This document shows positions 1-64,000 of a DNA stretch of 64,000 nt, one piece after another (position 1 is the stretch's first letter; the number at the start of each line of letters is the position of its first letter). The notes beneath the pieces were generated by a model that did not search any database, was not told the DNA's origin, and saw only the letters and a list, made by a program, of their open reading frames with translations. Made by a program: the position numbers and the translations under genes. Origin of the DNA: Siderastrea siderea (taxonomy: Eukaryota > Cnidaria > Anthozoa > Scleractinia > Rhizangiidae); contig OZ034975.1 in assembly GCA_964030785.1 (NCBI GenBank), positions 37,603,069-37,667,068 of the forward strand, in the 5' to 3' direction.

Positions 1-61
1 ACTGCATTACCACCTTCAATCACAGTCGAGTTATCTGGGCCTCTGTTAATCTTAGTTGGGT
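1..61 (-). CDS. Ig exon H2, 5' part only (cut by window edge)
   Basis: The first 61 bases of an Ig exon; the acceptor AG is complementary to 62-63. It reads PTKINRGPDNSTVIEGGNAV, the A-B strands of an Ig domain, and stops before the first Cys. It is the copy of exon H1 (2851-3105), about 3.04 kb away, and the last domain of the second E-F-G-H cassette that is visible. The intron at 62-671 resembles the one at 3106-3747, so intron and exons were duplicated together; nothing else is seen in it. Confidence 0.85.
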
Positions 62-671
62 CTAAGGCAGGACAAACAACATCACAGAAAATGATTGATT
101 ACATTTGTGGACGAGAAAAACTGATTACAGCTAAATCGTCTTAAAAATAAAAGGTGCCATCAGGCACTTTTCAACAGTATGTCACTGTACGGGTTTATAT
201 TCGATTTTGTATTTATTTTGATTTACCTTTGTCTAGTTCATAGTCACTCATAAAATAACTACAGTAACTACAATACGGAGCAAAGGAGAGACCCTTAAAG
301 ACAATAAATCCCCAGAGCATACACCCACTCTTTGTTGGTAGATTGGTTTTAACAAAATTAGCGGCCTACAGATCAGACAACGGGTACGAGACTGAGTACA
401 GGTACGACTTTCACACTGATTTCTCAACCAGTGACGTTCCCAAACCCTCACTTCTCAGCATTGCTTCCCATCTAAAGAGAAGGCTCGAGGGACGAGAAAG
501 GTGTGACAATCTGAAACCCGCTAACTTGTCGTACTCGCACTCAATCTTGTACTCATACATTGTAGCCCTATCTGAAGTTCTCTGTTAAAAGGTAACCTAC
601 TGCTGTTGCAAGCTATCAAAATAGATCATGATGTAAAACGAATTAAACAGAAAAACAACACCAAAACGTAC

Positions 672-926
672 ACTGGACATTAACTGTAGCTGTAGCATTT
701 TTCCGTTCACCCACTCCATTCCAAGCTGTACATGTGTAATCTCCAGCAGCCTGTCTCTGTATGTTAACAATGCTGTACGTCTCTCCTTGATACAACACTG
801 TGTTATTGCCATCTTTTGTCCAGGTGATGTTTGGCAGTGGACTGCCAGTTGCATTACAGTGAAGAGTGAGATTGCCTCCTTCGAGAACAGTCGTATTTGA
901 CGGTGCAAACGCAATAACACTTTCAT
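672..926 (-). CDS. Ig exon G2 (I-set/C2-like domain)
   Basis: An 85-codon Ig domain, phase 1-1, with acceptor complementary to 927-928 and a GTACGT donor. It begins ESVIAFAPSNTTVLEGGN; Cys, Trp and Cys are near residues 23, 35 and 65, with the AAGDYTC motif around the second Cys. Sequons occur in CNATG and NITW. Its closest relative is G1 (3748-4002), which shares the unusual GTACGT donor and the flanking intron sequence. The intron at 927-1663 is a duplicated copy of 4003-4804 and shows no other feature. Confidence 0.92.
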
Positions 927-1663
927 CTGTTAAACAAACAAACGATACAGAAAACTTATGATTTCACAGGTTTGTACACAAAATTAATTAGAAACGCCAA
1001 TAGAATTCAGAGGAAAATTCATAACGTTCTGTTAGAAATCAGTGACTTACTTTCACAAGTTATTGTGAAGTCATTGTGCTCACTGTGGACTGAACCATTC
1101 CAAAGTAGAGTTCCAGGTTTCAAAAAAGTGTTGAGAAAGATTGTAGTGCAAGTGCAGCTCTTGGCCCAGAAATGTGCAAGAGTTGAAGAGCATACGCAAA
1201 GCTTCTTTGCATTAACATTAATCAGATGCCAATGCGTGCAAACAGCGATAAGATATTCAAACAGCACAACAGTTAATCGTTACCAAGGGAACAGTGCCTA
1301 GTCAGAACATGATTATCTAAATCCTCCATTTAACAGCGATGACAGTAGGGATCAAAATGTAAGAATGGCAAACAACAAGGTGCTTATTATAGTGACATAA
1401 TCAACCTATCGCTTGATAAAGACCAGCAATAAGCCGTTGAAACGTCGTGTTTAACTTGACTCGTAACATGGCAAGCAACTAATTTTAACTGTTGCAAGAC
1501 AAAATGCACAAACAATTTCCTGCCATTACACTGCCTTAAGTTTTGTGGAGCCTATAAATGGCAGAACAGCTATTAAACCAGGAGCATCTAATTTTTTCAA
1601 CAAGTAGGCAGTGAGTAATACACAAAATCAAGCTAAAACAGATAAAAAATTGAGCAAACTTAC

Positions 1664-1918
1664 AGTGTACGGTAACTGTAGCTGTTGCATTAGTGCTTTT
1701 ACCCACTCCATTCCAAGCTGTACATGTGTAATCGCCAGCACCCTGTCTCTGTATGTTAACAATGCTGTATGTCTCTCCTTGATACAACACTGAGTTGTTG
1801 CCATCTTTTGTCCAGGTGATGTTTGGTGTAGGGTTACCAGTCGCATTACAGTAAAGAGTGACGTTTCCTCCTGCAATAACAGTTGTACTTGACGGTCTCC
1901 GAGTAATTACACTCTTAT
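1664..1918 (-). CDS. Ig exon F2 (I-set/C2-like domain)
   Basis: An 85-codon Ig domain, phase 1-1, GTAAGT donor. It reads KSVITRRPSSTTVIAGGN at the start, then CNATGNPTPNITWTKDG and GAGDYTC, with Cys, Trp and Cys near 23, 35 and 65. It is the intact copy of F1 (4805-5063), which carries a frameshift. The intron separating it from E2 (1919-2263) is only 345 bases, whereas the equivalent intron next to F1 is 5.5 kb because of inserted DNA. Confidence 0.93.
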
Positions 1919-2263
1919 CTAAAAGAGCAGAAAATGAAGGTAAGTCAATATAAATCCATGTATTTATCCTTTGCTGCAATTGTCCAGACTAAACAAGTAT
2001 TGGCACGTTAAATAGCTATGCTGCAACGTAGGTTTCAATAGCTGTCAGTCTCATCTTCAAATACGTTTGCTCGAAGGATTTTCACTTGCTAGTCTGGCTT
2101 TCTTTCATCGATAAATCTTTAAACAACACCTCTCGATGTCTCGAATCGTAATGCTGCACACTCAGTGTTGCCTTTTCTACACAGCTAAAACCTTAACAAA
2201 AAGAGATAGTGGACACCGTCGAAATCATGGGCGAGGGGCAAAGTTGGTACATTGGAAACTTAC

Positions 2264-2518
2264 AATGTACAGTAAACGTAACTGTAGCATTTTGCTGTTG
2301 ACCCACTCCATTCCAAGCTGTACACGTGTAATCTCCAGCAGCCTGTCTCTGTATGTTAACAATGCTGTACGTCTCTCCCTGATACAACACTGTTGGGCTG
2401 CCATCTTTTGTCCAGGTGATATTTGGTGTTGGGTTACCAGTTGCATTACAGTAAAGAGTGACGTTGCTTCCTTCCACAATAACTTGATTAACTGGACTGG
2501 ACTCAATCACAGAAGGAT
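2264..2518 (-). CDS. Ig exon E2 (I-set/C2-like domain)
   Basis: An 85-codon Ig domain, phase 1-1, GTAAGT donor, starting PSVIESSPVNQVIVEGSN. It has the Cys-Trp-Cys core and AAGDYTC. It is almost identical to E1 (10603-10857) through the first 70 residues and differs mainly in the last strand (QQQNATVTFTVH against KRKNASATVTVH). About 200 bases of the intron upstream (2519-2850) also match sequence upstream of E1, so the duplicated unit included this intronic stretch. Confidence 0.93.
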
Positions 2519-2850
2519 CTAAGCAGAATGGATAGAAGCCATAAGCAAGACAGCAACAGTAAAATCAATCACTGTATGTGATGTGGCAAGTTCACACACA
2601 TTGTACTACTGGGCTGGAACAACCTCCAAGACCAATACTGTGAAACGGAACTTCAAGGGGTTATTTGGAAGACCTACATGTAAATGAAAACTTATACAGT
2701 CAAAGACCTTGATTAAAAAAATGGAAGCCAATGAGACGAAATAAAATTCCGTAGAAATTGAGTTGCAGTTAGCAACTGGTTGTTCAATCCAGGGGATTAG
2801 ACATAAGATTTTTACTATTGAAATACTACTACAGTACAATACGAACTCAC

Positions 2851-3105
2851 GATGAACTGTAACGACTGCAACACGTTGCTGTTTTTTCCCAACTCCATTT
2901 CCTGCAGAACACAGGTAGCTGCCAGCTTCTTGTCTTGTTATGTTGGCAATAGTGTATGTCCCTCCTTCGTGTAGCACTTGGTCACTATCCTGTTTGGTCC
3001 AGTTTATGGCCGGGGAGGGGTTACCAGTGGCATTACAGAACAACACTGCATTACCACCTTCAATCACAGTTGCATCTGCTGGCCCTTTGTCAATCTTAGT
3101 TGGGT
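2851..3105 (-). CDS. Ig exon H1 (I-set/C2-like domain)
   Basis: An 85-codon Ig domain, phase 1-1, GTGAGT donor. It starts PTKIDKGPADATVIEGGN, followed by FCNATGNPSPAINWTKQ and EAGSYLC. It ends in CATC before the donor, so the split codon to the next exon encodes His rather than the usual Tyr. It is the last domain of the first E-F-G-H cassette and the parent or copy of partial exon H2. The following intron at 3106-3747 matches 62-671. Confidence 0.92.
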
Positions 3106-3747
3106 CTAAAGCAGAAAATAATTGAGAAACTGACCATGGCTTAATCTTCGATAAAATCCATGAAGCACTTTTCGACAGTAAGTGTAGTGGTTTTAAGAAA
3201 TTGTTTTTGTTTTTGTGTTGATTATCTGATTTTCCTTTGTCTTGATCACGGTCATCGTCAAAGGTGGCACTTTTCAACAGTATGTCACTGTATGGGGTTT
3301 AATTTGATTTTAATATAAAACTACGGGGCAAAGGAAAGACACTTGAGGTTGATGTCTCCTCAAAGCATACAACCACTACAAACATTTACCATTGTCAATA
3401 CCAATCTTTGTTGTTAGCTTTAAATGTACATTAGCAGACTTCGGTTCGTACTGAGTAAGAGACTGAGTACGCATATGACTTTCAAATTCTAAACAAGAGA
3501 CGTTCCCAAACTCCTCACCCCTCTGCACTGTTTACCAACAAAGAGCAAGGCTCAAGAGACGAGACAGGTGTGACAATCTAAACCCGCCAAAAGAATTTGA
3601 AAAGTAGTACTCGTACTCAATCTTATACTCATACACTGTGTTCTTATCTGACGTCCTCTGTTAACAGCCCGCCTACTGCTGTTGCAAGCTGTCAAAATAA
3701 AACATGACATGAAACGAATTGAAAGGAAATACTACACCAAAACGTAC

Positions 3748-4002
3748 AATGTACAGTAACTGTAGCTGTAGCATTTTTCTGTTCACCCAATGCATTCCAT
3801 GCTGTACATGTGTAATCTCCAGCAGCCTGTCTCTGAATGTTAACAATGCTGTACGTCTCTCCGTGATACATCACTGATGGGCTGCCATCTTTTGTCCAAG
3901 TGATGTTTGGCAATGGATTGCCAGTTGCATTACAGTGAAGAGTGAGTTTGCCTCCCTCGACAACAGTCGTATTCGAGGGTGCAAAGGCAATAACACTTTC
4001 AT
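3748..4002 (-). CDS. Ig exon G1 (I-set/C2-like domain)
   Basis: An 85-codon Ig domain, phase 1-1, GTACGT donor. It starts ESVIAFAPSNTTVVEGGK, with LHCNATGNPLPNITW and AAGDYTC. Near-identical to G2 (672-926), including intron flanks. If F1 is spliced in with its frameshift, this exon is read out of frame and gives TGA within its first codons. The upstream intron (4003-4804) matches 927-1663 and has no coding signal. Confidence 0.93.
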
Positions 4003-4804
4003 CTATTAAACAAACAAACAGTACAGAAAACTTATGGTTTGACAGATTTGTACACAAAATTAATTAGAAAAGCCAATAGAATTCAGAGGAAAATTCATAA
4101 CGTTCTGTTAGAAATCAGTGACTTATTTTCACAAGTTATTGTGGAGTCATTGTGCTCGCTGGACTGAACCATTCCAAACTAAAGTTCCAGGTTTCAAAGA
4201 AGTCTTGAGAAAGATTGCAGTGTAAGTGCAGCTCCTAGCCGAGAAATGTGCAAGAGTTGAAGAGCATAGGCAAAGCTTCTTTGTAAGGAATGCAGAATAA
4301 CAGAGCCCCATTCAAACCAGCCTCGCTGAACTGGGCACCTCTGTCTAAATATTGTTGAAATAAATAAATTAATTAATCACATGCAAGTGCGTGCAAAATC
4401 AGCACATGAGCTGATCGGGAAGTCAACAGTGTGTAGTCAGAACGAGTATCCAGGTCCTTTAATTATCAACGACAGTGAGGATCGAGATGCAAGAATCAAC
4501 AACAAAAGTTGCTTAACGCAGTGACACAATCATGTTAACTTGTCACCTGATGAAGTCTAGCAGTAAGCTTTTGAAACGTCATGTTTAACTTGACTCGCAA
4601 CACCGCAAGTAAGAAATTTTAGCTGTTCCAAGATGCACAAACAATTTTTTACTGGCTTACCTGTTGTGAAACATATAAATGGCAGTGCAATTTTAATTGA
4701 GTGGTTTTCAATTATTTCATCAAATAAGAAATGTGTGACATACACCATCAAGCAAAAAGTTATCTGTTTTACATAGACAAGGATAAAAGGTTGTGTAAAC
4801 TTAC

Positions 4805-5063
4805 AGTGTACAGTAACTGTAGCTGTAGCATTTTTCGGCACATCCACTCCATTCGAAGCTGTACATGTGCATGTAATCTCCAGCAGCCTGTTTCCGTATG
4901 TTAACAATGCCGTACGTCTTTCCTTGATACAACACTGTTGGGCTGCCATCTTTTGTCCAAGTGATGTTTGGTGCTGGGTTACCAGTTGCATTGCAGTAAA
5001 GAGTGACGTTTCCTCCTGCAATAATAGTTGTACTTGACGGTCTCTGAGTAATCACACTCTTAT
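4805..5063 (-). CDS. Ig exon F1, frameshifted by a 4-bp insertion
   Basis: Same splice sites and sequence family as F2 (1664-1918), but 259 bases long instead of 255. The extra four bases lie near 4867-4874, where the + strand reads GTACATGTGCATGTAATC against GTACATGTGTAATC in the paralogues, apparently a small local duplication. The frame breaks just after GDY, removing the second Ig Cys from frame. There is no stop inside the exon, but splicing to G1 in the shifted phase reads TGA almost at once. Because the exon is flanked by phase-1 introns, skipping it would restore the protein. It could be a true null exon, a polymorphism or a sequencing error. Confidence 0.85.
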
Positions 5064-7178
5064 CTAGAAGTGCAAAGGTAAGAAAACATAGGCACGCAAA
5101 GCGTGCGTGAGCTATTTTGCAGCTGTCATTGAGAGGTACGGAAATGGTTATTGAATGAACGTGCGTGTACCAAGGTACACTACTGTGATGTTGGTTATTT
5201 GAGTAGCGTTAAGCATTCGAAAAGTATTGCTTTTTAGACAGAGTTTATCTCATAAGTGAGCTGTGTCCGATATTGTGCAACGTCGTTCCCAGGGCTTCTT
5301 ACAGATTTGAGGGTGATCAAAGTTCAATGTTTGAGTTTATATTAGTGGTTTCGAATTCGTATGCGTCATTGATCAATAGATGGTACGCTAATGCGTACAA
5401 GTGTGGCTTCAAATTACGACAAAACAAGAAGAAAGTGAGATTAAATCTGTAAAATATCTGACAAAAGTGTGAATATGGGACAAACAAAATAATACAAAAC
5501 AGTCCTTTCTGAAGCTCATTCTCAGATGTTTCTCGGCAGCTCAATGGATTGAAATTTAATTTTGTGGCTTTCTAATGGAAAGAATATTTTTCCATGGACA
5601 AATATTTTGGGTCTAGTAGGAAGCGTAACTTGTCACAAAAATCAATTCTGTAATGTTAGAACCTGAAGAGAATAGCCGATCTTGAAAGTCACGTACGTCT
5701 TCTTCTTGCGTGACATCGTGCTTGACGAACGTGGCAACTCCCATATCCAGACAAATATATAGATAAGCTCTGTTTTATTTTCCACATTATTTCACCTGGA
5801 CTTACATTTTGGAACACACGGCTAAAATCGAGTAATAAGCGTGCCTTGTTAGAAAAGATCATGCCATTGTGTGACTTATGCAAGTCTTGCGTGACTAGTC
5901 ACGTAGCAAACTGACAAAAAAGCCTGAAACATCGCACGTGCTCACATACCGTGTGGTTGACTGTGGCACTAATTTTTTCGGGATTCAAATTTTTATGATT
6001 TTCGCGGTTTTTTCACGATCCGAAAAATCCGAAAAAATTAGTCCATTGTCGAAATTTATATACAAACATCGCCTTTTACATGTCATGTAATATTATGATG
6101 GTGCCCATTTACAAAAATAAAACGAAATTAGAAGCAAAACATTCAGAAAAAAAACGATGAAATTGCAGTCGGTACATTACAAGTATTTTAAAAGCTGTTA
6201 AAAGCTTTAAAGAAAAGGATCGTCTGAAGGTACTCCATTGATTAACTGATTTAACGTGTTATACATCGGCATGTTGTTCACCTGCATTCGATTGTTTATA
6301 CTCAAAAAACAAGAATGTTATAATTCCAAATAGAAGGCGGCTTCTGGAAAATCGCAAAAATTAATTCCAAGGAAGAATAAACAGTTTCCCGAATCGCAAA
6401 AATTAGTCCTGCAAAACACACACAAAAAAGTCACCATTCACAAAATTAAACTCCCGCAAAAATATTGGTGCCACAGGGTAGTGGTCTCAGATTCGCTGAA
6501 GCCACACAAAAATCAGTGGTTGTGTTTAGCGAATAAATTTTGTTTTGATGAGCGTTCTGATGTGAAAGTAAGATACAAAATTGGCTGAAAATAATATTAA
6601 GGGATGTTTTGTTATGTAGAGAGGTGGCAATGGGCAAAGGAATCGTTGGAATTTTAAATGAGCGAATTCGAGAATAATGGCGTGGTTGGCCTGTGTGGTA
6701 AACAACGTGAATTTTATCACGTGGAGTACACGTGATCAACTCAAGGCCAAATTGTGCTTTAATAGGTCGGGGGGGGGGGGGTTTATCACAGGGCCAGGCA
6801 GTCATGTGATAATGTTTAGTGTGGGTCGTTTCACGTGTAAAGAACGTGTTGTGTTGATTGAGCGTGAGATCAGATTACTGTTTTGTGTAAACAAGTGGTG
6901 TTTTGTCACGTACAAACCTGTGATGAGACAAAGTTCAATGGCGAGTCACGAGACTTTCATGAGACTGTCATAAGTTCGTTTTCGGCGCTTTTTATTGGCT
7001 TTCGTGGCAGCTAGAGTTGTGTAACAAAAGGGAGAAACTTAAAAGGAAGCGGGGAATGAGTAAATTTATGCATTTTTCGTAATCTGAAAAATGATAACCG
7101 GTGTTTGTCTATAAAACTGTGAAACGAATCTTGCGTAGAGCTGTTGCGTTTTTGTCTTCGTATTGGAGGTTATAATTG

Positions 7179-7206
7179 TTTTGATTTGATTTGATTTGAT
7201 TTGATT
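7179..7206. repeat. (TTTGA)n microsatellite
   Basis: About five and a half perfect copies of TTTGA/TTGAT. Confidence 0.9.
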
Positions 7207-7990
7207 GTCTGCTGATCTTTCCGCTCAAACTTTGTACAAACAATCCCGCTACCGCCACGCAGCCTAACCAGAAACCCATTTCTCTGATAAGTCACCTCTA
7301 ACTTTGCGCTTAGCAAGTCGCACGTACGAGCAACGTTTATGCCACCCGTACAATCTTTTTCCTTGTCGACCTTGTGCCTTTGACGGACCTAGTGATCGAG
7401 TGGCATGGGCATTAATTTTAAAACCTACCAAAAGGTGCGAACAGTAATTCGTTTTAGTTCGAAGTTCACGATTCTGCCCTTTTTATACCTTCAAACTATT
7501 TGCCATCTATCTACCATCATTAACTATGGGACATCCCTGCACAGAAGTCATGTTATTTCTCACACTCTAAAGTTGAACCAAATAACTCAAAACGTAAGTT
7601 GTGCGCATGCGTACAAAGGATTATTTACTAGAACTCGCTTCCACTCACGTGTAAACCAGGTTTGTGCTGACGATTCGTTTTCTAAGGAAGTCTACCACAA
7701 GGAAGCCAGCCATTTCTATTTGATATATAAATATCCAACATCAAGCGAATGAAATCCGGACACTTTCGTAGTGTCGCTTTACTAGCAGAATTTTCCGTGC
7801 GTTCTCATCTGCATTTTTGTTCCGGCCCCGACAACTAGCCTTTCGGTAAAATTCGACAGTCGTCGGGAATGCCGAACATGGTCCACCCAAAAACCAACCA
7901 ACCAAAGAACCAACCTTCCCAGAAACTTGAGGCTGCATGCCGACTATGAGGCTATTTTGTAGACAAAATAGCTCAATAAAGGTAAATCAA

Positions 7991-8023
7991 GATACGTATG
8001 ACACAGCGGCAAAATGAGTGCGC
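7991..8023. repeat. Left arm of a 32-bp inverted repeat
   Basis: GATACGTATGACACAGCGGC and the bases that follow, to TGAGTGCGC, recur in reverse orientation at 9741-9772. The pair brackets about 1.7 kb. It may be part of a foldback element or two copies of one repeat in opposite orientation. Confidence 0.6.
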
Positions 8024-8281
8024 ATGCTCGGCTTTTTGGCGGGCTTCCGGTCATTTTTTGTTTCCGGTTATGATCAGAAAGCTATTATAACGGTCTATTA
8101 CAACAGAGAAAGTTCCAGTTTTGTGTAGTTTGTAACCAGAAAACAAGAGTCAGCGAGGTGAGGTTCGTTTTGTTGAAAGCGTTTGAAACTTGTTTTACTC
8201 ATACACTTTGCATACAGGGTTTGGTGCTCGCAACAAAAGTGAAAATTAGTTCGGAGCCGCTAGGGTTTACTTAAGCTTGTT

Positions 8282-8548
8282 GTGTGGCTTGTGTTTTATC
8301 ACGGATGCAGCGCGTTGATAAAAATGCATGAAGAGAGAGAGGACGAGACTAAAACTCCAGAGATTATTCCTTTAATATATCAGAAGAGTTCACTCGGGCT
8401 GCTCAACTTCCAATGGACCACACTGAAATCAAATTCCGAAAAACAACAACAGTTGCTCCGTCTTCTCGAGCGCTGCGAAAACAGCCAATTGTTATTCCAT
8501 CATGGAATTCAGTCGCTGTTTTGGGATGAGCTGGCAAATTCAAGTTGA
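8282..8548 (+). CDS. Unrecognised 88-codon open frame
   Basis: An open frame from ATG inside the inserted DNA, with acidic and Gln/Leu-rich stretches (HEEREDETKTPEIIPLIY, KQQQLLRLLERCENSQLL). I do not recognise a family. It is the only plus-strand frame in this stretch with a protein-like composition; it could belong to the inserted element or be chance. No supporting splice or promoter signal is clear. Confidence 0.15.
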   Translation: MWLVFYHGCSALIKMHEEREDETKTPEIIPLIYQKSSLGLLNFQWTTLKSNSEKQQQLLRLLERCENSQLLFHHGIQSLFWDELANSS

Positions 8549-9740
8549 GGTTACATTAGCACCGATACAAGGTAGATGGTGTTACGAGTTTTTGCTAAGA
8601 AAGAAAAATTGACACGCATCAGTTATAAATTATAAACAGCTGGACCACAATTTTTTGAATCACCTTCTTTCGGCTTGTATGAAATAAACCTTCAGCGTGC
8701 TTCAGCTCTTTTTTTTTTTAATAGAATCATGTGTGATTATAGTTTCTTTCTTTTTACAACGAATTTATTTCTAAAATCATTTAAATTTAAATTTATAGAT
8801 TTGTAGAAAACTCGTCCAGTACTGCGGTCTCATGTCAGAACGCCGTGATCGAAGATTATATTTTGCACATTAATTTAATCTGAGAAATACTTTAACTTCT
8901 CCAATTATATGAACCCTTTCCGTTCGGTGATTCTAGAGCAGTTCTCGCTTTTATTTCTTTATAAGAAAAAGCTTCTTGAAATAACAAACTTTCCTCTCTT
9001 TGCTCTGTCTGTAAAAAGTCGATTGATTGTAAGTTTGAGTTGTGACTGAGGAAACCTTGTCTACTGCTTGTCTAGCATGGAAACTGACCCTAGGAAGAAT
9101 TAAGACTTCCCAATATTTGCCTAAAGGTTTCAAAATTTTACTCTGCAGCTAACATGCCAATCCAAATTAATTAAGCACTTTAGAAAGACGTATAAGTAAG
9201 AATCAATTCTATACTTCGCGATGAATAAAGCAAGCAAAAGTGTCGTTTCCTCAGCGGTCCGCATGTTGTTTTCGCTTTGTAGCCTGAATTTCAGGCGAGT
9301 TTTTCTGTGGCTTTAATTTTGACTACCAGCTTTTGCAATCATCTTTTTCTTGCTAAAGGACTTATCCCGAGTTTTATCCCTCAAACAACAGCTAGGTAAT
9401 TTGCTTTAGAAAAGGCGAAAGCTAGCACTGCTACGACAAAAGTATAAGCTTACCTGACACAATTCACGTTTCGCTTACGAGCCATTGACTTCGAGCGAAA
9501 AATTTACCATGGTGGCGAAGACAATTAGTTTGCTAAAAAAGATATGTGGAAGAAGAGTCTTTTTAGGAACTGTCTTCAAGGTGAAAACCTTATCTGTTTC
9601 GTGACGCCCTTATCTCCGAGAAATGAAAACATACGACGGGAATTTTTAAATTGCCACCATTTTTCCCCGAATGATTTCTCTTGAATCCAGTCTCTCTGCT
9701 TGCGCCCGCCCGCAAAAATTGCGGGAACAAGTTAGCGCCC

Positions 9741-9772
9741 GCGCACTCATTTTGCCGCTGTGACGATACGTA
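9741..9772. repeat. Right arm of a 32-bp inverted repeat
   Basis: Reverse complement of 7991-8023 with one or two mismatches. Confidence 0.6.
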
Positions 9773-10602
9773 TCCATTCTTTGCTGTACATGCGCACGGC
9801 GAACATATGCAAAATGGATATGGTGCAACTATGCAACGTTGTTGGCTTCCAACCCAGAACTTACAAAGTTGTTGGTTTCATCTTCAAATACATTCCCTTC
9901 CCTCCCAACAAGCTTTCCCTGGGTACTCTTGTAACATCAGGATAATAAAACTTCGCTATTAAATTCGACTCAAATGCCGAGGTTCATAGCTTTGCTAGTC
10001 AGAACGGTGCCATGCGCTACCCTTGTTAAACAGTATCAGTCTAGATCTAGATAATAGTGAACCAAGTTCAGTGGTTTGAGAAATAAGAAACTCAATTTAC
10101 CTAGACACTTACAGTTAACAGATGACTGATTATTAGTTAAATCCCAATTATACTTGTCACTACGAACTTTGTAATAGTACAGTTAGCTCCATTTGGCACA
10201 CCAGGTAACAATACATATAATCTGCTTAACCCTTAGGCTAATCCAACAGAAATGTAGTTTGCACATCCATCAACCAGTTGCGCCCAAGAGTTAGAGCAGA
10301 CACCATGCATCTAGCCTCATTAACCAATTTCCGGAACAAAACTTGTAGAAGTCACTTACAATTGTATTTGCTATGTACGTGTATGTGTAAACCGCAAATG
10401 ACCAACAGTGCTCCCCTGTTATTTCAAACCCGGATATCTTGAATCCCTCGCTATCTTAAACGGAGAACCTTTTGCTATTTTGGTTGATGATGCGCAGTTA
10501 CTTACTGTCGCCTATCTCGAACTCCCTCTACCTAACACAATTTTTGCTTTCCCTTGCCCGTTTGAGATGGCGGAGTTCTACTGTATGATAAATAAAACTT
10601 AC

Positions 10603-10857
10603 AGTGTACAGTAACTGTAGCTGATGCATTTTTCCTTTTACCCACTCCATTCCAAGCTGTACATGTGTAATCTCCAGCAGCCTGTCTCTGTATGTTAACA
10701 ATGCTGTACGTCTCTCCCTGATACAACACTGTTGAGCTGCCATCTTTCGTCCAGGTGATGTTTGGTGTTGGGTTACCAGTTGCATTACAGTGAAGAGTGA
10801 CGTTGCTTCCTTCCACAATAACTTGATTAACTGGACTGGACTCAATCATAGAAGGAT
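10603..10857 (-). CDS. Ig exon E1 (I-set/C2-like domain)
   Basis: An 85-codon Ig domain, phase 1-1, GTAAGT donor. It reads PSMIESSPVNQVIVEGSN, then LHCNATGNPTPNITWTKDG and AAGDYTCTAWNGVG. Nearly identical to E2 (2264-2518). It opens the first E-F-G-H cassette, directly after the last B-C-D-A cassette. The matching intron upstream fades near 11,100, marking a likely edge of the duplicated unit. Confidence 0.93.
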
Positions 10858-11817
10858 CTGAAAATCAATAAAAACTATAATCAAGACCATGAACAGTAAA
10901 ATCGGCCACCTCATGTGAACTGCTTGTTTCTCCATACACACTGTACTACTACTGGGCTGGAACATCCTCCGAGACCTAACCAACACTGTGAAACTGAAAT
11001 TTTTTCAAGTGGTCATACGAAAGACATGCGTGAGAATTCCATAGAGTCAAAGACCGTTAACAAAATCGGGAGCCATTGATTAAAGTCTCCCTGAAGAGTT
11101 AAAGATCAGTAAAGAATGGGTTGCAATGAATCACTGTATAAAGTTTTGTGGTTATTGCACGACACAGTAAGAAGAGACAGTACCCTGCCCTCGTCCATCA
11201 TACTTCCCAAATACAGATATTGTAAAGGGACCAAATCATGGTGTTTCTCGTTGTTTTTCAGGCAAGCATAGCTAAATTCATAATTATGGAAGGATCTTGC
11301 TTGCTCATACATGAATTCTTTCTTGCCCACCAGAGTGGGGACCATATCGAGTGGATTTTCACAACGAATGAGGCACAATCAGTTTTTATCGATTTTATAG
11401 GAAACAAAGGGGAAAAACTTGAAACTGTGGGCCCAACCTTTCACGTGGGAAACCATTTCCATCCTGGCCAGCTAAAGACATAAATATGTGCACTGGAATA
11501 GCCGGTTTTAACAAAACTGGACCAAATATTTTTGGCTTCCACTGGCTTTTCCACTGGCTTTTCAAAAGAAGATGACGGTGCCCCTTTAAAAAGCTTTTTG
11601 ATGTTATTTTTTATTCATTTGGATACCAATCCAAGAAAGTGACATTTGTTTTAATAGCAGAGCCTGCGGGCAAAGCCCGCCAGCGGAGCTCCATTGCTAA
11701 GCAAATTTGGTAACTATCGATCCGAGAAATTTTGGTTCTGACGTAATAGTCACGTGACCGTCCGTCCGTCCGCACAGACTCCGCAGGAGGGGGAGAGGAG
11801 TCCCACGACAACCCGAC

Positions 11818-11838
11818 GGGGGGGGGGGGGGGGGGGGT
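11818..11838. repeat. Poly-G run
   Basis: About 21 consecutive G residues, likely polymorphic in length and able to stall sequencing or form G-quadruplex. Confidence 0.85.
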
Positions 11839-12732
11839 AGAGAATGTCATCTTTTCTTTGCGGGAAATCGCGGGGTGCTTTTGACCGGCGTTTTTCTTGG
11901 CGGGAAATCGCATGACCATCGTCGCTTTTGAAAAAGAGGTTTCTTTAAAGGCTTAAGCTTCTTTAGCAAAACGATTGTACGAGAGTACTGAAGCACTTCA
12001 CAAAAAAAAAACATCTAATATCTATAAATGGAAAGAAAAAGTTCAAAAGAATACTGGTAGAAGGCGAAAAGTTCAAGTTACAAAAGCTGCCTTCAAAGGA
12101 CTTCATCGCTTTGTTTTCTTCACGGCGGAGAGCTTGCCCTGTTCTGAAACATAACCGCGTAAGTGAAGCTTTTAAAGGGTCTAAGGTACATGACTTTTAG
12201 TATTACGGTCAAAGAAATTACGTTTTGAAATGGGAATTTAATTCATGTCATTAGAAATGTGTCATTTACTTTTGACTTCAAAAAAATTATTAGAAAACGC
12301 GCTCAGATTTGTGACAGATGTAGTCTTAAATATTTTGCCATGCTCAGCCGATCCACGATTTTGGAAGTGTAACGCGAATTGCATTTAAGTATACACTTAC
12401 GGGTTTTCGAGTAAACGTTTTTCAAAAATGATTTCTCTGTCAATTATTTTGTGTTTGTTTTTTCATAACAGTAGGTCTAAGCACAGTCGCAAGACAACTA
12501 GCTGCACAATCATCACTTCAGTGAGATTACGACGAATATATTGCTTTCAATTTTGACTTTAGGGCACATCTCTTTGTGCAATTGTCGATTTTCTTGTCCT
12601 ACAAGTTTTCAATAGTAACAACCTTTTAAGCGAAGCAGTTGTCGGTTTAAAGCTATTTTATCCCAAAAGCTTCCGAAAACAGTTTTGTGCGTTCCTCAAA
12701 GTGGGTAACTTTATATAGGCTTACTTCGCATC

Positions 12733-13578
12733 CGCAAAACTTATGCCAGCATAATTTAAAGCGTGTTTGACGTTTGTTTGTTTTGAATCTTGATGGTCTC
12801 TACTGAGTTAGAAAACGAAATATAACTGCAGTTATTTAAAAAACTGTAAGCGAAACACTTGTCGATTTAAACCTATTATATCCGAAAAGCTTCCAAAAAC
12901 AATTCTGTGCATTTCTAAAAGCGCTCAAATTTCAAACAATTTGCAGCTGCAAAACTTATGCCATACAGTGTAGAGTTAAGCATGTTTGGTGTTTGTTTGT
13001 TTTCAATCTCGATGATCTCAAGTTAGAGAACGAAATATAAGGGTTACTTAAGTAACTATAAGCGAAGCAGTTTTGAGTTTAAAGCTCTTTTATCCGGCAA
13101 GTAATGAATGTTCTTCAAAGCGCTCGAATTTTTTCTCGGCTGCTATAAAAGCCTGCGCAAAACTTATGCCAGCATAATTTAAAGCGTGTTTGATGTTTGT
13201 TTGTTTTGAATCTTGATGGTCTCTACTGAGTTAGAGAATGAAATATAACTGCAGTTATTTAGAAAACTGTAAGCGAAACACTTGTCGATTTAAACCAATT
13301 ATATCCGAAAAGCTTCCAAAAACAATTCTGTGCATTTCTAAAAGCGCCCAAATTTCAAACAATTTGCAGCTGCAAAACTTATGCCATACAGTGTAGAGTT
13401 AAGCATGTTTGGTGTTTGTTTGTTTTCAATCTCGATGATCTCAAGTTAGAGAACGAAATATAAGGGTTACTTAAGTAACTATAAGCGAAGCAGTTTTGAG
13501 TTTAAAGCTATTTTATCCGGCAAGTAATGAATGTTCTTCAAAGCGCTCGAATTTTTTCTCGGCTGCTATAAAAGCCTG
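12733..13578. repeat. Two tandem copies of a 423-bp unit
   Basis: The stretch starting GCAAAACTTATGCCAGCATA at about 12,734 recurs at about 13,157 with few changes, and both copies end in CGGCTGCTATAAAAGCCTGC. Each unit is itself two diverged halves of about 210 bases (compare ACTTATGCCAGCATAATTTA with ACTTATGCCATACAGTGTAG), and a further diverged half lies at 12,610-12,730. It is a satellite-like higher-order repeat inside the intron. Confidence 0.85.
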
Positions 13579-14300
13579 CGTGACATTTCTTCGATAAGTT
13601 TATTACAAGTGCTTCGAAGCTCCCAAAATCCTTTCTTTCGGTTAATCCCAGTAAAATGCCGGTGAAATGCCTGTATAAATTTTTGACCAGACTAATAGTG
13701 GCAGCTCATGTTATTTGTTAACATCCGAACGCGATGAAGATAACCCATTTAAATTTTGTTGTTGTAAATGAGCGCCGTCTGAAGTTCATTCAAGCGAACA
13801 GCTACTAATCCAAGGAGGTTTGACAAGCCTTGACATTTAATGACAGGATATGGAAACATTGCAAAAACCACGCAAGACGGCTCGTGAGTAAAATATGTGT
13901 TCAGTTTGATGCCCGAAAAAAAAAATCAAGCTGTGCTCAGCCTCTAGAATGACCTTTCGAGCTTGGTTTTACAGAACAGATCCCCAAAGTATTGGAGGAC
14001 AATTCGGAACACTTTCGGGCTTTTTGAGAAACACTTTTCGGAAGCGAACGAGCCAAAAAAAACCCGAAATATATTTCAGACCAAAAAGTTTCAGGACTAT
14101 TTTTGAGAAACGAACACCAATTTATCTATATATTAGTTAAAGCGGAAGAGTCCCTTTTCCGATATCAATCTACTTAGATTGTATTACACTTAACTATGAG
14201 GCTTTTAAAACCAGAACACCCAAGCTTTGCAGAATAGCATATTTTTTGACACTTTTTCATGGCGCATGGCTTTACAGTGTATAGAATATTTAACACTTAC

Positions 14301-14555
14301 AATGTACAGTGACTACAGCTGAAGCTTCAACAGATCCCAGATTGTTCATGAATTTGCACTTGTACTCTGCACCATTGTCCACTCTCGTTAAGTTTACCAG
14401 CCGTAGCATCTCAGAGGTAGACAAAGTCACATTACTCCCTGTCTTTGTCCATGTCACGTTTGACTGTGGGCTTCCAGTTGCATTACAGAAAAGAACAGCA
14501 CTGTTGCCTTCAATAACTGTTTTATTGGAAGGAGCAGTCACAATTTCTGGAGCAT
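14301..14555 (-). CDS. Ig exon A3 (I-set domain, cassette 4)
   Basis: An 85-codon Ig domain, phase 1-1, GTAAGT donor. It starts APEIVTAPSNKTVIEGNS, with LFCNATGSPQSNVTWTKTG and DNGAEYKC. It belongs to the A type with A1 (24286) and A2 (20193), all sharing the LSTSE/ITTSE turn and the GAxY.C ending. It closes the fourth B-C-D-A cassette. The upstream intron (14556-15230) shows no other feature. Confidence 0.93.
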
Positions 14556-15230
14556 CTTAAACGTAAAATACACAGAATCAAGACTTAAAGTACAAAATAA
14601 AGAACACAAAATGGTGCAGTCTTTCCACGGAAACGTTTTAGCTCTAAACACTTACTTTGCAAACCCTATTAATAGCAATTAGAATTAGTTTAAACCCCAT
14701 GATATGGGTTTTTGTGACTCTTTCGGAAACTTCCTTCCCCTTCTTCATAATCTTCTCACTTAATTTTGGTACAATGGCTTTCCCACCAATTTGCAGGCAC
14801 CCAGCATAAACCTGATTAAAGAGAAGTCGTGTGGAATGAGGTACTGTCTTACAAAGGGTACACAAACTGGTTGGAATGACGACATGTTCTGCCCGCACAA
14901 CTTCCAATATATGGCACAAAAATTTGGTGGAATGAGATAGACCGTTTCTAAGATGTGTAGGTGGCGACCATTTTCCCACGACACAAAAGCACACTGAGCT
15001 TTGTGTAACGGAAGACTCTTGTCTGAAGGAGTTGGTTCAACCACCGTCACCTCCGAACTAAACAAACGTTGGTAAAAATACAGGTCCAACTTCACTCCCG
15101 GGTAGAAGTCTCACAAAGGATCCTACACAATTTTGCTGGACCTGTTCATCCAAGTTCACCCAACACTCTTAACGATTGTGCCCCTACTGTGCTAAACCCA
15201 CTCTAGATACACCTTTATTCAAAGACTTAC

Positions 15231-15497
15231 AGTGAACAGTGATATTTGCTGTAGCTGTAGCAGGACTCTCCACTCCATTACTGGCTGTACACTGATACTG
15301 AATCATGTTGTCAGGGGTCCCAGGTCTGCGCACATTAACCACTGTGAGAGACGCGACCTGAGAAAGCACTCCTGATTGGCCAATCAATGTCCAGGTTATC
15401 ACTGGAGAAGGCACACCCCTGGTATTGCACGTTAGAGTGATATTCCCTCCTTCGGTTACTGTGTAAGTCTGAGGAACCACCTTCGCAAATGGAGCAA
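15231..15497 (-). CDS. Ig exon D3 (longer D-type Ig domain)
   Basis: An 89-codon Ig domain, phase 1-1, GTAAGT donor. It starts APFAKVVPQTYTVTEGGN; Cys, Trp and Cys are near 24, 36 and 70. The D type is recognised by the RPGTPDNMIQYQC segment, which lengthens the E-F region by about four residues, and by a TASNGV turn. Closest to D2 (20836-21102). The intron upstream (15498-16210) contains a MITE of the TTAACCCTTTAAGC family. Confidence 0.93.
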
Positions 15498-15732
15498 CTG
15501 GAAATGAATAGTAAACATAAAATGTACAAGTAAGTGCATGAGAAATTGCACAAAGCACAATGTGGGGATTGGGGGCTTGGGTGTTAACATGACCCTAGGA
15601 GCTATGCCCACTAAAATTGTGAATTTCAGGCCATCCGTGCCAGTTAGAACAACGGCTAGAGGCCATGCCAAACGGGAAGCTTTGGTATTTCTGGTTGTTA
15701 GGGATTAAGATCATGTCGCATTTTTTCTAAAT

Positions 15733-15935
15733 TTACCCTTTAAGGTCCAAAATCAACATGCATCTTCTCCTCAAACGTTTCAACATATTTTTTATGGTAT
15801 GCGTAGGGGGAATTTCCCTGAAAATCAAGACATTTTATCTTTGGTGATCATTTCCTTTATTCTCGTGACCTGTATGCAGTAATATTGTAAGAGAAAATTA
15901 GATTCTGGTCACTACTGGAAATTAAGAGGTTAAGC
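15733..15935. mobile_element. MITE, TTAACCCTTTAAG family
   Basis: Starts TTACCCTTTAAGGTCC and ends AATTAAGAGGTTAA. Internal segments (ATTTCCTTTATTCTCGTGAC and ATCAAGACATTTTATC) match those at 16920-17112, 44602-45070 and 56632-56833. Non-coding. Confidence 0.6.
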
Positions 15936-16210
15936 GTAATGGCTTGAACAGTTGAGTATTAAAAGCATTAGACACCTCTGGAAAGGACACCTTAACTGAG
16001 TTGGCAAACCTGTGAGTTTGAGCCACATAACATTTTACGGTTGTTTGTATGGCAAAGAGATTTCGTGCATGCAGGTATGCAAGGATTCTCTGTTCCCACA
16101 TGAATGACTCAAAACTCACTGGCTCATATTTTCGCTTCAAGGCAAAAAATAATGCTCAAATGCGCATGGGTTTTTCATTATTTTTCCGGTGCCCTCTGTA
16201 GCAAACGTAC

Positions 16211-16468
16211 CAACAGCAGTGACACTGACAGTAGCATTGCGTCCTGTGCCAACTGTGTTTATAGGAACACAGGTGTACACTCCATCTGCCTTAACAGTCA
16301 CATTGAACACACCGGAGCTGCTGTTGCCAATGAGGATGTCATTGAAATAGAAGTCATACACGTGGGCAGGAGGATTGGCATCTGTACTGCAGTTAAGTGA
16401 CACAGTGGTACCATGCAGTACTGTGGTGTTACTGGGTACACTTGTAAGAGTTGAAGCAGTTGGTTGAT
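16211..16468 (-). CDS. Ig exon C3 (Trp-less Ig domain)
   Basis: An 86-codon Ig domain, phase 1-1, GTACGT donor. It starts QPTASTLTSVPSNTTVLHG, with LNCSTDANPPAHVYDFYFN and ADGVYTC. The two Cys are near 27 and 67, but the core Trp expected about 12 residues after the first Cys is absent; Tyr, Asp and Phe occupy the region. This feature is common to all C-type exons here. Closest to C2 (21927-22184). The upstream intron at 16469-17155 holds a MITE. Confidence 0.92.
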
Positions 16469-16919
16469 CTGAGAAAAATAAAGACAACAAACTGACAGTT
16501 CACTTCCAAAGTCAAACCCAGTCGCCCACGTAAGATTGTATAGCACATACGTGACTCTGGTGTCTGTGGATTAAACCCTAACTGTGACCAATCAAATAGT
16601 ATCTCAGTCAAATGGTTCAGTTAACTATACTGTACAAGGTACCCCTGCCAATCGCAACAAACACAAATTACCCAATCAACCAATCACAACTTGAGGCAAT
16701 TACATGTTACTGGCCCCAAGCGCAGGAAAACGTGCGCAAGCAAGTCGCAGTTGCTTTGAGTTTTTCTTGATTGGTCGAGAAAGTGGCACGAGATTTTTTA
16801 ACCAATCACAAAGTGGAGTAAAGCAAAACACGAATTACTTTTGACACTCAATGGAAAATTGCTCCAATTTTTGATTTGTGAAACTGCTGGGGAAAACTAG
16901 CTTACCCATGCAACCAATA

Positions 16920-17112
16920 CATTTTTGTATCAACATGCACATTCTCCTTAGTGTTGTCCATACACTTTTTGTGGTACTAGTTGAGAGAATTTGTGCAAAC
17001 ATCATGACATTTCATGTTTGGTTATCATTTCCTTTATTCTTGTGACCTCTACGTTTGATCAAGCAGTGATTAAAATTAAATGCTTGTCACTATTGGGGCT
17101 TAAAGGGTTAAT
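16920..17112. mobile_element. MITE, TTAACCCTTTAAG family
   Basis: Right end GGGGCTTAAAGGGTTAA is the family terminus, and the interior (CAACATGCACATTCTCC, ATTTCCTTTATTCTTGTGAC) matches the copy at 15733-15935. The left border is uncertain. Confidence 0.55.
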
Positions 17113-17155
17113 TATCATCAACTGTGATTCCACCTTTGGGGCGGATGTTACTTAC

Positions 17156-17407
17156 AATGAACATCCACTGCACAGGATGTGTTGTGGGTCCCGATGCCAT
17201 TTGAAGCACGGCAAACATAACTGCCAGATTCATTCCGTTTAATAGCTTCAATCACAAGCACCTCCTTAGATGAAAGAGTTGCCCCTGTACTTGCTCTGAT
17301 CCATGTAATATTAGGGGCAGGGTTGCCAGTCGCATTGCAATAAAATGTTCCATTGTCGCCCTCAGTAACTGGACTTGAACATTGTTGGATCGTCAGAGTT
17401 GGAGCAA
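17156..17407 (-). CDS. Ig exon B3 (B-type Ig domain)
   Basis: An 84-codon Ig domain, phase 1-1, GTAAGT donor. It starts APTLTIQQCSSPVTEGDN, then FYCNATGNPAPNITWIR and RNESGSYVC. B-type exons carry a third Cys early (IQQC) and a fourth late (TSCAVDVH), which could form an extra disulfide. Closest to B2 (23379-23630). Confidence 0.93.
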
Positions 17408-17510
17408 CTGCAAGAAATAGAAAAAGGTACATGTCAAGCAGGCTATCGAGCAGAAGTTCCCAGTCTAATTCAGCGGCCAGGAGCTGCTCGCATGACAATA
17501 CATAGAGGAT

Positions 17511-17645
17511 AGTACATAAGGGCGCAAAAAGATATGAATTTCATTTTCGAGTGGTGAAAACAATATTGTTAAATATTGTTAAAATATTGTTTTCAACACA
17601 AGAAAATAAAATTCACATCTTCAAGCCACCACGTAATTTTCTTTT
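17511..17645. mobile_element. MITE with AAGATATGAATTT..ATTCACATCTT termini
   Basis: Inverted ends GCAAAAAGATATGAATTTCA and TTCACATCTTCAAGCCACC surround an AT-rich core with ATATTGTT repeats. The same family occurs at 56085-56222. Confidence 0.6.
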
Positions 17646-17778
17646 TATTATATGGACAAAAACAAACAAACTTTATTTTCAACGGCGCGTTACGCCTCGA
17701 AAAAATTGGAGACTGCAAAATCGAGCAGTGTTTCTTTTAAAATAAATAACAATAGCATTATAAAAGGAAACAATAACA

Positions 17779-18265
17779 ATGCGTGTAAATTAGGGTCATT
17801 CATTTTTTCGCAAAACTGAAAAATGAAAAGTGAAAAGTGTCGGCTCAATTTCATTTTTTAAACCTCTTTAGAAAATGAAAAACGAATTTCGTGTAATTCA
17901 TTTTTTAATTTTCATTTTTTTTCTGAAGCTCGAAAAATGAAAAATGAATCTAGTGTTTGGTTAATTTCATCTTTTAACCTCTTCAAAAAATGAAAAACAA
18001 ATTCCGTGTGGTTCATTTTTCAAATTCCATTTTTTCTGGAAAAATGAAAAATGAATTGGGTTTTTGCCTAATTTTTCATTTTTTTTTAATGGAAAATGAA
18101 AAATAGTCAGAAATTCATTTTTCTAGCTTCAGAAAAAAAAGGAAATTATATAATGAACCTGAAATTCGTTTTCGTTTTCTAAAGAGGCTAAAAAATGAAA
18201 TTGAACCGACTTTTTTCATTTTTCAGTTTTGCGAAAAAATGAATGACCGTAATGTACACGCATTC
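17779..18265. mobile_element. 487-bp near-palindromic MITE
   Basis: The two ends are inverted copies (AATGCGTGTAAATTAGGGTC at the left; the right end reads the same in reverse with a few changes). The whole element is built of short A/T-rich inverted blocks containing TTCATTTTTC and GAAAAATGAA. It would fold into one long hairpin. Non-coding. Confidence 0.8.
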
Positions 18266-19920
18266 AGTAACACTTTTAATTTAAGAATGATTGCTAGAAC
18301 AAGAGAAATCTACTGCTACTGGACCTACTGATTGAGGATGGTTCCTACTCCTCTGCATTTTCTTTTTTTTTTTGTGACCGCCAAGATGAATTTCATGAAG
18401 ATTTTTGCAGGTCAGGGAACGGCATTGGTGTGATGTCTCGTCTCTCTTGAGTGGTATCCAGACATTCTCTGAAGATTCTAACATCGTATTTTGTTTTCTT
18501 TGCGGTATTTTCATTTTCTTTAGAAAACTTAACTGAATGGATATGTCATCTGAAATGTCAACAAACTGTCGAGAAGCCGCCATTGCGAAGAACAGACAAG
18601 AAAGAGCAAAAGTGCAAAAATGGGGGAAACAAAGTGCGCGCGCACATCCGGGACCTTTGGTACGTAACGTTTTCCATATTTCACGAAGTGAAAATATGGA
18701 AAATACGAGTGTTTTTAGTTTCTGGTAAAACACTGATGTCCATATAATAAAGCCAGTTATTTGTGAGTGTTTCTGAATGTTGCAGATCTTTGCGTCATTG
18801 TCTCTCACTTCTTGCATGTACGTGGATATGAAGCTGATCTTGATTAAGACCAGTAAAGCGGCCTTCACACGTCAAACTAACTTTGGCAAACTCGTGTTGG
18901 CAAACTCAAATTAGTGTGTGTGAACGACACAACAACGTGTTGGCAAACTGTTGGCGAAAAATAGAACTTTTTGAAGAGTGCACTTCTCGTTTGAACCTTA
19001 AAATCCATTGTAAGCGACCACCATTTGAATCAGGGGATGTTGTTGCTTATGGGAGATAATTCTTAGTATAATGCATCAGTCATCAGTGCAGCAGTGCCCA
19101 TACCCCCCCCCCCCCGGCCCGACAGCCTTTTTCTTTCCTTTTTTTTTACAAAAAAAGGCAAATTCCGAGGGGTGGGGACAAATAAGTCCACCAACTACCA
19201 CGGGGTGGGACCAAAAAAGAAGGCAAATGTCCCACCCCCGGGATCATCCAGAAAGCAACACTGCTCAAGATTTCCTAAATTATGACAAGAAATGTCACTC
19301 ATCATTATTTTCGCTGCTGTTCGGCTACCGTGCGTCTATCCTCCCGTTGTTCTTTTTCTTTAATGCCACTTATCAATAACATGCCAAATGTGTACATGAC
19401 AGTTGCTTTTGGTTTGCTATTTGGTTCAATTATTCCTTCATTTATTTTAAGGGGGTGGGGGGAGGGGGAAGGGCATCACTGGAGTTGACTGATGCAAAAA
19501 TGCAGCATTTCACTAAGAACTGATTTATATGGGATTTTGTGGAAAGAGTAGTGGCTTAAGGGGGATGGTCACTTATGAACCCCCTTTGATCAATTCAACT
19601 GTACATTGAATTTCAACACTAATGAATAGAGTTCTTTCTATTTCAAGTACACCTGTGGATTGAAACTGTACATTCGTTCTACTACATTACCGAATGGACA
19701 GACTGATGCTAATCTATTCATTCTTAAAACAGAATAGAATCCAGAAGAATGTGATAACCATCTAAAGCTATCAAATCCTCCACACTTGGGTTGAGGTTAC
19801 ATGAATACACGAGTTTCCATGGAAATACACCCTCTTTAAAACGAATTTATTTAGTTAAGCTGCATGGCAGGTAAGGTAAAGTCGCACACAAGCCATTGAG
19901 GCCCAAACGGCTGGAGCTTA
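18266..19920. other. Intronic stretch, no gene recognised
   Basis: Part of intron A2-B3 (17408-20192). It holds a poly-C run (19104-19116), purine-rich GGGGTGGGGGGAGGGGGAAG (19451 onward) and weak open frames with no recognisable protein. Nothing else is supported. Confidence 0.5.
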
Positions 19921-19929
19921 TCCAGGTTT

Positions 19930-20160
19930 CTGTAGCATGAAGCAACTGAGAGTATTGCTACTCTCCCTGGATGGGATGCTAGTCCATCGCAGGGTTACCC
20001 CCAGCAGTACGTAGCCGGTACGTTTTCAATGCACCTGGGTGGAGAGAGACAATGTGGGGAAGTTTCTTGTCTAAAGAAACAACACGATGGCAGGGACTGG
20101 GTGTCGAACCACCGACCTTCAGACCTGAAGTCCAACGTGCAAACCACTACACCACCACAG
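19930..20160 (-). mobile_element. tRNA-derived SINE
   Basis: On the minus strand it begins with a tRNA-like head (TGGTGGTGTAGTGGTTTGC, then GGTGGTTCGACACCC as a B-box-like stretch), followed by a body with GTTTCTTTAGACAAGAAAC and ending near GATGGGATGCTAGTCCATCG in the + orientation. This is typical of cnidarian SINEs. It sits a few bases from exon A2's donor. Confidence 0.7.
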
Positions 20161-20192
20161 TTAAGCTGCATGCATTATGTTTAAGTACTCAC

Positions 20193-20447
20193 ACAACACA
20201 GTTATCATGGCAGTAGTTTCTGCTGACCCCTCATCATTTTCCACTCTACATCTGTACACTGCGCCGTTATCTCCTCTCAACAATCTGGTAAGATTTAGGG
20301 TTTCAGATGTTGATAGTACACTGCTGTTTCCTTGTTTCGTCCACGTAACATTTGGCTGCGGATTACCAGTGGCATTACAGAACAGGATAACTCCATTTCC
20401 TTCGACAACTTGTTGAGCCGATGGAGCGGTGATGATCTCTGGAGGAT
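20193..20447 (-). CDS. Ig exon A2 (I-set domain, cassette 3)
   Basis: An 85-codon Ig domain, phase 1-1, GTGAGT donor. It starts PPEIITAPSAQQVVEGNG, with LFCNATGNPQPNVTWTKQG and DNGAVYRC. It shares the leucine-containing end (ITVLC) with A1, unlike the VH end of most exons. It closes cassette 3; the next intron (20448-20835) carries a tRNA-like SINE fragment. Confidence 0.93.
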
Positions 20448-20519
20448 CTAAACAACAAATGGAAAAATAAATACCACCAGAGTTCACACACTGTGCATGG
20501 ACAAAATAGTGTGAAAAAA

Positions 20520-20650
20520 TGCACAAATTTAGTTTGATGCGAGCGTGGGGCAAAGAAAAAAATCCGACTCCTCGAGGAATTGAACCCATAACCTTCTGTA
20601 CTCGAATACGCATTGTGACACGTGTTAACCGTTTCACTCCCACAGTAAGT
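20520..20650 (-). mobile_element. tRNA-like SINE fragment
   Basis: Minus strand contains GGGAGTGAAACGGTTAACAC and a B-box-like GGTTATGGGTTCAATTCC. Short and without a clear tail. Confidence 0.45.
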
Positions 20651-20835
20651 AATGGAAACTTCTAATGTACTAGGTTTAACTTTTGAGTCCACGAACGAAA
20701 TCCTTTGATGTGATCACTTGGTACTATTTGTTTTTCAGTATGTTGCAATACTGTTTTGGACACTCTTAGACACTCTTGGGAGTTTAAGGGTAAATACTGC
20801 ATCCAGCATTCACGTTGATTGTCCAATATACTTAC

Positions 20836-21102
20836 AATCAACAGTAATATTTGCTGTAGCTGTCACAGGACTCTTGACTCCATTACTGGCTGTACACTGA
20901 TACTGGATCATGTTGTCCGGGGTACCAGGCCTGCTCACATTGACAATGGTAAGTGAGGAGCCTGCAGGGAAATCTTTCACATCACCTATCCTTTTCCATG
21001 TGATGACAGGAGTAGGTTTACCAGAAGCATTGCAGGCTAATGACACATTCCTACCTGCCACAACAGTCAGTGCAGTGTTCGATATAGTTACTGATGGAGC
21101 AA
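20836..21102 (-). CDS. Ig exon D2 (longer D-type Ig domain)
   Basis: An 89-codon Ig domain, phase 1-1, GTAAGT donor. It starts APSVTISNTALTVVAGRN, with LACNASGKPTPVITWKRIG and the D signature RPGTPDNMIQYQC. Closest to D3 (15231-15497). The upstream intron (21103-21926) has no recognised feature. Confidence 0.93.
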
Positions 21103-21926
21103 CTGAAGATCAAAGAACAAAAAAAACTGATGAGTATAGATACAAGTCATGTACACTGAAGAACAGATGACAATTCAATGGTAAAACAAATATAATAGGG
21201 CCGGTTTTCAGTTTAGTTGATCTAACATTTGTCAACCTCCACAATACATTAAACACCTTTCCAGAACAGTTGTGTACCGCTATGTCATTCAATACGGTGA
21301 CCAATTCAACTGAGTATTCTTTCGTTTGCATGTGAATTGTGCAACATTCAAAAGAATTTTCAAACATTTAGGCCATCAAGGCAAAGTTATTTGCTCGCAA
21401 GTGAATAATAAATCAGCTTCGTTTATAAACTGTATGCTCTATTCAGAACAGTGAATTGAAATACTTGTCAAACGTTTATTATATCCAGCCCACCACATTT
21501 ACAGCTTACAGAACTTTGAATTGACTTTTTTTGCATTCATTTACGCCAGCGTTCACACTTCAGTTGGCGCCTGGGAAAAAATGCCAGGGCGTTCGCACAG
21601 AACTGTGGCCTGTTCACATGGGATTGACTGAACTGCACTTACTTGATGTAATGACAAAATAGGTAGACATTTTTGACACCAGTGATACAAGCATACTGTT
21701 CTTAATGGGGCAAAATGCATACAATTCAACTAAACTATTGCTCTGAACCCAGGCACATCAGCATTTCATCTAGTGAGATCCCCTAACTTAGGTTAGCCTG
21801 TAATGAGTACACTGACAAATGAATTCAAAAGCAAGTGAACAGTTCTCAGTCTCTTGTTAATTGCCTAGCAAAATGAAGTTAATGCCATGTGAAGTCTCTA
21901 AAGAGTCTGATCACTAGTGAACTCAC

Positions 21927-22184
21927 CAACAGCAGTGATGCTAACAGTTGCATTGTGCCCTGTGCCTACTCTGTTGATAGGAACACAGATGTACTGTCCA
22001 TCTGCCTTAACAGTCACATTGAACACACCCGAGCTGCTGTTACCAATGAGGGCGCCATTAAAGTAAAAGTAATACAGATGGGCAGCAGGATTGGCATCTG
22101 TACTGCAGTTAAGTGACACAGTGGTACCATGCAGTATTGTGGTGTTACTGGGAACACTTGTAAGAGCTGAAGCAGTTGGTTGAT
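21927..22184 (-). CDS. Ig exon C2 (Trp-less Ig domain)
   Basis: An 86-codon Ig domain, phase 1-1, GTGAGT donor. It starts QPTASALTSVPSNTTILHG, with LNCSTDANPAAHLYYFYFN and ADGQYIC. The core Trp is replaced by aromatic Tyr/Phe residues, as in other C-type exons. Very close to C3 (16211-16468). The upstream intron (22185-23378) holds no recognised gene. Confidence 0.92.
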
Positions 22185-23378
22185 CTATGAGAAATAAAAT
22201 CAAAGCCATTATTGACAATGTGTGAGAGTGCACCTAGTGGCTCATGTGTTGCACTTGAGGAAGCTGCCTGGATGGTTGTGGTTACAAGAATGATTTAATA
22301 ACTAACACTTCAGAAATAAAGTGGTGTTCCGTGGAATGCACTGAAAAGATGTTGGATCAGAGAAAGCTTAATGTCGAACTATTATTCTTGTTTCTTACCT
22401 TCATATGGTAAACATAAAAAGTAGGTATGCCAAAGGAAGGTAAAAACCACATTCTGACTGGCTCTTCGCTTCTTAACCAACGTTTTACCAATGAATCCTG
22501 CCTATACCTATTCAGTTAATTCCTAATGTTTTGGATCAACAAAAGGAAGAAGGCGAGGCCGAGAACAGAAATCCCTGCAAAACCAAGTTTTGGTTGATGC
22601 AAATGAATGATTTCTATTCTCAGCCTTGCCATCTTCCTTTCATGAGCACAGTTGTCAGATCTATGGATCTGGATTTTACATCAAAGAAGCAGAATTTCCA
22701 GACTACAGTTAAACAACACTCTCTGTGTCTGCCCCTCAGCTAAATGTTAACTTCACATTCAATTGTTTCTTTACACCACAGTGGTGGCATCTGAACTTAG
22801 GTAGTTTAAAACTGGAAAATAAAGTAATAATGCTCCATTAATTCTCTCTCTCTCTAACTTGGTGCACTGACAAACCATTACAGAACCTGAGTGTGTTTTT
22901 GTTTCTAGTAAGTGACTACTGGAGGCCATCTGAACTCCAGTAGCCACCTACTTTACTTTGATTTTCACTTAAGGTCAAGTGACAGATCGCAGGGACAGGT
23001 CTCTCTGATAAGCTGCCTTGTGTGCACTTGTTAGGTGGCATGTCACTGAGACGAGGCCCTTGCTTAGTGCACACGATGGGACTATAAACAGGAAATCCTG
23101 GATTATGATGAGGGTAACTGGAAGCTGGGATAAATAACGTTTCCCATTAGAAAATTCGTGTCATTTTGACCTTTTGGTCTGATTCTGTCAATAGCATTCC
23201 ATCCAAGAAAGTGTACAATGTAGTACTACAGCTACAGACACCAGGATGAACTCCTGTCATAGGTAACATTTTACAGCCTTGGGAAAACTCACAAAACTGC
23301 TGCACAAAGTGCATGCAATAAAAAAAAAAACTTTGTGTTATCAACTGCAATTCCACCTTTGAATCAAATGCTACTTAC

Positions 23379-23630
23379 AGTGTACATCAACTGCACAAGA
23401 AACATTGTGGGACCCAACGCCATTTGAAGCACGGCAAACATAACTGCCTGATTCATTCCGTTTAACAGCTTCCATCACAAGCATCTGATTAGATGAAAGA
23501 ATTTCCCCAGTCCTTGCTCTCACCCAAGTAATGCTGGGAGTGGGGTTGCCAGTTGCATTGCAATACAGTGTTGCATTGTCCCCCTCAGTCACTGGTGTAG
23601 AACACTGTTGAATCGTCACAGTTGGTGCAT
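23379..23630 (-). CDS. Ig exon B2 (B-type Ig domain)
   Basis: An 84-codon Ig domain, phase 1-1, GTAAGT donor. It starts APTVTIQQCSTPVTEGDN, then LYCNATGNPTPSITWVR and RNESGSYVC, with the same two extra Cys as B3 (IQQC and VSCAVDVH). It opens cassette 3. Confidence 0.93.
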
Positions 23631-23995
23631 CTGCAAAAATACATTAAGAGACCACATGACTTTGAAGTATGTTATGTTTATAACCACATTTGTACACCAA
23701 AATGCTTGATTGTGATTGGTTCTCCACACGCCTATTTGATATGTAATTGGAGGGTGATCATGTGGGTGTCCAATTACAGCTGTCCAATCTGAACTTTTTG
23801 TAATTGGATAGCTGTAATCGGACAACTATGCTACGTGTACGTCAATCAGGTGCACTGAAATGGGTTCTTTTTATACCTGTTTCTCCACTGCTTGCAAAAC
23901 TGATAATTAAAAGTACATCCCCAAAGGGCACGTAGATTTTCTAATCTTGCATTTTGTTATAGATACGATTAATTGGTCACTGGACTTCGTTTCGT

Positions 23996-24069
23996 TCAAT
24001 TCAGGGGTAATCATGCTCGTAATTACTAATCCTCCTTGCCCTACGCGCTCAGCCGATTTAAAATTACTT

Positions 24070-24093
<24 letters not shown>
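23996..24093. mobile_element. Short MITE-like inverted repeat
   Basis: CAATTCAGGGGTAATCA at the left is mirrored by CCGATTACTCCCTGAATTG at the right, about 100 bases in all. It lies in the intron A1-B2. Confidence 0.5.
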
Positions 24094-24100
<7 letters not shown>

Positions 24101-24285
24101 AATCCAATTACCATTACTAATACCTTGTAGCCAGGGCATTCAGCATTTTTACAGTTGCCACCTTTGAGACATGTCAAATGTTCAAGACAACACCAAATAG
24201 ACAAAACACATCTTAGATCACCATACGTACAGCTTAACACATAGATCTGTATAAATAATATGGCATAATTTTTATGAATACTCAC

Positions 24286-24540
24286 ACAACATGGTAATCG
24301 TGGCATTAGCTTCTCCTGACCCAAGGTTATTTTGCACTTTACATTTGTACACTGCTCCATCATCCCCTCTCATTAGTGTGGTGAGCCTTAGAGTCTCAGA
24401 TGTAGTAATAACCGTGTTGTTTCCTTGTCTAGTCCATGTAATGTTTGGCTGTGGATTACCAGTGGCATTACAGAACAGAAGAACTCCACTTCCCTCAATA
24501 ACTTGCTGGGCTGATGGGGCAGTGTCAATTGCTGGGGGAT
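24286..24540 (-). CDS. Ig exon A1 (I-set domain, cassette 2)
   Basis: An 85-codon Ig domain, phase 1-1, GTGAGT donor. It starts PPAIDTAPSAQQVIEGSG, with LFCNATGNPQPNITWTRQG and DDGAVYKC. Closest to A2. It closes cassette 2. The intron before it (24541-31697) is 7.2 kb and is swollen by nested transposons. Confidence 0.93.
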
Positions 24541-25332
24541 CTATGGACAAAACAGTACAGAAATTATTATCATATTATACCAGTCCTGTACTTCCACGAT
24601 AACAAAATCTATAAAAAAGTCTTCTTTCAACTCCTGCAATAACCTTCAGTTCTTGTAATTGCTTTTCGACTTTTGTTCATTATTTGATACCAATCATCGA
24701 TGTATCATTGACCCACCTACATGTACTACTGTACAGGCTGCATATTAGCAACTTCTTCATGTACACGTACTTGCAGGCCAAAATGCAAATTGACTAAAAA
24801 AAAACATAAGGCTGAACAATTTGACTTTCAAGGAAGTGGCTTATAAATAAATGTTACAATGGGAACACTCGAACCATGGACACAAGACTTTTCCCCGCTT
24901 TTTAGCATCATCCAATCACAAAGTCACTTCATAACAAGGCTCGTACATTTTTGTCTGTTGAGTCATATTGAGAGTGAAACAGCGATCATGGCTGACAAGA
25001 GTGAAGTTTATATTTGGCTCAAATCATTGTCTCTGGGCTGTGAAATTAGAAAGTCTTTCGCTTAAGTTCAAAAGCAGTTCGAATAGTGAGTTTATTTGTT
25101 CTCACGGATAAGATAAAACATTTTTTATGAAGTTTTCTGAAGTATGCAATTTGCTGGACTTATTTTGAATCAGAACAGTTTCTATTCAATAAAGTTTTGT
25201 TTTTAATATAGATTGTGTCTAATTGCGCCTGCATTTGAAGAGAATTTACATTGTTTAGCAGTAAGAGCGAGTTTATTTGTTTTCATGTGTTAAATTAAGA
25301 TAAAAATAGCAGCAGAATAACAAAGTTGTCAA

Positions 25333-25767
25333 TCAAACGTAGCTGCATTTTCTGAAGTATGCGATTGAATTTGCTGGACTTATTTTTGACACAGCGTCGC
25401 TAATCGTTATTTCAGTTTCATTTGCAGTCAAAGATGAGTTTTGTTTGAGGTAGCACTTTATTTGGTGAAAACACAACTCGCAAGTGTTTAGATGGGGCGA
25501 GTAAACGGGCTGGAAAAGGATGTCAATGCCGTGTTCTTGTAGAATATCTCGTAAAACAGCCTCTGCAAAAGGTCCGTGGTGGAACCCACAGCTGTCCATA
25601 ATAACGATGTCGCCATTCTCAAGAATTGAACCAAGAGTTGAACCATCTACTCTATTCACTGAAAGAGCTTCATTAAAGAAATTCAACAGCTCCATACCAT
25701 TAGAAGGGCCAGTCTCAAAACATCAAAGTAATTCACTCCATTTACGGAATGAAGTAAGTTGAGCTTA
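25333..25767 (-). pseudogene. Tc1/mariner-IS630-type transposase, C-terminal part
   Basis: C-terminal half of a DDE transposase. It reads LLHSVNGVNYFDV, then, after a one-base frameshift near 25,711-25,716, GPSNGMELLNFFNEAL, IVIMDSCGFHHGPFAE (second catalytic Asp), LFQPVYSPHLNTCELCF (third acidic residue, Glu) and a stop at 25333. This D...PHLNxxE arrangement is the IS630/Tc1 superfamily core. The N-terminal part lies at 30357-31020, separated by an inserted element; the reading frame joins exactly across the insertion. Confidence 0.85.
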
Positions 25768-25784
25768 CCCTTGTGAAAATTTTT

Positions 25785-26345
25785 ACGAGATCTCGCCGAG
25801 ATCTCGCCGCGATCTCGGCGAGAATCGCGGCGAGATCGCGGCGAGATCGCGGCGCGTTTTTGGCCGCCGAGATTTCCCTATCTCGCCGAGATCACGGCCG
25901 AGATCGCGGCGAGATCACGGCGAGATACGGGAAATCTCGGCGGCCAAAAACTCGCCGCGATCTCGCCGCGATTCTCGCCGAGATGCGGGAAATCTCGGCG
26001 GCCAAAAACGCGCCGCGATCTCGCCGCGATTCTCGCCGAGATGCGGGAAATCTCGGCGGCCAAAAACGCGCCGCGATCTCGCCGCGATTCTCGCCGAGAT
26101 CGCAGCGAGATATGGAAATCTGGGCAGGCAAATACGCGGCGAGATGTTGCAGCGAGATCGCGGCGAGATACGGAAATCTCGGCGGCCAAAACGTGCCGTG
26201 ATCGCGAGGTGATATCGCGGCGAGATATGGATATCTCGGCGGGCGGTTTCGCGGCGAGGCCTCGGTGGGAGTCTTGCCGGGATTTGCGGCGAGAAACGAA
26301 ATTCCTGTTATCCCGTCGAGAAGCGAAATTCTCGGCAGCCAAATT
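25785..26345. repeat. Left CGAGAT-type terminal array
   Basis: About 560 bases of degenerate short units such as TCTCGCCGCGATCTCGCCGA, interleaved with a longer unit containing GGGAAATCTCGGCGGCC repeated about five times. The units occur in both orientations, so the array itself can fold. The open frames here (SRRDLAAIS-like) are repeat artefacts, not proteins. Confidence 0.9.
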
Positions 26346-28431
26346 AGGTTCGATGAGAACGATATTTACACTTACGTTAACAATTAATCAAACTACCAGA
26401 CGCTGACAAAACTATGTCCTATATTGCAGTTCCAGGAATTGTTAACAAGATTGTTTTCAGCCTTGGACGTGTTTTGAAATTAAATTATCCTTTATATGGT
26501 ACTGTTTCCACGTGACAATAACGAGGAGACAAAGAATAGTTCACGTGCACGTGTTTTTACTTCAGCTGATCGATCACCATTAGTTGTCATTCCCCACGCT
26601 GGTGGAAGGAGGCAAGTGCCCACCTTGTTAGCTGTGAAATCCGTAGCATCGATCTGCAGGAGAATAAACCAACGAACAGGAAGAGTTTGATGGTGTTTTG
26701 AGCATTTTTGTGTTTGTTCGCACTGCATTTTATACGCTCACCTGTAAACGATATGTGTTCTCGGTTCAGGGAGAGCGATTTATTTGTAGTCAAGACAAAG
26801 TATTGAATAATGGCCGTGCAGAAACTCAGGTTTGTTCATCTAAGCAAGGAACTGACAAACTAAATCGCCAAATATTAGCAAATGTGGTGAATCTATTGAA
26901 AACATCTGTGTGCGCCGCTTGCGCTTCAAACTCGTTTGTGAATGTAAACACTGAAATATGAATGATCGTGCAGCTATGAACAGGGATGACCATTTTCCGT
27001 TTTGGTATAAACCTAACAATCCAATAAATCAATCTAGTTAATAATCCTATTATTTTCCCTTATCTTGGTACTTTATTTTGGATAGTTCAATTGAAAACAA
27101 AAGGCCTTCTAAATGACAACAACATCTAATTAGACTGGATAAAGTGTTTTTGTGGCGTCTCCTTGTCTTGCACTGAGAAATTGATTGTGGTCACGCAAAT
27201 CTTGAGATTATTTTGTCATGTACTGCGATGCTCGTGAAATATTCGATCGCAAAATTTGAGTTGTTACTGTTTTGCATCTAAAACTAGTTAAGAAGGAACC
27301 ATTTTCAGTATAAGATTCTGCAACTTGCCGCAAATTCTTAAATTTGTCAGACTTGTCACCTGACTGTTTACGCAAATCTGGGGAAGACGACGAAAATTTT
27401 ATTTCTGAACCCATGCAAAAAGAATGCCGAAGTTTTGGCTCATATCAAATTTGTTACCGGTAAGTTAGGTTATTTATACCTCATCCCCACACATTTTTAC
27501 AGGAAAGTCAAGCGAAGATTTTTTTAAGCTTAATTAATATTCTCACGAAGGAACATGTTTCGGTGAAAGACCCGCAGTTTACTTGAGTGAAATCAACATC
27601 ACCAATTAAAATAAAGGTCAACAGTCAGCCGACGAGATAAAAGGGGAAAAATCAAGGCAAGGAAAAGCTGTACATGCTGATGATGTTGTCTGAGAAAAGT
27701 GAAACTCACTGACCTTTGTCTCACACGTTGAATGCTTGGGCAACTACAAAACTCGTCGAAGGACTGATTCCCGGTGGAGAAGAAACCCATTTGGTGGCTT
27801 CCATCGCGGCATTACTGATTAAGCTGTGTAGACTACAAACGTTCTGAAAGTCTTGAAAGCATTTAACCTGAGTGTTCATTCCTCAATTGTAGCTTTGTCC
27901 ATAATATATAAGTTCATTCCCAGTACACTTTAGGTCCTTTAGTGTGGCTTGTTTAGTTGTGCAACAGTTTCTTGTATATCTTCCAAAACGCTCTAGCTCT
28001 TGCTTTAAACTTGAAAGAACCATGTTGTTTTCCGTAGTAAAAAATAACATGTTTAACATTTCAATTTTCCCCTGTGCATTCAACAAAAAGAAGCCATTTC
28101 CCACTTCTGTAAGTTTTGTGGAAAAGTTCTCGATTTTTTTGGGCTTACGCGAGCACCGCTCGCCGATGGTGTGATTGAATCAACCAATCACATTGCCCCA
28201 TTAACACAACGGCGGGAGTCAAGGCGGGATTTTTTGGCGCGACTTTACGGTATCAGGTAAGCTCATGGCCGGCAAGCAGCGAAAAAAGTCAAATTCAGAA
28301 CGACAACAAATTAGTCACAGGTATCTGTCTTTAAAACCCTTGCCTAACTCTTCCGTAGTGGTTTATAAAGAAAGTTCAACAAAGAGATGACGGACATGAC
28401 AAACGAAGTCCTCTGCATACATCATTGGTAA

Positions 28432-28532
28432 GTGACAACAGAAACTCATAAGGAGTTGAAACGTGTAACTCGCATGTATAGGTTTTGAACGATGCTCGTA
28501 ATTATTCATTTTCGCAAGTACCATATTTGGAA
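28432..28532. repeat. Left arm of an internal 100-bp inverted repeat
   Basis: AGAAACTCATAAGGAGTTGA through CCATATTTGG is repeated in reverse orientation at 29512-29604 with modest divergence. Confidence 0.75.
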
Positions 28533-29123
28533 CACGAAGAAAGAGAGAACTGACCAATCAATCTGCGTGAACGACGTGACGTAATTTTACACCAAGTTCG
28601 CGCACTTGTTCATAGATTAATGGCCGACAAACTGGGGAAAATGAAGCCGAAAAACTTTCAAACGTAGGAACGACAAAGCGAAAAGAAATACCGGTTTCGA
28701 AGACCGAGCAGGAAATTTTTGAGGCAAAAAATATTAGTAATTGAAACAACATGGAGCAAAGCGCTGGGGTAAGAACTAAATCAGACTGTGAAACCAAACC
28801 AAAATAGTCTAGTGTTGTTTTTATGATTTCAGTCCCGCTTCTTTCACCGTCGCACTATCAACAAATGTTCACAAAAGGTAGATTTTATACGGAAAACTTT
28901 TGACACCGAAATATCAAGACATGATACAAAAATAAAACACAGTAAAATTGAAGAGAACCGTTTAATAATATTGAAGTGTCATACGTTTTCAGTGATTCGC
29001 TACCAAAATCAAGCTAAATAAGCTGAATAAGAAAGGACGACTTTTTCTTCGGCTATATACTACAAAAATAACATCGTTTTACCTGCAGTCGATGTAGCTC
29101 TGAGCTCAAGCAGCTCCAAATGT

Positions 29124-29462
29124 TCAAATAAAGAGAACGTAATGCAAAATAAGTTGAATGATCGCTTTCCCAGTTGTTTGATTCATTGTTAACATGTTTT
29201 TTTGCCACATCCCGTCCGCGGCGTCTGAACCTGGAACCACTACGTTTTGTGTTCGTTTCAACTCTCCATCTACAATGTTAAAATCATACAGCTTCAATCC
29301 GCTTTGGGCGATGAATACAACAATTTTTTCAGGAAACATCAAACCTGTTCCACATTTTAGAGCCAATAATTGTACGACTTTTGCGAAAAAACTTATTCCC
29401 GGACGTTCACTTCGGACCAGTTTCATTGATCCATTCAGGTTTGCAAAGAAACGCTGCAACAC
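29124..29462 (-). CDS. Unrecognised open frame inside the inserted element
   Basis: A 112-codon frame with protein-like composition, including EKIVVFIAQSGLKLYDFNIV and ELKRTQNVVVPGSDAADG. I do not recognise the family. It overlaps no repeat array, so it might be a captured host exon or a remnant of the element's own gene. Equally it could be chance. Confidence 0.2.
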   Translation of the reverse strand: MLQRFFANLNGSMKLVRSERPGISFFAKVVQLLALKCGTGLMFPEKIVVFIAQSGLKLYDFNIVDGELKRTQNVVVPGSDAADGMWQKNMLTMNQTTGKAIIQLILHYVLFI

Positions 29463-29496
29463 TTCGCAAGGTTTTGGCGCCTTAAACTCGTGCGTG

Positions 29497-29511
<15 letters not shown>

Positions 29512-29531
<20 letters not shown>

Positions 29532-29604
29532 AAAAAATGAATATTTACGAGCATCGAACGCGAGTTACACGTTTCAAGTCCTTATGAGTTTCTGGTGACA
29601 ACAA
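29512..29604. repeat. Right arm of an internal 100-bp inverted repeat
   Basis: Reverse-complement partner of 28432-28532; the pair lies near the right end of the 4.6-kb element and encloses about 1 kb. Confidence 0.75.
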
Positions 29605-29875
29605 ATAGACGTCAGTGGTCTGATGAAATCAAATGACTTCACATGTAAAACAGCGATTCTGATCGTTGTTATTTTGCTCGTTGCTGCTCGTTGCTGCTCG
29701 TTGTTATTTTGATCTCAAAAGCCGGTAAATTAATTTGTGAGCTGATTTATTTCAGATTCTTGCCGACCCTCGAAATAGGTCGCTGGTCGCGCTTGTTTGA
29801 AACTATGGGTACAGGGTCAGGAGATTTGCACAAATACAATGGCAGTTGCAGCAGTAAAACCTGAGAGAAATCTTA

Positions 29876-30342
29876 CCGATATCGAGATTCTATGAGATAA
29901 ATCTCGTAAAGATCGAGACAGTCTCTGCGTTGCAACAGTAGAAATCTCGACATGAAATCGCCGAGATCGCGGCTATCCGCGCCGAGATTGTGACTATCTC
30001 GCCGCGAACTAGTTTGTCGCGGCGAGATCGTGTTGCAATCTCACTTCTCGCTGGATATCTCGGCGCGATATTTTGAAATCGCGCCGAGATCGCGGTTATC
30101 TCGCCACGAACGGGTTTGGTGCGGCGAGATCGCGTTACGATCTCGCCGCGGGGTAGATATCTCGACGCGATATTTCGCAATCTCGCCGAGATGGTGGTTA
30201 TCTCGCCGAGATCTCGCCGATCTTGGCGTGATCTCGGCGAGATTGCCGCGATCTCACCGCGGGCTACTTTTCTCGGCGCGATATTTTGAAATCTCGCCGA
30301 GATCGTGGCTATCTCGCCGAGATCTCGCCGAGATCTCGGTCA
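29876..30342. repeat. Right CGAGAT-type terminal array
   Basis: About 470 bases of the same CTCGCCGAGAT-like units as at the left end, in inverted orientation, with a longer unit containing GATATTTTGAAATC or GATATTTCGCAATC. Confidence 0.9.
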
Positions 30343-30356
30343 AATTTTTACAAGGG

Positions 30357-31020
30357 TTATAATTTGCATTTGAGGCATAGCGCTGAATTTCAGTCGCAGG
30401 TTCTCCAATATAGGAATTTCCATACACGCGATTTCCTGACGTTACAACAACATCACATTCCTCAAAAAATTGAAGTTTTGTATAGTCATGTCGTCCAATT
30501 TGATCAAGAAAACAATCGGTGTAGTCCGTATTTGCTTGTGACAGTGATTCTTGGGGTACTTCAGGGAAACCTTTTTCTTTGTCATTTTGCAGTCTTCTCG
30601 AAAGCACTTTTTTATTGCAGGCTGTGATGGTAAATTACCAGGGGGAGAAATTCCATCTAACAACAAATGCTGTTGAATCTCACTCGTATACATACTAGGT
30701 TTACATGATTTCTCAGAGTCCACGTATTCCACAACATCTACCGACATTTTATTTTGAACCGGTGTTTTTTGCGGCCCAGCAAGAAACGAGTTGCTGTCTT
30801 CGCAGAATTGGACAACTTTATTTCCATATCCGACACTAACACGCATATTTTGTGAAATTTGTCTATGCGAAAACCCTTGATGATGTAGATCAAACACTCT
30901 TTCCCAATAAACTTGAGGCAGAGCTTTACCATTGTCGTATATCCCTTGCTGTCGATTGACACCGACTTTGCATTTAACTTTGCCGAACAGAAATAAAAAA
31001 GACTCAGTGGCAATAAAAAC
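30357..31020 (-). pseudogene. Tc1/mariner-IS630-type transposase, N-terminal part
   Basis: N-terminal half of the split transposase. From upstream it reads NRQQGIYDNGKALPQVYWER, a helix-turn-helix segment (FSHRQISQNMRVSVGYGNKV), then, after a frameshift near 30,555-30,575, QESLSQANTDYTDCFLDQI and FFEECDVVVTSGNRVYG, ending at ASNANY where the 4.6-kb element begins. The position of the first catalytic Asp (normally FFDE) appears as Glu (FFEE). Two frameshifts, the missing Asp and the insertion make it inactive. No start codon was identified. Confidence 0.8.
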
Positions 31021-31469
31021 TTGAAAGATAACTTGATTCTAGCGAAAAAAAGTTGTTCTTACGAGCATAGTTAGCAGGAGTGTAGGCCATTTCACGTTCG
31101 AAAATATTGCTGATACACCGACATAATTATAAAACTCACATTATATTTTCGCGCCACTGCTGTGACTGGACAACGCCTAAAAAATGCTAATCCTTTTGTT
31201 TATATGAAGAGCTCTCATTGGTTACCCGTCAAGTAAATGCACAAAAAAATGTCAAGCGTCCATGGTTCGAATGTCCTCACTGTAAACCTTTCAATTGATT
31301 TAAACATTTGTCTGGACCAATATAACAAACCTACAGTATGACCACATTTCCATATCGTATGAATTTAACCTCAAAGAGAAGGCAAAGGTATGTAAATGCT
31401 TAAACATAACAAAGCATTGCATGCACCTACAATCATATGTTATAATCCCTTGAGAAAAAGTGGAATTCT

Positions 31470-31663
31470 CAGTGGTTTCAATAAGCACTGATGGCCGACA
31501 AAAAGCGTTAGCTACTTGGCTCAGCGAAGTTGGCTACTTTTTTTGGAACCCTAAATTGAAGCACAGGTAATTAAAAGAAAAATGATTCTTTCAAACCTAA
31601 ATTGAATAGTCGGTTGCTCTACTCAAACCAGCTGCAACCAATTCAGATTTTATTGATACCAAG
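31470..31663. mobile_element. MITE, CAGTGCTTTCAATAAGC family, diverged copy
   Basis: Starts CAGTGGTTTCAATAAGCAC and ends ATTTTATTGATACC. Internal match to 37554-37738 and 55859-56038 includes CTCAAACCAGCTGC. No clear target duplication remains. Confidence 0.75.
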
Positions 31664-31697
31664 ACTGCACTAAATAGAAAAAAAAGGGCATACTTAC

Positions 31698-31967
31698 AAT
31701 GAACAGTAACACTGACAATAGCTGCAGCACGATTCCCCACTCCATTGCTGGCTTCACACTGATATTGTATTAAGTCATGCGGGGTCCCAGGTCTGCTCAC
31801 ATTGGTAATGGTGAGTGTGGAACTTTGCGATAAGCTTTGTCCTGATTGGCCCACTCTTGTCCATGACACAGAAGGTTCAGGCTTACCAGAAGCATTGCAC
31901 GACAAGGTGATGTTGTTTCCTTCCACAACAGTGGAGGACGTGGGATAAACATCTACTGAAGGTGCAT
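31698..31967 (-). CDS. Ig exon D1 (longer D-type Ig domain)
   Basis: A 90-codon Ig domain, phase 1-1, GTAAGT donor. It starts APSVDVYPTSSTVVEGNN, with LSCNASGKPEPSVSWTRVG and the D signature RPGTPHDLIQYQC. It is the acceptor partner of the damaged C1 donor. Confidence 0.93.
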
Positions 31968-32126
31968 CTAAAAAGAAGGATAAGAATTTATTTTGTAACA
32001 CATTCTATTATACAACCTGCATGGCAGGTAAACAACAAGTTTACAGCCCTGTACATCTATTTTGTAAATTTATTCAAATTTGCAGCAACAGTTAAATCAG
32101 GTAGCATAGTGTTGCCTCTATTCTGT

Positions 32127-32310
32127 AATAAAGGAGGGGGCAGGGATGGTGCAGTGGTGAGAGCACTGAGATTGACACCAATGTGGATCAGGTTCGGTTC
32201 CTGGACTCGGCACTATACACTTATGTGGGTTGAGTTTGCTGCTGGTTCTCATCCTTGCTCTGAGAGGATTTTCTCTAAGTAAACCAGTTTTCCCCTCTCC
32301 TCAAAAACCA
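32127..32310 (+). mobile_element. tRNA-derived SINE
   Basis: Head GGGATGGTGCAGTGGTGAGA resembles a tRNA A-box region; CAGGTTCGGTTCCTGGA resembles a B box. A body follows with GTTCTCATCCTTGCTCTGAG. It sits in the C1-D1 intron. Confidence 0.65.
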
Positions 32311-32537
32311 ACATTTAAATACGTTCCAATTTGACCCGGATTACAGTGGACAAAGAGCCACCCCGTGGATGTGCCAATGCTGATTCATATTAATTAATTA
32401 ATAATTAATTAATTATTTTTTAATATTGCTCAGTTTCATGTTCATGAAGTTGTGTACAGGAGTAGAGTGGTAATAATAACTGGGACGAAAAACATTCATG
32501 CCAAACAATATTTATGATATACATAGTATTGACTTAT

Positions 32538-32795
32538 CAACAGCAGTGACACTGACAGTAGCATTGTGTCCTGTACCAACTGTGTTAATAGGAACACAGG
32601 TGTACACTCCATCTGCCTTAACAGTGGCATTGAACACACCGGAGCTGCTGTTACCAATGAGGGTGTCATTGAAGTAAAAGTAATACAGATGGGCAGCAGG
32701 GTTAGCATCTGTACTGCAGTTAAGTGACACACCGGAGCCTCGCAGCAGTGTGGTATTTGAAGGAGTCATTGTCATTCTTGTCCCAGTTGGCACAT
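32538..32795 (-). CDS. Ig exon C1 (Trp-less Ig domain) with mutated splice donor
   Basis: An 86-codon Ig domain homologous to C2 and C3: it starts VPTGTRMTMTPSNTTLLRG, with LNCSTDANPAAHLYYFYFN and ADGVYTC. Where its paralogues have GTTG|GTACGT or GTTG|GTGAGT, this exon reads GTTG|ATAAGT: the donor GT is AT (position 32537 is T on the + strand where C is expected). Nearby GTs would break phase. With symmetric phases, skipping C1 keeps the frame between B1 and D1. Confidence 0.85.
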
Positions 32796-32970
32796 CTAAA
32801 AGCAATTAACACTTTGTCATTGTCATGATAACATTACTCAAAATAAGGCCTGCCCGTGGATTATTATTTTTGTGAACAGAGGTTAGTTTAGCAATTTGAA
32901 TTTTTCCTTGTATTTCTGGACTATTCTTACTAAACTAAGCTAAACAATGTTGTGACGGAATTTATCACCA

Positions 32971-34226
32971 ATAATTGCTCCCAATTAGTAAAGATAATAA
33001 TTTTATTATGCAAGGTTGCACACTAATCTGCCATTTCACCCGCACAAAAGCGTACCTCTTTTCACTAAATGAGCTATATTTCTTGAAATGCGCCATTTCC
33101 ACTCACAATTTCCTCAAACCTGTCAATGAATCCATAGTCGAAAAACAACTATACCCCAGAAAAGTTCCACCTTTTCCAACATTTGTCACCAAAAACGGCA
33201 ATATTCTGAGCTTCTTGTATAAGAAATCAAATGTCGGTATTCGACCGCCGACCTCTGCGCACAAATATATGCAAATATGCTAATCTCATCTAGCTGTTAT
33301 CTTCTCACTGGACAATTCGCACAATAGCGTGGACGTGACAAAAACTACTGTGTCAGGGAGGTGTGAACAGTAAGCAAATGGTCACGCTTCACGCATGAAA
33401 TGTCACACTCTGTTTACAATCTGCCAGGAAAAACCACCAGACAAAAACTTGCTTGCGTTCCACTCGTCTCTGTCTTGAAGAAAATCAGAAAACAAATTTG
33501 GATCCTCCTTATGTTTGCCCTAAACTGCAAGTTCAAGCAACATTTAACTGTCAACATCTCTTGCTTCGAAACTGGTTTCATTTCCCTTTTTTTTAAAGGA
33601 AACGAAAATAAATACGTGTACTATATATCTGTTTTTAATTTTTCTCAAATACAAGATGCACGAAATTGTAGCACACAAAGCATTATTTATTTTATAGCAA
33701 CCGTATGATGAGGAAATTTGCACTGTATAAGCGAGCTTGTTGTTGCAAACAAGTGGTGGAAGAGTTTAGTCACCTTGTCTGTTCTAAAGAAATGTCTTCT
33801 CTAAATAGAAGACAAATATCTGTGTAAAATGTTGCACACCTCCCCGACACAGTAGTTTTTGTCACGTCCACACCATTGTGCGAATTGTCCTGTGAGAAGA
33901 GAACAGCTAGATGAGATTAGCATATTTGCATATACTTGTGCGCAGAGGTCGGCGGTCGAATACCGACATTTGATCTCTTATACAAGAAGCTCAAAATGTT
34001 GCCGTTTTATTTGGTGACAAATGTTGGAAAAGATGGAACTTTTCCGGCGTATAGTTGTTTTTTGACTATGGATTCATTCAGGTTTGAGGAAATTGTGAGT
34101 GGAAATGGCGCATTTCAAGAAATATAGCTCATTTACTGAAAAGAGGTATGCTTAAATTGTGCAGGTGAAATGGCAGATTAGTGTGCAACCTTGCATAATA
34201 TTATAATACTAATTGGGAGCAAAAAT
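32971..34226. mobile_element. 1.26-kb element with about 395-bp terminal inverted repeats
   Basis: Left arm 32971-33366 (from ATAATTGCTCCCAATTAG to GTGTCAGGGAGGTGTG) is mirrored by 33834-34226. A unique core of about 470 bases lies between. No transposase was recognised; open frames in the arms are repeat artefacts. It lies in the B1-C1 intron. Confidence 0.85.
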
Positions 34227-34424
34227 TAGAAAGATGCTTATTCTCGCTCGGAAAGCGAATTTTTGCCCTAGATAGCAAGTACTTAAGATATAAACAAAGA
34301 AACAATGTTTATTTCATAAAATTTTATTAATTTTCAGTCATAACTCAAGCTTTGGCTACCTGTGAAAAAACTGATGTCAGTTTGTTAAGTTTCTTATATG
34401 ATAACCACTCTGTACACTGTACAC

Positions 34425-35960
34425 ACCGCTCGAAAGTATTGGTGCATAAGAACGCGGCGAAACCTCATCCGCCGCCATTTTGTTTTCCTCGAATTTGCCG
34501 CAGTGGGACGAAAACCGCAACCTCGGTAAGGACGAAAGCGACCGATACCGCGGCTGACTTGACGCGGCAATGCCTCGGTAACCAGACAATAGTGGCTAAT
34601 TTCTATTGTTTTGGCATTGTTTATACTTTATCTCACTAATATTCTCAAAGGAGTAAATAGACAAAAGGTTAGCAGTATAATTTCACAAGATTGCGCTTCG
34701 TGATAAAACCGATTTCGGACTCGATCGTGTGCTGTCACGCCGGCTTGACATTGCAGGTGTTTTTATCACCAAGTGCAATTATAAATAAAGAACTTTAAAG
34801 ATCGTGTTTTTATTGGTATTAGATCGTTTAAGGAGAGCTATGAGCAAGCCGATGTATTTAAATGTTTTTCGAGCAAGCCGGTAGTCCGTGCGATACAACA
34901 CGAGAGGTTCTCGTTTCAGACTTTGCAAGACAGCGGGACGAGGTGCCACAATCATAATAGAATGAATTGTCGGGCAGCCGCAAGCAAACTTCGAGCGAAC
35001 GAACAGAAGCTCACACGTTCAATAGTAAAGTAAAACATGTTCTTTATTAAAAAAAAAAACAACAATTTTAGTCGGCGAACCCATGACTATGTGGTGCCAA
35101 GGGTTGCGTGAATATTAATAATTTGCGTGCCGAATGCGAGGTAAGCTAAAATTTTCAGAATTGAAATATGCCTTCACCATACTCAAACATGCCGTCAAAA
35201 GCGAAACTGTTGAATGTAACTTGATGTTAGAAAGAGAATTAGAGTAAAATAGCAAGTTTTTTCCTGAGATTATTTTTAGTTCACGGAGCATTGCACTGAA
35301 TTTGAATTTGCATACTGTGAGTCTCAAAATAAATGTGGGAACAAATCGAACCTTTCTAGATCTTTTGCGCACTTAATCCTTAGATGATAATTGAAATAGG
35401 AAATGAAACTCATGTTGAAACTCAAAGACAATGCCAAGTGTAAAAGAATTTGTAAGAAATAGCGATATACAGCGCGGAGTTCGTTTCAGTTCAAAAGCGT
35501 ATCAAATTTGCATAACGGGTGAAATCTGACCTTTATGGTATGTAATGCAACAATTCTATCTCTATGATGTCCGTTTTATTTCTTCTAGCTGTTGCAAATG
35601 GCACGAGTATCCATTTCTTTCTTCGACTAACGTTAGCGTTCAGCAAAAGTGCTCGGAAGTCACGGTTTGTGAATCACGGTAAAAGCAATAATCATGTGAA
35701 ATCTATCACATCCTAAAATCATCGGCGCGCGACGTCTCGCTTATTGAAGTTAATTAATCTTTGAAACAAAGGAAACAAAAGGCTATTCAAACACCACCGC
35801 GTCCTATTCTTTACCGCGGTATTTTTGACCGCAAAAAACCGAGATAAAACCGGAGTTTTCAAAGAAGTTAGACGGGGTTTTCCCGAGATCAAACCAGAGA
35901 TACAAACTGCGATTCCACCGCGGCAGTATCGCGGAAAATGCACCAATACTTTCGAGCGGT
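34425..35960. mobile_element. 1.54-kb element with 22-bp terminal inverted repeats
   Basis: ACCGCTCGAAAGTATTGG starts the left end and is found inverted at 35939-35960, as a perfect 22-base repeat. Just inside each end are patches rich in ACCGCGG/CGAGATAAAACC. No coding region was recognised. It is about 200 bases from the previous element in the same intron. Confidence 0.75.
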
Positions 35961-36084
35961 ACTGTATGCCATACTATGGCATAATGGCATTTGGATTTGA
36001 AAGTGAAATCATCACTTACTGCATGCACACATTTCCACTAAATCTTCAGTAAAACATACATTGTAGTAAATATAATTAACTTAC

Positions 36085-36339
36085 AAAACACATCAAGACT
36101 GCAAGTTCTAGTGACATTATTGCCAATGCCATTAGATACATGGCACTGATAACTGCCAGCTTGACTGCGATTAACAGCGATTAGCACCAGCTGTTCACTG
36201 CTGCTGAGAGTCACCCCAATGTCTTGGTATATCCAGGTGATGTTTGGTGCTGGGTTTCCAGTGGCATTACAGAAGAGGGTGGCATTACTTCCCTCGGTTA
36301 CTGGACTGGGACAATGCTTGACTGATAATGCAGGCTCAT
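36085..36339 (-). CDS. Ig exon B1 (B-type Ig domain)
   Basis: An 85-codon Ig domain, phase 1-1, GTAAGT donor. It starts EPALSVKHCPSPVTEGSN, with LFCNATGNPAPNITWIYQ and SQAGSYQC. It keeps the extra Cys pair of the B type (VKHC and RTCSLDVF). It opens cassette 2. There is no internal Met near its start. Confidence 0.92.
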
Positions 36340-36845
36340 CTGAACAAGTTTAACAAACAGAAAATATTTTTGGTTTTCCTGAGTTATCCATGATATATAC
36401 ATGTAAAGTTGAATGAAGCAAGAAATTAAAACCTTTTTTTGTTTTTTTTTTTAATTGGAGGCAATTTGCAAAAATTGATCTCTTCTTTGGAAATGCCATT
36501 ACACAAAACATTTTTTTTTAATTGAGCTTCCCTCTGGCCCAGCTGCCATTCACAAAACAGAATACCATTTATTAACTCTTACAGTAGATAACTAGTTACA
36601 GTAACTTAAAATTGTGAACTTGACAAAATTTGCAATGAAAGTACCTTGCTCAGTTATTAATAATTTAAACTTATCAAATGCAGTGAGTGACGTCAGTACA
36701 AATTTGGCTCAACCATGCAGTGTTCCACCATTTGAAAATATTATTGTAAATGTCCAAGTGAATAGAAATGAGACTTCACTCATCATTATCTAGATCACTT
36801 ACAGAACTATATTAATAATACAAAAACATTATTCAAATTGCTTAC

Positions 36846-37100
36846 AAAGCACATTGATGGTGAAACTGGCAGTTGCCGCCTGTCCCACTCCATTCCATGC
36901 CGTGCACTTGTAGCCCCCATGCTGCTGACGTGAGATGTTGGCAATAATGAGGTCCTCTCCCTGATGCAACACTTTTTGATTACCATCTTTTGTCCAGGTG
37001 ATATTGGGTGCAGGGTTGCCAGTTGCATTACAGTGAATGATGATGACGTCGTTTTCAATGACAATCTTATTAGATGGAGCATGGACAATTTTAGAGGGAT
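36846..37100 (-). CDS. Ig exon A0 (I-set domain, cassette 1)
   Basis: An 85-codon Ig domain, phase 1-1, GTAAGC donor. It starts PSKIVHAPSNKIVIENDV, with IHCNATGNPAPNITWTKDG and QHGGYKC. It occupies the A position of cassette 1 but its WTKDGNQKVLHQGE segment looks like the E-H exons, so it may be close to the ancestor of the E-F-G-H cassettes. The intron at 36340-36845 shows nothing else. Confidence 0.92.
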
Positions 37101-37553
37101 CTGAGAGTAGAGATCAGTTGTGTAGCTGTTAGTTAACAGCACTGTACTTGTGTCAACTTAGTACACATGATTGTACATTCTGTAGACCTGCATGTGGAAA
37201 TGCAGCAGCAGTCTCAAAAGCCTAAGTCAACCAAGTGCCTTGCATAACTTAAAGGGGTTATGTGCCTAAGATATCCAGTGGCCTCCACTGTGGTCAACAG
37301 GCCCCCAAATGAACTATTTTGCAGTATTGCGCTTATCACAAACGATGTCTGTTCCATTCATTCAGGTGGTGCCTGTGAGCAAAAAATAATGAGAGCAGAA
37401 AAAAATCAGAAGAAGACTGGGGAGAGAGGTGCCTCTCTCCCCAGTCTCCTCTCATTTTTTGCTTCCCACTCTCAACATTTTTCGCTCATGCACTACTATC
37501 TGAATGCCTAGAACGAGTTCTCGCAAGCTCTAAGCAATGTACATAGCATAAGT

Positions 37554-37738
37554 TAGTGCTTTCAATAAGCACCAACGACTGATGAAAGGCATCTGCAAAT
37601 TTGCTCAAAGAAGTCGGCTACTATTTTCCCTAAACTGAAGTAATTAAAGATTTCTTTCGAATCTTGTTGATAGATACATGTACAGTTGGGAACTCTACTC
37701 AAACCAGCTGCCTACTTCCAATTTTATTGAAATCCCTG
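37554..37738. mobile_element. 185-bp MITE, CAGTGCTTTCAATAAGC family
   Basis: Starts TAGTGCTTTCAATAAGCACC, ends ATTTTATTGAAATCCCTG; the ends are imperfect inverted repeats around TTTCAATAA. Flanked by a 6-base duplication, ATAAGT (37548-37553 and 37739-37744). It lies 26 bases beyond exon D0's donor. Confidence 0.85.
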
Positions 37739-37770
37739 ATAAGTTATGCAATTATAATATTGCAACTTAC

Positions 37771-38037
37771 AATGGACAGTGATGGTAGCATTATCGTTAG
37801 CAGCATTTCCAATTCCATTGGTAGCAGTGCACTGGTAGAGGAGTTCTTCCACAGGTGTACCAGGTCTAGTGACATTTACAATGGTGAAGGCAGCATTCTG
37901 AGACAAAATGACAGGGGAACCAACCAATCTCCATGTAATGGAAGGAGAGGGTATACCAGATGCATTACACGTCAGAGTTACATTATTAGCCTCTTCAACA
38001 AATGCGGACACTGGTGAGACTGAAACTTGTGGTGGAT
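37771..38037 (-). CDS. Ig exon D0 (longer D-type Ig domain)
   Basis: An 89-codon Ig domain, phase 1-1, GTAAGT donor. It starts PPQVSVSPVSAFVEEANN, with LTCNASGIPSPSITWRLVG and the D signature RPGTPVEELLYQC. The upstream intron (38038-42248) contains a Tc1-like element. Confidence 0.93.
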
Positions 38038-39266
38038 CTGAAAATATTCAACGTACAAAAAAATTGCGTGTCAGCAATGTGTCAGCAAACGGTTGAAGAA
38101 AGCCATTAAATACACCGTTGGTGTCACTTATTATACCATCGTACAGCCTCACTGGCACAATTCTATAGGAAATGCACAAATTGGGATCTGAGGTGTGTAG
38201 GGTTGGATGGATTCCCGGGATGGATTGACGCGAGCCACTCCAAACTATCCTGACCCATCTCTTCAAAATTTTCCAACAAAGTTAAGCACAAAAATGGTGG
38301 AATGACAAAATACTTATTGACTGAATTACAGTTAGGTCAGGCTTGACAGGAAAATAACTTTTCAGCTCTCGGACATGGCGAACAATTACCTCACTGGCTT
38401 AAGCACAACATTTTCTTGTCTGGCCCTCACTCAGTCAATAAGTACGTATGATTTAATGAGCACATTCTGCAGGCAAATGACCTAAACTATTGCTGTGATC
38501 GAACTTAGTACTGTACGCAACAGGTAAAGATGAGTTCAGCTTGTTGATTGTCAGGCTCACAATTCTGCAATGTGTTAATCAGAAACACTCGACAATACAT
38601 GATGGTCCTCTCCTTTAATAAGCAAGATTGGTGCTCAAAAAACTTCCAATTGCCAAGTGACACATACACTGCAGGTCCAAAAGATTCTTTTTCTAGATTT
38701 TCCTAAAAATAGTTTAACTGCCCTGCAGATAAGAATTATTTGTAGTAATGAACAAATGCTAAAACTTGGAAAAACTCTCAGACCTTTCCTTCTTAATGCT
38801 CAACTAAATGCAATTGAAAAACATTAGCAGAACAAAGCCTGAGGGGTCCTCATTACAAATTTTACCTCCAAATGCATAGTGTTTTCCCGTTTCAATCATC
38901 TTTACAGGCCTTTTACGACCGGAGTTATGACTTTTTATAAACTTGTGGTGATTAAGTTTTCGATGACTAGGAGGTCTGTGATCGATAGGCTTGCGATAAA
39001 AGGAACTCAGTGAATTCAACTCGCTTCGCGACAACGTGTCCCTTACGGTATTATGCGGCCTCTCGCAAGAAGAGTTTCTTTTCTCTCGGGATGAGACTCT
39101 CGTCTCTCGCGACAAGAATTGCATCTCATGAGAGGGTGGTAACTTACTTTTGAGCGGTACTGTAATGTCCTTGAATCAAAAGCCAATTAAAATGCTCTTT
39201 CCATTTTTTTTTTAATGTGGCTGCCAAAGGCTGATCAAATCCACTCTCAGCACATCTAGGCACTTA

Positions 39267-42158
39267 CAGTACCGGTCAAATGTAAGTTGACACTCTCGAC
39301 TCGATCCTGGAAACTCGATTCTTGCGTCTCGAATGTCGAGACGTTCGAGTTTTGAGACACGAGAATCGAGGATCGAGAATCGAGTATCGAGAATCGAGAA
39401 ACAAGGAGTTTTCGAATATGCAAACTCGAAAAGAACTTTGAGAAAACGCTTTGTTTCTCGAAGAATGAAGAATAGCCATTCGTAGGCCCAGTTAAAACAT
39501 TTAATAAACATCGACTTTCAGCGCGTATATTATGTCAACTTGCGTATAGGCATGAAACAACACGAATGAACGATAGCAATATCCGGATATCTATAAATCT
39601 TGAAATTCAGGAAATTGAGTCCGCTTGGTATTTGTGAATATACCTCGAGTTCCCTTTACATATACACAGACAGAAATCCATTTTCCAAAGACGGTGAACG
39701 TTTAAAAGCGATTAAAGAACCTCACTGTTCAATTGTTATTAGACAAACAACAGTGTGTGTGCATGAGATACAGTCGTTCGCCTATCAGAGTCCATCGCAG
39801 TTCAATCTTGAGTATTCGCCAATAAGTATAAATCTATAGGTTAAAATTAATCCACGAGATCGAGAATCAGAGAAACGTGAGTGAATTTGACTGTTTTATT
39901 TCCATATTTTCTATTAATTTCAAGTGTTCTTGTTGTTTTGCATGTTTTTAACGGGGATAAAGAGAAACGAAGTCGATTTTTTGGCCAATGCAAACAATCA
40001 GTGTACGGGCAATGTGCCGCCCAGGGTGGCGAAATTTTTGTGCATTTGACTGGAATAGTTTGCCCGTGAGCAGGGAATTTGACGGCAAATTTTTGAAAAA
40101 TGTCAAATCCCCACCGCATGCCCTGCCTTCCCCCCCCCCCCCCCCCGCCAGCTTTAAATTGATGGGTGCATTAGGCCGAAACCCTTCCAATGCCGTGCAA
40201 GTGAAGTCGCGTTTGTTTATTTGGCGAACTACACGAATAATACACAGAACCTGTCATAAAAAGAAAAAGTAATGAATGAAACTGATATAAAATGTCACAG
40301 TTTCGAAGTTTAATACACATTGTCATTTCTTCGGTGATAAATAAGAAGTGATTTATGTTTTACCCTACGCATGTTAATTTGCATACGTCAGAAGCGAAAT
40401 TTGAAACCTCATACAAAATATGCGTAACACAACGATGCTTTTGATGCAACTCAGAGTTTGACAGTCGTTTTGCCTTTCTGTTTCACGTGTAAATGTGTAA
40501 ATTAAAAAATATTCAGAAATTTAACATCGCTTATATAAAGCTTGTCACTACGCTGAGCCCGTGAAATGCCTGTTTTACGTAACAACTGGGAAAAGCTTGA
40601 GTTGCAGTTTTAGAGGGACTTTTAGGGGCCGATTACATGAGGCGGGCTGGCCCGGTTAGCCGGGACCTTCTGGTACATCTGTAAAACATATTAAAAATCA
40701 ACTTTGTGATTACATGGAAAAATCTCAGCCCGGCTAGCTGGGATCCCGGCATCGTGATGCCAGGATCTCGGCTAGCCGGGCTGAAAATTTACCACGTAAT
40801 CGTGATTGCCGGACCAACACTTTCTCGGTATTTAATTTCGCTTCAGAACAAAATAGCTCACCAGAAGATCGATTTTTCTCTTTCCATATAACACATAATG
40901 GTTTCTCAGACCATAAAGCTACATAAAACTGAAAATAATACACCAAAATAATGGATTAGCGAAAGTAAAAGCACTCGATTCATGCTCTTTGATGTAGCCA
41001 TCTTTTCAGACGACAGCTTCTAAATTTAGCCGCAGCCGGGCTGGCCCGCCTCAAGTAATACCGGCCTGAGCAGTCATCTCGGTAAACCTAACCAGCCCTG
41101 CTACCGAGCCAGCCCGGCTCATGTAATCGGCCCCTTAGTAAATTTATACGGTCGGGCGTTTCCTCAAATAACCGTTTTGAGAATTATCGCAACAATTTCC
41201 GCAAGCATATAAAAGTTTAAGTGGATAATCCAACCTATGAGGAAAGGCGCAGCGAATTCTAAACTCATGTGTATCATTTGTCATTATTTGATCACATGAA
41301 ATGGCGACGCTTGCACCACATTTTTCGAAACACTTGTTGGATCTGTAAACAATAAATTAACACCGCTCGCGATCAAGTTTGGTCCATTTGTCCGATTTAT
41401 TTCTTGAGATCACTCAAGCGACAAGCTCATTAGCTTCTAGACTCGAAACTCGATTCTCAATCCTCGAAATTCTCAAAACTCGACTTGAGACTCGATTCTC
41501 GAAATTCCAGACATTTGATTGGAAACATTGAACGTCGAAGCCTAACAGTTGTAGCTCCAAACTCCTCTAATCATAGTGCTGACCTTCGAATTCCATCTGT
41601 AGATAGCATTTTAAAGAGGATGCTTGTTTATTTGTCTTTAATTGTCTTCATGGTAATGTGTGTAACGCTTTCAAAAACTATATCGCAAAAACTAACCATG
41701 CTCTAAATACCAGAAACAATCAATCATCTGTACAGCTGCCAAGGATGACACTGGAGATTGGCCATCAAAGTTTTATTTTTAAGCTGCCCTATGTTTTAAC
41801 TCTTTACCATTAGACATTAGAAGACAAAACGCTAGACTTTTATTCAGGAAACAGCTTAACAAACATTATTTTTATGTGTTGAACAAATTTTTCATCCTCA
41901 CCTACTTTATTGAATTTTATAATGAGATTTTAGACCTTAGATTAGGCTTTAGATTTTAGTTTTTAGATTTTAGATTTTTAATATTTGGCTTTTTTTTTTT
42001 ACGCTTTTATGTTGCAGGACCCCATTAATAACAGTGCTTATGTACTGAAGGGTTATCCTGTTAAAATATTTGCTTATTATTATTATTATTATTATTTGAG
42101 AATCGAGAATCGAGTCTTGAGACGTGAGGGACTGTCAACTTACATTTGACCAGTACTG
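39267..42158. mobile_element. 2,892-bp Tc1-like non-autonomous element
   Basis: Starts CAGTACCGGTCAAATGTAAG after TA; ends with the inverted copy (CAGTACTGGTCAAATGTAAG read inward) before TA. Ends and TA target are typical of Tc1/mariner elements. Subterminal arrays of CTCGATTCTCGA-like units follow each end (39290-39400; 41440-41510 and 42098-42130). No transposase was recognised. A separate MITE is nested inside at 40621-41138. Confidence 0.85.
40621..41138. mobile_element. 518-bp MITE with GGGGCCGATTACATGAG termini
   Basis: AGGGGCCGATTACATGAGGC at the left is inverted at the right (GCTCATGTAATCGGCCCCTT). Interior has GC-rich palindromes of AGCCCGGCTAGC and a second pair of TTACATGG/ACCACGTAA. 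Nested in the 2.9-kb Tc1-like element. Confidence 0.85.
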
Positions 42159-42248
42159 TAAATGTGCATGTAGGGTCAATGAGATCAGCCAATGGCAAAC
42201 ATAAAAATTTTACATTAAAATTATTCACATCCCACTTGGTAAACCTAC

Positions 42249-42509
42249 CAACAACAGTTAAGTTGACAGCTGCACTTTCACCAATCCCGGCACTGTTGAG
42301 AGGCATACAGGAATAAACACCACTGTTACTTATTTGCAGGTGGTAAAACCCGCTGACATTACGGCCAAGGAGCACTTGGTTGTGGAAAAATAAGTATTCG
42401 TGTGCAGGCGGATGTGACATGGTGGTGCAGTTGAAGACAACAGTACTGCCCAGCTGTACTGCACTGGTGTTTGATTTGTCCAATGAGAGTTTGGTATTCT
42501 CTGGCTTGA
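42249..42509 (-). CDS. Ig exon C0 (Trp-less Ig domain)
   Basis: An 87-codon Ig domain, phase 1-1, GTAGGT donor. It starts KPENTKLSLDKSNTSAVQLG, with FNCTTMSHPPAHEYLFFHN and NSGVYSC. As in C1-C3, the core Trp is missing and the AHxYxFF/AHLYYFY pattern replaces it; the MPLNSAGIGESAAVNL end matches VPINTVGTG in the others. Most diverged of the C type. Confidence 0.9.
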
Positions 42510-43254
42510 CTGAAATGCAAACAAAAATACCTCAGTTTGTAAGAAAAGATGTATAGGTAGGCCTATAGCCTGTAGAATCACAAGGCCCCATAATTTGTAA
42601 CTGATGCATTAAAGAGAAGGACAAAACTAAAAGGCAAAATTTCCACCCAACTGATATTAGGTTCATGCACAAAGCCAACTGTTGACTGTGGAGTTTCTTG
42701 CACATACATACAGAGAACCCATGGCATGATGCCATAACCAGCCTGAAACCATTGACCTATGATATTGCAGTTGCATACATGTACCTGCCAACCCTATAAA
42801 ATCAGAAATAGGGACCACCCCCCCCCCTCATCCCAGCCCTGGGGTAGTGCCCTGCCCCTAACAATGAACAGGGTCCAGGATGCTCCACGGTTTTGCATTA
42901 ATTTTTAAAAATATTGCCTGTACATACTGTACTGTTTTAGAATTAGAATTCTCAGGTGTTGTCTATAATTCTGGTCTAGAGCACTACATGTATTGCACAA
43001 AACAGTAGTATTTAGAAGAGTCAAGAGCAATCTCGAACAACCCAGTTCCAAATTTTTACAAAAGAAAATGTATTTTTTCCTCTTGAGAATCAGAATGTCC
43101 CGATTATTTTAGGTTTTGAAAGTAATAAAAAGGACAATTTCGATTAAATCAAGATGGTTGTCAGGTATGCAGTTAAGGTGTCAACTACAAGAGAGGGGGG
43201 CTATTAAAAGTCCTTACTTATTAATCAAACAGTAAAAAATGACATCATACATAC

Positions 43255-43500
43255 ACTGCACTTCAAGGTAAGCACTGGCATTAACTGTCACATTTAAGCC
43301 ATTATCTGCAGAACACACATAATGTCCTGACTGATTCCTGTAGACAGGAAAGCTCAATGTGACTCCATAAGCCAGTGTGCGTCCGTCTTTGAGCCACGTT
43401 ATGTTGGGTGTGGGATTACCAGAGGCACTGCAGGAGAATGTCACTGTCTCTGTTTCATTAACGGTCTTGTTAGTTGGTGTGGAAGTGAAACTCACTGGAA
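43255..43500 (-). CDS. Ig exon B0 (first visible Ig domain)
   Basis: An 82-codon Ig domain, phase 1-1, GTATGT donor. It starts PVSFTSTPTNKTVNETET, with FSCSASGNPTPNITWLKDG and RNQSGHYVC. The RNQSGxYVC segment places it with the B type (RNESGSYVC), though it lacks the extra Cys pair. It is the most 5' Ig exon recognised; upstream exons may exist but were not found. Confidence 0.9.
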
Positions 43501-44130
43501 CTACAGAACCATAACATTAAAAAATGTAAGTATAGAATGCACCTGAGGGCTTGAAATTTTCATCTTCAAACTCGCAAAATGTCAGCAGTGTTAAGAAGTT
43601 GGGAGTTGAAAAACATTCCCTGCATTTTTTGCCTGTACTCATACATGTATATTTCATATAGGGTGATCTTTGCTGACAATTGTTTTGCATTTTGCATTTA
43701 GAAATTCACCCAATAAACAAAAAGATATCACTAGAAAAAGCACATAAATTTAAGTTACCGTGCCATTAATTTTAGGGAAATGGGTGGAGACTTGCTTTAA
43801 GCGATGCATTAAAGAGTTTCAGCATTTATGTGGCTGGGTGAAAACTCTTTTAATACAGCCAAACAAATTGTATATTTTATGCAGTATAAAACAATGGAAG
43901 AGGTACACTAGTCCCATGTACATTTACATGCAGAAGAAAAGGATTTAATTGTCCAAATAAAATTTCTACTTGACAACAAAGAAAGAAAAAATATCCCTAG
44001 AGCAAACATGTGCAAATGAGCATTTGTCTGCTAGAATTTGCAGAGAAAAAGCAAAGGTTTTGGAGAATTTTGTAGCAAAAAAAGAATGAAACATGGGAAA
44101 CTTTAAGCTCCAAAAGAAATAAGAAAGATG

Positions 44131-44410
44131 GGATAATCAGTTTGTTACAAGCATAGGACAAACTGGTTATCCTTTGACATCTTTCTTTCTGAGCTTAAAG
44201 TTGACCATCTTTTTTTCTCTGTTGTGACACATGGTGCTTCCAACATTGCTGATCCTACAAGCATGAACAACGAGCCTAGTAACTATGACCTTGCTTGCCA
44301 AAAGTCTCCAGTATTGAGCAGTGGTTAAAGTGCCCGACCGGTGTACGTGAGGTCATAGGTTCTATTCCAGGGACTGAGATCTCCTATGCTTGTGACAAAC
44401 TGATTATTTA
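44131..44410. mobile_element. 280-bp inverted-repeat element with a tRNA-like core
   Basis: GATAATCAGTTTGTTACAAG at the left is inverted at the right (CTTGTGACAAACTGATTAT). The interior has GAGCAGTGGTTAAAGTGCCC and ATAGGTTCTATTCCAGG, resembling tRNA A and B boxes. Confidence 0.65.
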
Positions 44411-44601
44411 ATGAATCTTTTAAATTTCTACTTCACCTGGACAATCAGACGGAGATATTGGAGCACGCTCTGGTGAGCCCAGTCCAACTCAGTCTGTGCT
44501 TGGAGCACAGCACTGAGTGTGCATACGTATGTCATTACAATCCAATGTTGTGATTGCATTTAGTATTGGAAATATTAGCTGCAGTAAGATCTGAACTGTC
44601 G

Positions 44602-45070
44602 TTAACCCTTTGAGCTCCAATAGCAACAAGCATCTAATGTTTCCTCACAAAAAGTGTATCATTTCTTGATCAAACATCCTACGATTTTCAGTTGAGTAAG
44701 GCACAAGGGAAGTTTGGTGACAAAGTTTTGACGCTTAAGTTAGCATGTTGTCAAGGGCAACTTGCTCCGTTTCCAAGGGAGACTACGTCACTCAACAATA
44801 AAGCGTACAAGAAATTGTCAGACATGATCCATTCATGCAGTCTCCCTAGTCTAGTTACATGGTAACTAGAACATTAAAACTTTGTGACCAAACTTATCTC
44901 ATGCCTTAAGTGCTCAACTGAAAATCGTAGTACATGTCATGAGAATAAAGGAAATGGTGATCAAGGACAAAATGCCTTGATGTTTAAGCAAATTCTCTCA
45001 ACTACTACCACAAGAAATAAGGAGAACAATGAGAAGAATATGCATGCTGATATTGGGGCTTAAAGGGTTC
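44602..45070. mobile_element. MITE, TTAACCCTTTAAG family, long copy
   Basis: Starts TTAACCCTTTGAGCTCC and ends GGGGCTTAAAGGGTT. Twice the usual length, with two inner halves in opposite orientation (both contain ACTGAAAATCG or its reverse), perhaps a nested or palindromic copy. Confidence 0.6.
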
Positions 45071-47929
45071 CAAAATACTGTGTGTTTGGCGATGTATCTC
45101 TGAGAGAAAATCACTGTGTTACATTTCCATACATACTGATGTACTTATTTTAGAAAGATCTCAAAGTTAATACAAGCCTGATGTTTGCTTCTTTTAAAAT
45201 GCATAGTTTCAGTTACTAAAAAAAGTTATACATGTAGCTTACAATAAAAACAAAACTAAATTAACCGTGGGAAAGTGTTTGGGGTATTCCCAAGAGTAAT
45301 TTATAAAACTTTCAAAGAATTTATGATGACTTCGCGCCTTCCACATTCGTTAGTGCGTAGTCTTCCCGCGGTCCAGCGTCACCGAACTAAGACGGGGGTG
45401 AGTTTTTTGCACAGGACACCCAGGCTCACGAAGTGACCACTTTACTGTCAAAATAAAAGGATTTGTATGGAACTTGATCGCTAGTTGAGTCAGGAAACCG
45501 AAACTGAAATTAATTATCCAATAACTGCACACACCAGGTCATAAATCTCCTTGTGTTTCTTGTCCATCTGAAAGCATTTCAGCCAGCCTTTAGGCTTCCC
45601 AAACCGTGAACCTTCCGATCCATTAGCGCACACAAGCTTTTCCGTATCACATCAAAATAGAATAACAAAATTTCCCTTTTCGTCTCTTCTTAGAAGAACA
45701 AATTATTCCTCTCGTGTTTCCTGTTTGCTCTTGTTAAAACAATCCTTTCTATGTATCTCTTGAATAACAATCGCCCGTGGACAGGAGACGCAAAAAGTGA
45801 CTTGAAAACCGGAAATCGACTGTTCTCGTCAACTGAGTATGCTTCACAATCAACATAAGTATAATCACGATATGCTCCTGACAAAAATCTATTCTACGAA
45901 CACACCGGTGTTCACCGTGAACTAACGCTGATTTCTCTTAAATTTTACCGCAACGTATTGAATCTTACTGAGTGTGAAATCATTATTAAACGACACAATT
46001 TATTACTCTTAACAGCAGGATCCCCAGACATCCTAGTTGTCTGATACATCAGCGCCTCAAAATAACGAAAATGTCCCCGACATAGCCCGATGATACAGGG
46101 AAGTTCCTCTCTTGGGAATACCGAAGATCTCTCGAACATCAACGAAACTACACGAGTGCTCACGGTAATAATCACAGGAATATGGTCAACTCTACCACAA
46201 AATCTCGTAGTTGCTATAGCGACCACGACATTAAAAAGTTTTTCCCACTTATAAAATAAATTCTGTCTCCCCTACCGCGAGACGAGTCAGGGTGTCAACC
46301 GGATAGAAGTGAGTCCTGATAGAACGTTAAATTTAGAGGGGCTACGCCACGGGCATTTCGGTCATGTTTTTTCGGGTAAAAAATGTGCTTAAGGTGGCTC
46401 TAAAGGGTTCTTGTTTTTTTCGATGCATTATATTTGGGAGTTAAAATATTTAGGTTAGAGTTGGCCAATCATGATCAAATTTTGCCACAAAGTAATGATA
46501 ATATCAAAGTGTCATTTTTTTGTAGATTCCTTAAGAAATTTGTTGCCATGGCAACGCAGTTGGGTTTCGAAGTATGACCATAAAATAGAGATATCCTGAG
46601 TTTGCTTGAAAATTTGACGGTGAAATTTCTTTTAATTTTGCATACGTCCTTTGATTCTAATAAGCTACCTAAGGATTAAGTTTAAGAAAATTCTGTCGAA
46701 AACTTTCGGCAAAAAACGCTTTTTTTCGAATTTACCTTTAACTTTTCTCCCGTCCGACAGAATTTTTTTCTTCTCGCTTGAAAAACTCTTTGGGCATATT
46801 AGAGTTTACATGCAAAAAATCAAAGAAATTTACCGAGCGGAAGCGGAAATATGTTCTTCCCAAGTTACATAATTTTGAAAATTTCGACACGACAAGATAG
46901 GCAATTGCGCATGTGCAGAAGTTGTCACGCCACTCTCGGCTTAAACTCTCGGCACGCGGTTTCAAGTCTGTTTATTCCAGGTTTATTTCGTTGGGCGTTT
47001 CTTGCGCCCAGATGAATTTCTTTACGTTTGAAAAGGTAACGTTTTGGGTGGATCGGTGCTTGTCGAAGAACATTACTTCATTTGTTTTCAAATCTGTGGA
47101 TCATTGGCACCAAATATAGCGGAATGTTTTCCTCCTCGTGCAGATTGATTCTTTCTCAAGTGAATTCATCGGCACTTCGTTCAGAATGGCGACTAATGCT
47201 TCTTTTACACCTTGGGAACAAAGATTGTCTTAATCCTGGTAAGATAGGCTGCTTTCTGTACTTGTTTTGATTTATCGTCTGCCTGAAGAGCCTATTTGAA
47301 CTCCGTGAAAACAACTTATCTCCAAATGTTTGCAAACGTTCGCAGCGTTCGTTCACAAATATCATGTTTTCGAGAGCGGTGGTGGATTTTAGATTACTGT
47401 TTATACCACTGTACGATTATTTACAAGTCAACGATTCTTAACCTAAACGAGGATTGGAAACGTACGCGATGGAGAGCAAGAACTTCTGCCAAAGTGGAAT
47501 GTGCTTGAAAATCTTTATATAAAACAACGGAGTTTCGAAAATACTGCAACCAGGCAAGGTTTTCCTTCAACGGAGTTCAGGATTGAGCAACGAGTACATG
47601 GACACCACTTTGGGATTATATGTCGTGTTTTGCAGGAGCATAAGGACAGAATTAACAAAAAGACAACATTAATTTCCGACTATAAAAACAATACCTTGAA
47701 GAAGTCCCTTATGTAGAGGTATGTATTCAAACGAGGACAAAACTATCTTTGATGATCTTTGATAAGTGTCAATGTTGTCAAGAATTTTCTGTTGATGAAA
47801 CTTATTCGACTGATTTCCTTTCGCTGTCGATCAAAACTCAATTGAAAGAACCGCTTTGAAGGCTTGAAGAATTATTTTCTCCCTATGAAAAACCAATAAA
47901 AGTCAAATTATCAATATTACCAGTTCGGC

Positions 47930-48250
47930 AAGATAGAAACCATTTCTTTTATCTGAACATTTGGAGTATTTCGTACCAAACGAATTTACCAAACATAGCG
48001 CGCGGTAAATGTTTTGAAATTATTCTAGAGGTAGGTTTTTCTTTGCATTACGGAAAAAAAAAACGTATAACCACCAAACTATCGCACTATCACTTAATTA
48101 AGCAAATAAGAGAACATTTCTTTTATCCGGAAATGTGGAGTATTCCCAGAAAACTAACTTGAAAAAAACTAACTTGTTTTTAGCGAACCGACTGCTGATA
48201 AAAATATAGCGCGCGGTGAATTGTTTTGAATTTCTCTTGTACGCTTTTTA
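47930..48250. repeat. Diverged tandem repeat, about 185-bp unit
   Basis: CATTTCTTTTATCTGAACAT … ATAGCGCGCGGTAAATG recurs about 185 bases later as CATTTCTTTTATCCGGAAAT … ATAGCGCGCGGTGAATTG. Confidence 0.55.
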
Positions 48251-50229
48251 ATTTTGTTTCGCAAGTATAAAATAGATTTACGGTGAAACTGAGATTGAAT
48301 CTACCACTTCAGCAAAATAGAAAGCGAATCTTTCACCTAATTGTTTGTAGCATTTTCTTTGTAGCGGCTGGTTAGTCAACATTTCGACATAAATAAGTCT
48401 CTTTATTGAGTCAAAATCTGTCTGTTTCACAAGGTATTTCTTTCGCTCACTGCAAGTTTTGCTACACTAATTTTTTCTTTTAAATTCTTTCCCTGTTATT
48501 TCATGATGTAAAGACAATAAAAACCTTCCACTGTAGTTTACATTGTTTTTGCTAACAACACCATAAACGTGTGTGTGTGTGTGTTTTTTATGTCTTTTTT
48601 CTAAATGGGAATGTTTTCTCAGAAACGCGAATCGGAGTTCGCGAAAAATTTGCCCTTGCACGGAAACGCTGCCAGACTTTTTTCCTGCGACCTGGACGTA
48701 GAAAAGGCTTCCGTGGTCAAAACAGCCAGTGAAAGCAACTTGGTAAAAATGCGAGTATTCTAGGGCCTTTATAAGATTTCACTGGAGATGATAGAGTTTT
48801 GAAGTCACCGTCCTCTCTAGCACAGTTCAGTTACACAGCCTCTGAATATAAGCTTACTGCGCTCCATATGCGGCTGAGTTGACGATCGCGTTGATAACAT
48901 TGAAGAGGACATGATTCAAGTGAATTGTCATCTAAGTTCCAGTCGTTTTCATTTATTCCTGACAGAACCAAGTAAGTGAGCCTTGCCTACACGCAGAATT
49001 TTAAAAGACCGGCGCAAAATATTAAATCCGGACGAGAGCGCGACGCCATTTTTGTTTGTTCCCTTTTTGAGTCTCACGGGTAAATTGGAACCCAGTCTGC
49101 GCGCACCCAACAAAACTGTTTCGGGCCACCTTAAATTCAAAATAAATGCATTTTCTCGTACACGAAATGCTCCTAAAACATTAAGCGAAATAAATCGAAC
49201 AATTTTTCCCAGTTTCTGGCGATTTTTTCTAAGAAACTTGGGAGACACTTGAAAACATTAGGCCAATTTTTTTTTTAAACTTGCAAGGCACTTCTGTCCG
49301 CAGCCAAACACGCTTGATTATAGTTTCATAAAACTGGTAGAGTAATTTTAGACAGAACTGAACCAATACTTTTCGGTTCCTTTGATTGCAATATGTCTTT
49401 AAGCTTTTCAAAGTAATCCCAAAAATTGGTGACAGAGCCCCTTTAACTAGATACTGTACAAGGAAAATTACACGCAGGATGTGAACAAAATAATCATGAA
49501 AACCAACAGTGTTGTACTGACCACACCAGACACCCCCCCCACCTCCCTCTCGCACAAAAAAAGACACCCTTCAGATGTGGCCCAAAAAAATTGGAAACGT
49601 GCTCCCCATCTGATACCATCGCACAGGTTCTAGGAAAAAAATTTCACTGGTAACCATGACCAATCATTCCATAATAAAAAACTAAAGCGTAAAAGGGAGT
49701 GAACAGAGAGACTGACCGACGTCTCACTCCTCCGCAGAGGCCTCCCTCAGAGGCTCACGCTTTTTCCCCCTTCCCATCGTTCCTCGCGCTCCCGTTCACT
49801 GCGCCCCAGTTTTCTCTTTCCCTGTTGTTTACTAATAGGAGCCTCTGCTGAAGAGAGAGCACCGACGTAGAATGACAAATACTTCCCGCTCAAATCTTAC
49901 AATGACGAAACGTCCCATGACAATACCCGAGCCGCTCGATCGTGCTGTCGGTATACTAATTTCTCCCTACAGTTCGTTCCTTCGTCACTTAGCTATCAGA
50001 AATACATTTAATGGTATTTTTAACGAAAAATTATGACTACCATGAACCAGACAGAGGTGAACATCGGCCCGAAAAGTTTCGGGGCTTTGGAGAACGTACG
50101 CCAGCTGAGCAAACATCATGCATAAAATTGCTTTGTACAACAAAGAAAAACTAGCAGTAAATGTGCTGTATTAACATGTATATTTTTTAAATTTTTTGTT
50201 TGTTTTGTTTCACATTGTTCTTTCCAAAT

Positions 50230-50254
50230 ACAACAACAACAACAACAACAACAA
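50230..50254. repeat. (CAA)n microsatellite
   Basis: About eight CAA units. Confidence 0.9.
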
Positions 50255-50413
50255 TCAACAACAATCCATTTATTAACGTCAATGCGTGGGATAAGGTTGT
50301 CCCGTATATCCGAGCCAGAGGCTCATGTATAAAGCGCATGACAGAAAATAACATAAAATACAAACCTTACTATGATTCAAACAATACTTCTAGGAACGTA
50401 AAATTTAAAAATT

Positions 50414-50414
50414 A

Positions 50415-50462
<48 letters not shown>

Positions 50463-50513
50463 CATAATAATAATCATAATAACAATAATAATAATAATAA
50501 CAATAATACAAAA
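50414..50513. repeat. (AAT)n microsatellite
   Basis: Around 30 AAT units with a few C interruptions. Confidence 0.9.
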
Positions 50514-50853
50514 TATACCACTGCAAATTTAATAATTGAGGTCACTTTCGTTTCATTGCGACCATAATTTAAATTATGACTATTATTCTGGTTATTGTTT
50601 GCGTTACCTACAAAATATTCGTCTAAGTGGCATAAATGAGCGTCCTTAATATGGCGAAGTTTATAACAAGTCTGTCTTGCGTCTCTTACAATAGGCAACT
50701 GTGATTATTACTCTCCACCCCACGCCCCCCCCCCCCCCCCCCACCCATACAATAGGAGGTTTTTCCGAAACTTTCGTAGGTTTGCATGTAGGAGGATGGG
50801 GGTCGACTTTACCCTTAACCACAGCAACAACAACAACAAGCCTTGCTCTTGTC

Positions 50854-50990
50854 TATGTCGTAGTTCAATTTTATCCTTGGTTGAATTTTTATTTTTCTTT
50901 GTTCTTTTTTATGTAAATATATGATAATGAATATAGAAAATAAAGAAAATAAAAATTTAACCAAGGATAAAATTGAACTACAACATCTAC
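50854..50990. repeat. Imperfect hairpin (foldback)
   Basis: TAGTTCAATTTTATCCTTGG at the left is inverted at the right (CCAAGGATAAAATTGAACTA), arms of about 50 bases with a short AT-rich loop. Confidence 0.8.
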
Positions 50991-51533
50991 ACCGAGGCGG
51001 ATGAAAGTGACCGTAGCTGTTCGTCGACAATACAGATTTTCAGTCTTTCAAAATACACGAAATTTTGCTCTGGACAAATTTCGACGCCACTTTTACAAAC
51101 TAAAGATATAGAAATATTTACAAAAATATAAAGTCAACTAGATTCCCTCAAGATTACAGGATCATATAAAGCACTCTTAGATATCCGTTTCTTGAAAATT
51201 AACGTCGCTAAAGCAACAATTTTTAAAATAGTTAAAATATTTCAAATACGTTGTTACTGATTTATTAATCTGCATTAACAGATAACCTATAAACATCTTT
51301 TATACATATACAAAAATAAAGAATTCACAAAGACGGGCAATCTAACAAAACAACCACGTGTATAAAGCTATTTCGATTAAAGTTGTCGAATCGTAGTATC
51401 TACGCGAAAAGGCCCAGGCTGTCAAAATTAGGAATCCCTACCTTGAAAATAACGTAAAACACGAAAGGAAGCGTTTATAGTGTTTTCTTAATGAATCCTA
51501 CCATTCTCGGACAACTGCGTCTTTATTATAACG

Positions 51534-51783
51534 TAGGGTGGATTTCCAGTGAGGCGTGGAGTTTATGTGCAGACGGGCGTAAAATTAACTGGCTTTATGG
51601 GCGTAAAACAATTAGAGACGATGTGTGAACGCCTTAAGTAAACGTAAAAGTTTGGCGCTTTTATCGGTTTACGTTTACGGGAGTTGCTTGCACGTCGTCT
51701 CCAATTTATTTTTGCAGGTAAGGTAGGTTAAATTTATGCCGGTACGCACGTAAAAATTACGAGACATTGGAAATCCACCTTTA
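51534..51783. mobile_element. 250-bp MITE with GGTGGATTTCC termini
   Basis: TAGGGTGGATTTCCAGTG at the left is matched in reverse by CATTGGAAATCCACCTTTA at the right. It lies in the 3' flank of the second tail cassette. Confidence 0.7.
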
Positions 51784-52642
51784 CACGGATTACAGCTACT
51801 CATTTAGTTACCTTTCTCTCATATCACATAAAACTGATTGAGGCCTTTCAACCAACATCGTTAATTCAAATTGTTGCATGCACCTTACTAAAAAATGACC
51901 GCCATAATTTTCACTGCCTGGCTCCCCTTGCCAAGAAATTATTCAAAACATACGAAAAGGCATCACAACTTGTGCTGCTGCTTAAAGTCGTCAAAAACGA
52001 ATCAAACGCTTTGCGGAAGGGGCAACGGTAGGCGCACAACAGCTAGTACATATTAAAGAGACTTCTATGGAAATGCGACTCTGTAACCCATAACCCTTAT
52101 TTGAAGAAAATTAAACTTGTTTTACCAAGAAGTCAATCATATCACTGGAAAAGTATCACAAAATAAAGTACCCTGAAAAGGTTTAGGTACTTTAGTTTTC
52201 AAGGTGGAAAAGTCAAATAATTTAGTTCTGGATCGTAAAAATTTAAGAGATTTGTATGGGCAAAATGACTCTCACGCTTCCTACCGTGTTTGGCGAAAAC
52301 AAGTTACTGTATCTTTTCACCTTAACCACCATTGGCCCCTGAAACTCAACATGATTCCTTATTGCGACTTCACCTTTTCTTCGAGTTATTCAGTTTCTGT
52401 TAACAAATTATTCTTTTAAGCAAGGAACATCAAAGGCGGTCAGTTTTGAGGAAGGCCTATAGTTAAACGATAGAGTTCTTCTGTCAAAGGCTCTGTCGTG
52501 TGATAGATTGCCCGAAGAAATTTGATGTTCACAACAAATATTAACCCGAGAACGTAGTTCGAGGGCTTATATGAATTTTGAACATCAAATCTCCGAGGGA
52601 ACCTATCCCGCATAGGGTCTGAGACAGAAGGACTCTATTGTT

Positions 52643-52648
52643 TTTATT
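52643..52648 (-). terminator. Candidate poly(A) signal AATAAA
   Basis: AATAAA on the minus strand, about 175 bases after the stop codon at 52822. A suitable distance for the tail-2 transcript, but short AT-rich matches are common here. Confidence 0.35.
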
Positions 52649-52821
52649 GTACAACGCTAAATTTTGAGCGAAAATTGCCAAAAACGGGCACTATGCGCTG
52701 ATAGGCGCCCGCTGAGGAGAGACACTATCGCGTCACGTGATCGATTTCGACCAACGGGAGCACGCCAAAATTTAGCGTTGCACTATAGCTATCAATAGAA
52801 AAGCACACACCAAGCCACAAA

Positions 52822-53082
52822 CTAAAATGAAGTTTCGTTGTTGTTTTCTCCAATCCCGTCTTTGTTTGTACCTTGAGCCTGCATCTCAGGATCTGCGCAA
52901 TCATCAGTCTTAGGCGAGACATCCCCCTTACGAAACTCCGTGATATCAGCATACTCCGTGCCTTCATATGGTGTTGGCCTCTTAAGTGGAGGCAGAGGTT
53001 GAGGAGACGTGGATACTTGCGGCATCCGTGGCATATTTATACCTTCCAAGTCCGCATAAATCACCCCTTCAGGATTGGGTTG
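52822..53082 (-). CDS. Cytoplasmic tail 2, terminal exon (ITIM + ITSM-like)
   Basis: A phase-0 acceptor (ACCACAG) opens 86 codons plus stop. It reads GVIYADLEGINMP, a VxYxxL ITIM-type motif near residue 9, then STSPQPLPPLKRPTPY with a PxxPxK SH3-type site, then GTEYADITEF, a TxYxxI ITSM-type motif about 34 residues after the first, and an acidic/Asn-rich end. Such an ITIM plus TxYxx[VI] pair is the layout of inhibitory tails such as Siglecs, which recruit SH2 phosphatases; here that role is inferred. It pairs with exon 54529-54862 and is paralogous to 61826-62095. Confidence 0.85.
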   Translation of the reverse strand, partial: QPNPEGVIYADLEGINMPRMPQVSTSPQPLPPLKRPTPYEGTEYADITEFRKGDVSPKTDDCADPEMQAQGTNKDGIGENNNETSF

Positions 53083-54528
53083 CTGTGGTAGGTAGATACA
53101 AATTAATAGTCAAGATTGGTTAACGTCTCCTGCTGATGTTAATAGGGAGCTGAAGCAACCAATACGGCAACGCAAAGGAAAACGTCACTTTAAAATGACT
53201 TCACAATCTCTTAAACTTCTTGACGATTATTCCGACTCGTTTAATTTGTCTAATGTAGCTGAACTATCCAGGAGCTGAATTTGCAAGGACGGCGTTCAGT
53301 TCAGGGAGAAAACGAAAATTCACCGTCGTGTTTTCACGTTCTGCACAAAACTTTCAATTCGATCATTTCACGTCGTTGTTTTGAGGAGGACGGCAAATAA
53401 ATGTACCAAAAAGCATAACGCACTTGCAGAGTCATTGTTTTGCTAATCAAAGCTACTGTTTTGTGACGTTCTCGTCAGCCGTTGCCGTCGTGTTTGCTTA
53501 AGCTCCCTAATGAGACAACCACAGATTTACCAGTCTTTGAAATAAAGAGTTCTTTTGTCACAAGGGCCCGGCTAAACGGAATGAAGTTCATTAACTGCCG
53601 AACACAAGTTTGTTGTACGACGTTGACTGAGGTGGCCAAAAGAATTCAGCGTGTTGATCGCGTTTGCCACCCTTTTGAGTGATTTTGAATGTTGAACCTG
53701 CAATTGTTCAACACTGTTCCACATCCCGGCCAAACGAACAAACACGGTTTGTTTGTTTTTTTTTTTTTACATTGTTTTTCACACCTGAGAACAAAAGAAA
53801 AGTTGAATAGTCTTAAATCGAAAGATGGCAACATCATTCAACAGGGTGACTAAACGCGTTCAACAATTGCGCAGTACTCTCCTTGGTGATGTTACGTTTA
53901 TTGCCGCACATGGTGGTTCTTCCAGTTTAAAAGTTGCAGAGTCTAAATTAATTCCGAAAAACATGGCTCCTAATTTTTGTACAGTTTAAGCAACCATACA
54001 AATGCTGGAGAAGTGAGTACCGTTAATTTATGCCCTACTAACGTGCTCATTCAGATAATGTTTACTGATAACAACATTCTCGTGATACTCGTATTCTACT
54101 CTGCTCTTGAACCCTGAACATTTACTATTGAAATGGACCCTGAATGTTGAACGTTCCTGTGATACTGTTTGTTACTCGAGAGAAATAAGAGTGACATTTA
54201 TCGTGATTTATAAAACGTCTATTTTCTCCAGTTAAACTCAGGAGCTAATGACTGGGAGTGAAAGAGGAAACAATAAATATTTCATTCTGGAGGATTAACA
54301 TTCGACTCTATGGATAGGCACTTCGCTCAGGGAAAGTCTCACAAGAACACATGAGTGCAACCCACACAGTTGAGTGAACAGACCCCGACCCCCACCCCCC
54401 CCCCCCCAACGTTTTTCGCATTTTAGGTGAAGTTCACTCACCCTTGCAGACTCTCTTCTTGCTCAACTTTACCTGAGCGAAAAGACGCACTTAAGTCTAG
54501 AAAGAAATGAACCTATCCACGACCATAC
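53083..54528. other. Intron of tail 2, 1.4 kb
   Basis: Contains a copy of a repeat with TTCAACA and CAGGGTGACTAAACG (about 53,640-53,870), related to 55,760-56,075, and a poly-C run near 54,394-54,407. No exon is clearly supported. Confidence 0.5.
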
Positions 54529-54862
54529 CTTCTTTATAGATTTCTTTGACTTGTCGACTTGTGCGTAAGTATCGTCTGACTGCTTCTTCGTCTGAGATTT
54601 GTCCACGACAGAATTCCCAGGAGACTTTTCCTCTTCTTTCTTCCTCTTGCTCTTCTTCGTGGACTTGTCTACAGCAGCATAAGTCGGAGGGGCTGCCGCT
54701 GCCTGCTGATTTGCTGCTGCTTCATGCCTGTTTGCGTCTGGTTTCTGCTGTCGGACAGCACCATCAGTTGCGTTTGCAGGTGCCGGTCCTGATACTGCAT
54801 ATTTGTTGTTGACTTGGGCATTAGTATTATCCTCAATGCCAAACTGGACATCTTGTCTGGAA
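54529..54862 (-). CDS. Cytoplasmic tail 2, penultimate exon (YAxVDKS modules)
   Basis: Acceptor TATTTCAG, one base completing a split codon, then 111 codons and a phase-0 GTATGG donor. It reads SRQDVQFGIEDNTNAQVNNK, an Ala/Gln-rich linker, APPTYAAVDKSTKKSKRKKE, a tyrosine-less module (NSVVDKSQTKK) and DDTYAQVDKSKKS. The Lys-rich stretches suit a cytosolic segment. Two Tyr-x-x-Val sites remain. If the donor is not used, the frame runs to a stop at 54469 with a short hydrophobic end. The preceding (membrane) exon was not found. Paralogous to 62546-62798. Confidence 0.85.
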
Positions 54863-55858
54863 CTGAAATATCCAATCAATAAGCGCCTGTTACACTCGGC
54901 AGTTGGAATTCAGTGCATGTTACTGATATGAAGAAGAAACAAGTTGGATGAAATTTTCGATGGAGTTTTAAAAACAAAAAGTCACCCAGAAAAAAAAACT
55001 ATCATTCTACTGAGTTTTAAAAACAAAACGTCAGCCAAAAAAATAATAATAAAAAGACAGCGCTTCCTTCCTTTCACATTTGCATATCGATGTGCAAATA
55101 CAGGGATTTTATGGCAAGTCGTTGACTCAGGCGTCCTCTGAAATAAACAAGCTTCACTATATCATAAAGAAGAGAAAAGATAAATATTGCCACAGCGATA
55201 AAATGCAATTTTCTTATTCTTTAACAGGAAATTACCACTCTCTCAGCAATGGTCGTAGAACAGGTACATGTTGCTTGTCAGTTGTTTACGCATGCACTTT
55301 CAGGGGACTCCGTTTTCAGAGGCCCAAAAAACGCTTTTTTACCGATACAAACGTTAAAACTTCGTTTGCTTATGTTTATACCGCATTGATTCCTAGTGAA
55401 GTACACCTAAGTCCTTCTCAGGACTACACTCACCCGGACGATCACAATTTACCGACTTAACATAAGAAACAGTTTGAACGCTTTCAATGTGCTTCTGCTT
55501 AGATCACCAGTAAAGACCAGTGAGGCAATCTAAAAATTAATCAAGATTCATGCCAGAATAATGACGGCACAAAGTTACAGTGCAGCCTCACCCCTGGGCA
55601 TGAGGTATAAAGCATGCAGGAACGCTGGCACACACCTCTTTATTAGCGACAGAACGGTGTTACAGTAACCATATCACCTATGCTTCGGTTTGCTAAACGA
55701 CGCTGCTGAACATCACCGAATTGGTTAGTTATTTTCCAGAATTCAAGTGTAAACATTATTCAACATTTGAATACAACGTTGGTGTATGACGGTCAACTAC
55801 GTGGCCAATGAATTCAACACTGTTGCTCATAGCTGGGAAAAAAAAATGAATCAACATC

Positions 55859-56038
55859 CAGTGCTTTCAATAAGCACCGACAGCCGACGAAAAGCGTCGG
55901 CTATTTCGCTTAGAAAAGTCGGCTACTTTTTGCCCTAAATTAAAGTAATTAAAGGAAGATTGTTTCAAACCCCTAGTTGATACAGTCGGTTACTCTATTC
56001 AAACCAGCTGCCTACTTCAAATTTTATTGAAACCCCTG
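55859..56038. mobile_element. 180-bp MITE, CAGTGCTTTCAATAAGC family
   Basis: Starts CAGTGCTTTCAATAAGCACC, ends ATTTTATTGAAACCCCTG; flanked by AACATC on both sides (55853-55858 and 56039-56044). It is inserted into another repeat whose intact relative is at 53.6-53.9 kb, so both borders are clear. Confidence 0.88.
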
Positions 56039-56084
56039 AACATCATTGATCAGGGTGACCAAACGTGTTTAACATATAAAGGAT

Positions 56085-56222
56085 ATTACACGGCGGCGTG
56101 AAGATATGAATTTTATTTTCGAGTAGCTAAAACAATATTACGAACGAGTGCATCGAGTAAATTATTGTTTTTTTTAACCACAAGAAAAAATAAAATTCGT
56201 ATCTTCAAGTCGCCGTGTAATT
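56085..56222. mobile_element. 138-bp MITE with ATTACACGGCG termini
   Basis: ATTACACGGCGGCGTGAAGA at the left is mirrored by TCTTCAAGTCGCCGTGTAAT at the right, around an AT-rich core. Same family as 17511-17645. Confidence 0.8.
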
Positions 56223-56233
56223 TTCTTTCATTA

Positions 56234-56620
56234 TCAAGACAAGAGTATTCTTTCACAAACAACAGTGTAAAAGCAGGAAATGACATCATCGATATCCTCA
56301 CTAGCTAGTAAGGATAGGAAAATACGCCACCCGAGTCCCGGATGAAGTTTTATATGAAGTATACGAGCGGTCAATTTTCCACCATAACACTCTAGTCTAT
56401 ATAATAAAATGTATTTGACAATGTTGAACGGTGTTGATTGGAAATATTGAGCCCGGTTGTCCGTGCAAATGTCAGTTTCCACTGCAGGAACATCACTTTC
56501 GATGCGATTGTGAGGACAAAGCAGCAACATCCTCGTGCCCAGTGCACTGTCCGCGCGGTACCGCCTTTTGGTAGAGAAGATGGCGGGGTCCTGTAAAACT
56601 TGATACTGTTCTCCTATCAT
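56234..56620 (-). CDS. Unrecognised 128-codon open frame
   Basis: An open frame next to a MITE, with sequence such as YGGKLTARILHIKLHPGLGW and EDIDDVISCFYTVVCERILL. It could be a fragment of a repeated element's protein; I do not recognise it. No splice sites or promoter were evident. Confidence 0.2.
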   Translation of the reverse strand: MIGEQYQVLQDPAIFSTKRRYRADSALGTRMLLLCPHNRIESDVPAVETDICTDNRAQYFQSTPFNIVKYILLYRLECYGGKLTARILHIKLHPGLGWRIFLSLLASEDIDDVISCFYTVVCERILLS

Positions 56621-56631
56621 CTTTTAACCCT

Positions 56632-56833
56632 TAAAGCCTTAGCATAATTGCACAAATTCTCCTTACTGATCTCTATACATCTTAAGTATTAGTTGGGAGA
56701 ACTTAGTAAAACATCAAGACAATTTGTCTTTACTGATCATTTCGTTAATTCTCATGACCTTTAAGTGCTAAAATGCACTGATATGATGAGGTAAAGTTTG
56801 ATGCTGATAACTATTGGGGCTTAAAAGGTTAAA
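56632..56833. mobile_element. MITE, TTAACCCTTTAAG family
   Basis: Starts TTTAACCCTTAAAGCC and ends TTGGGGCTTAAAAGGTTAAA, with the family interior CACAAATTCTCC and TTCTCATGACC. Confidence 0.75.
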
Positions 56834-57207
56834 ACCGCCCTCGCAAGATTTTGATTTCGCGTAGGAAAGTCTCAAAGTAATAACATACTCGTTCACCATT
56901 TACCAAAAAATACCGAAATGGAAGAGAAAAGACTTATTTGGATTGCCCCGACAGAAAATTCTCAACACAAAAGATCTAAAATTCCCACATGGGAATATGC
57001 GAACCATTTTCATTTTCTACCATTCCTGGTTCGTTCACAAATTCTTGACCGTTTGGATGGGTCCCAGTTAAGTTCTTGGCTTCTCGAGTAGATGGAACAA
57101 GAAATCTCTCTTCAACGGGAATGTCAGTTGGGAGATTTTGCATTTCATAAACACAAACTATGAGCCAACCGCTTTCTTTGAGTAAATGGTAAACCACCCA
57201 AACTTTC

Positions 57208-57420
57208 TTAACCCTTTTACTCCCAAGAGTGCCAAAAATCAAAATTGAAGACAAATCCCAAATTTCATTTTGTAAATTACTTAAATATAAATAGTACCAC
57301 GTGAAAGTACTGCTGAAGAGATTTTATTTGAATGGTCACACCATAGGATTTCATCCAAAGACTCAGAAGTTAGAACCACCTATGTGTTTCCATAACTGAC
57401 TCTGGGAGTGAAAGGGTTAA
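57208..57420. mobile_element. 213-bp MITE with TTAACCCTTTTACTCCC termini
   Basis: TTAACCCTTTTACTCCCAAG at the left is mirrored by CTGGGAGTGAAAGGGTTAA at the right. A sister family to the TTAACCCTTTAAG elements. Confidence 0.8.
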
Positions 57421-59989
57421 CTGTAATAAGTTTCTTTCAATTATATGTGCACTGGGTTAATACGTGTGTATGGTATCAATATAAATAACGGAACACGTAC
57501 GCATTGAATGTGACACAAGGAAATGGAGTTAATCAGCATTTATTAGGCACTAATTAATGTTGGTTACATGATTAGACTACGAAAATGCATTAAACAATAA
57601 GAAACAAGTGTGGCAGAAGACCTTCACAACGCGAGAGAAACGAAAAAACAAAAACAGGCTGTTGGCACATTAAACTGGATCGTGTTCTCGATGGATGTAG
57701 AGCATCAACTCCGCTGTATTGGTTACCAAACTAGCTTCTCTAATGGCGACGTTAAGGATGTTTAAAACTGAGTAAAATGAAATAGAAACACTTCAAAATA
57801 TTGACAAAATGTCGTCCTCCTTTGCCGTTTTTGTTTGGGGTATTTGAGGGTTACGATAGCGGTTTCTCAAGCTAACATTGCGGAAACAAAATTCTCTTTA
57901 AAAAACCGCGATCGCAACCCTCAAAACAACACAACACAAAACAACAAAGGATGACAACGTGTTCATATCTTTTTAGTGTTGTTATGTCACTTTACACACC
58001 CCTACTTCGTCTTTAAAGAGGTTCAAGTAATTTGATAACCGAGGCACAGGACCCGAGTCAACCAAGATGGTAGGTCTGTGGTTTCATTCTAGCAACTTTC
58101 CAGATTAGACACATCTTCGCTTCCAAAGGCGACTGCCACACATTTTACCCTGTTGTGCGTTGATTTTCAAACTCAGAAATCAAGCAGGGTTACATGGTTA
58201 ACTGATTAACACAGTATGATGGGCTACAATATTAAAATCAAAGATTAAATGATTGACGTAACTTTGTTAATATTAGTTACGACTGAAGTTAGCTTCACAG
58301 GGCAGGAATTTAAGCAATGACTACTGTTTTCTTCATAACCATATCGTACTGGAATCCGATACTCTGTGATTTGTGTTCGACACGACTTTTTTCTCTTTAT
58401 TCTTAGCAACTCATATGGTTACGTAACAAACAATCGTTCGCTCAAAAATGAAATTCACTTCGTTGGAAAAATTGCCCTCAGGTTGTCTGGCCAAGCCCAT
58501 TAGAACCTTAATATGCCGACTAGCTTTTTAGGCCCCATTGCACGATTTAGTTAAAACAATCTTGGGATGGCGAGTACATGCGATTGATTCCAAACTGATA
58601 CAAAAACAATCAAAACCACTGAATGAAACTTAGCCCACAAAAGAATTATCAAAATCGGGGGCAAAACTCCCACGTTTTCGTCACCAAACAGTCTTATATC
58701 ATTGCTTCACAATTTTCCTGCCTGAGAAACTAACACGGATACTACAAAGCGTATGCATTAATCGACGTTAAACGTCTTGTCAATACCGAATAACATTTAA
58801 GTGTATTATTTCCCCATTAAGCTACAAAACACTTTTATGTTTCTACTGAGATCTTACAATACTTGCGTAAACAGGTGTACAACGCAACCGAATCGTTCAG
58901 TATTTCTCCACAGTGGAGGTTTTTCTCTCTCTGCAGAATCATTTAAAACGTTTTCTCTTGCTTAACTGAAATCCTACAAAAACCCTGATGTTTTGACATC
59001 ATATTAATTCCCATCGTAACACACAAACACACCTCATACAAAACATTCTTCACGTTTCTTCATAGTTCTAGAAACCCTTGCGTTTCCAAGGGGAAAAGCA
59101 CGAATTCTTACAGAGTCTGCTTCTGTTACTCCAAAGAAACATCCAAAATGTTTTATATGGCTGCAATACTAAGGCTATCTTGATGTTTTGAACATCATGT
59201 GCAAATAAAATTTTAAATTTTGTAGAACTGTTTTCCTTTTATCGTTAAGAACCCAACCAAGTGCATCTCCGAAAGGAAATGCCAGGAAATGACTTAAAAT
59301 AAACAAATACAAACGGGAAGAATGCAGTGTACTAAAAAAATGTATACAAACAACAGAACCAAAGAGTGAGATTAAAAAACTGAATGTATAAAACAAAACT
59401 AATGACGATGGTTATTTGGACAAGACCTCCTCTCTAGGGACCCCTGAAATTCCTTCCCTCTCCCCTTCGAATTTTTCCGCTCCACCTATCTCTATCCCCT
59501 AATAGAAGAGGGGTTTAAAAGGACACGAAAATAATTTTTTGGGAAACTTGTAGACTTAAGAAAAGCTTTTTTTTCAAAATGGACAAAAACAAAACACAAC
59601 TGTTTTCAAATCTCAATAATTCTTGAACACTTTGATGAAGGTTCAAAAGGAATCGAGGAAAACGTTACAGGTAAAATTGCTATGTACGCCCAACTACATC
59701 TCGGATAGGTAAGTGTGCTGGACTTATATTTTTTTTTCTTCGTTTTGTTCTACTTTCTACTTGCCAAATACTGCAAAACATTACTGAAAATTGTATAACT
59801 GAGGTCCACGTCGGTACGTTTGGACCCTACATTCATTCAAATTCTTATTCTCGTTTCTATTATCTACATTATAGATCATGAGATTTAACCAATTAATGAG
59901 TATTCTCCAAATCACGTGGCTTTCCAGACAGGCAGATATCTCTACTGTCCTTTGCATGTAGCCGATACAAGGATTGCCATAACCCCTGG

Positions 59990-60110
59990 ATGGAATGCAA
60001 CTTCATCGTAGGATTTCTCCGACACTTTCGTGGGTACCCATTTTTGCGCCTAAGTGAAAGCACAGTGTGAAGTTTATAGGTGTCTTGTCTAAGAACACAA
60101 CACTTGGGAA
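59990..60110. mobile_element. SINE-like fragment
   Basis: TGGATGGAATGCAACTTCATCG and GTCTTGTCTAAGAACACAAC correspond to the body of the SINE at 19930-20160. Diverged. Confidence 0.45.
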
Positions 60111-61825
60111 GCGACCCACCCACTAACTTAAACAAAGCACAAGAGTTGCAGACAAACAAATGTTAAATATACTGGGACAGCTTAAATATTAACTGGTTCA
60201 CGCGCTTTAAAACAAGGAAGTCCTCTTTCTAAAGCTAGTCCAAAAGAGGTACGGACAAACTAATGTTAAATATACTGGGACAGCTTAAATAACAGGTTCA
60301 CGAGCGTTGAAACAAGCAAGTTTTGTGTTTACACCTAATCTATGACTTGACTAAGAGAGGTACCACTACAAAATCTGCATATGTGGGCAGAGATCGCAAA
60401 CTTGTCATCAACTAGTTTCTTGACCCCCATAAACATGGCCAAAAGCCCTACTTTGCTTTGTTTCCTACAATCATGAGCTGCGATTAAATGATGGTTATAT
60501 ATGTTGCTTAAAACGTTTAGAAGTGCGCTGTTATCCTCTACAATGAAAAAACCCACCTAAGTTAATACACACCGGCGGCAAGACAGAGAAACGTGAACCG
60601 AGAAACGTCACCATAACGACATTTCGAAACTGGAATATGCCCCCACGCAACTTCTAATGACGACACGAACTGTCTCTGCTACAGTTTTATGTGCAGATTG
60701 CCAAATGTGTTCTGGTCATGTCAATAATAAGTTGTGAGTTGCAATGAGGTCTACACTAAAAAAGCCCTGCAACCTCGGATCTTCTGACATTTCAGAATCA
60801 CAGAAAATGAGCGACACGAACAGTTTGCCCTTTTGTCCCGAAAAATGGATGGTATCGGATTAGACAATTTATTCTCCTGTATTTTCTGCTGAAATTTTTG
60901 TTAAAGCTGTCTTTCATAACGGTTTGCTATGAGACATACTAGTCCTTGTCACACTTACTAGAAGGGATTTGCTCGTGTCCAAGCAAGAAGTGCGTATTTG
61001 AATCCGCACTAAGGCAACTAAAGGTATCTTGAAGGACTCTTTGAAGACGTGTGGTAACTAAAACAGTAACCACTCCCTCCTACTTTGACCTTTTGGCCAA
61101 ATGTGCTAACTTTCTACTCAGGTTTAAGAATTTGTTTAGACTTTTACACATTCATTTTTTAATTCCTGAAAATTAGAAACTGCTCGTCAACAATCTATAC
61201 CAAAGTCTTTCATGAAACGGGCACGGTAAACAAAGCAATTGAAAATTATCAAATTTAGATGCCGCTCTTAGAAAATGAAGACAGAAAAATGTACAGTTCT
61301 ATACAAAATAACAAGTTATCTAGATGCAATCAAGAATTCAAGGATATAAAGTATAATTAGATTTGAGTGGGTTAGAAACTAATTATAAAAAAGTAATAAC
61401 AATAACAGTGCTTATAAAAATATTTAACGCATAATCTATAATTCTACTTACTATTTACCACATCTATAAAAATAAGCAAGCCATAAAAGACTGGTTCTAC
61501 TTATAGAAAAACTACTAGCACACACCTATTTCATTTAACGTTGTCGAATTCCAAGCCTGTGCGACAAGATCCCCAGCAAGGTGGTATGGGTTTTTGATAA
61601 GACCAGTAATGTCTCGCTCGAATAGAAACGAAAGCACGACAGGAAACGTTCACGATGTTTTCTCAAACCGTTTTATCGCACTGAACGCCGTGAAACGTAC
61701 ACCTCTCACAGCTAGCCATACCACCTTTTCCGTCCTATGAGCTTGAAATGTTTATCCGACAACTATAATTGAAATAGCTGTACAACTTTCAAAGGAAGAG
61801 CAAAGAGTAAACACTAGACCATGAA

Positions 61826-62095
61826 CTACAATGGAGTATTCCTGTCTTCTCTAGCTCCATCATCGTCTTTGTTTGCACGTTGCGGCTGCAACTCGGTGCC
61901 TTGATTGCTACCACTTTGAGGTAGGGTAGCGTCCCCCTTCAAAAACTGCGTGATGTCTGCATATTGAGTGTTTTTGTACGGGTCTGGCCTCTTGATTGGA
62001 GGCAGAGGTTGGGGTGAAGTGGACACTGTTGACATGGGACGTGGCACATTTATATCCTCCAAGTCTGCATAAACCACTTTCCCAGACTTGGGTTT
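61826..62095 (-). CDS. Cytoplasmic tail 1, terminal exon (ITIM + ITSM-like)
   Basis: A phase-0 acceptor opens 89 codons plus a TAG stop. It reads KPKSGKVVYADLEDINVP (VxYxxL), STSPQPLPPIKRPDPY (PxxPxK site) and NTQYADITQFLKG (TxYxxI), then an acidic polar end. The spacing and motifs match tail 2 closely, with the same proline-rich stretch between the two tyrosines. These motifs are those of inhibitory Ig-receptor tails; whether they are phosphorylated here is inference. It follows exon 62546-62798 after a 450-base intron with no other feature. Confidence 0.87.
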   Translation of the reverse strand, partial: KPKSGKVVYADLEDINVPRPMSTVSTSPQPLPPIKRPDPYKNTQYADITQFLKGDATLPQSGSNQGTELQPQRANKDDDGAREDRNTPL

Positions 62096-62545
62096 CTTGA
62101 TAAATGAAAAGTATTTTGAATCGTTTCACCGTACATGGGGTTATGGAAATTTAGTGTGACCAACTACTAAGCTATTAGTGTAACTGTGATGCTGTTTTTA
62201 ATGTGATTATTAAAAAAAAAAAACATTGACCACCAGTCCCTTCCTAAGCGGCTGTTTATTCTGCTGTTTATTTTGCTGTGACAAATTTCTAACGTGTAAC
62301 CTTTCAAGTGAGAGCTGTCGAGCAACATTTTCCTTTCTGCTTCTTTTTTGTTTCTTTCTTCTTTTTCTCTTTTTTTTAAACCTACGTGGAACGCAATTCG
62401 TACAGGTGGGAAACGCCAACTCAAACGCTCTCATTTCTACATGACTGCTGACTTCAGTGTACGTTTGATTTGCCCTTCTCGACTATTCCTAATCCGAAAG
62501 GGACAAAATACGTTTAGAATGATCACGTCCTTTCGAATAATATAC

Positions 62546-62798
62546 CTTCTTAGATTTTTTTGACTTGTCGACTTCTGCATACGTGTAGTCTAGTTTCTCC
62601 TCCTTCTTCTTCTTAGACTTGTCGACTTCTGCATAAGTAGGAGGGGCGGCTGCTTCCTCTTGGTGTGATGCAGCGTCACGTCCATCTGCGGCTGCCCTCT
62701 GCTGTAGTGCAACAGCCTCAGTTCCGTTAGGTCGCGGTCCTGTCCCTGCATACCCGTGATTGACTTGGGAATAAGCATTATCTTCAGCATTATCATGC
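62546..62798 (-). CDS. Cytoplasmic tail 1, penultimate exon (YAxVDKS modules)
   Basis: Acceptor TTTTCCAG, one base completing a split codon, then 84 codons and a phase-0 GTATAT donor. It reads HDNAEDNAYSQVNHGYAG, an Ala/Gln/Glu-rich linker, APPTYAEVDKSKKKKEEK and DYTYAEVDKSKKSKK. It has three Tyr-x-x-Val sites (YSQV, YAEV, YAEV). Entry phase equals that of 54529-54862, so both could splice to the same upstream exon. That exon, presumably the membrane segment, is not in view and may be right of the window. Confidence 0.87.
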
Positions 62799-64000
62799 CT
62801 GGAAATAAATTAAATGGTGTTTAATACACTCATTTATTAGTGAAGACATTTTAACATCAGCCGTAAATTACAAGAAAATTACTGATAATGACCACGGATT
62901 CATTTACTTTCTAAAGCGATTGACATATAGTACAACACTGTTTGCAAGATGTTGCACCATGTTGTGACTTGCGGAGATTAAAACAGATTGCTTGATGTTT
63001 TCGTTTGTCCTTCAGCAAAGGAATGGCTCTATTCCGTTCAAAAAAACGTTTCACACGATTAACGTCGATTTGAACTTTCAATATCGCGTAATACACAGTA
63101 CAACATTTCAACATTACCCACGATTGTTGATCGACGAATGTAGAACCGTGTGGTTAAGAAAAGACTTAAGGAGCGAAATACATCAACAAAACAAAGGTCT
63201 AAGTGTACTGGCCCCGAAAAAATATTAGTATCATTCTCCTTACTCTTATTTGTTTTAATTGTTATTTTGCAAAGTTTGAGATTTCAAACTGTTCCCTGCC
63301 TCTGAGGGTTTTAAAAAATTATTCTAAACAGCAAATATACAATGAAACCCCGTTACATGTGACCACCGACAGGTCATAAGAATGTGATCATGTTAACGGG
63401 TTGGTGGGATTAACTGGGTTTTATGACAAAACGACGACTGCATAAGCTTTTCTAGATCAACGAAAAAGTCGCCGTAATAACGCTGTTAACAGGGTGGTCG
63501 TAAGGTGCGTTCGACTGGATAAATGTTGTCAATGAATTTACACTAATCCGTGTGGTTTACCGTTCTCTGTAAAACACCGTGAGAGCACACAATACAGCAA
63601 TGTTTTAAACCCCTGAATCATTATTATGTCTCGTTATTTTTTATCGTGATGAAATATCTGAGAAAGATACGGTTAAATTTTTTCATCAAAAAGAATTAAA
63701 AGAAATAATAATGATGATGATGATGATAATAATAATAAAATAGCTCAATACTCACAGCCTTTCTTCGGAGTTGTGGACTTGATGTTACCAAAGCACATCG
63801 ACAAAATGAAAGAAAGAAAGGAATAATCCGTTGACTTTGGAGCCGGGGGCAGGGAATCCGACATCATTATCCCCCTCCCCCCTCCCCCTTTACACAAACT
63901 TGAAACGTTTACAACCTTTTTCATTATCTAAATAGATGCCTCCAAAACGTTGTGACAAAAATTTAACTCGGCATAATTTAATGGGACATGTCACTTTTTA
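62799..64000. other. Upstream intron sequence of tail 1
   Basis: No exon is firmly supported. It holds a (TGA)n/(TAA)n microsatellite near 63,707-63,740 and a pyrimidine-rich patch (63,868-63,892). Confidence 0.45.

What the first reader, a model, noticed from the sequence alone, without database searches (positions are those of the whole stretch)
52822..62798. Two paralogous tail cassettes with Siglec-like ITIM + ITSM layout
Each tail ends with V[VI]YADL, then PLPP[IL]KR, then T[QE]YADI about 34 residues later. In vertebrates an ITIM followed by a TxYxx[VI] motif marks inhibitory or switch Ig receptors that bind SH2 proteins. Finding this pair in a cnidarian next to a large Ig array, with two copies in tandem, suggests an innate recognition or allorecognition receptor cluster comparable to the Hydractinia Alr family.
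Basis: partly seen in the sequence, partly recalled or inferred. Interest (0 to 1): 0.88.

Follow-up and report, generated by a model that had tools for sequence, protein, structure and literature searches.

The report
Coral Ig-receptor tails with paired ITIM/ITSM
A stretch of what is probably stony-coral DNA encodes two versions of an intracellular receptor tail with the tyrosine switches used by inhibitory immune receptors, and related corals carry the same kind of tail on immunoglobulin-domain proteins, which makes it a testable candidate for how corals recognise self or microbes.

Summary
On the minus strand, tail B (62798-62546 + 62095-61826) and tail A (54862-54529 + 53082-52822) share a two-exon structure and acceptor phase. 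Each carries four or five YxxΦ sites, ending in an ITIM, LPP[IL]KR and an ITSM, 36 and 35 residues apart. In 26 related hexacoral proteins (25 with Ig domains) the ITIM is kept in 26, the ITSM in 24, and spacing is 35-36 in 26 of 28 pairs.

Two corrections. (1) The neighbouring Ig array lies downstream of both tails: a separate hemicentin-1-like gene starting near 43.5 kb, its own tail outside the window. (2) I found no convincing transmembrane or ectodomain exon between B and A, and four of four Ig-class Montipora relatives carry two tails in one chain. So B and A are most likely tandem tail cassettes of one receptor whose ectodomain lies beyond 64,000.

Most likely mechanism (inferred): phosphorylated ITIM+ITSM recruits a tandem-SH2 protein such as SHP2. 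Siglec or Alr membership is unproven; allorecognition is speculative. New variant of a known kind.

The parts
62546..62798 (-). Tail B, exon 1 (phase-2 acceptor, phase-0 donor): YSQV, TYAEVDKS, TYAEVDKS
   Evidence: Splice borders and frame; tblastn to Stylophora P0009, 45%, E 5e-4
61826..62095 (-). Tail B, exon 2 with stop: VVYADL (ITIM), PLPPIKR, TQYADI (ITSM)
   Evidence: tblastn to Acropora P0004, 52%, E 1.5e-19
54529..54862 (-). Tail A, exon 1 (same phases): TYAAVDKS, TYAQVDKS
   Evidence: tblastn to P0004, 34%, E 9e-6
52822..53082 (-). Tail A, exon 2 with stop: VIYADL (ITIM), PLPPLKR, TEYADI (ITSM)
   Evidence: tblastn to P0002, 45%, E 4e-15
62060..62077 (-). Tail B ITIM VVYADL
   Evidence: [SIVL]xYxx[ILV] met
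61952..61969 (-). Tail B ITSM TQYADI
   Evidence: TxYxx[VI] met
53047..53064 (-). Tail A ITIM VIYADL
52942..52959 (-). Tail A ITSM TEYADI
61988..62008 (-). Tail B PLPPIKR, fits a PxxPx[KR] SH3-ligand pattern
   Evidence: at this place no related protein keeps the PxxPx[KR] form, only LPP[IL][KR] or LPAIKK in the Ig class
52978..52998 (-). Tail A PLPPLKR, same pattern
61828..61830 (-). Possible phase-2 donor ATT|GTAGTT (exon end 61830) overlapping tail B's stop; would fuse B to A at about the place of the Montipora junction (hypothesis)
   Evidence: score 4.6, highest of the 19 GT listed in 62095-61800; the scoring matrix is crude
3..43507 (-). Neighbouring, separate gene: hemicentin-1-like Ig array, 24 Ig units in the window (22 intact, 1 split over frames, 1 cut by the window edge)
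   Evidence: first Ig 66% identical to residues 21-103 of Pocillopora P0027

Best explanation
B and A are two tandem cytoplasmic-tail cassettes, each a terminal pair of exons, of one stony-coral Ig-superfamily receptor gene on the minus strand. Its Ig ectodomain (Ig-SEA in some relatives) and transmembrane exons lie upstream, beyond position 64,000. The tails are built either joined in one chain (as in Montipora) or as alternatives. The receptor works like a vertebrate ITIM/ITSM receptor: Src-family kinases phosphorylate the YAxV/YADL/YADI sites on engagement, and the ITIM and ITSM, held 35-36 residues apart, bind the two SH2 domains of an SHP2-type phosphatase (or another tandem-SH2 protein), damping or switching the cell's response. 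Shown here: exons, motifs, conservation, linkage to Ig domains in relatives. Inferred: one gene, double or alternative use, phosphorylation, SH2 partner, inhibitory sign.
For: Tail homology to hexacoral Ig proteins: 23 hits, best E 1.5e-50; one search adds P0024-P0026. ITIM kept 26 of 26, ITSM 24 of 26, spacing 35-36 residues in 26 of 28 ITIM-ITSM pairs although the linker differs between the two ectodomain classes. Both window tails share exon structure and acceptor phase, so either could follow the same TM exon. Between them: no Ig, no match to tail-bearing relatives, best TM-profile match E 4.9, no Pfam family above cutoff in the 8 ORFs tested. Four of four Ig-class Montipora proteins (P0001, P0024-P0026) carry two tails in tandem. 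Constraint between A and B: dN/dS 0.32 (exon 2) and 0.35 (exon 1), NG86. SHP2/Csw homologues are reported from Hydra, Amphimedon and choanoflagellates (PMC7260276, passages).
Against: The ectodomain and TM of this gene are outside the window, so the single-gene claim is by analogy. Ten hydrophobic segments (KD >= 1.7) do lie between B and A; none has the relatives' HKKRKC border, but one at 55202 is followed by a moderately basic stretch and has possible phase-2 donors, so an own TM for A is not excluded. Exon 2 dN/dS is 0.53 by YN00, and YN00 gave no value for exon 1. The YAxVDKS sites are mostly not strict ITIMs. The possible fusion donor at B's stop is non-canonical (+5 is T). The best tail identity is to Stylophora (64% over 23% of the query), and both Stylophora relatives have single tails. 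No transcript, phosphorylation or binding data.
Confidence: 0.6

Rival explanations
1. Two separate receptor genes in tandem: A has its own, unrecognised ectodomain and TM between 61.8 and 54.9 kb.
For: Separate stops with AATAAA/ATTAAA after each, though such signals are frequent in AT-rich DNA; ten hydrophobic segments in the interval, one at 55202 with a moderately basic flank; such receptors are multicopy in corals.
Against: No Ig, no TM-profile match better than E 4.9 in the interval, no Pfam family above cutoff in 8 ORFs tested (one PipX match at 15.5 bits against a cutoff of 25), no match to relatives; the same Ig profile found 22 intact Ig domains elsewhere in the window.
Confidence: 0.15
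2. A is an orphaned duplicate of the 3' end of the B gene, no longer used.
For: No convincing ectodomain near A; A lacks one YxxV tyrosine that B and some relatives have (NAQV for YSQV).
Against: Open frame of 197 codons with consensus acceptor and GT donor, dN/dS 0.32-0.35 by NG86 (0.53 for exon 2 by YN00), YADL and YADI tyrosines kept.
Confidence: 0.12
3. The tyrosine sites are mainly endocytic (AP2 YxxPhi) or activating (Src, Grb2 or PI3K docking) rather than SH2-phosphatase sites, and the protein is an adhesion molecule of neural-CAM type.
For: Database names of relatives include NCAM, DSCAM and hemicentin; YxxPhi also fits AP2 (recalled); the Ig/FN3 class has ITAM-compatible spacing in 12 of 12.
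Against: Neither window tail and none of the 14 other relatives has ITAM spacing; a strict ITIM followed by a strict ITSM at nearly fixed distance is not expected of endocytic signals.
Confidence: 0.22
4. The tails belong to the Ig array in the window.
For: Adjacency and same strand; array Ig domains are 35-48% identical to ectodomain Igs of tail-bearing P0009; 2 of the 90 proteins found with the array's Ig domains, P0009 and P0024, bear the tail.
Against: The array is 3' of both tails; its first Ig matches residues 21-103 of P0027, so the gene starts after tail A.
Confidence: 0.02

Closest known systems
Hexacoral 'hemicentin-like' or unnamed Ig proteins (Stylophora P0008/P0009, Montipora P0001/P0024-P0026, Acropora P0002-P0007)
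   Same: Same tail: YAxVDKS repeats, [VIL]xYA[DE]L, LPP[IL][KR] or LPAIKK in most, TxY[AT][DE]I at 35-36 residues
   Different: Window: two cassettes about 7 kb apart with two stops; Stylophora and Acropora relatives have one tail, the four Montipora ones two fused. The window's ectodomain is unseen.
Hexacoral Ig/FN3 'NCAM-like' proteins (P0010-P0021)
   Same: Same ITIM core and ITSM; spacing 35-36 in 10 of 12 (38 in P0016, 26 in P0021)
   Different: Most end in extra Tyr sites (PTYxN[VI], then [VT]xYSN) with ITAM-compatible spacing; lack LPPxKR
Hydractinia Alr family
   Same: Cnidarian IgSF membrane proteins; ITAM/ITIM motifs reported on Alr candidates (PMC12065747, passages)
   Different: No sequence relation tested; no hydrozoan among the 23 hits; polymorphism and allorecognition role unknown here
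Botryllus fester co-receptors (FcoR)
   Same: Ig membrane proteins with ITIM, hemITAM or YxxPhi tails; oligomorphic loci can splice one motif for another (PMC12065747, passages)
   Different: Chordate, V-Ig/sushi/C2-Ig ectodomain; no homology tested
Vertebrate CD33-type Siglecs, PD-1, PECAM-1
   Same: Membrane-proximal ITIM followed by distal TxYxx[VI] (recalled)
   Different: Spacing there about 18-25 residues (recalled) against 35-36; extra YAxVDKS sites; sialic-acid-binding V-set not seen
Crustacean Dscam alternative tails
   Same: Ig receptor whose tail exons and stop codon are chosen by splicing (PMC6851185, passages)
   Different: Penaeus Dscam has a predicted ITAM but no ITIM; different gene

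Membership tests
ITIM/ITSM-bearing IgSF receptor | Cytoplasmic ITIM [SIVL]xYxx[ILV] | tested here: met
   VIYADL and VVYADL; also 26 of 26 related proteins
ITIM/ITSM-bearing IgSF receptor | ITSM TxYxx[VI] distal to the ITIM | tested here: met
   TEYADI and TQYADI; 24 of 26 related proteins
ITIM/ITSM-bearing IgSF receptor | Ig ectodomain and TM in the same chain | tested here: inconclusive
   Ig domains in 25 of 26 relatives and a hydrophobic segment before the tail in the aligned ones (13 of 26 aligned, P0021's short); in the window ectodomain and TM are beyond 64,000 or absent
ITIM/ITSM-bearing IgSF receptor | Phospho-dependent SH2-phosphatase recruitment | not testable with these tools
   Needs biochemistry
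ITAM receptor | Yxx[LIV]-x(6-12)-Yxx[LIV] | tested here: not met
   0 of 2 window tails; 0 of 14 relatives without FN3; 12 of 12 Ig/FN3 relatives do meet it, P0021 at another place in the tail
Siglec | N-terminal V-set with sialic-acid arginine (recalled) | not testable with these tools
   Ectodomain not in the window
Hydractinia Alr family | Sequence homology to Alr ectodomain or tail | not tested
   Alr sequences not obtained; key paper not held; no hydrozoan among the 23 hits, but that search was limited in length and candidates
Hydractinia Alr family | Allelic polymorphism linked to fusion or rejection | not testable with these tools
   One haplotype only
Classical hemicentin (the array's database name) | N-terminal VWA and C-terminal G2F domains (recalled) | tested here: inconclusive
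   Porites relative P0030 shows Ig, EGF (just below cutoff) and SEA in Pfam, no VWA or G2F up to E 0.05, and ends in a hydrophobic segment and short tail; the window gene's own C-terminus is outside the window

The most novel reading that the evidence does not exclude
Stony corals have a chromosomal complex of Ig receptors sharing one tyrosine-switch tail core, in an ITIM/ITSM-only form (Ig or Ig-SEA ectodomain, the window's type) and an ITIM/ITSM plus ITAM-like form (Ig/FN3 ectodomain). These act as opposed inhibitory and activating recognition receptors, and tandem tail cassettes let one ectodomain change its signalling strength by splicing: an anthozoan counterpart of Alr, FcoR or NK paired receptors.
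Probability: 0.18. Interest if true: 0.9.

Novelty: new variant of a known kind. Interest (0 to 1): 0.62.

Why it matters
The review passages I read describe candidate allorecognition receptors for Hydractinia and Botryllus; I saw none named at this level for corals. ITIM and ITSM occur together in at least one Ig protein of each of ten stony-coral species and one sea anemone, 35-36 residues apart in nine of the ten corals (38 in Porites harrisoni, 26 in the anemone). That gives direct candidates for self/non-self, microbe or symbiont recognition and a simple biochemical test: does the phosphorylated tail bind coral SHP2? The two-cassette layout adds a possible way to change signal strength without changing the ectodomain.

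Tried and rejected
Tails as part of the in-window Ig array: rejected by gene order and by the match of the array's first Ig to the N-terminus of P0027. A hidden ectodomain or TM between the tails: homology, TM profile, Pfam and hydrophobicity scans gave nothing convincing; this is negative evidence, ten hydrophobic segments do exist there, and of the ORFs in that interval only eight (plus two upstream of B) went to Pfam. PDB search with tail A: two chance-level hits, E 0.71 and 0.78. Pfam on tails A and B: one weak match each, far below cutoff. A weak SCIMP match to P0009 (22.3 bits, cutoff 27) was not used. SH3-ligand reading of PLPPxKR: fits PxxPxK in the window, but that form is not found at this place in any of the 26 relatives, so I do not lean on it. 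Donor scoring for a B-to-A fusion: the matrix comes from 21 Ig-exon donors with coding bias and scores the real tail exon-1 donors at -2.4 and -1.2, so its 4.6 for the stop-overlapping site is only suggestive. Own-genome search did not complete, so the rest of the gene could not be fetched. I did not predict structures.
Full report
WHAT IS THERE. Each tail is two exons with matching borders: B = 62798-62546 and 62095-61826 (173 aa to the stop), A = 54862-54529 and 53082-52822 (197 aa). In both, the first exon opens with one base that completes a codon (phase-2 acceptor) and the intron between the two exons is phase 0. B carries YSQV, YAEV, YAEV, YADL, YADI; A carries YAAV, YAQV, YADL, YADI. 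The ITIM-to-ITSM tyrosine distance is 36 (B) and 35 (A). Exon 2 of A and B align at E 9.6e-25. Residue shuffles give the combined motif set in 2 of 20,000 (A) and 1 of 20,000 (B).

WHAT IT BELONGS TO. A database search with both tails gave 23 proteins at E <= 10 (21 of them at E <= 1.5e-4, best 1.5e-50), from ten scleractinian species (genera Acropora, Montipora, Stylophora, Pocillopora, Porites, Oculina) and the sea anemone Actinia tenebrosa. A second search from the Stylophora tail listed 8, of which three Montipora proteins were new. Both searches scored only the roughly 8,000 candidates sharing most words, in a limited length range, so absence elsewhere means little. Of these 26 proteins 25 carry precomputed Ig-family domains. 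Of six tail-bearing proteins scanned with Pfam, SEA is above its cutoff in P0001, below cutoff in P0004, P0007 and P0008, and not listed in P0009 and P0014. P0010-P0021 carry fibronectin type III domains (PF00041) and P0023 sushi and HYR domains (PF00084, PF02494; the last two names recalled from the accessions).

CONSERVATION. The ITIM consensus is kept in 26 of 26 and the ITSM in 24 of 26; Acropora P0022 and P0023 have lost the ITSM tyrosine. Spacing is 35 or 36 in 26 of 28 ITIM-ITSM pairs; the exceptions are 38 (P0016) and 26 (P0021). Several of these are isoforms or paralogues, so the counts are not independent. The linker is proline-rich with LPPxKR in most of the Ig class and different in the Ig/FN3 class, yet nearly equal in length; I read this as constraint on distance, as expected if both sites engage one tandem-SH2 protein (inference).

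TWO TAIL SUBTYPES. ITAM-compatible spacing occurs in 12 of 12 Ig/FN3 proteins (in P0021 at another place in the tail), in 0 of the 14 others and 0 of 2 window tails. The window tails are of the ITIM/ITSM-only subtype.

THE IG ARRAY IS ANOTHER GENE. An Ig profile built from the window finds 24 units between 43507 and 3 on the minus strand and none from 43.5 to 64 kb. Ig exons are flanked by symmetric phase-1 introns: a phase-1 acceptor was seen for 22 of 22 exons listed and a phase-1 donor for 21 of 22 (none in the range scanned for 32793-32533). Transcription runs from high to low coordinates, so the array is 3' of both tails. Its best relative, P0027 of Pocillopora verrucosa (50% over 100% of the query), aligns its residues 21-103 to the window's first Ig at 66%, so the array gene begins near 43.5 kb. 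P0027 ends within an EGF-SEA-like region; Porites P0030 continues through SEA and a hydrophobic segment to a tail with neither ITIM nor ITSM. Results that blur this: the array's own C-terminus is beyond the left edge and unseen; 2 of the 90 proteins found with array Ig domains (P0009, P0024) do bear the tail; and two distant anemone relatives (P0034, P0039, 30-31%) end in another tyrosine arrangement, TEYA[HA]V then LYAEL. I looked at the C-termini of 25 of the 90 hits (P0027-P0051). The array's Ig domains are 35-48% identical to those of tail-bearing P0009, so it may be a cluster neighbour, but by gene order it is not the ectodomain of these tails.

ONE GENE OR TWO. Between B's stop and A's first exon I found no Ig, no match to the tail-bearing relatives, no TM-profile match better than E 4.9 (best anywhere in the window 0.18) and no Pfam family above cutoff in the eight ORFs tested there. 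Ten hydrophobic segments lie in the interval; none has the relatives' HKKRKC border, but one at 55202 has a moderately basic flank, so this is not proof. All four Montipora proteins of the Ig class (P0001, P0024, P0025, P0026; P0001 and P0026 look like isoforms of one gene) carry two tails in one chain. Their junction follows KETPI, which is also the C-terminus of several single Acropora tails; I set that cut by eye. The six Ig/FN3 Montipora proteins have single tails. In the window, the best-scoring GT in B exon 2 is in the phase needed to join A and overlaps B's stop, about where the Montipora junction falls. It is a weak site and the matrix is crude. I conclude that B and A are probably tandem cassettes of one gene (about 0.65), either fused or alternative. 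dN/dS between A and B is 0.32 (exon 2) and 0.35 (exon 1) by NG86; YN00 gives 0.53 for exon 2 and failed for exon 1.

MECHANISM. Shown: motifs, spacing, conservation, Ig linkage in relatives. From the literature (passages only): SHP2/Csw homologues in Hydra, sponge and choanoflagellates (PMC7260276); ITIM/ITAM motifs on Hydractinia allorecognition candidates and on Botryllus FcoRs, some of which swap motifs by splicing (PMC12065747). Inferred: Src-family phosphorylation, SHP2-type recruitment, inhibitory or switch output. The runs of lysine after the YAxVDKS sites could hold the tyrosines at the membrane until needed (speculation). V-V-pY-A-x-L also fits the SHP2 N-SH2 preference as I recall it (no call).

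LITERATURE CHECK. Ten searches of the held open-access library listed no title or abstract that I could recognise as describing this tail;'s 947 papers only 20 were listed. 'immunoreceptor tyrosine' with 'scleractinian' gave one 2007 review, seen only in the listing; 'hemicentin-1-like' with 'coral' and 'immunoglobulin' gave none. I read passages, not whole texts, of seven papers. The main Alr paper (Huene et al. 2022) is not held, so this is not proof of novelty.

POSITION IN THE GENOME. In Montipora foliosa seven of seven tail-bearing hits sit on a contig of one length (44,110,093), in M. capricornis three of three (50,241,759), and in P. verrucosa both tail-bearing hits and the array relative P0027 (26,381,493). 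Against this, the six Acropora muricata hits fall on two contigs (1,515,440 and 36,246,318) and the two Stylophora hits on two short ones. It fits a linked family but is not a map.

SOURCE. No hit is near-identical (best tail piece 64%, Stylophora; array 50-58% to Pocillopora and Desmophyllum), so the species is probably a stony coral not annotated in that database (inference).

ON CHECKING.

Noticed in passing
window 43507-3, minus strand: Hemicentin-1-like gene with 24 Ig units; several late Ig exons (10864, 4009, 2525, 1925, 933) look very alike, suggesting recent tandem exon duplication.
   Followed up: partly
window 5070-4800, minus strand: One Ig exon is split over two reading frames: a frameshift, extra small intron or assembly error.
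   Followed up: no
window 50855-50986, 52465-52643, 56078-56228: Three self-complementary (palindromic) stretches of 130-180 bases, MITE-like, around the tails.
   Followed up: no
window 60138-60221 and 60241-60321: Repeat pair of about 84 bases, 84.5% identical, between the two tails.
   Followed up: no
P0010-P0021 (database proteins): Ig/FN3 coral and anemone proteins named NCAM, DSCAM, Lar or even '39S ribosomal protein L41' share the tail core and have ITAM-spaced tyrosines.
   Followed up: partly
P0022, P0023 (Acropora muricata): Two proteins with the same tail on different ectodomains (one with sushi/HYR domains) have lost the ITSM tyrosine (TDHAKI), possibly a decoy or decaying tail.
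   Followed up: no
P0034 (Actinia), P0039 (Nematostella): Anemone 'hemicentin-like' relatives of the Ig array end in TEYA[HA]V followed by LYAEL, a different tyrosine arrangement.
   Followed up: no
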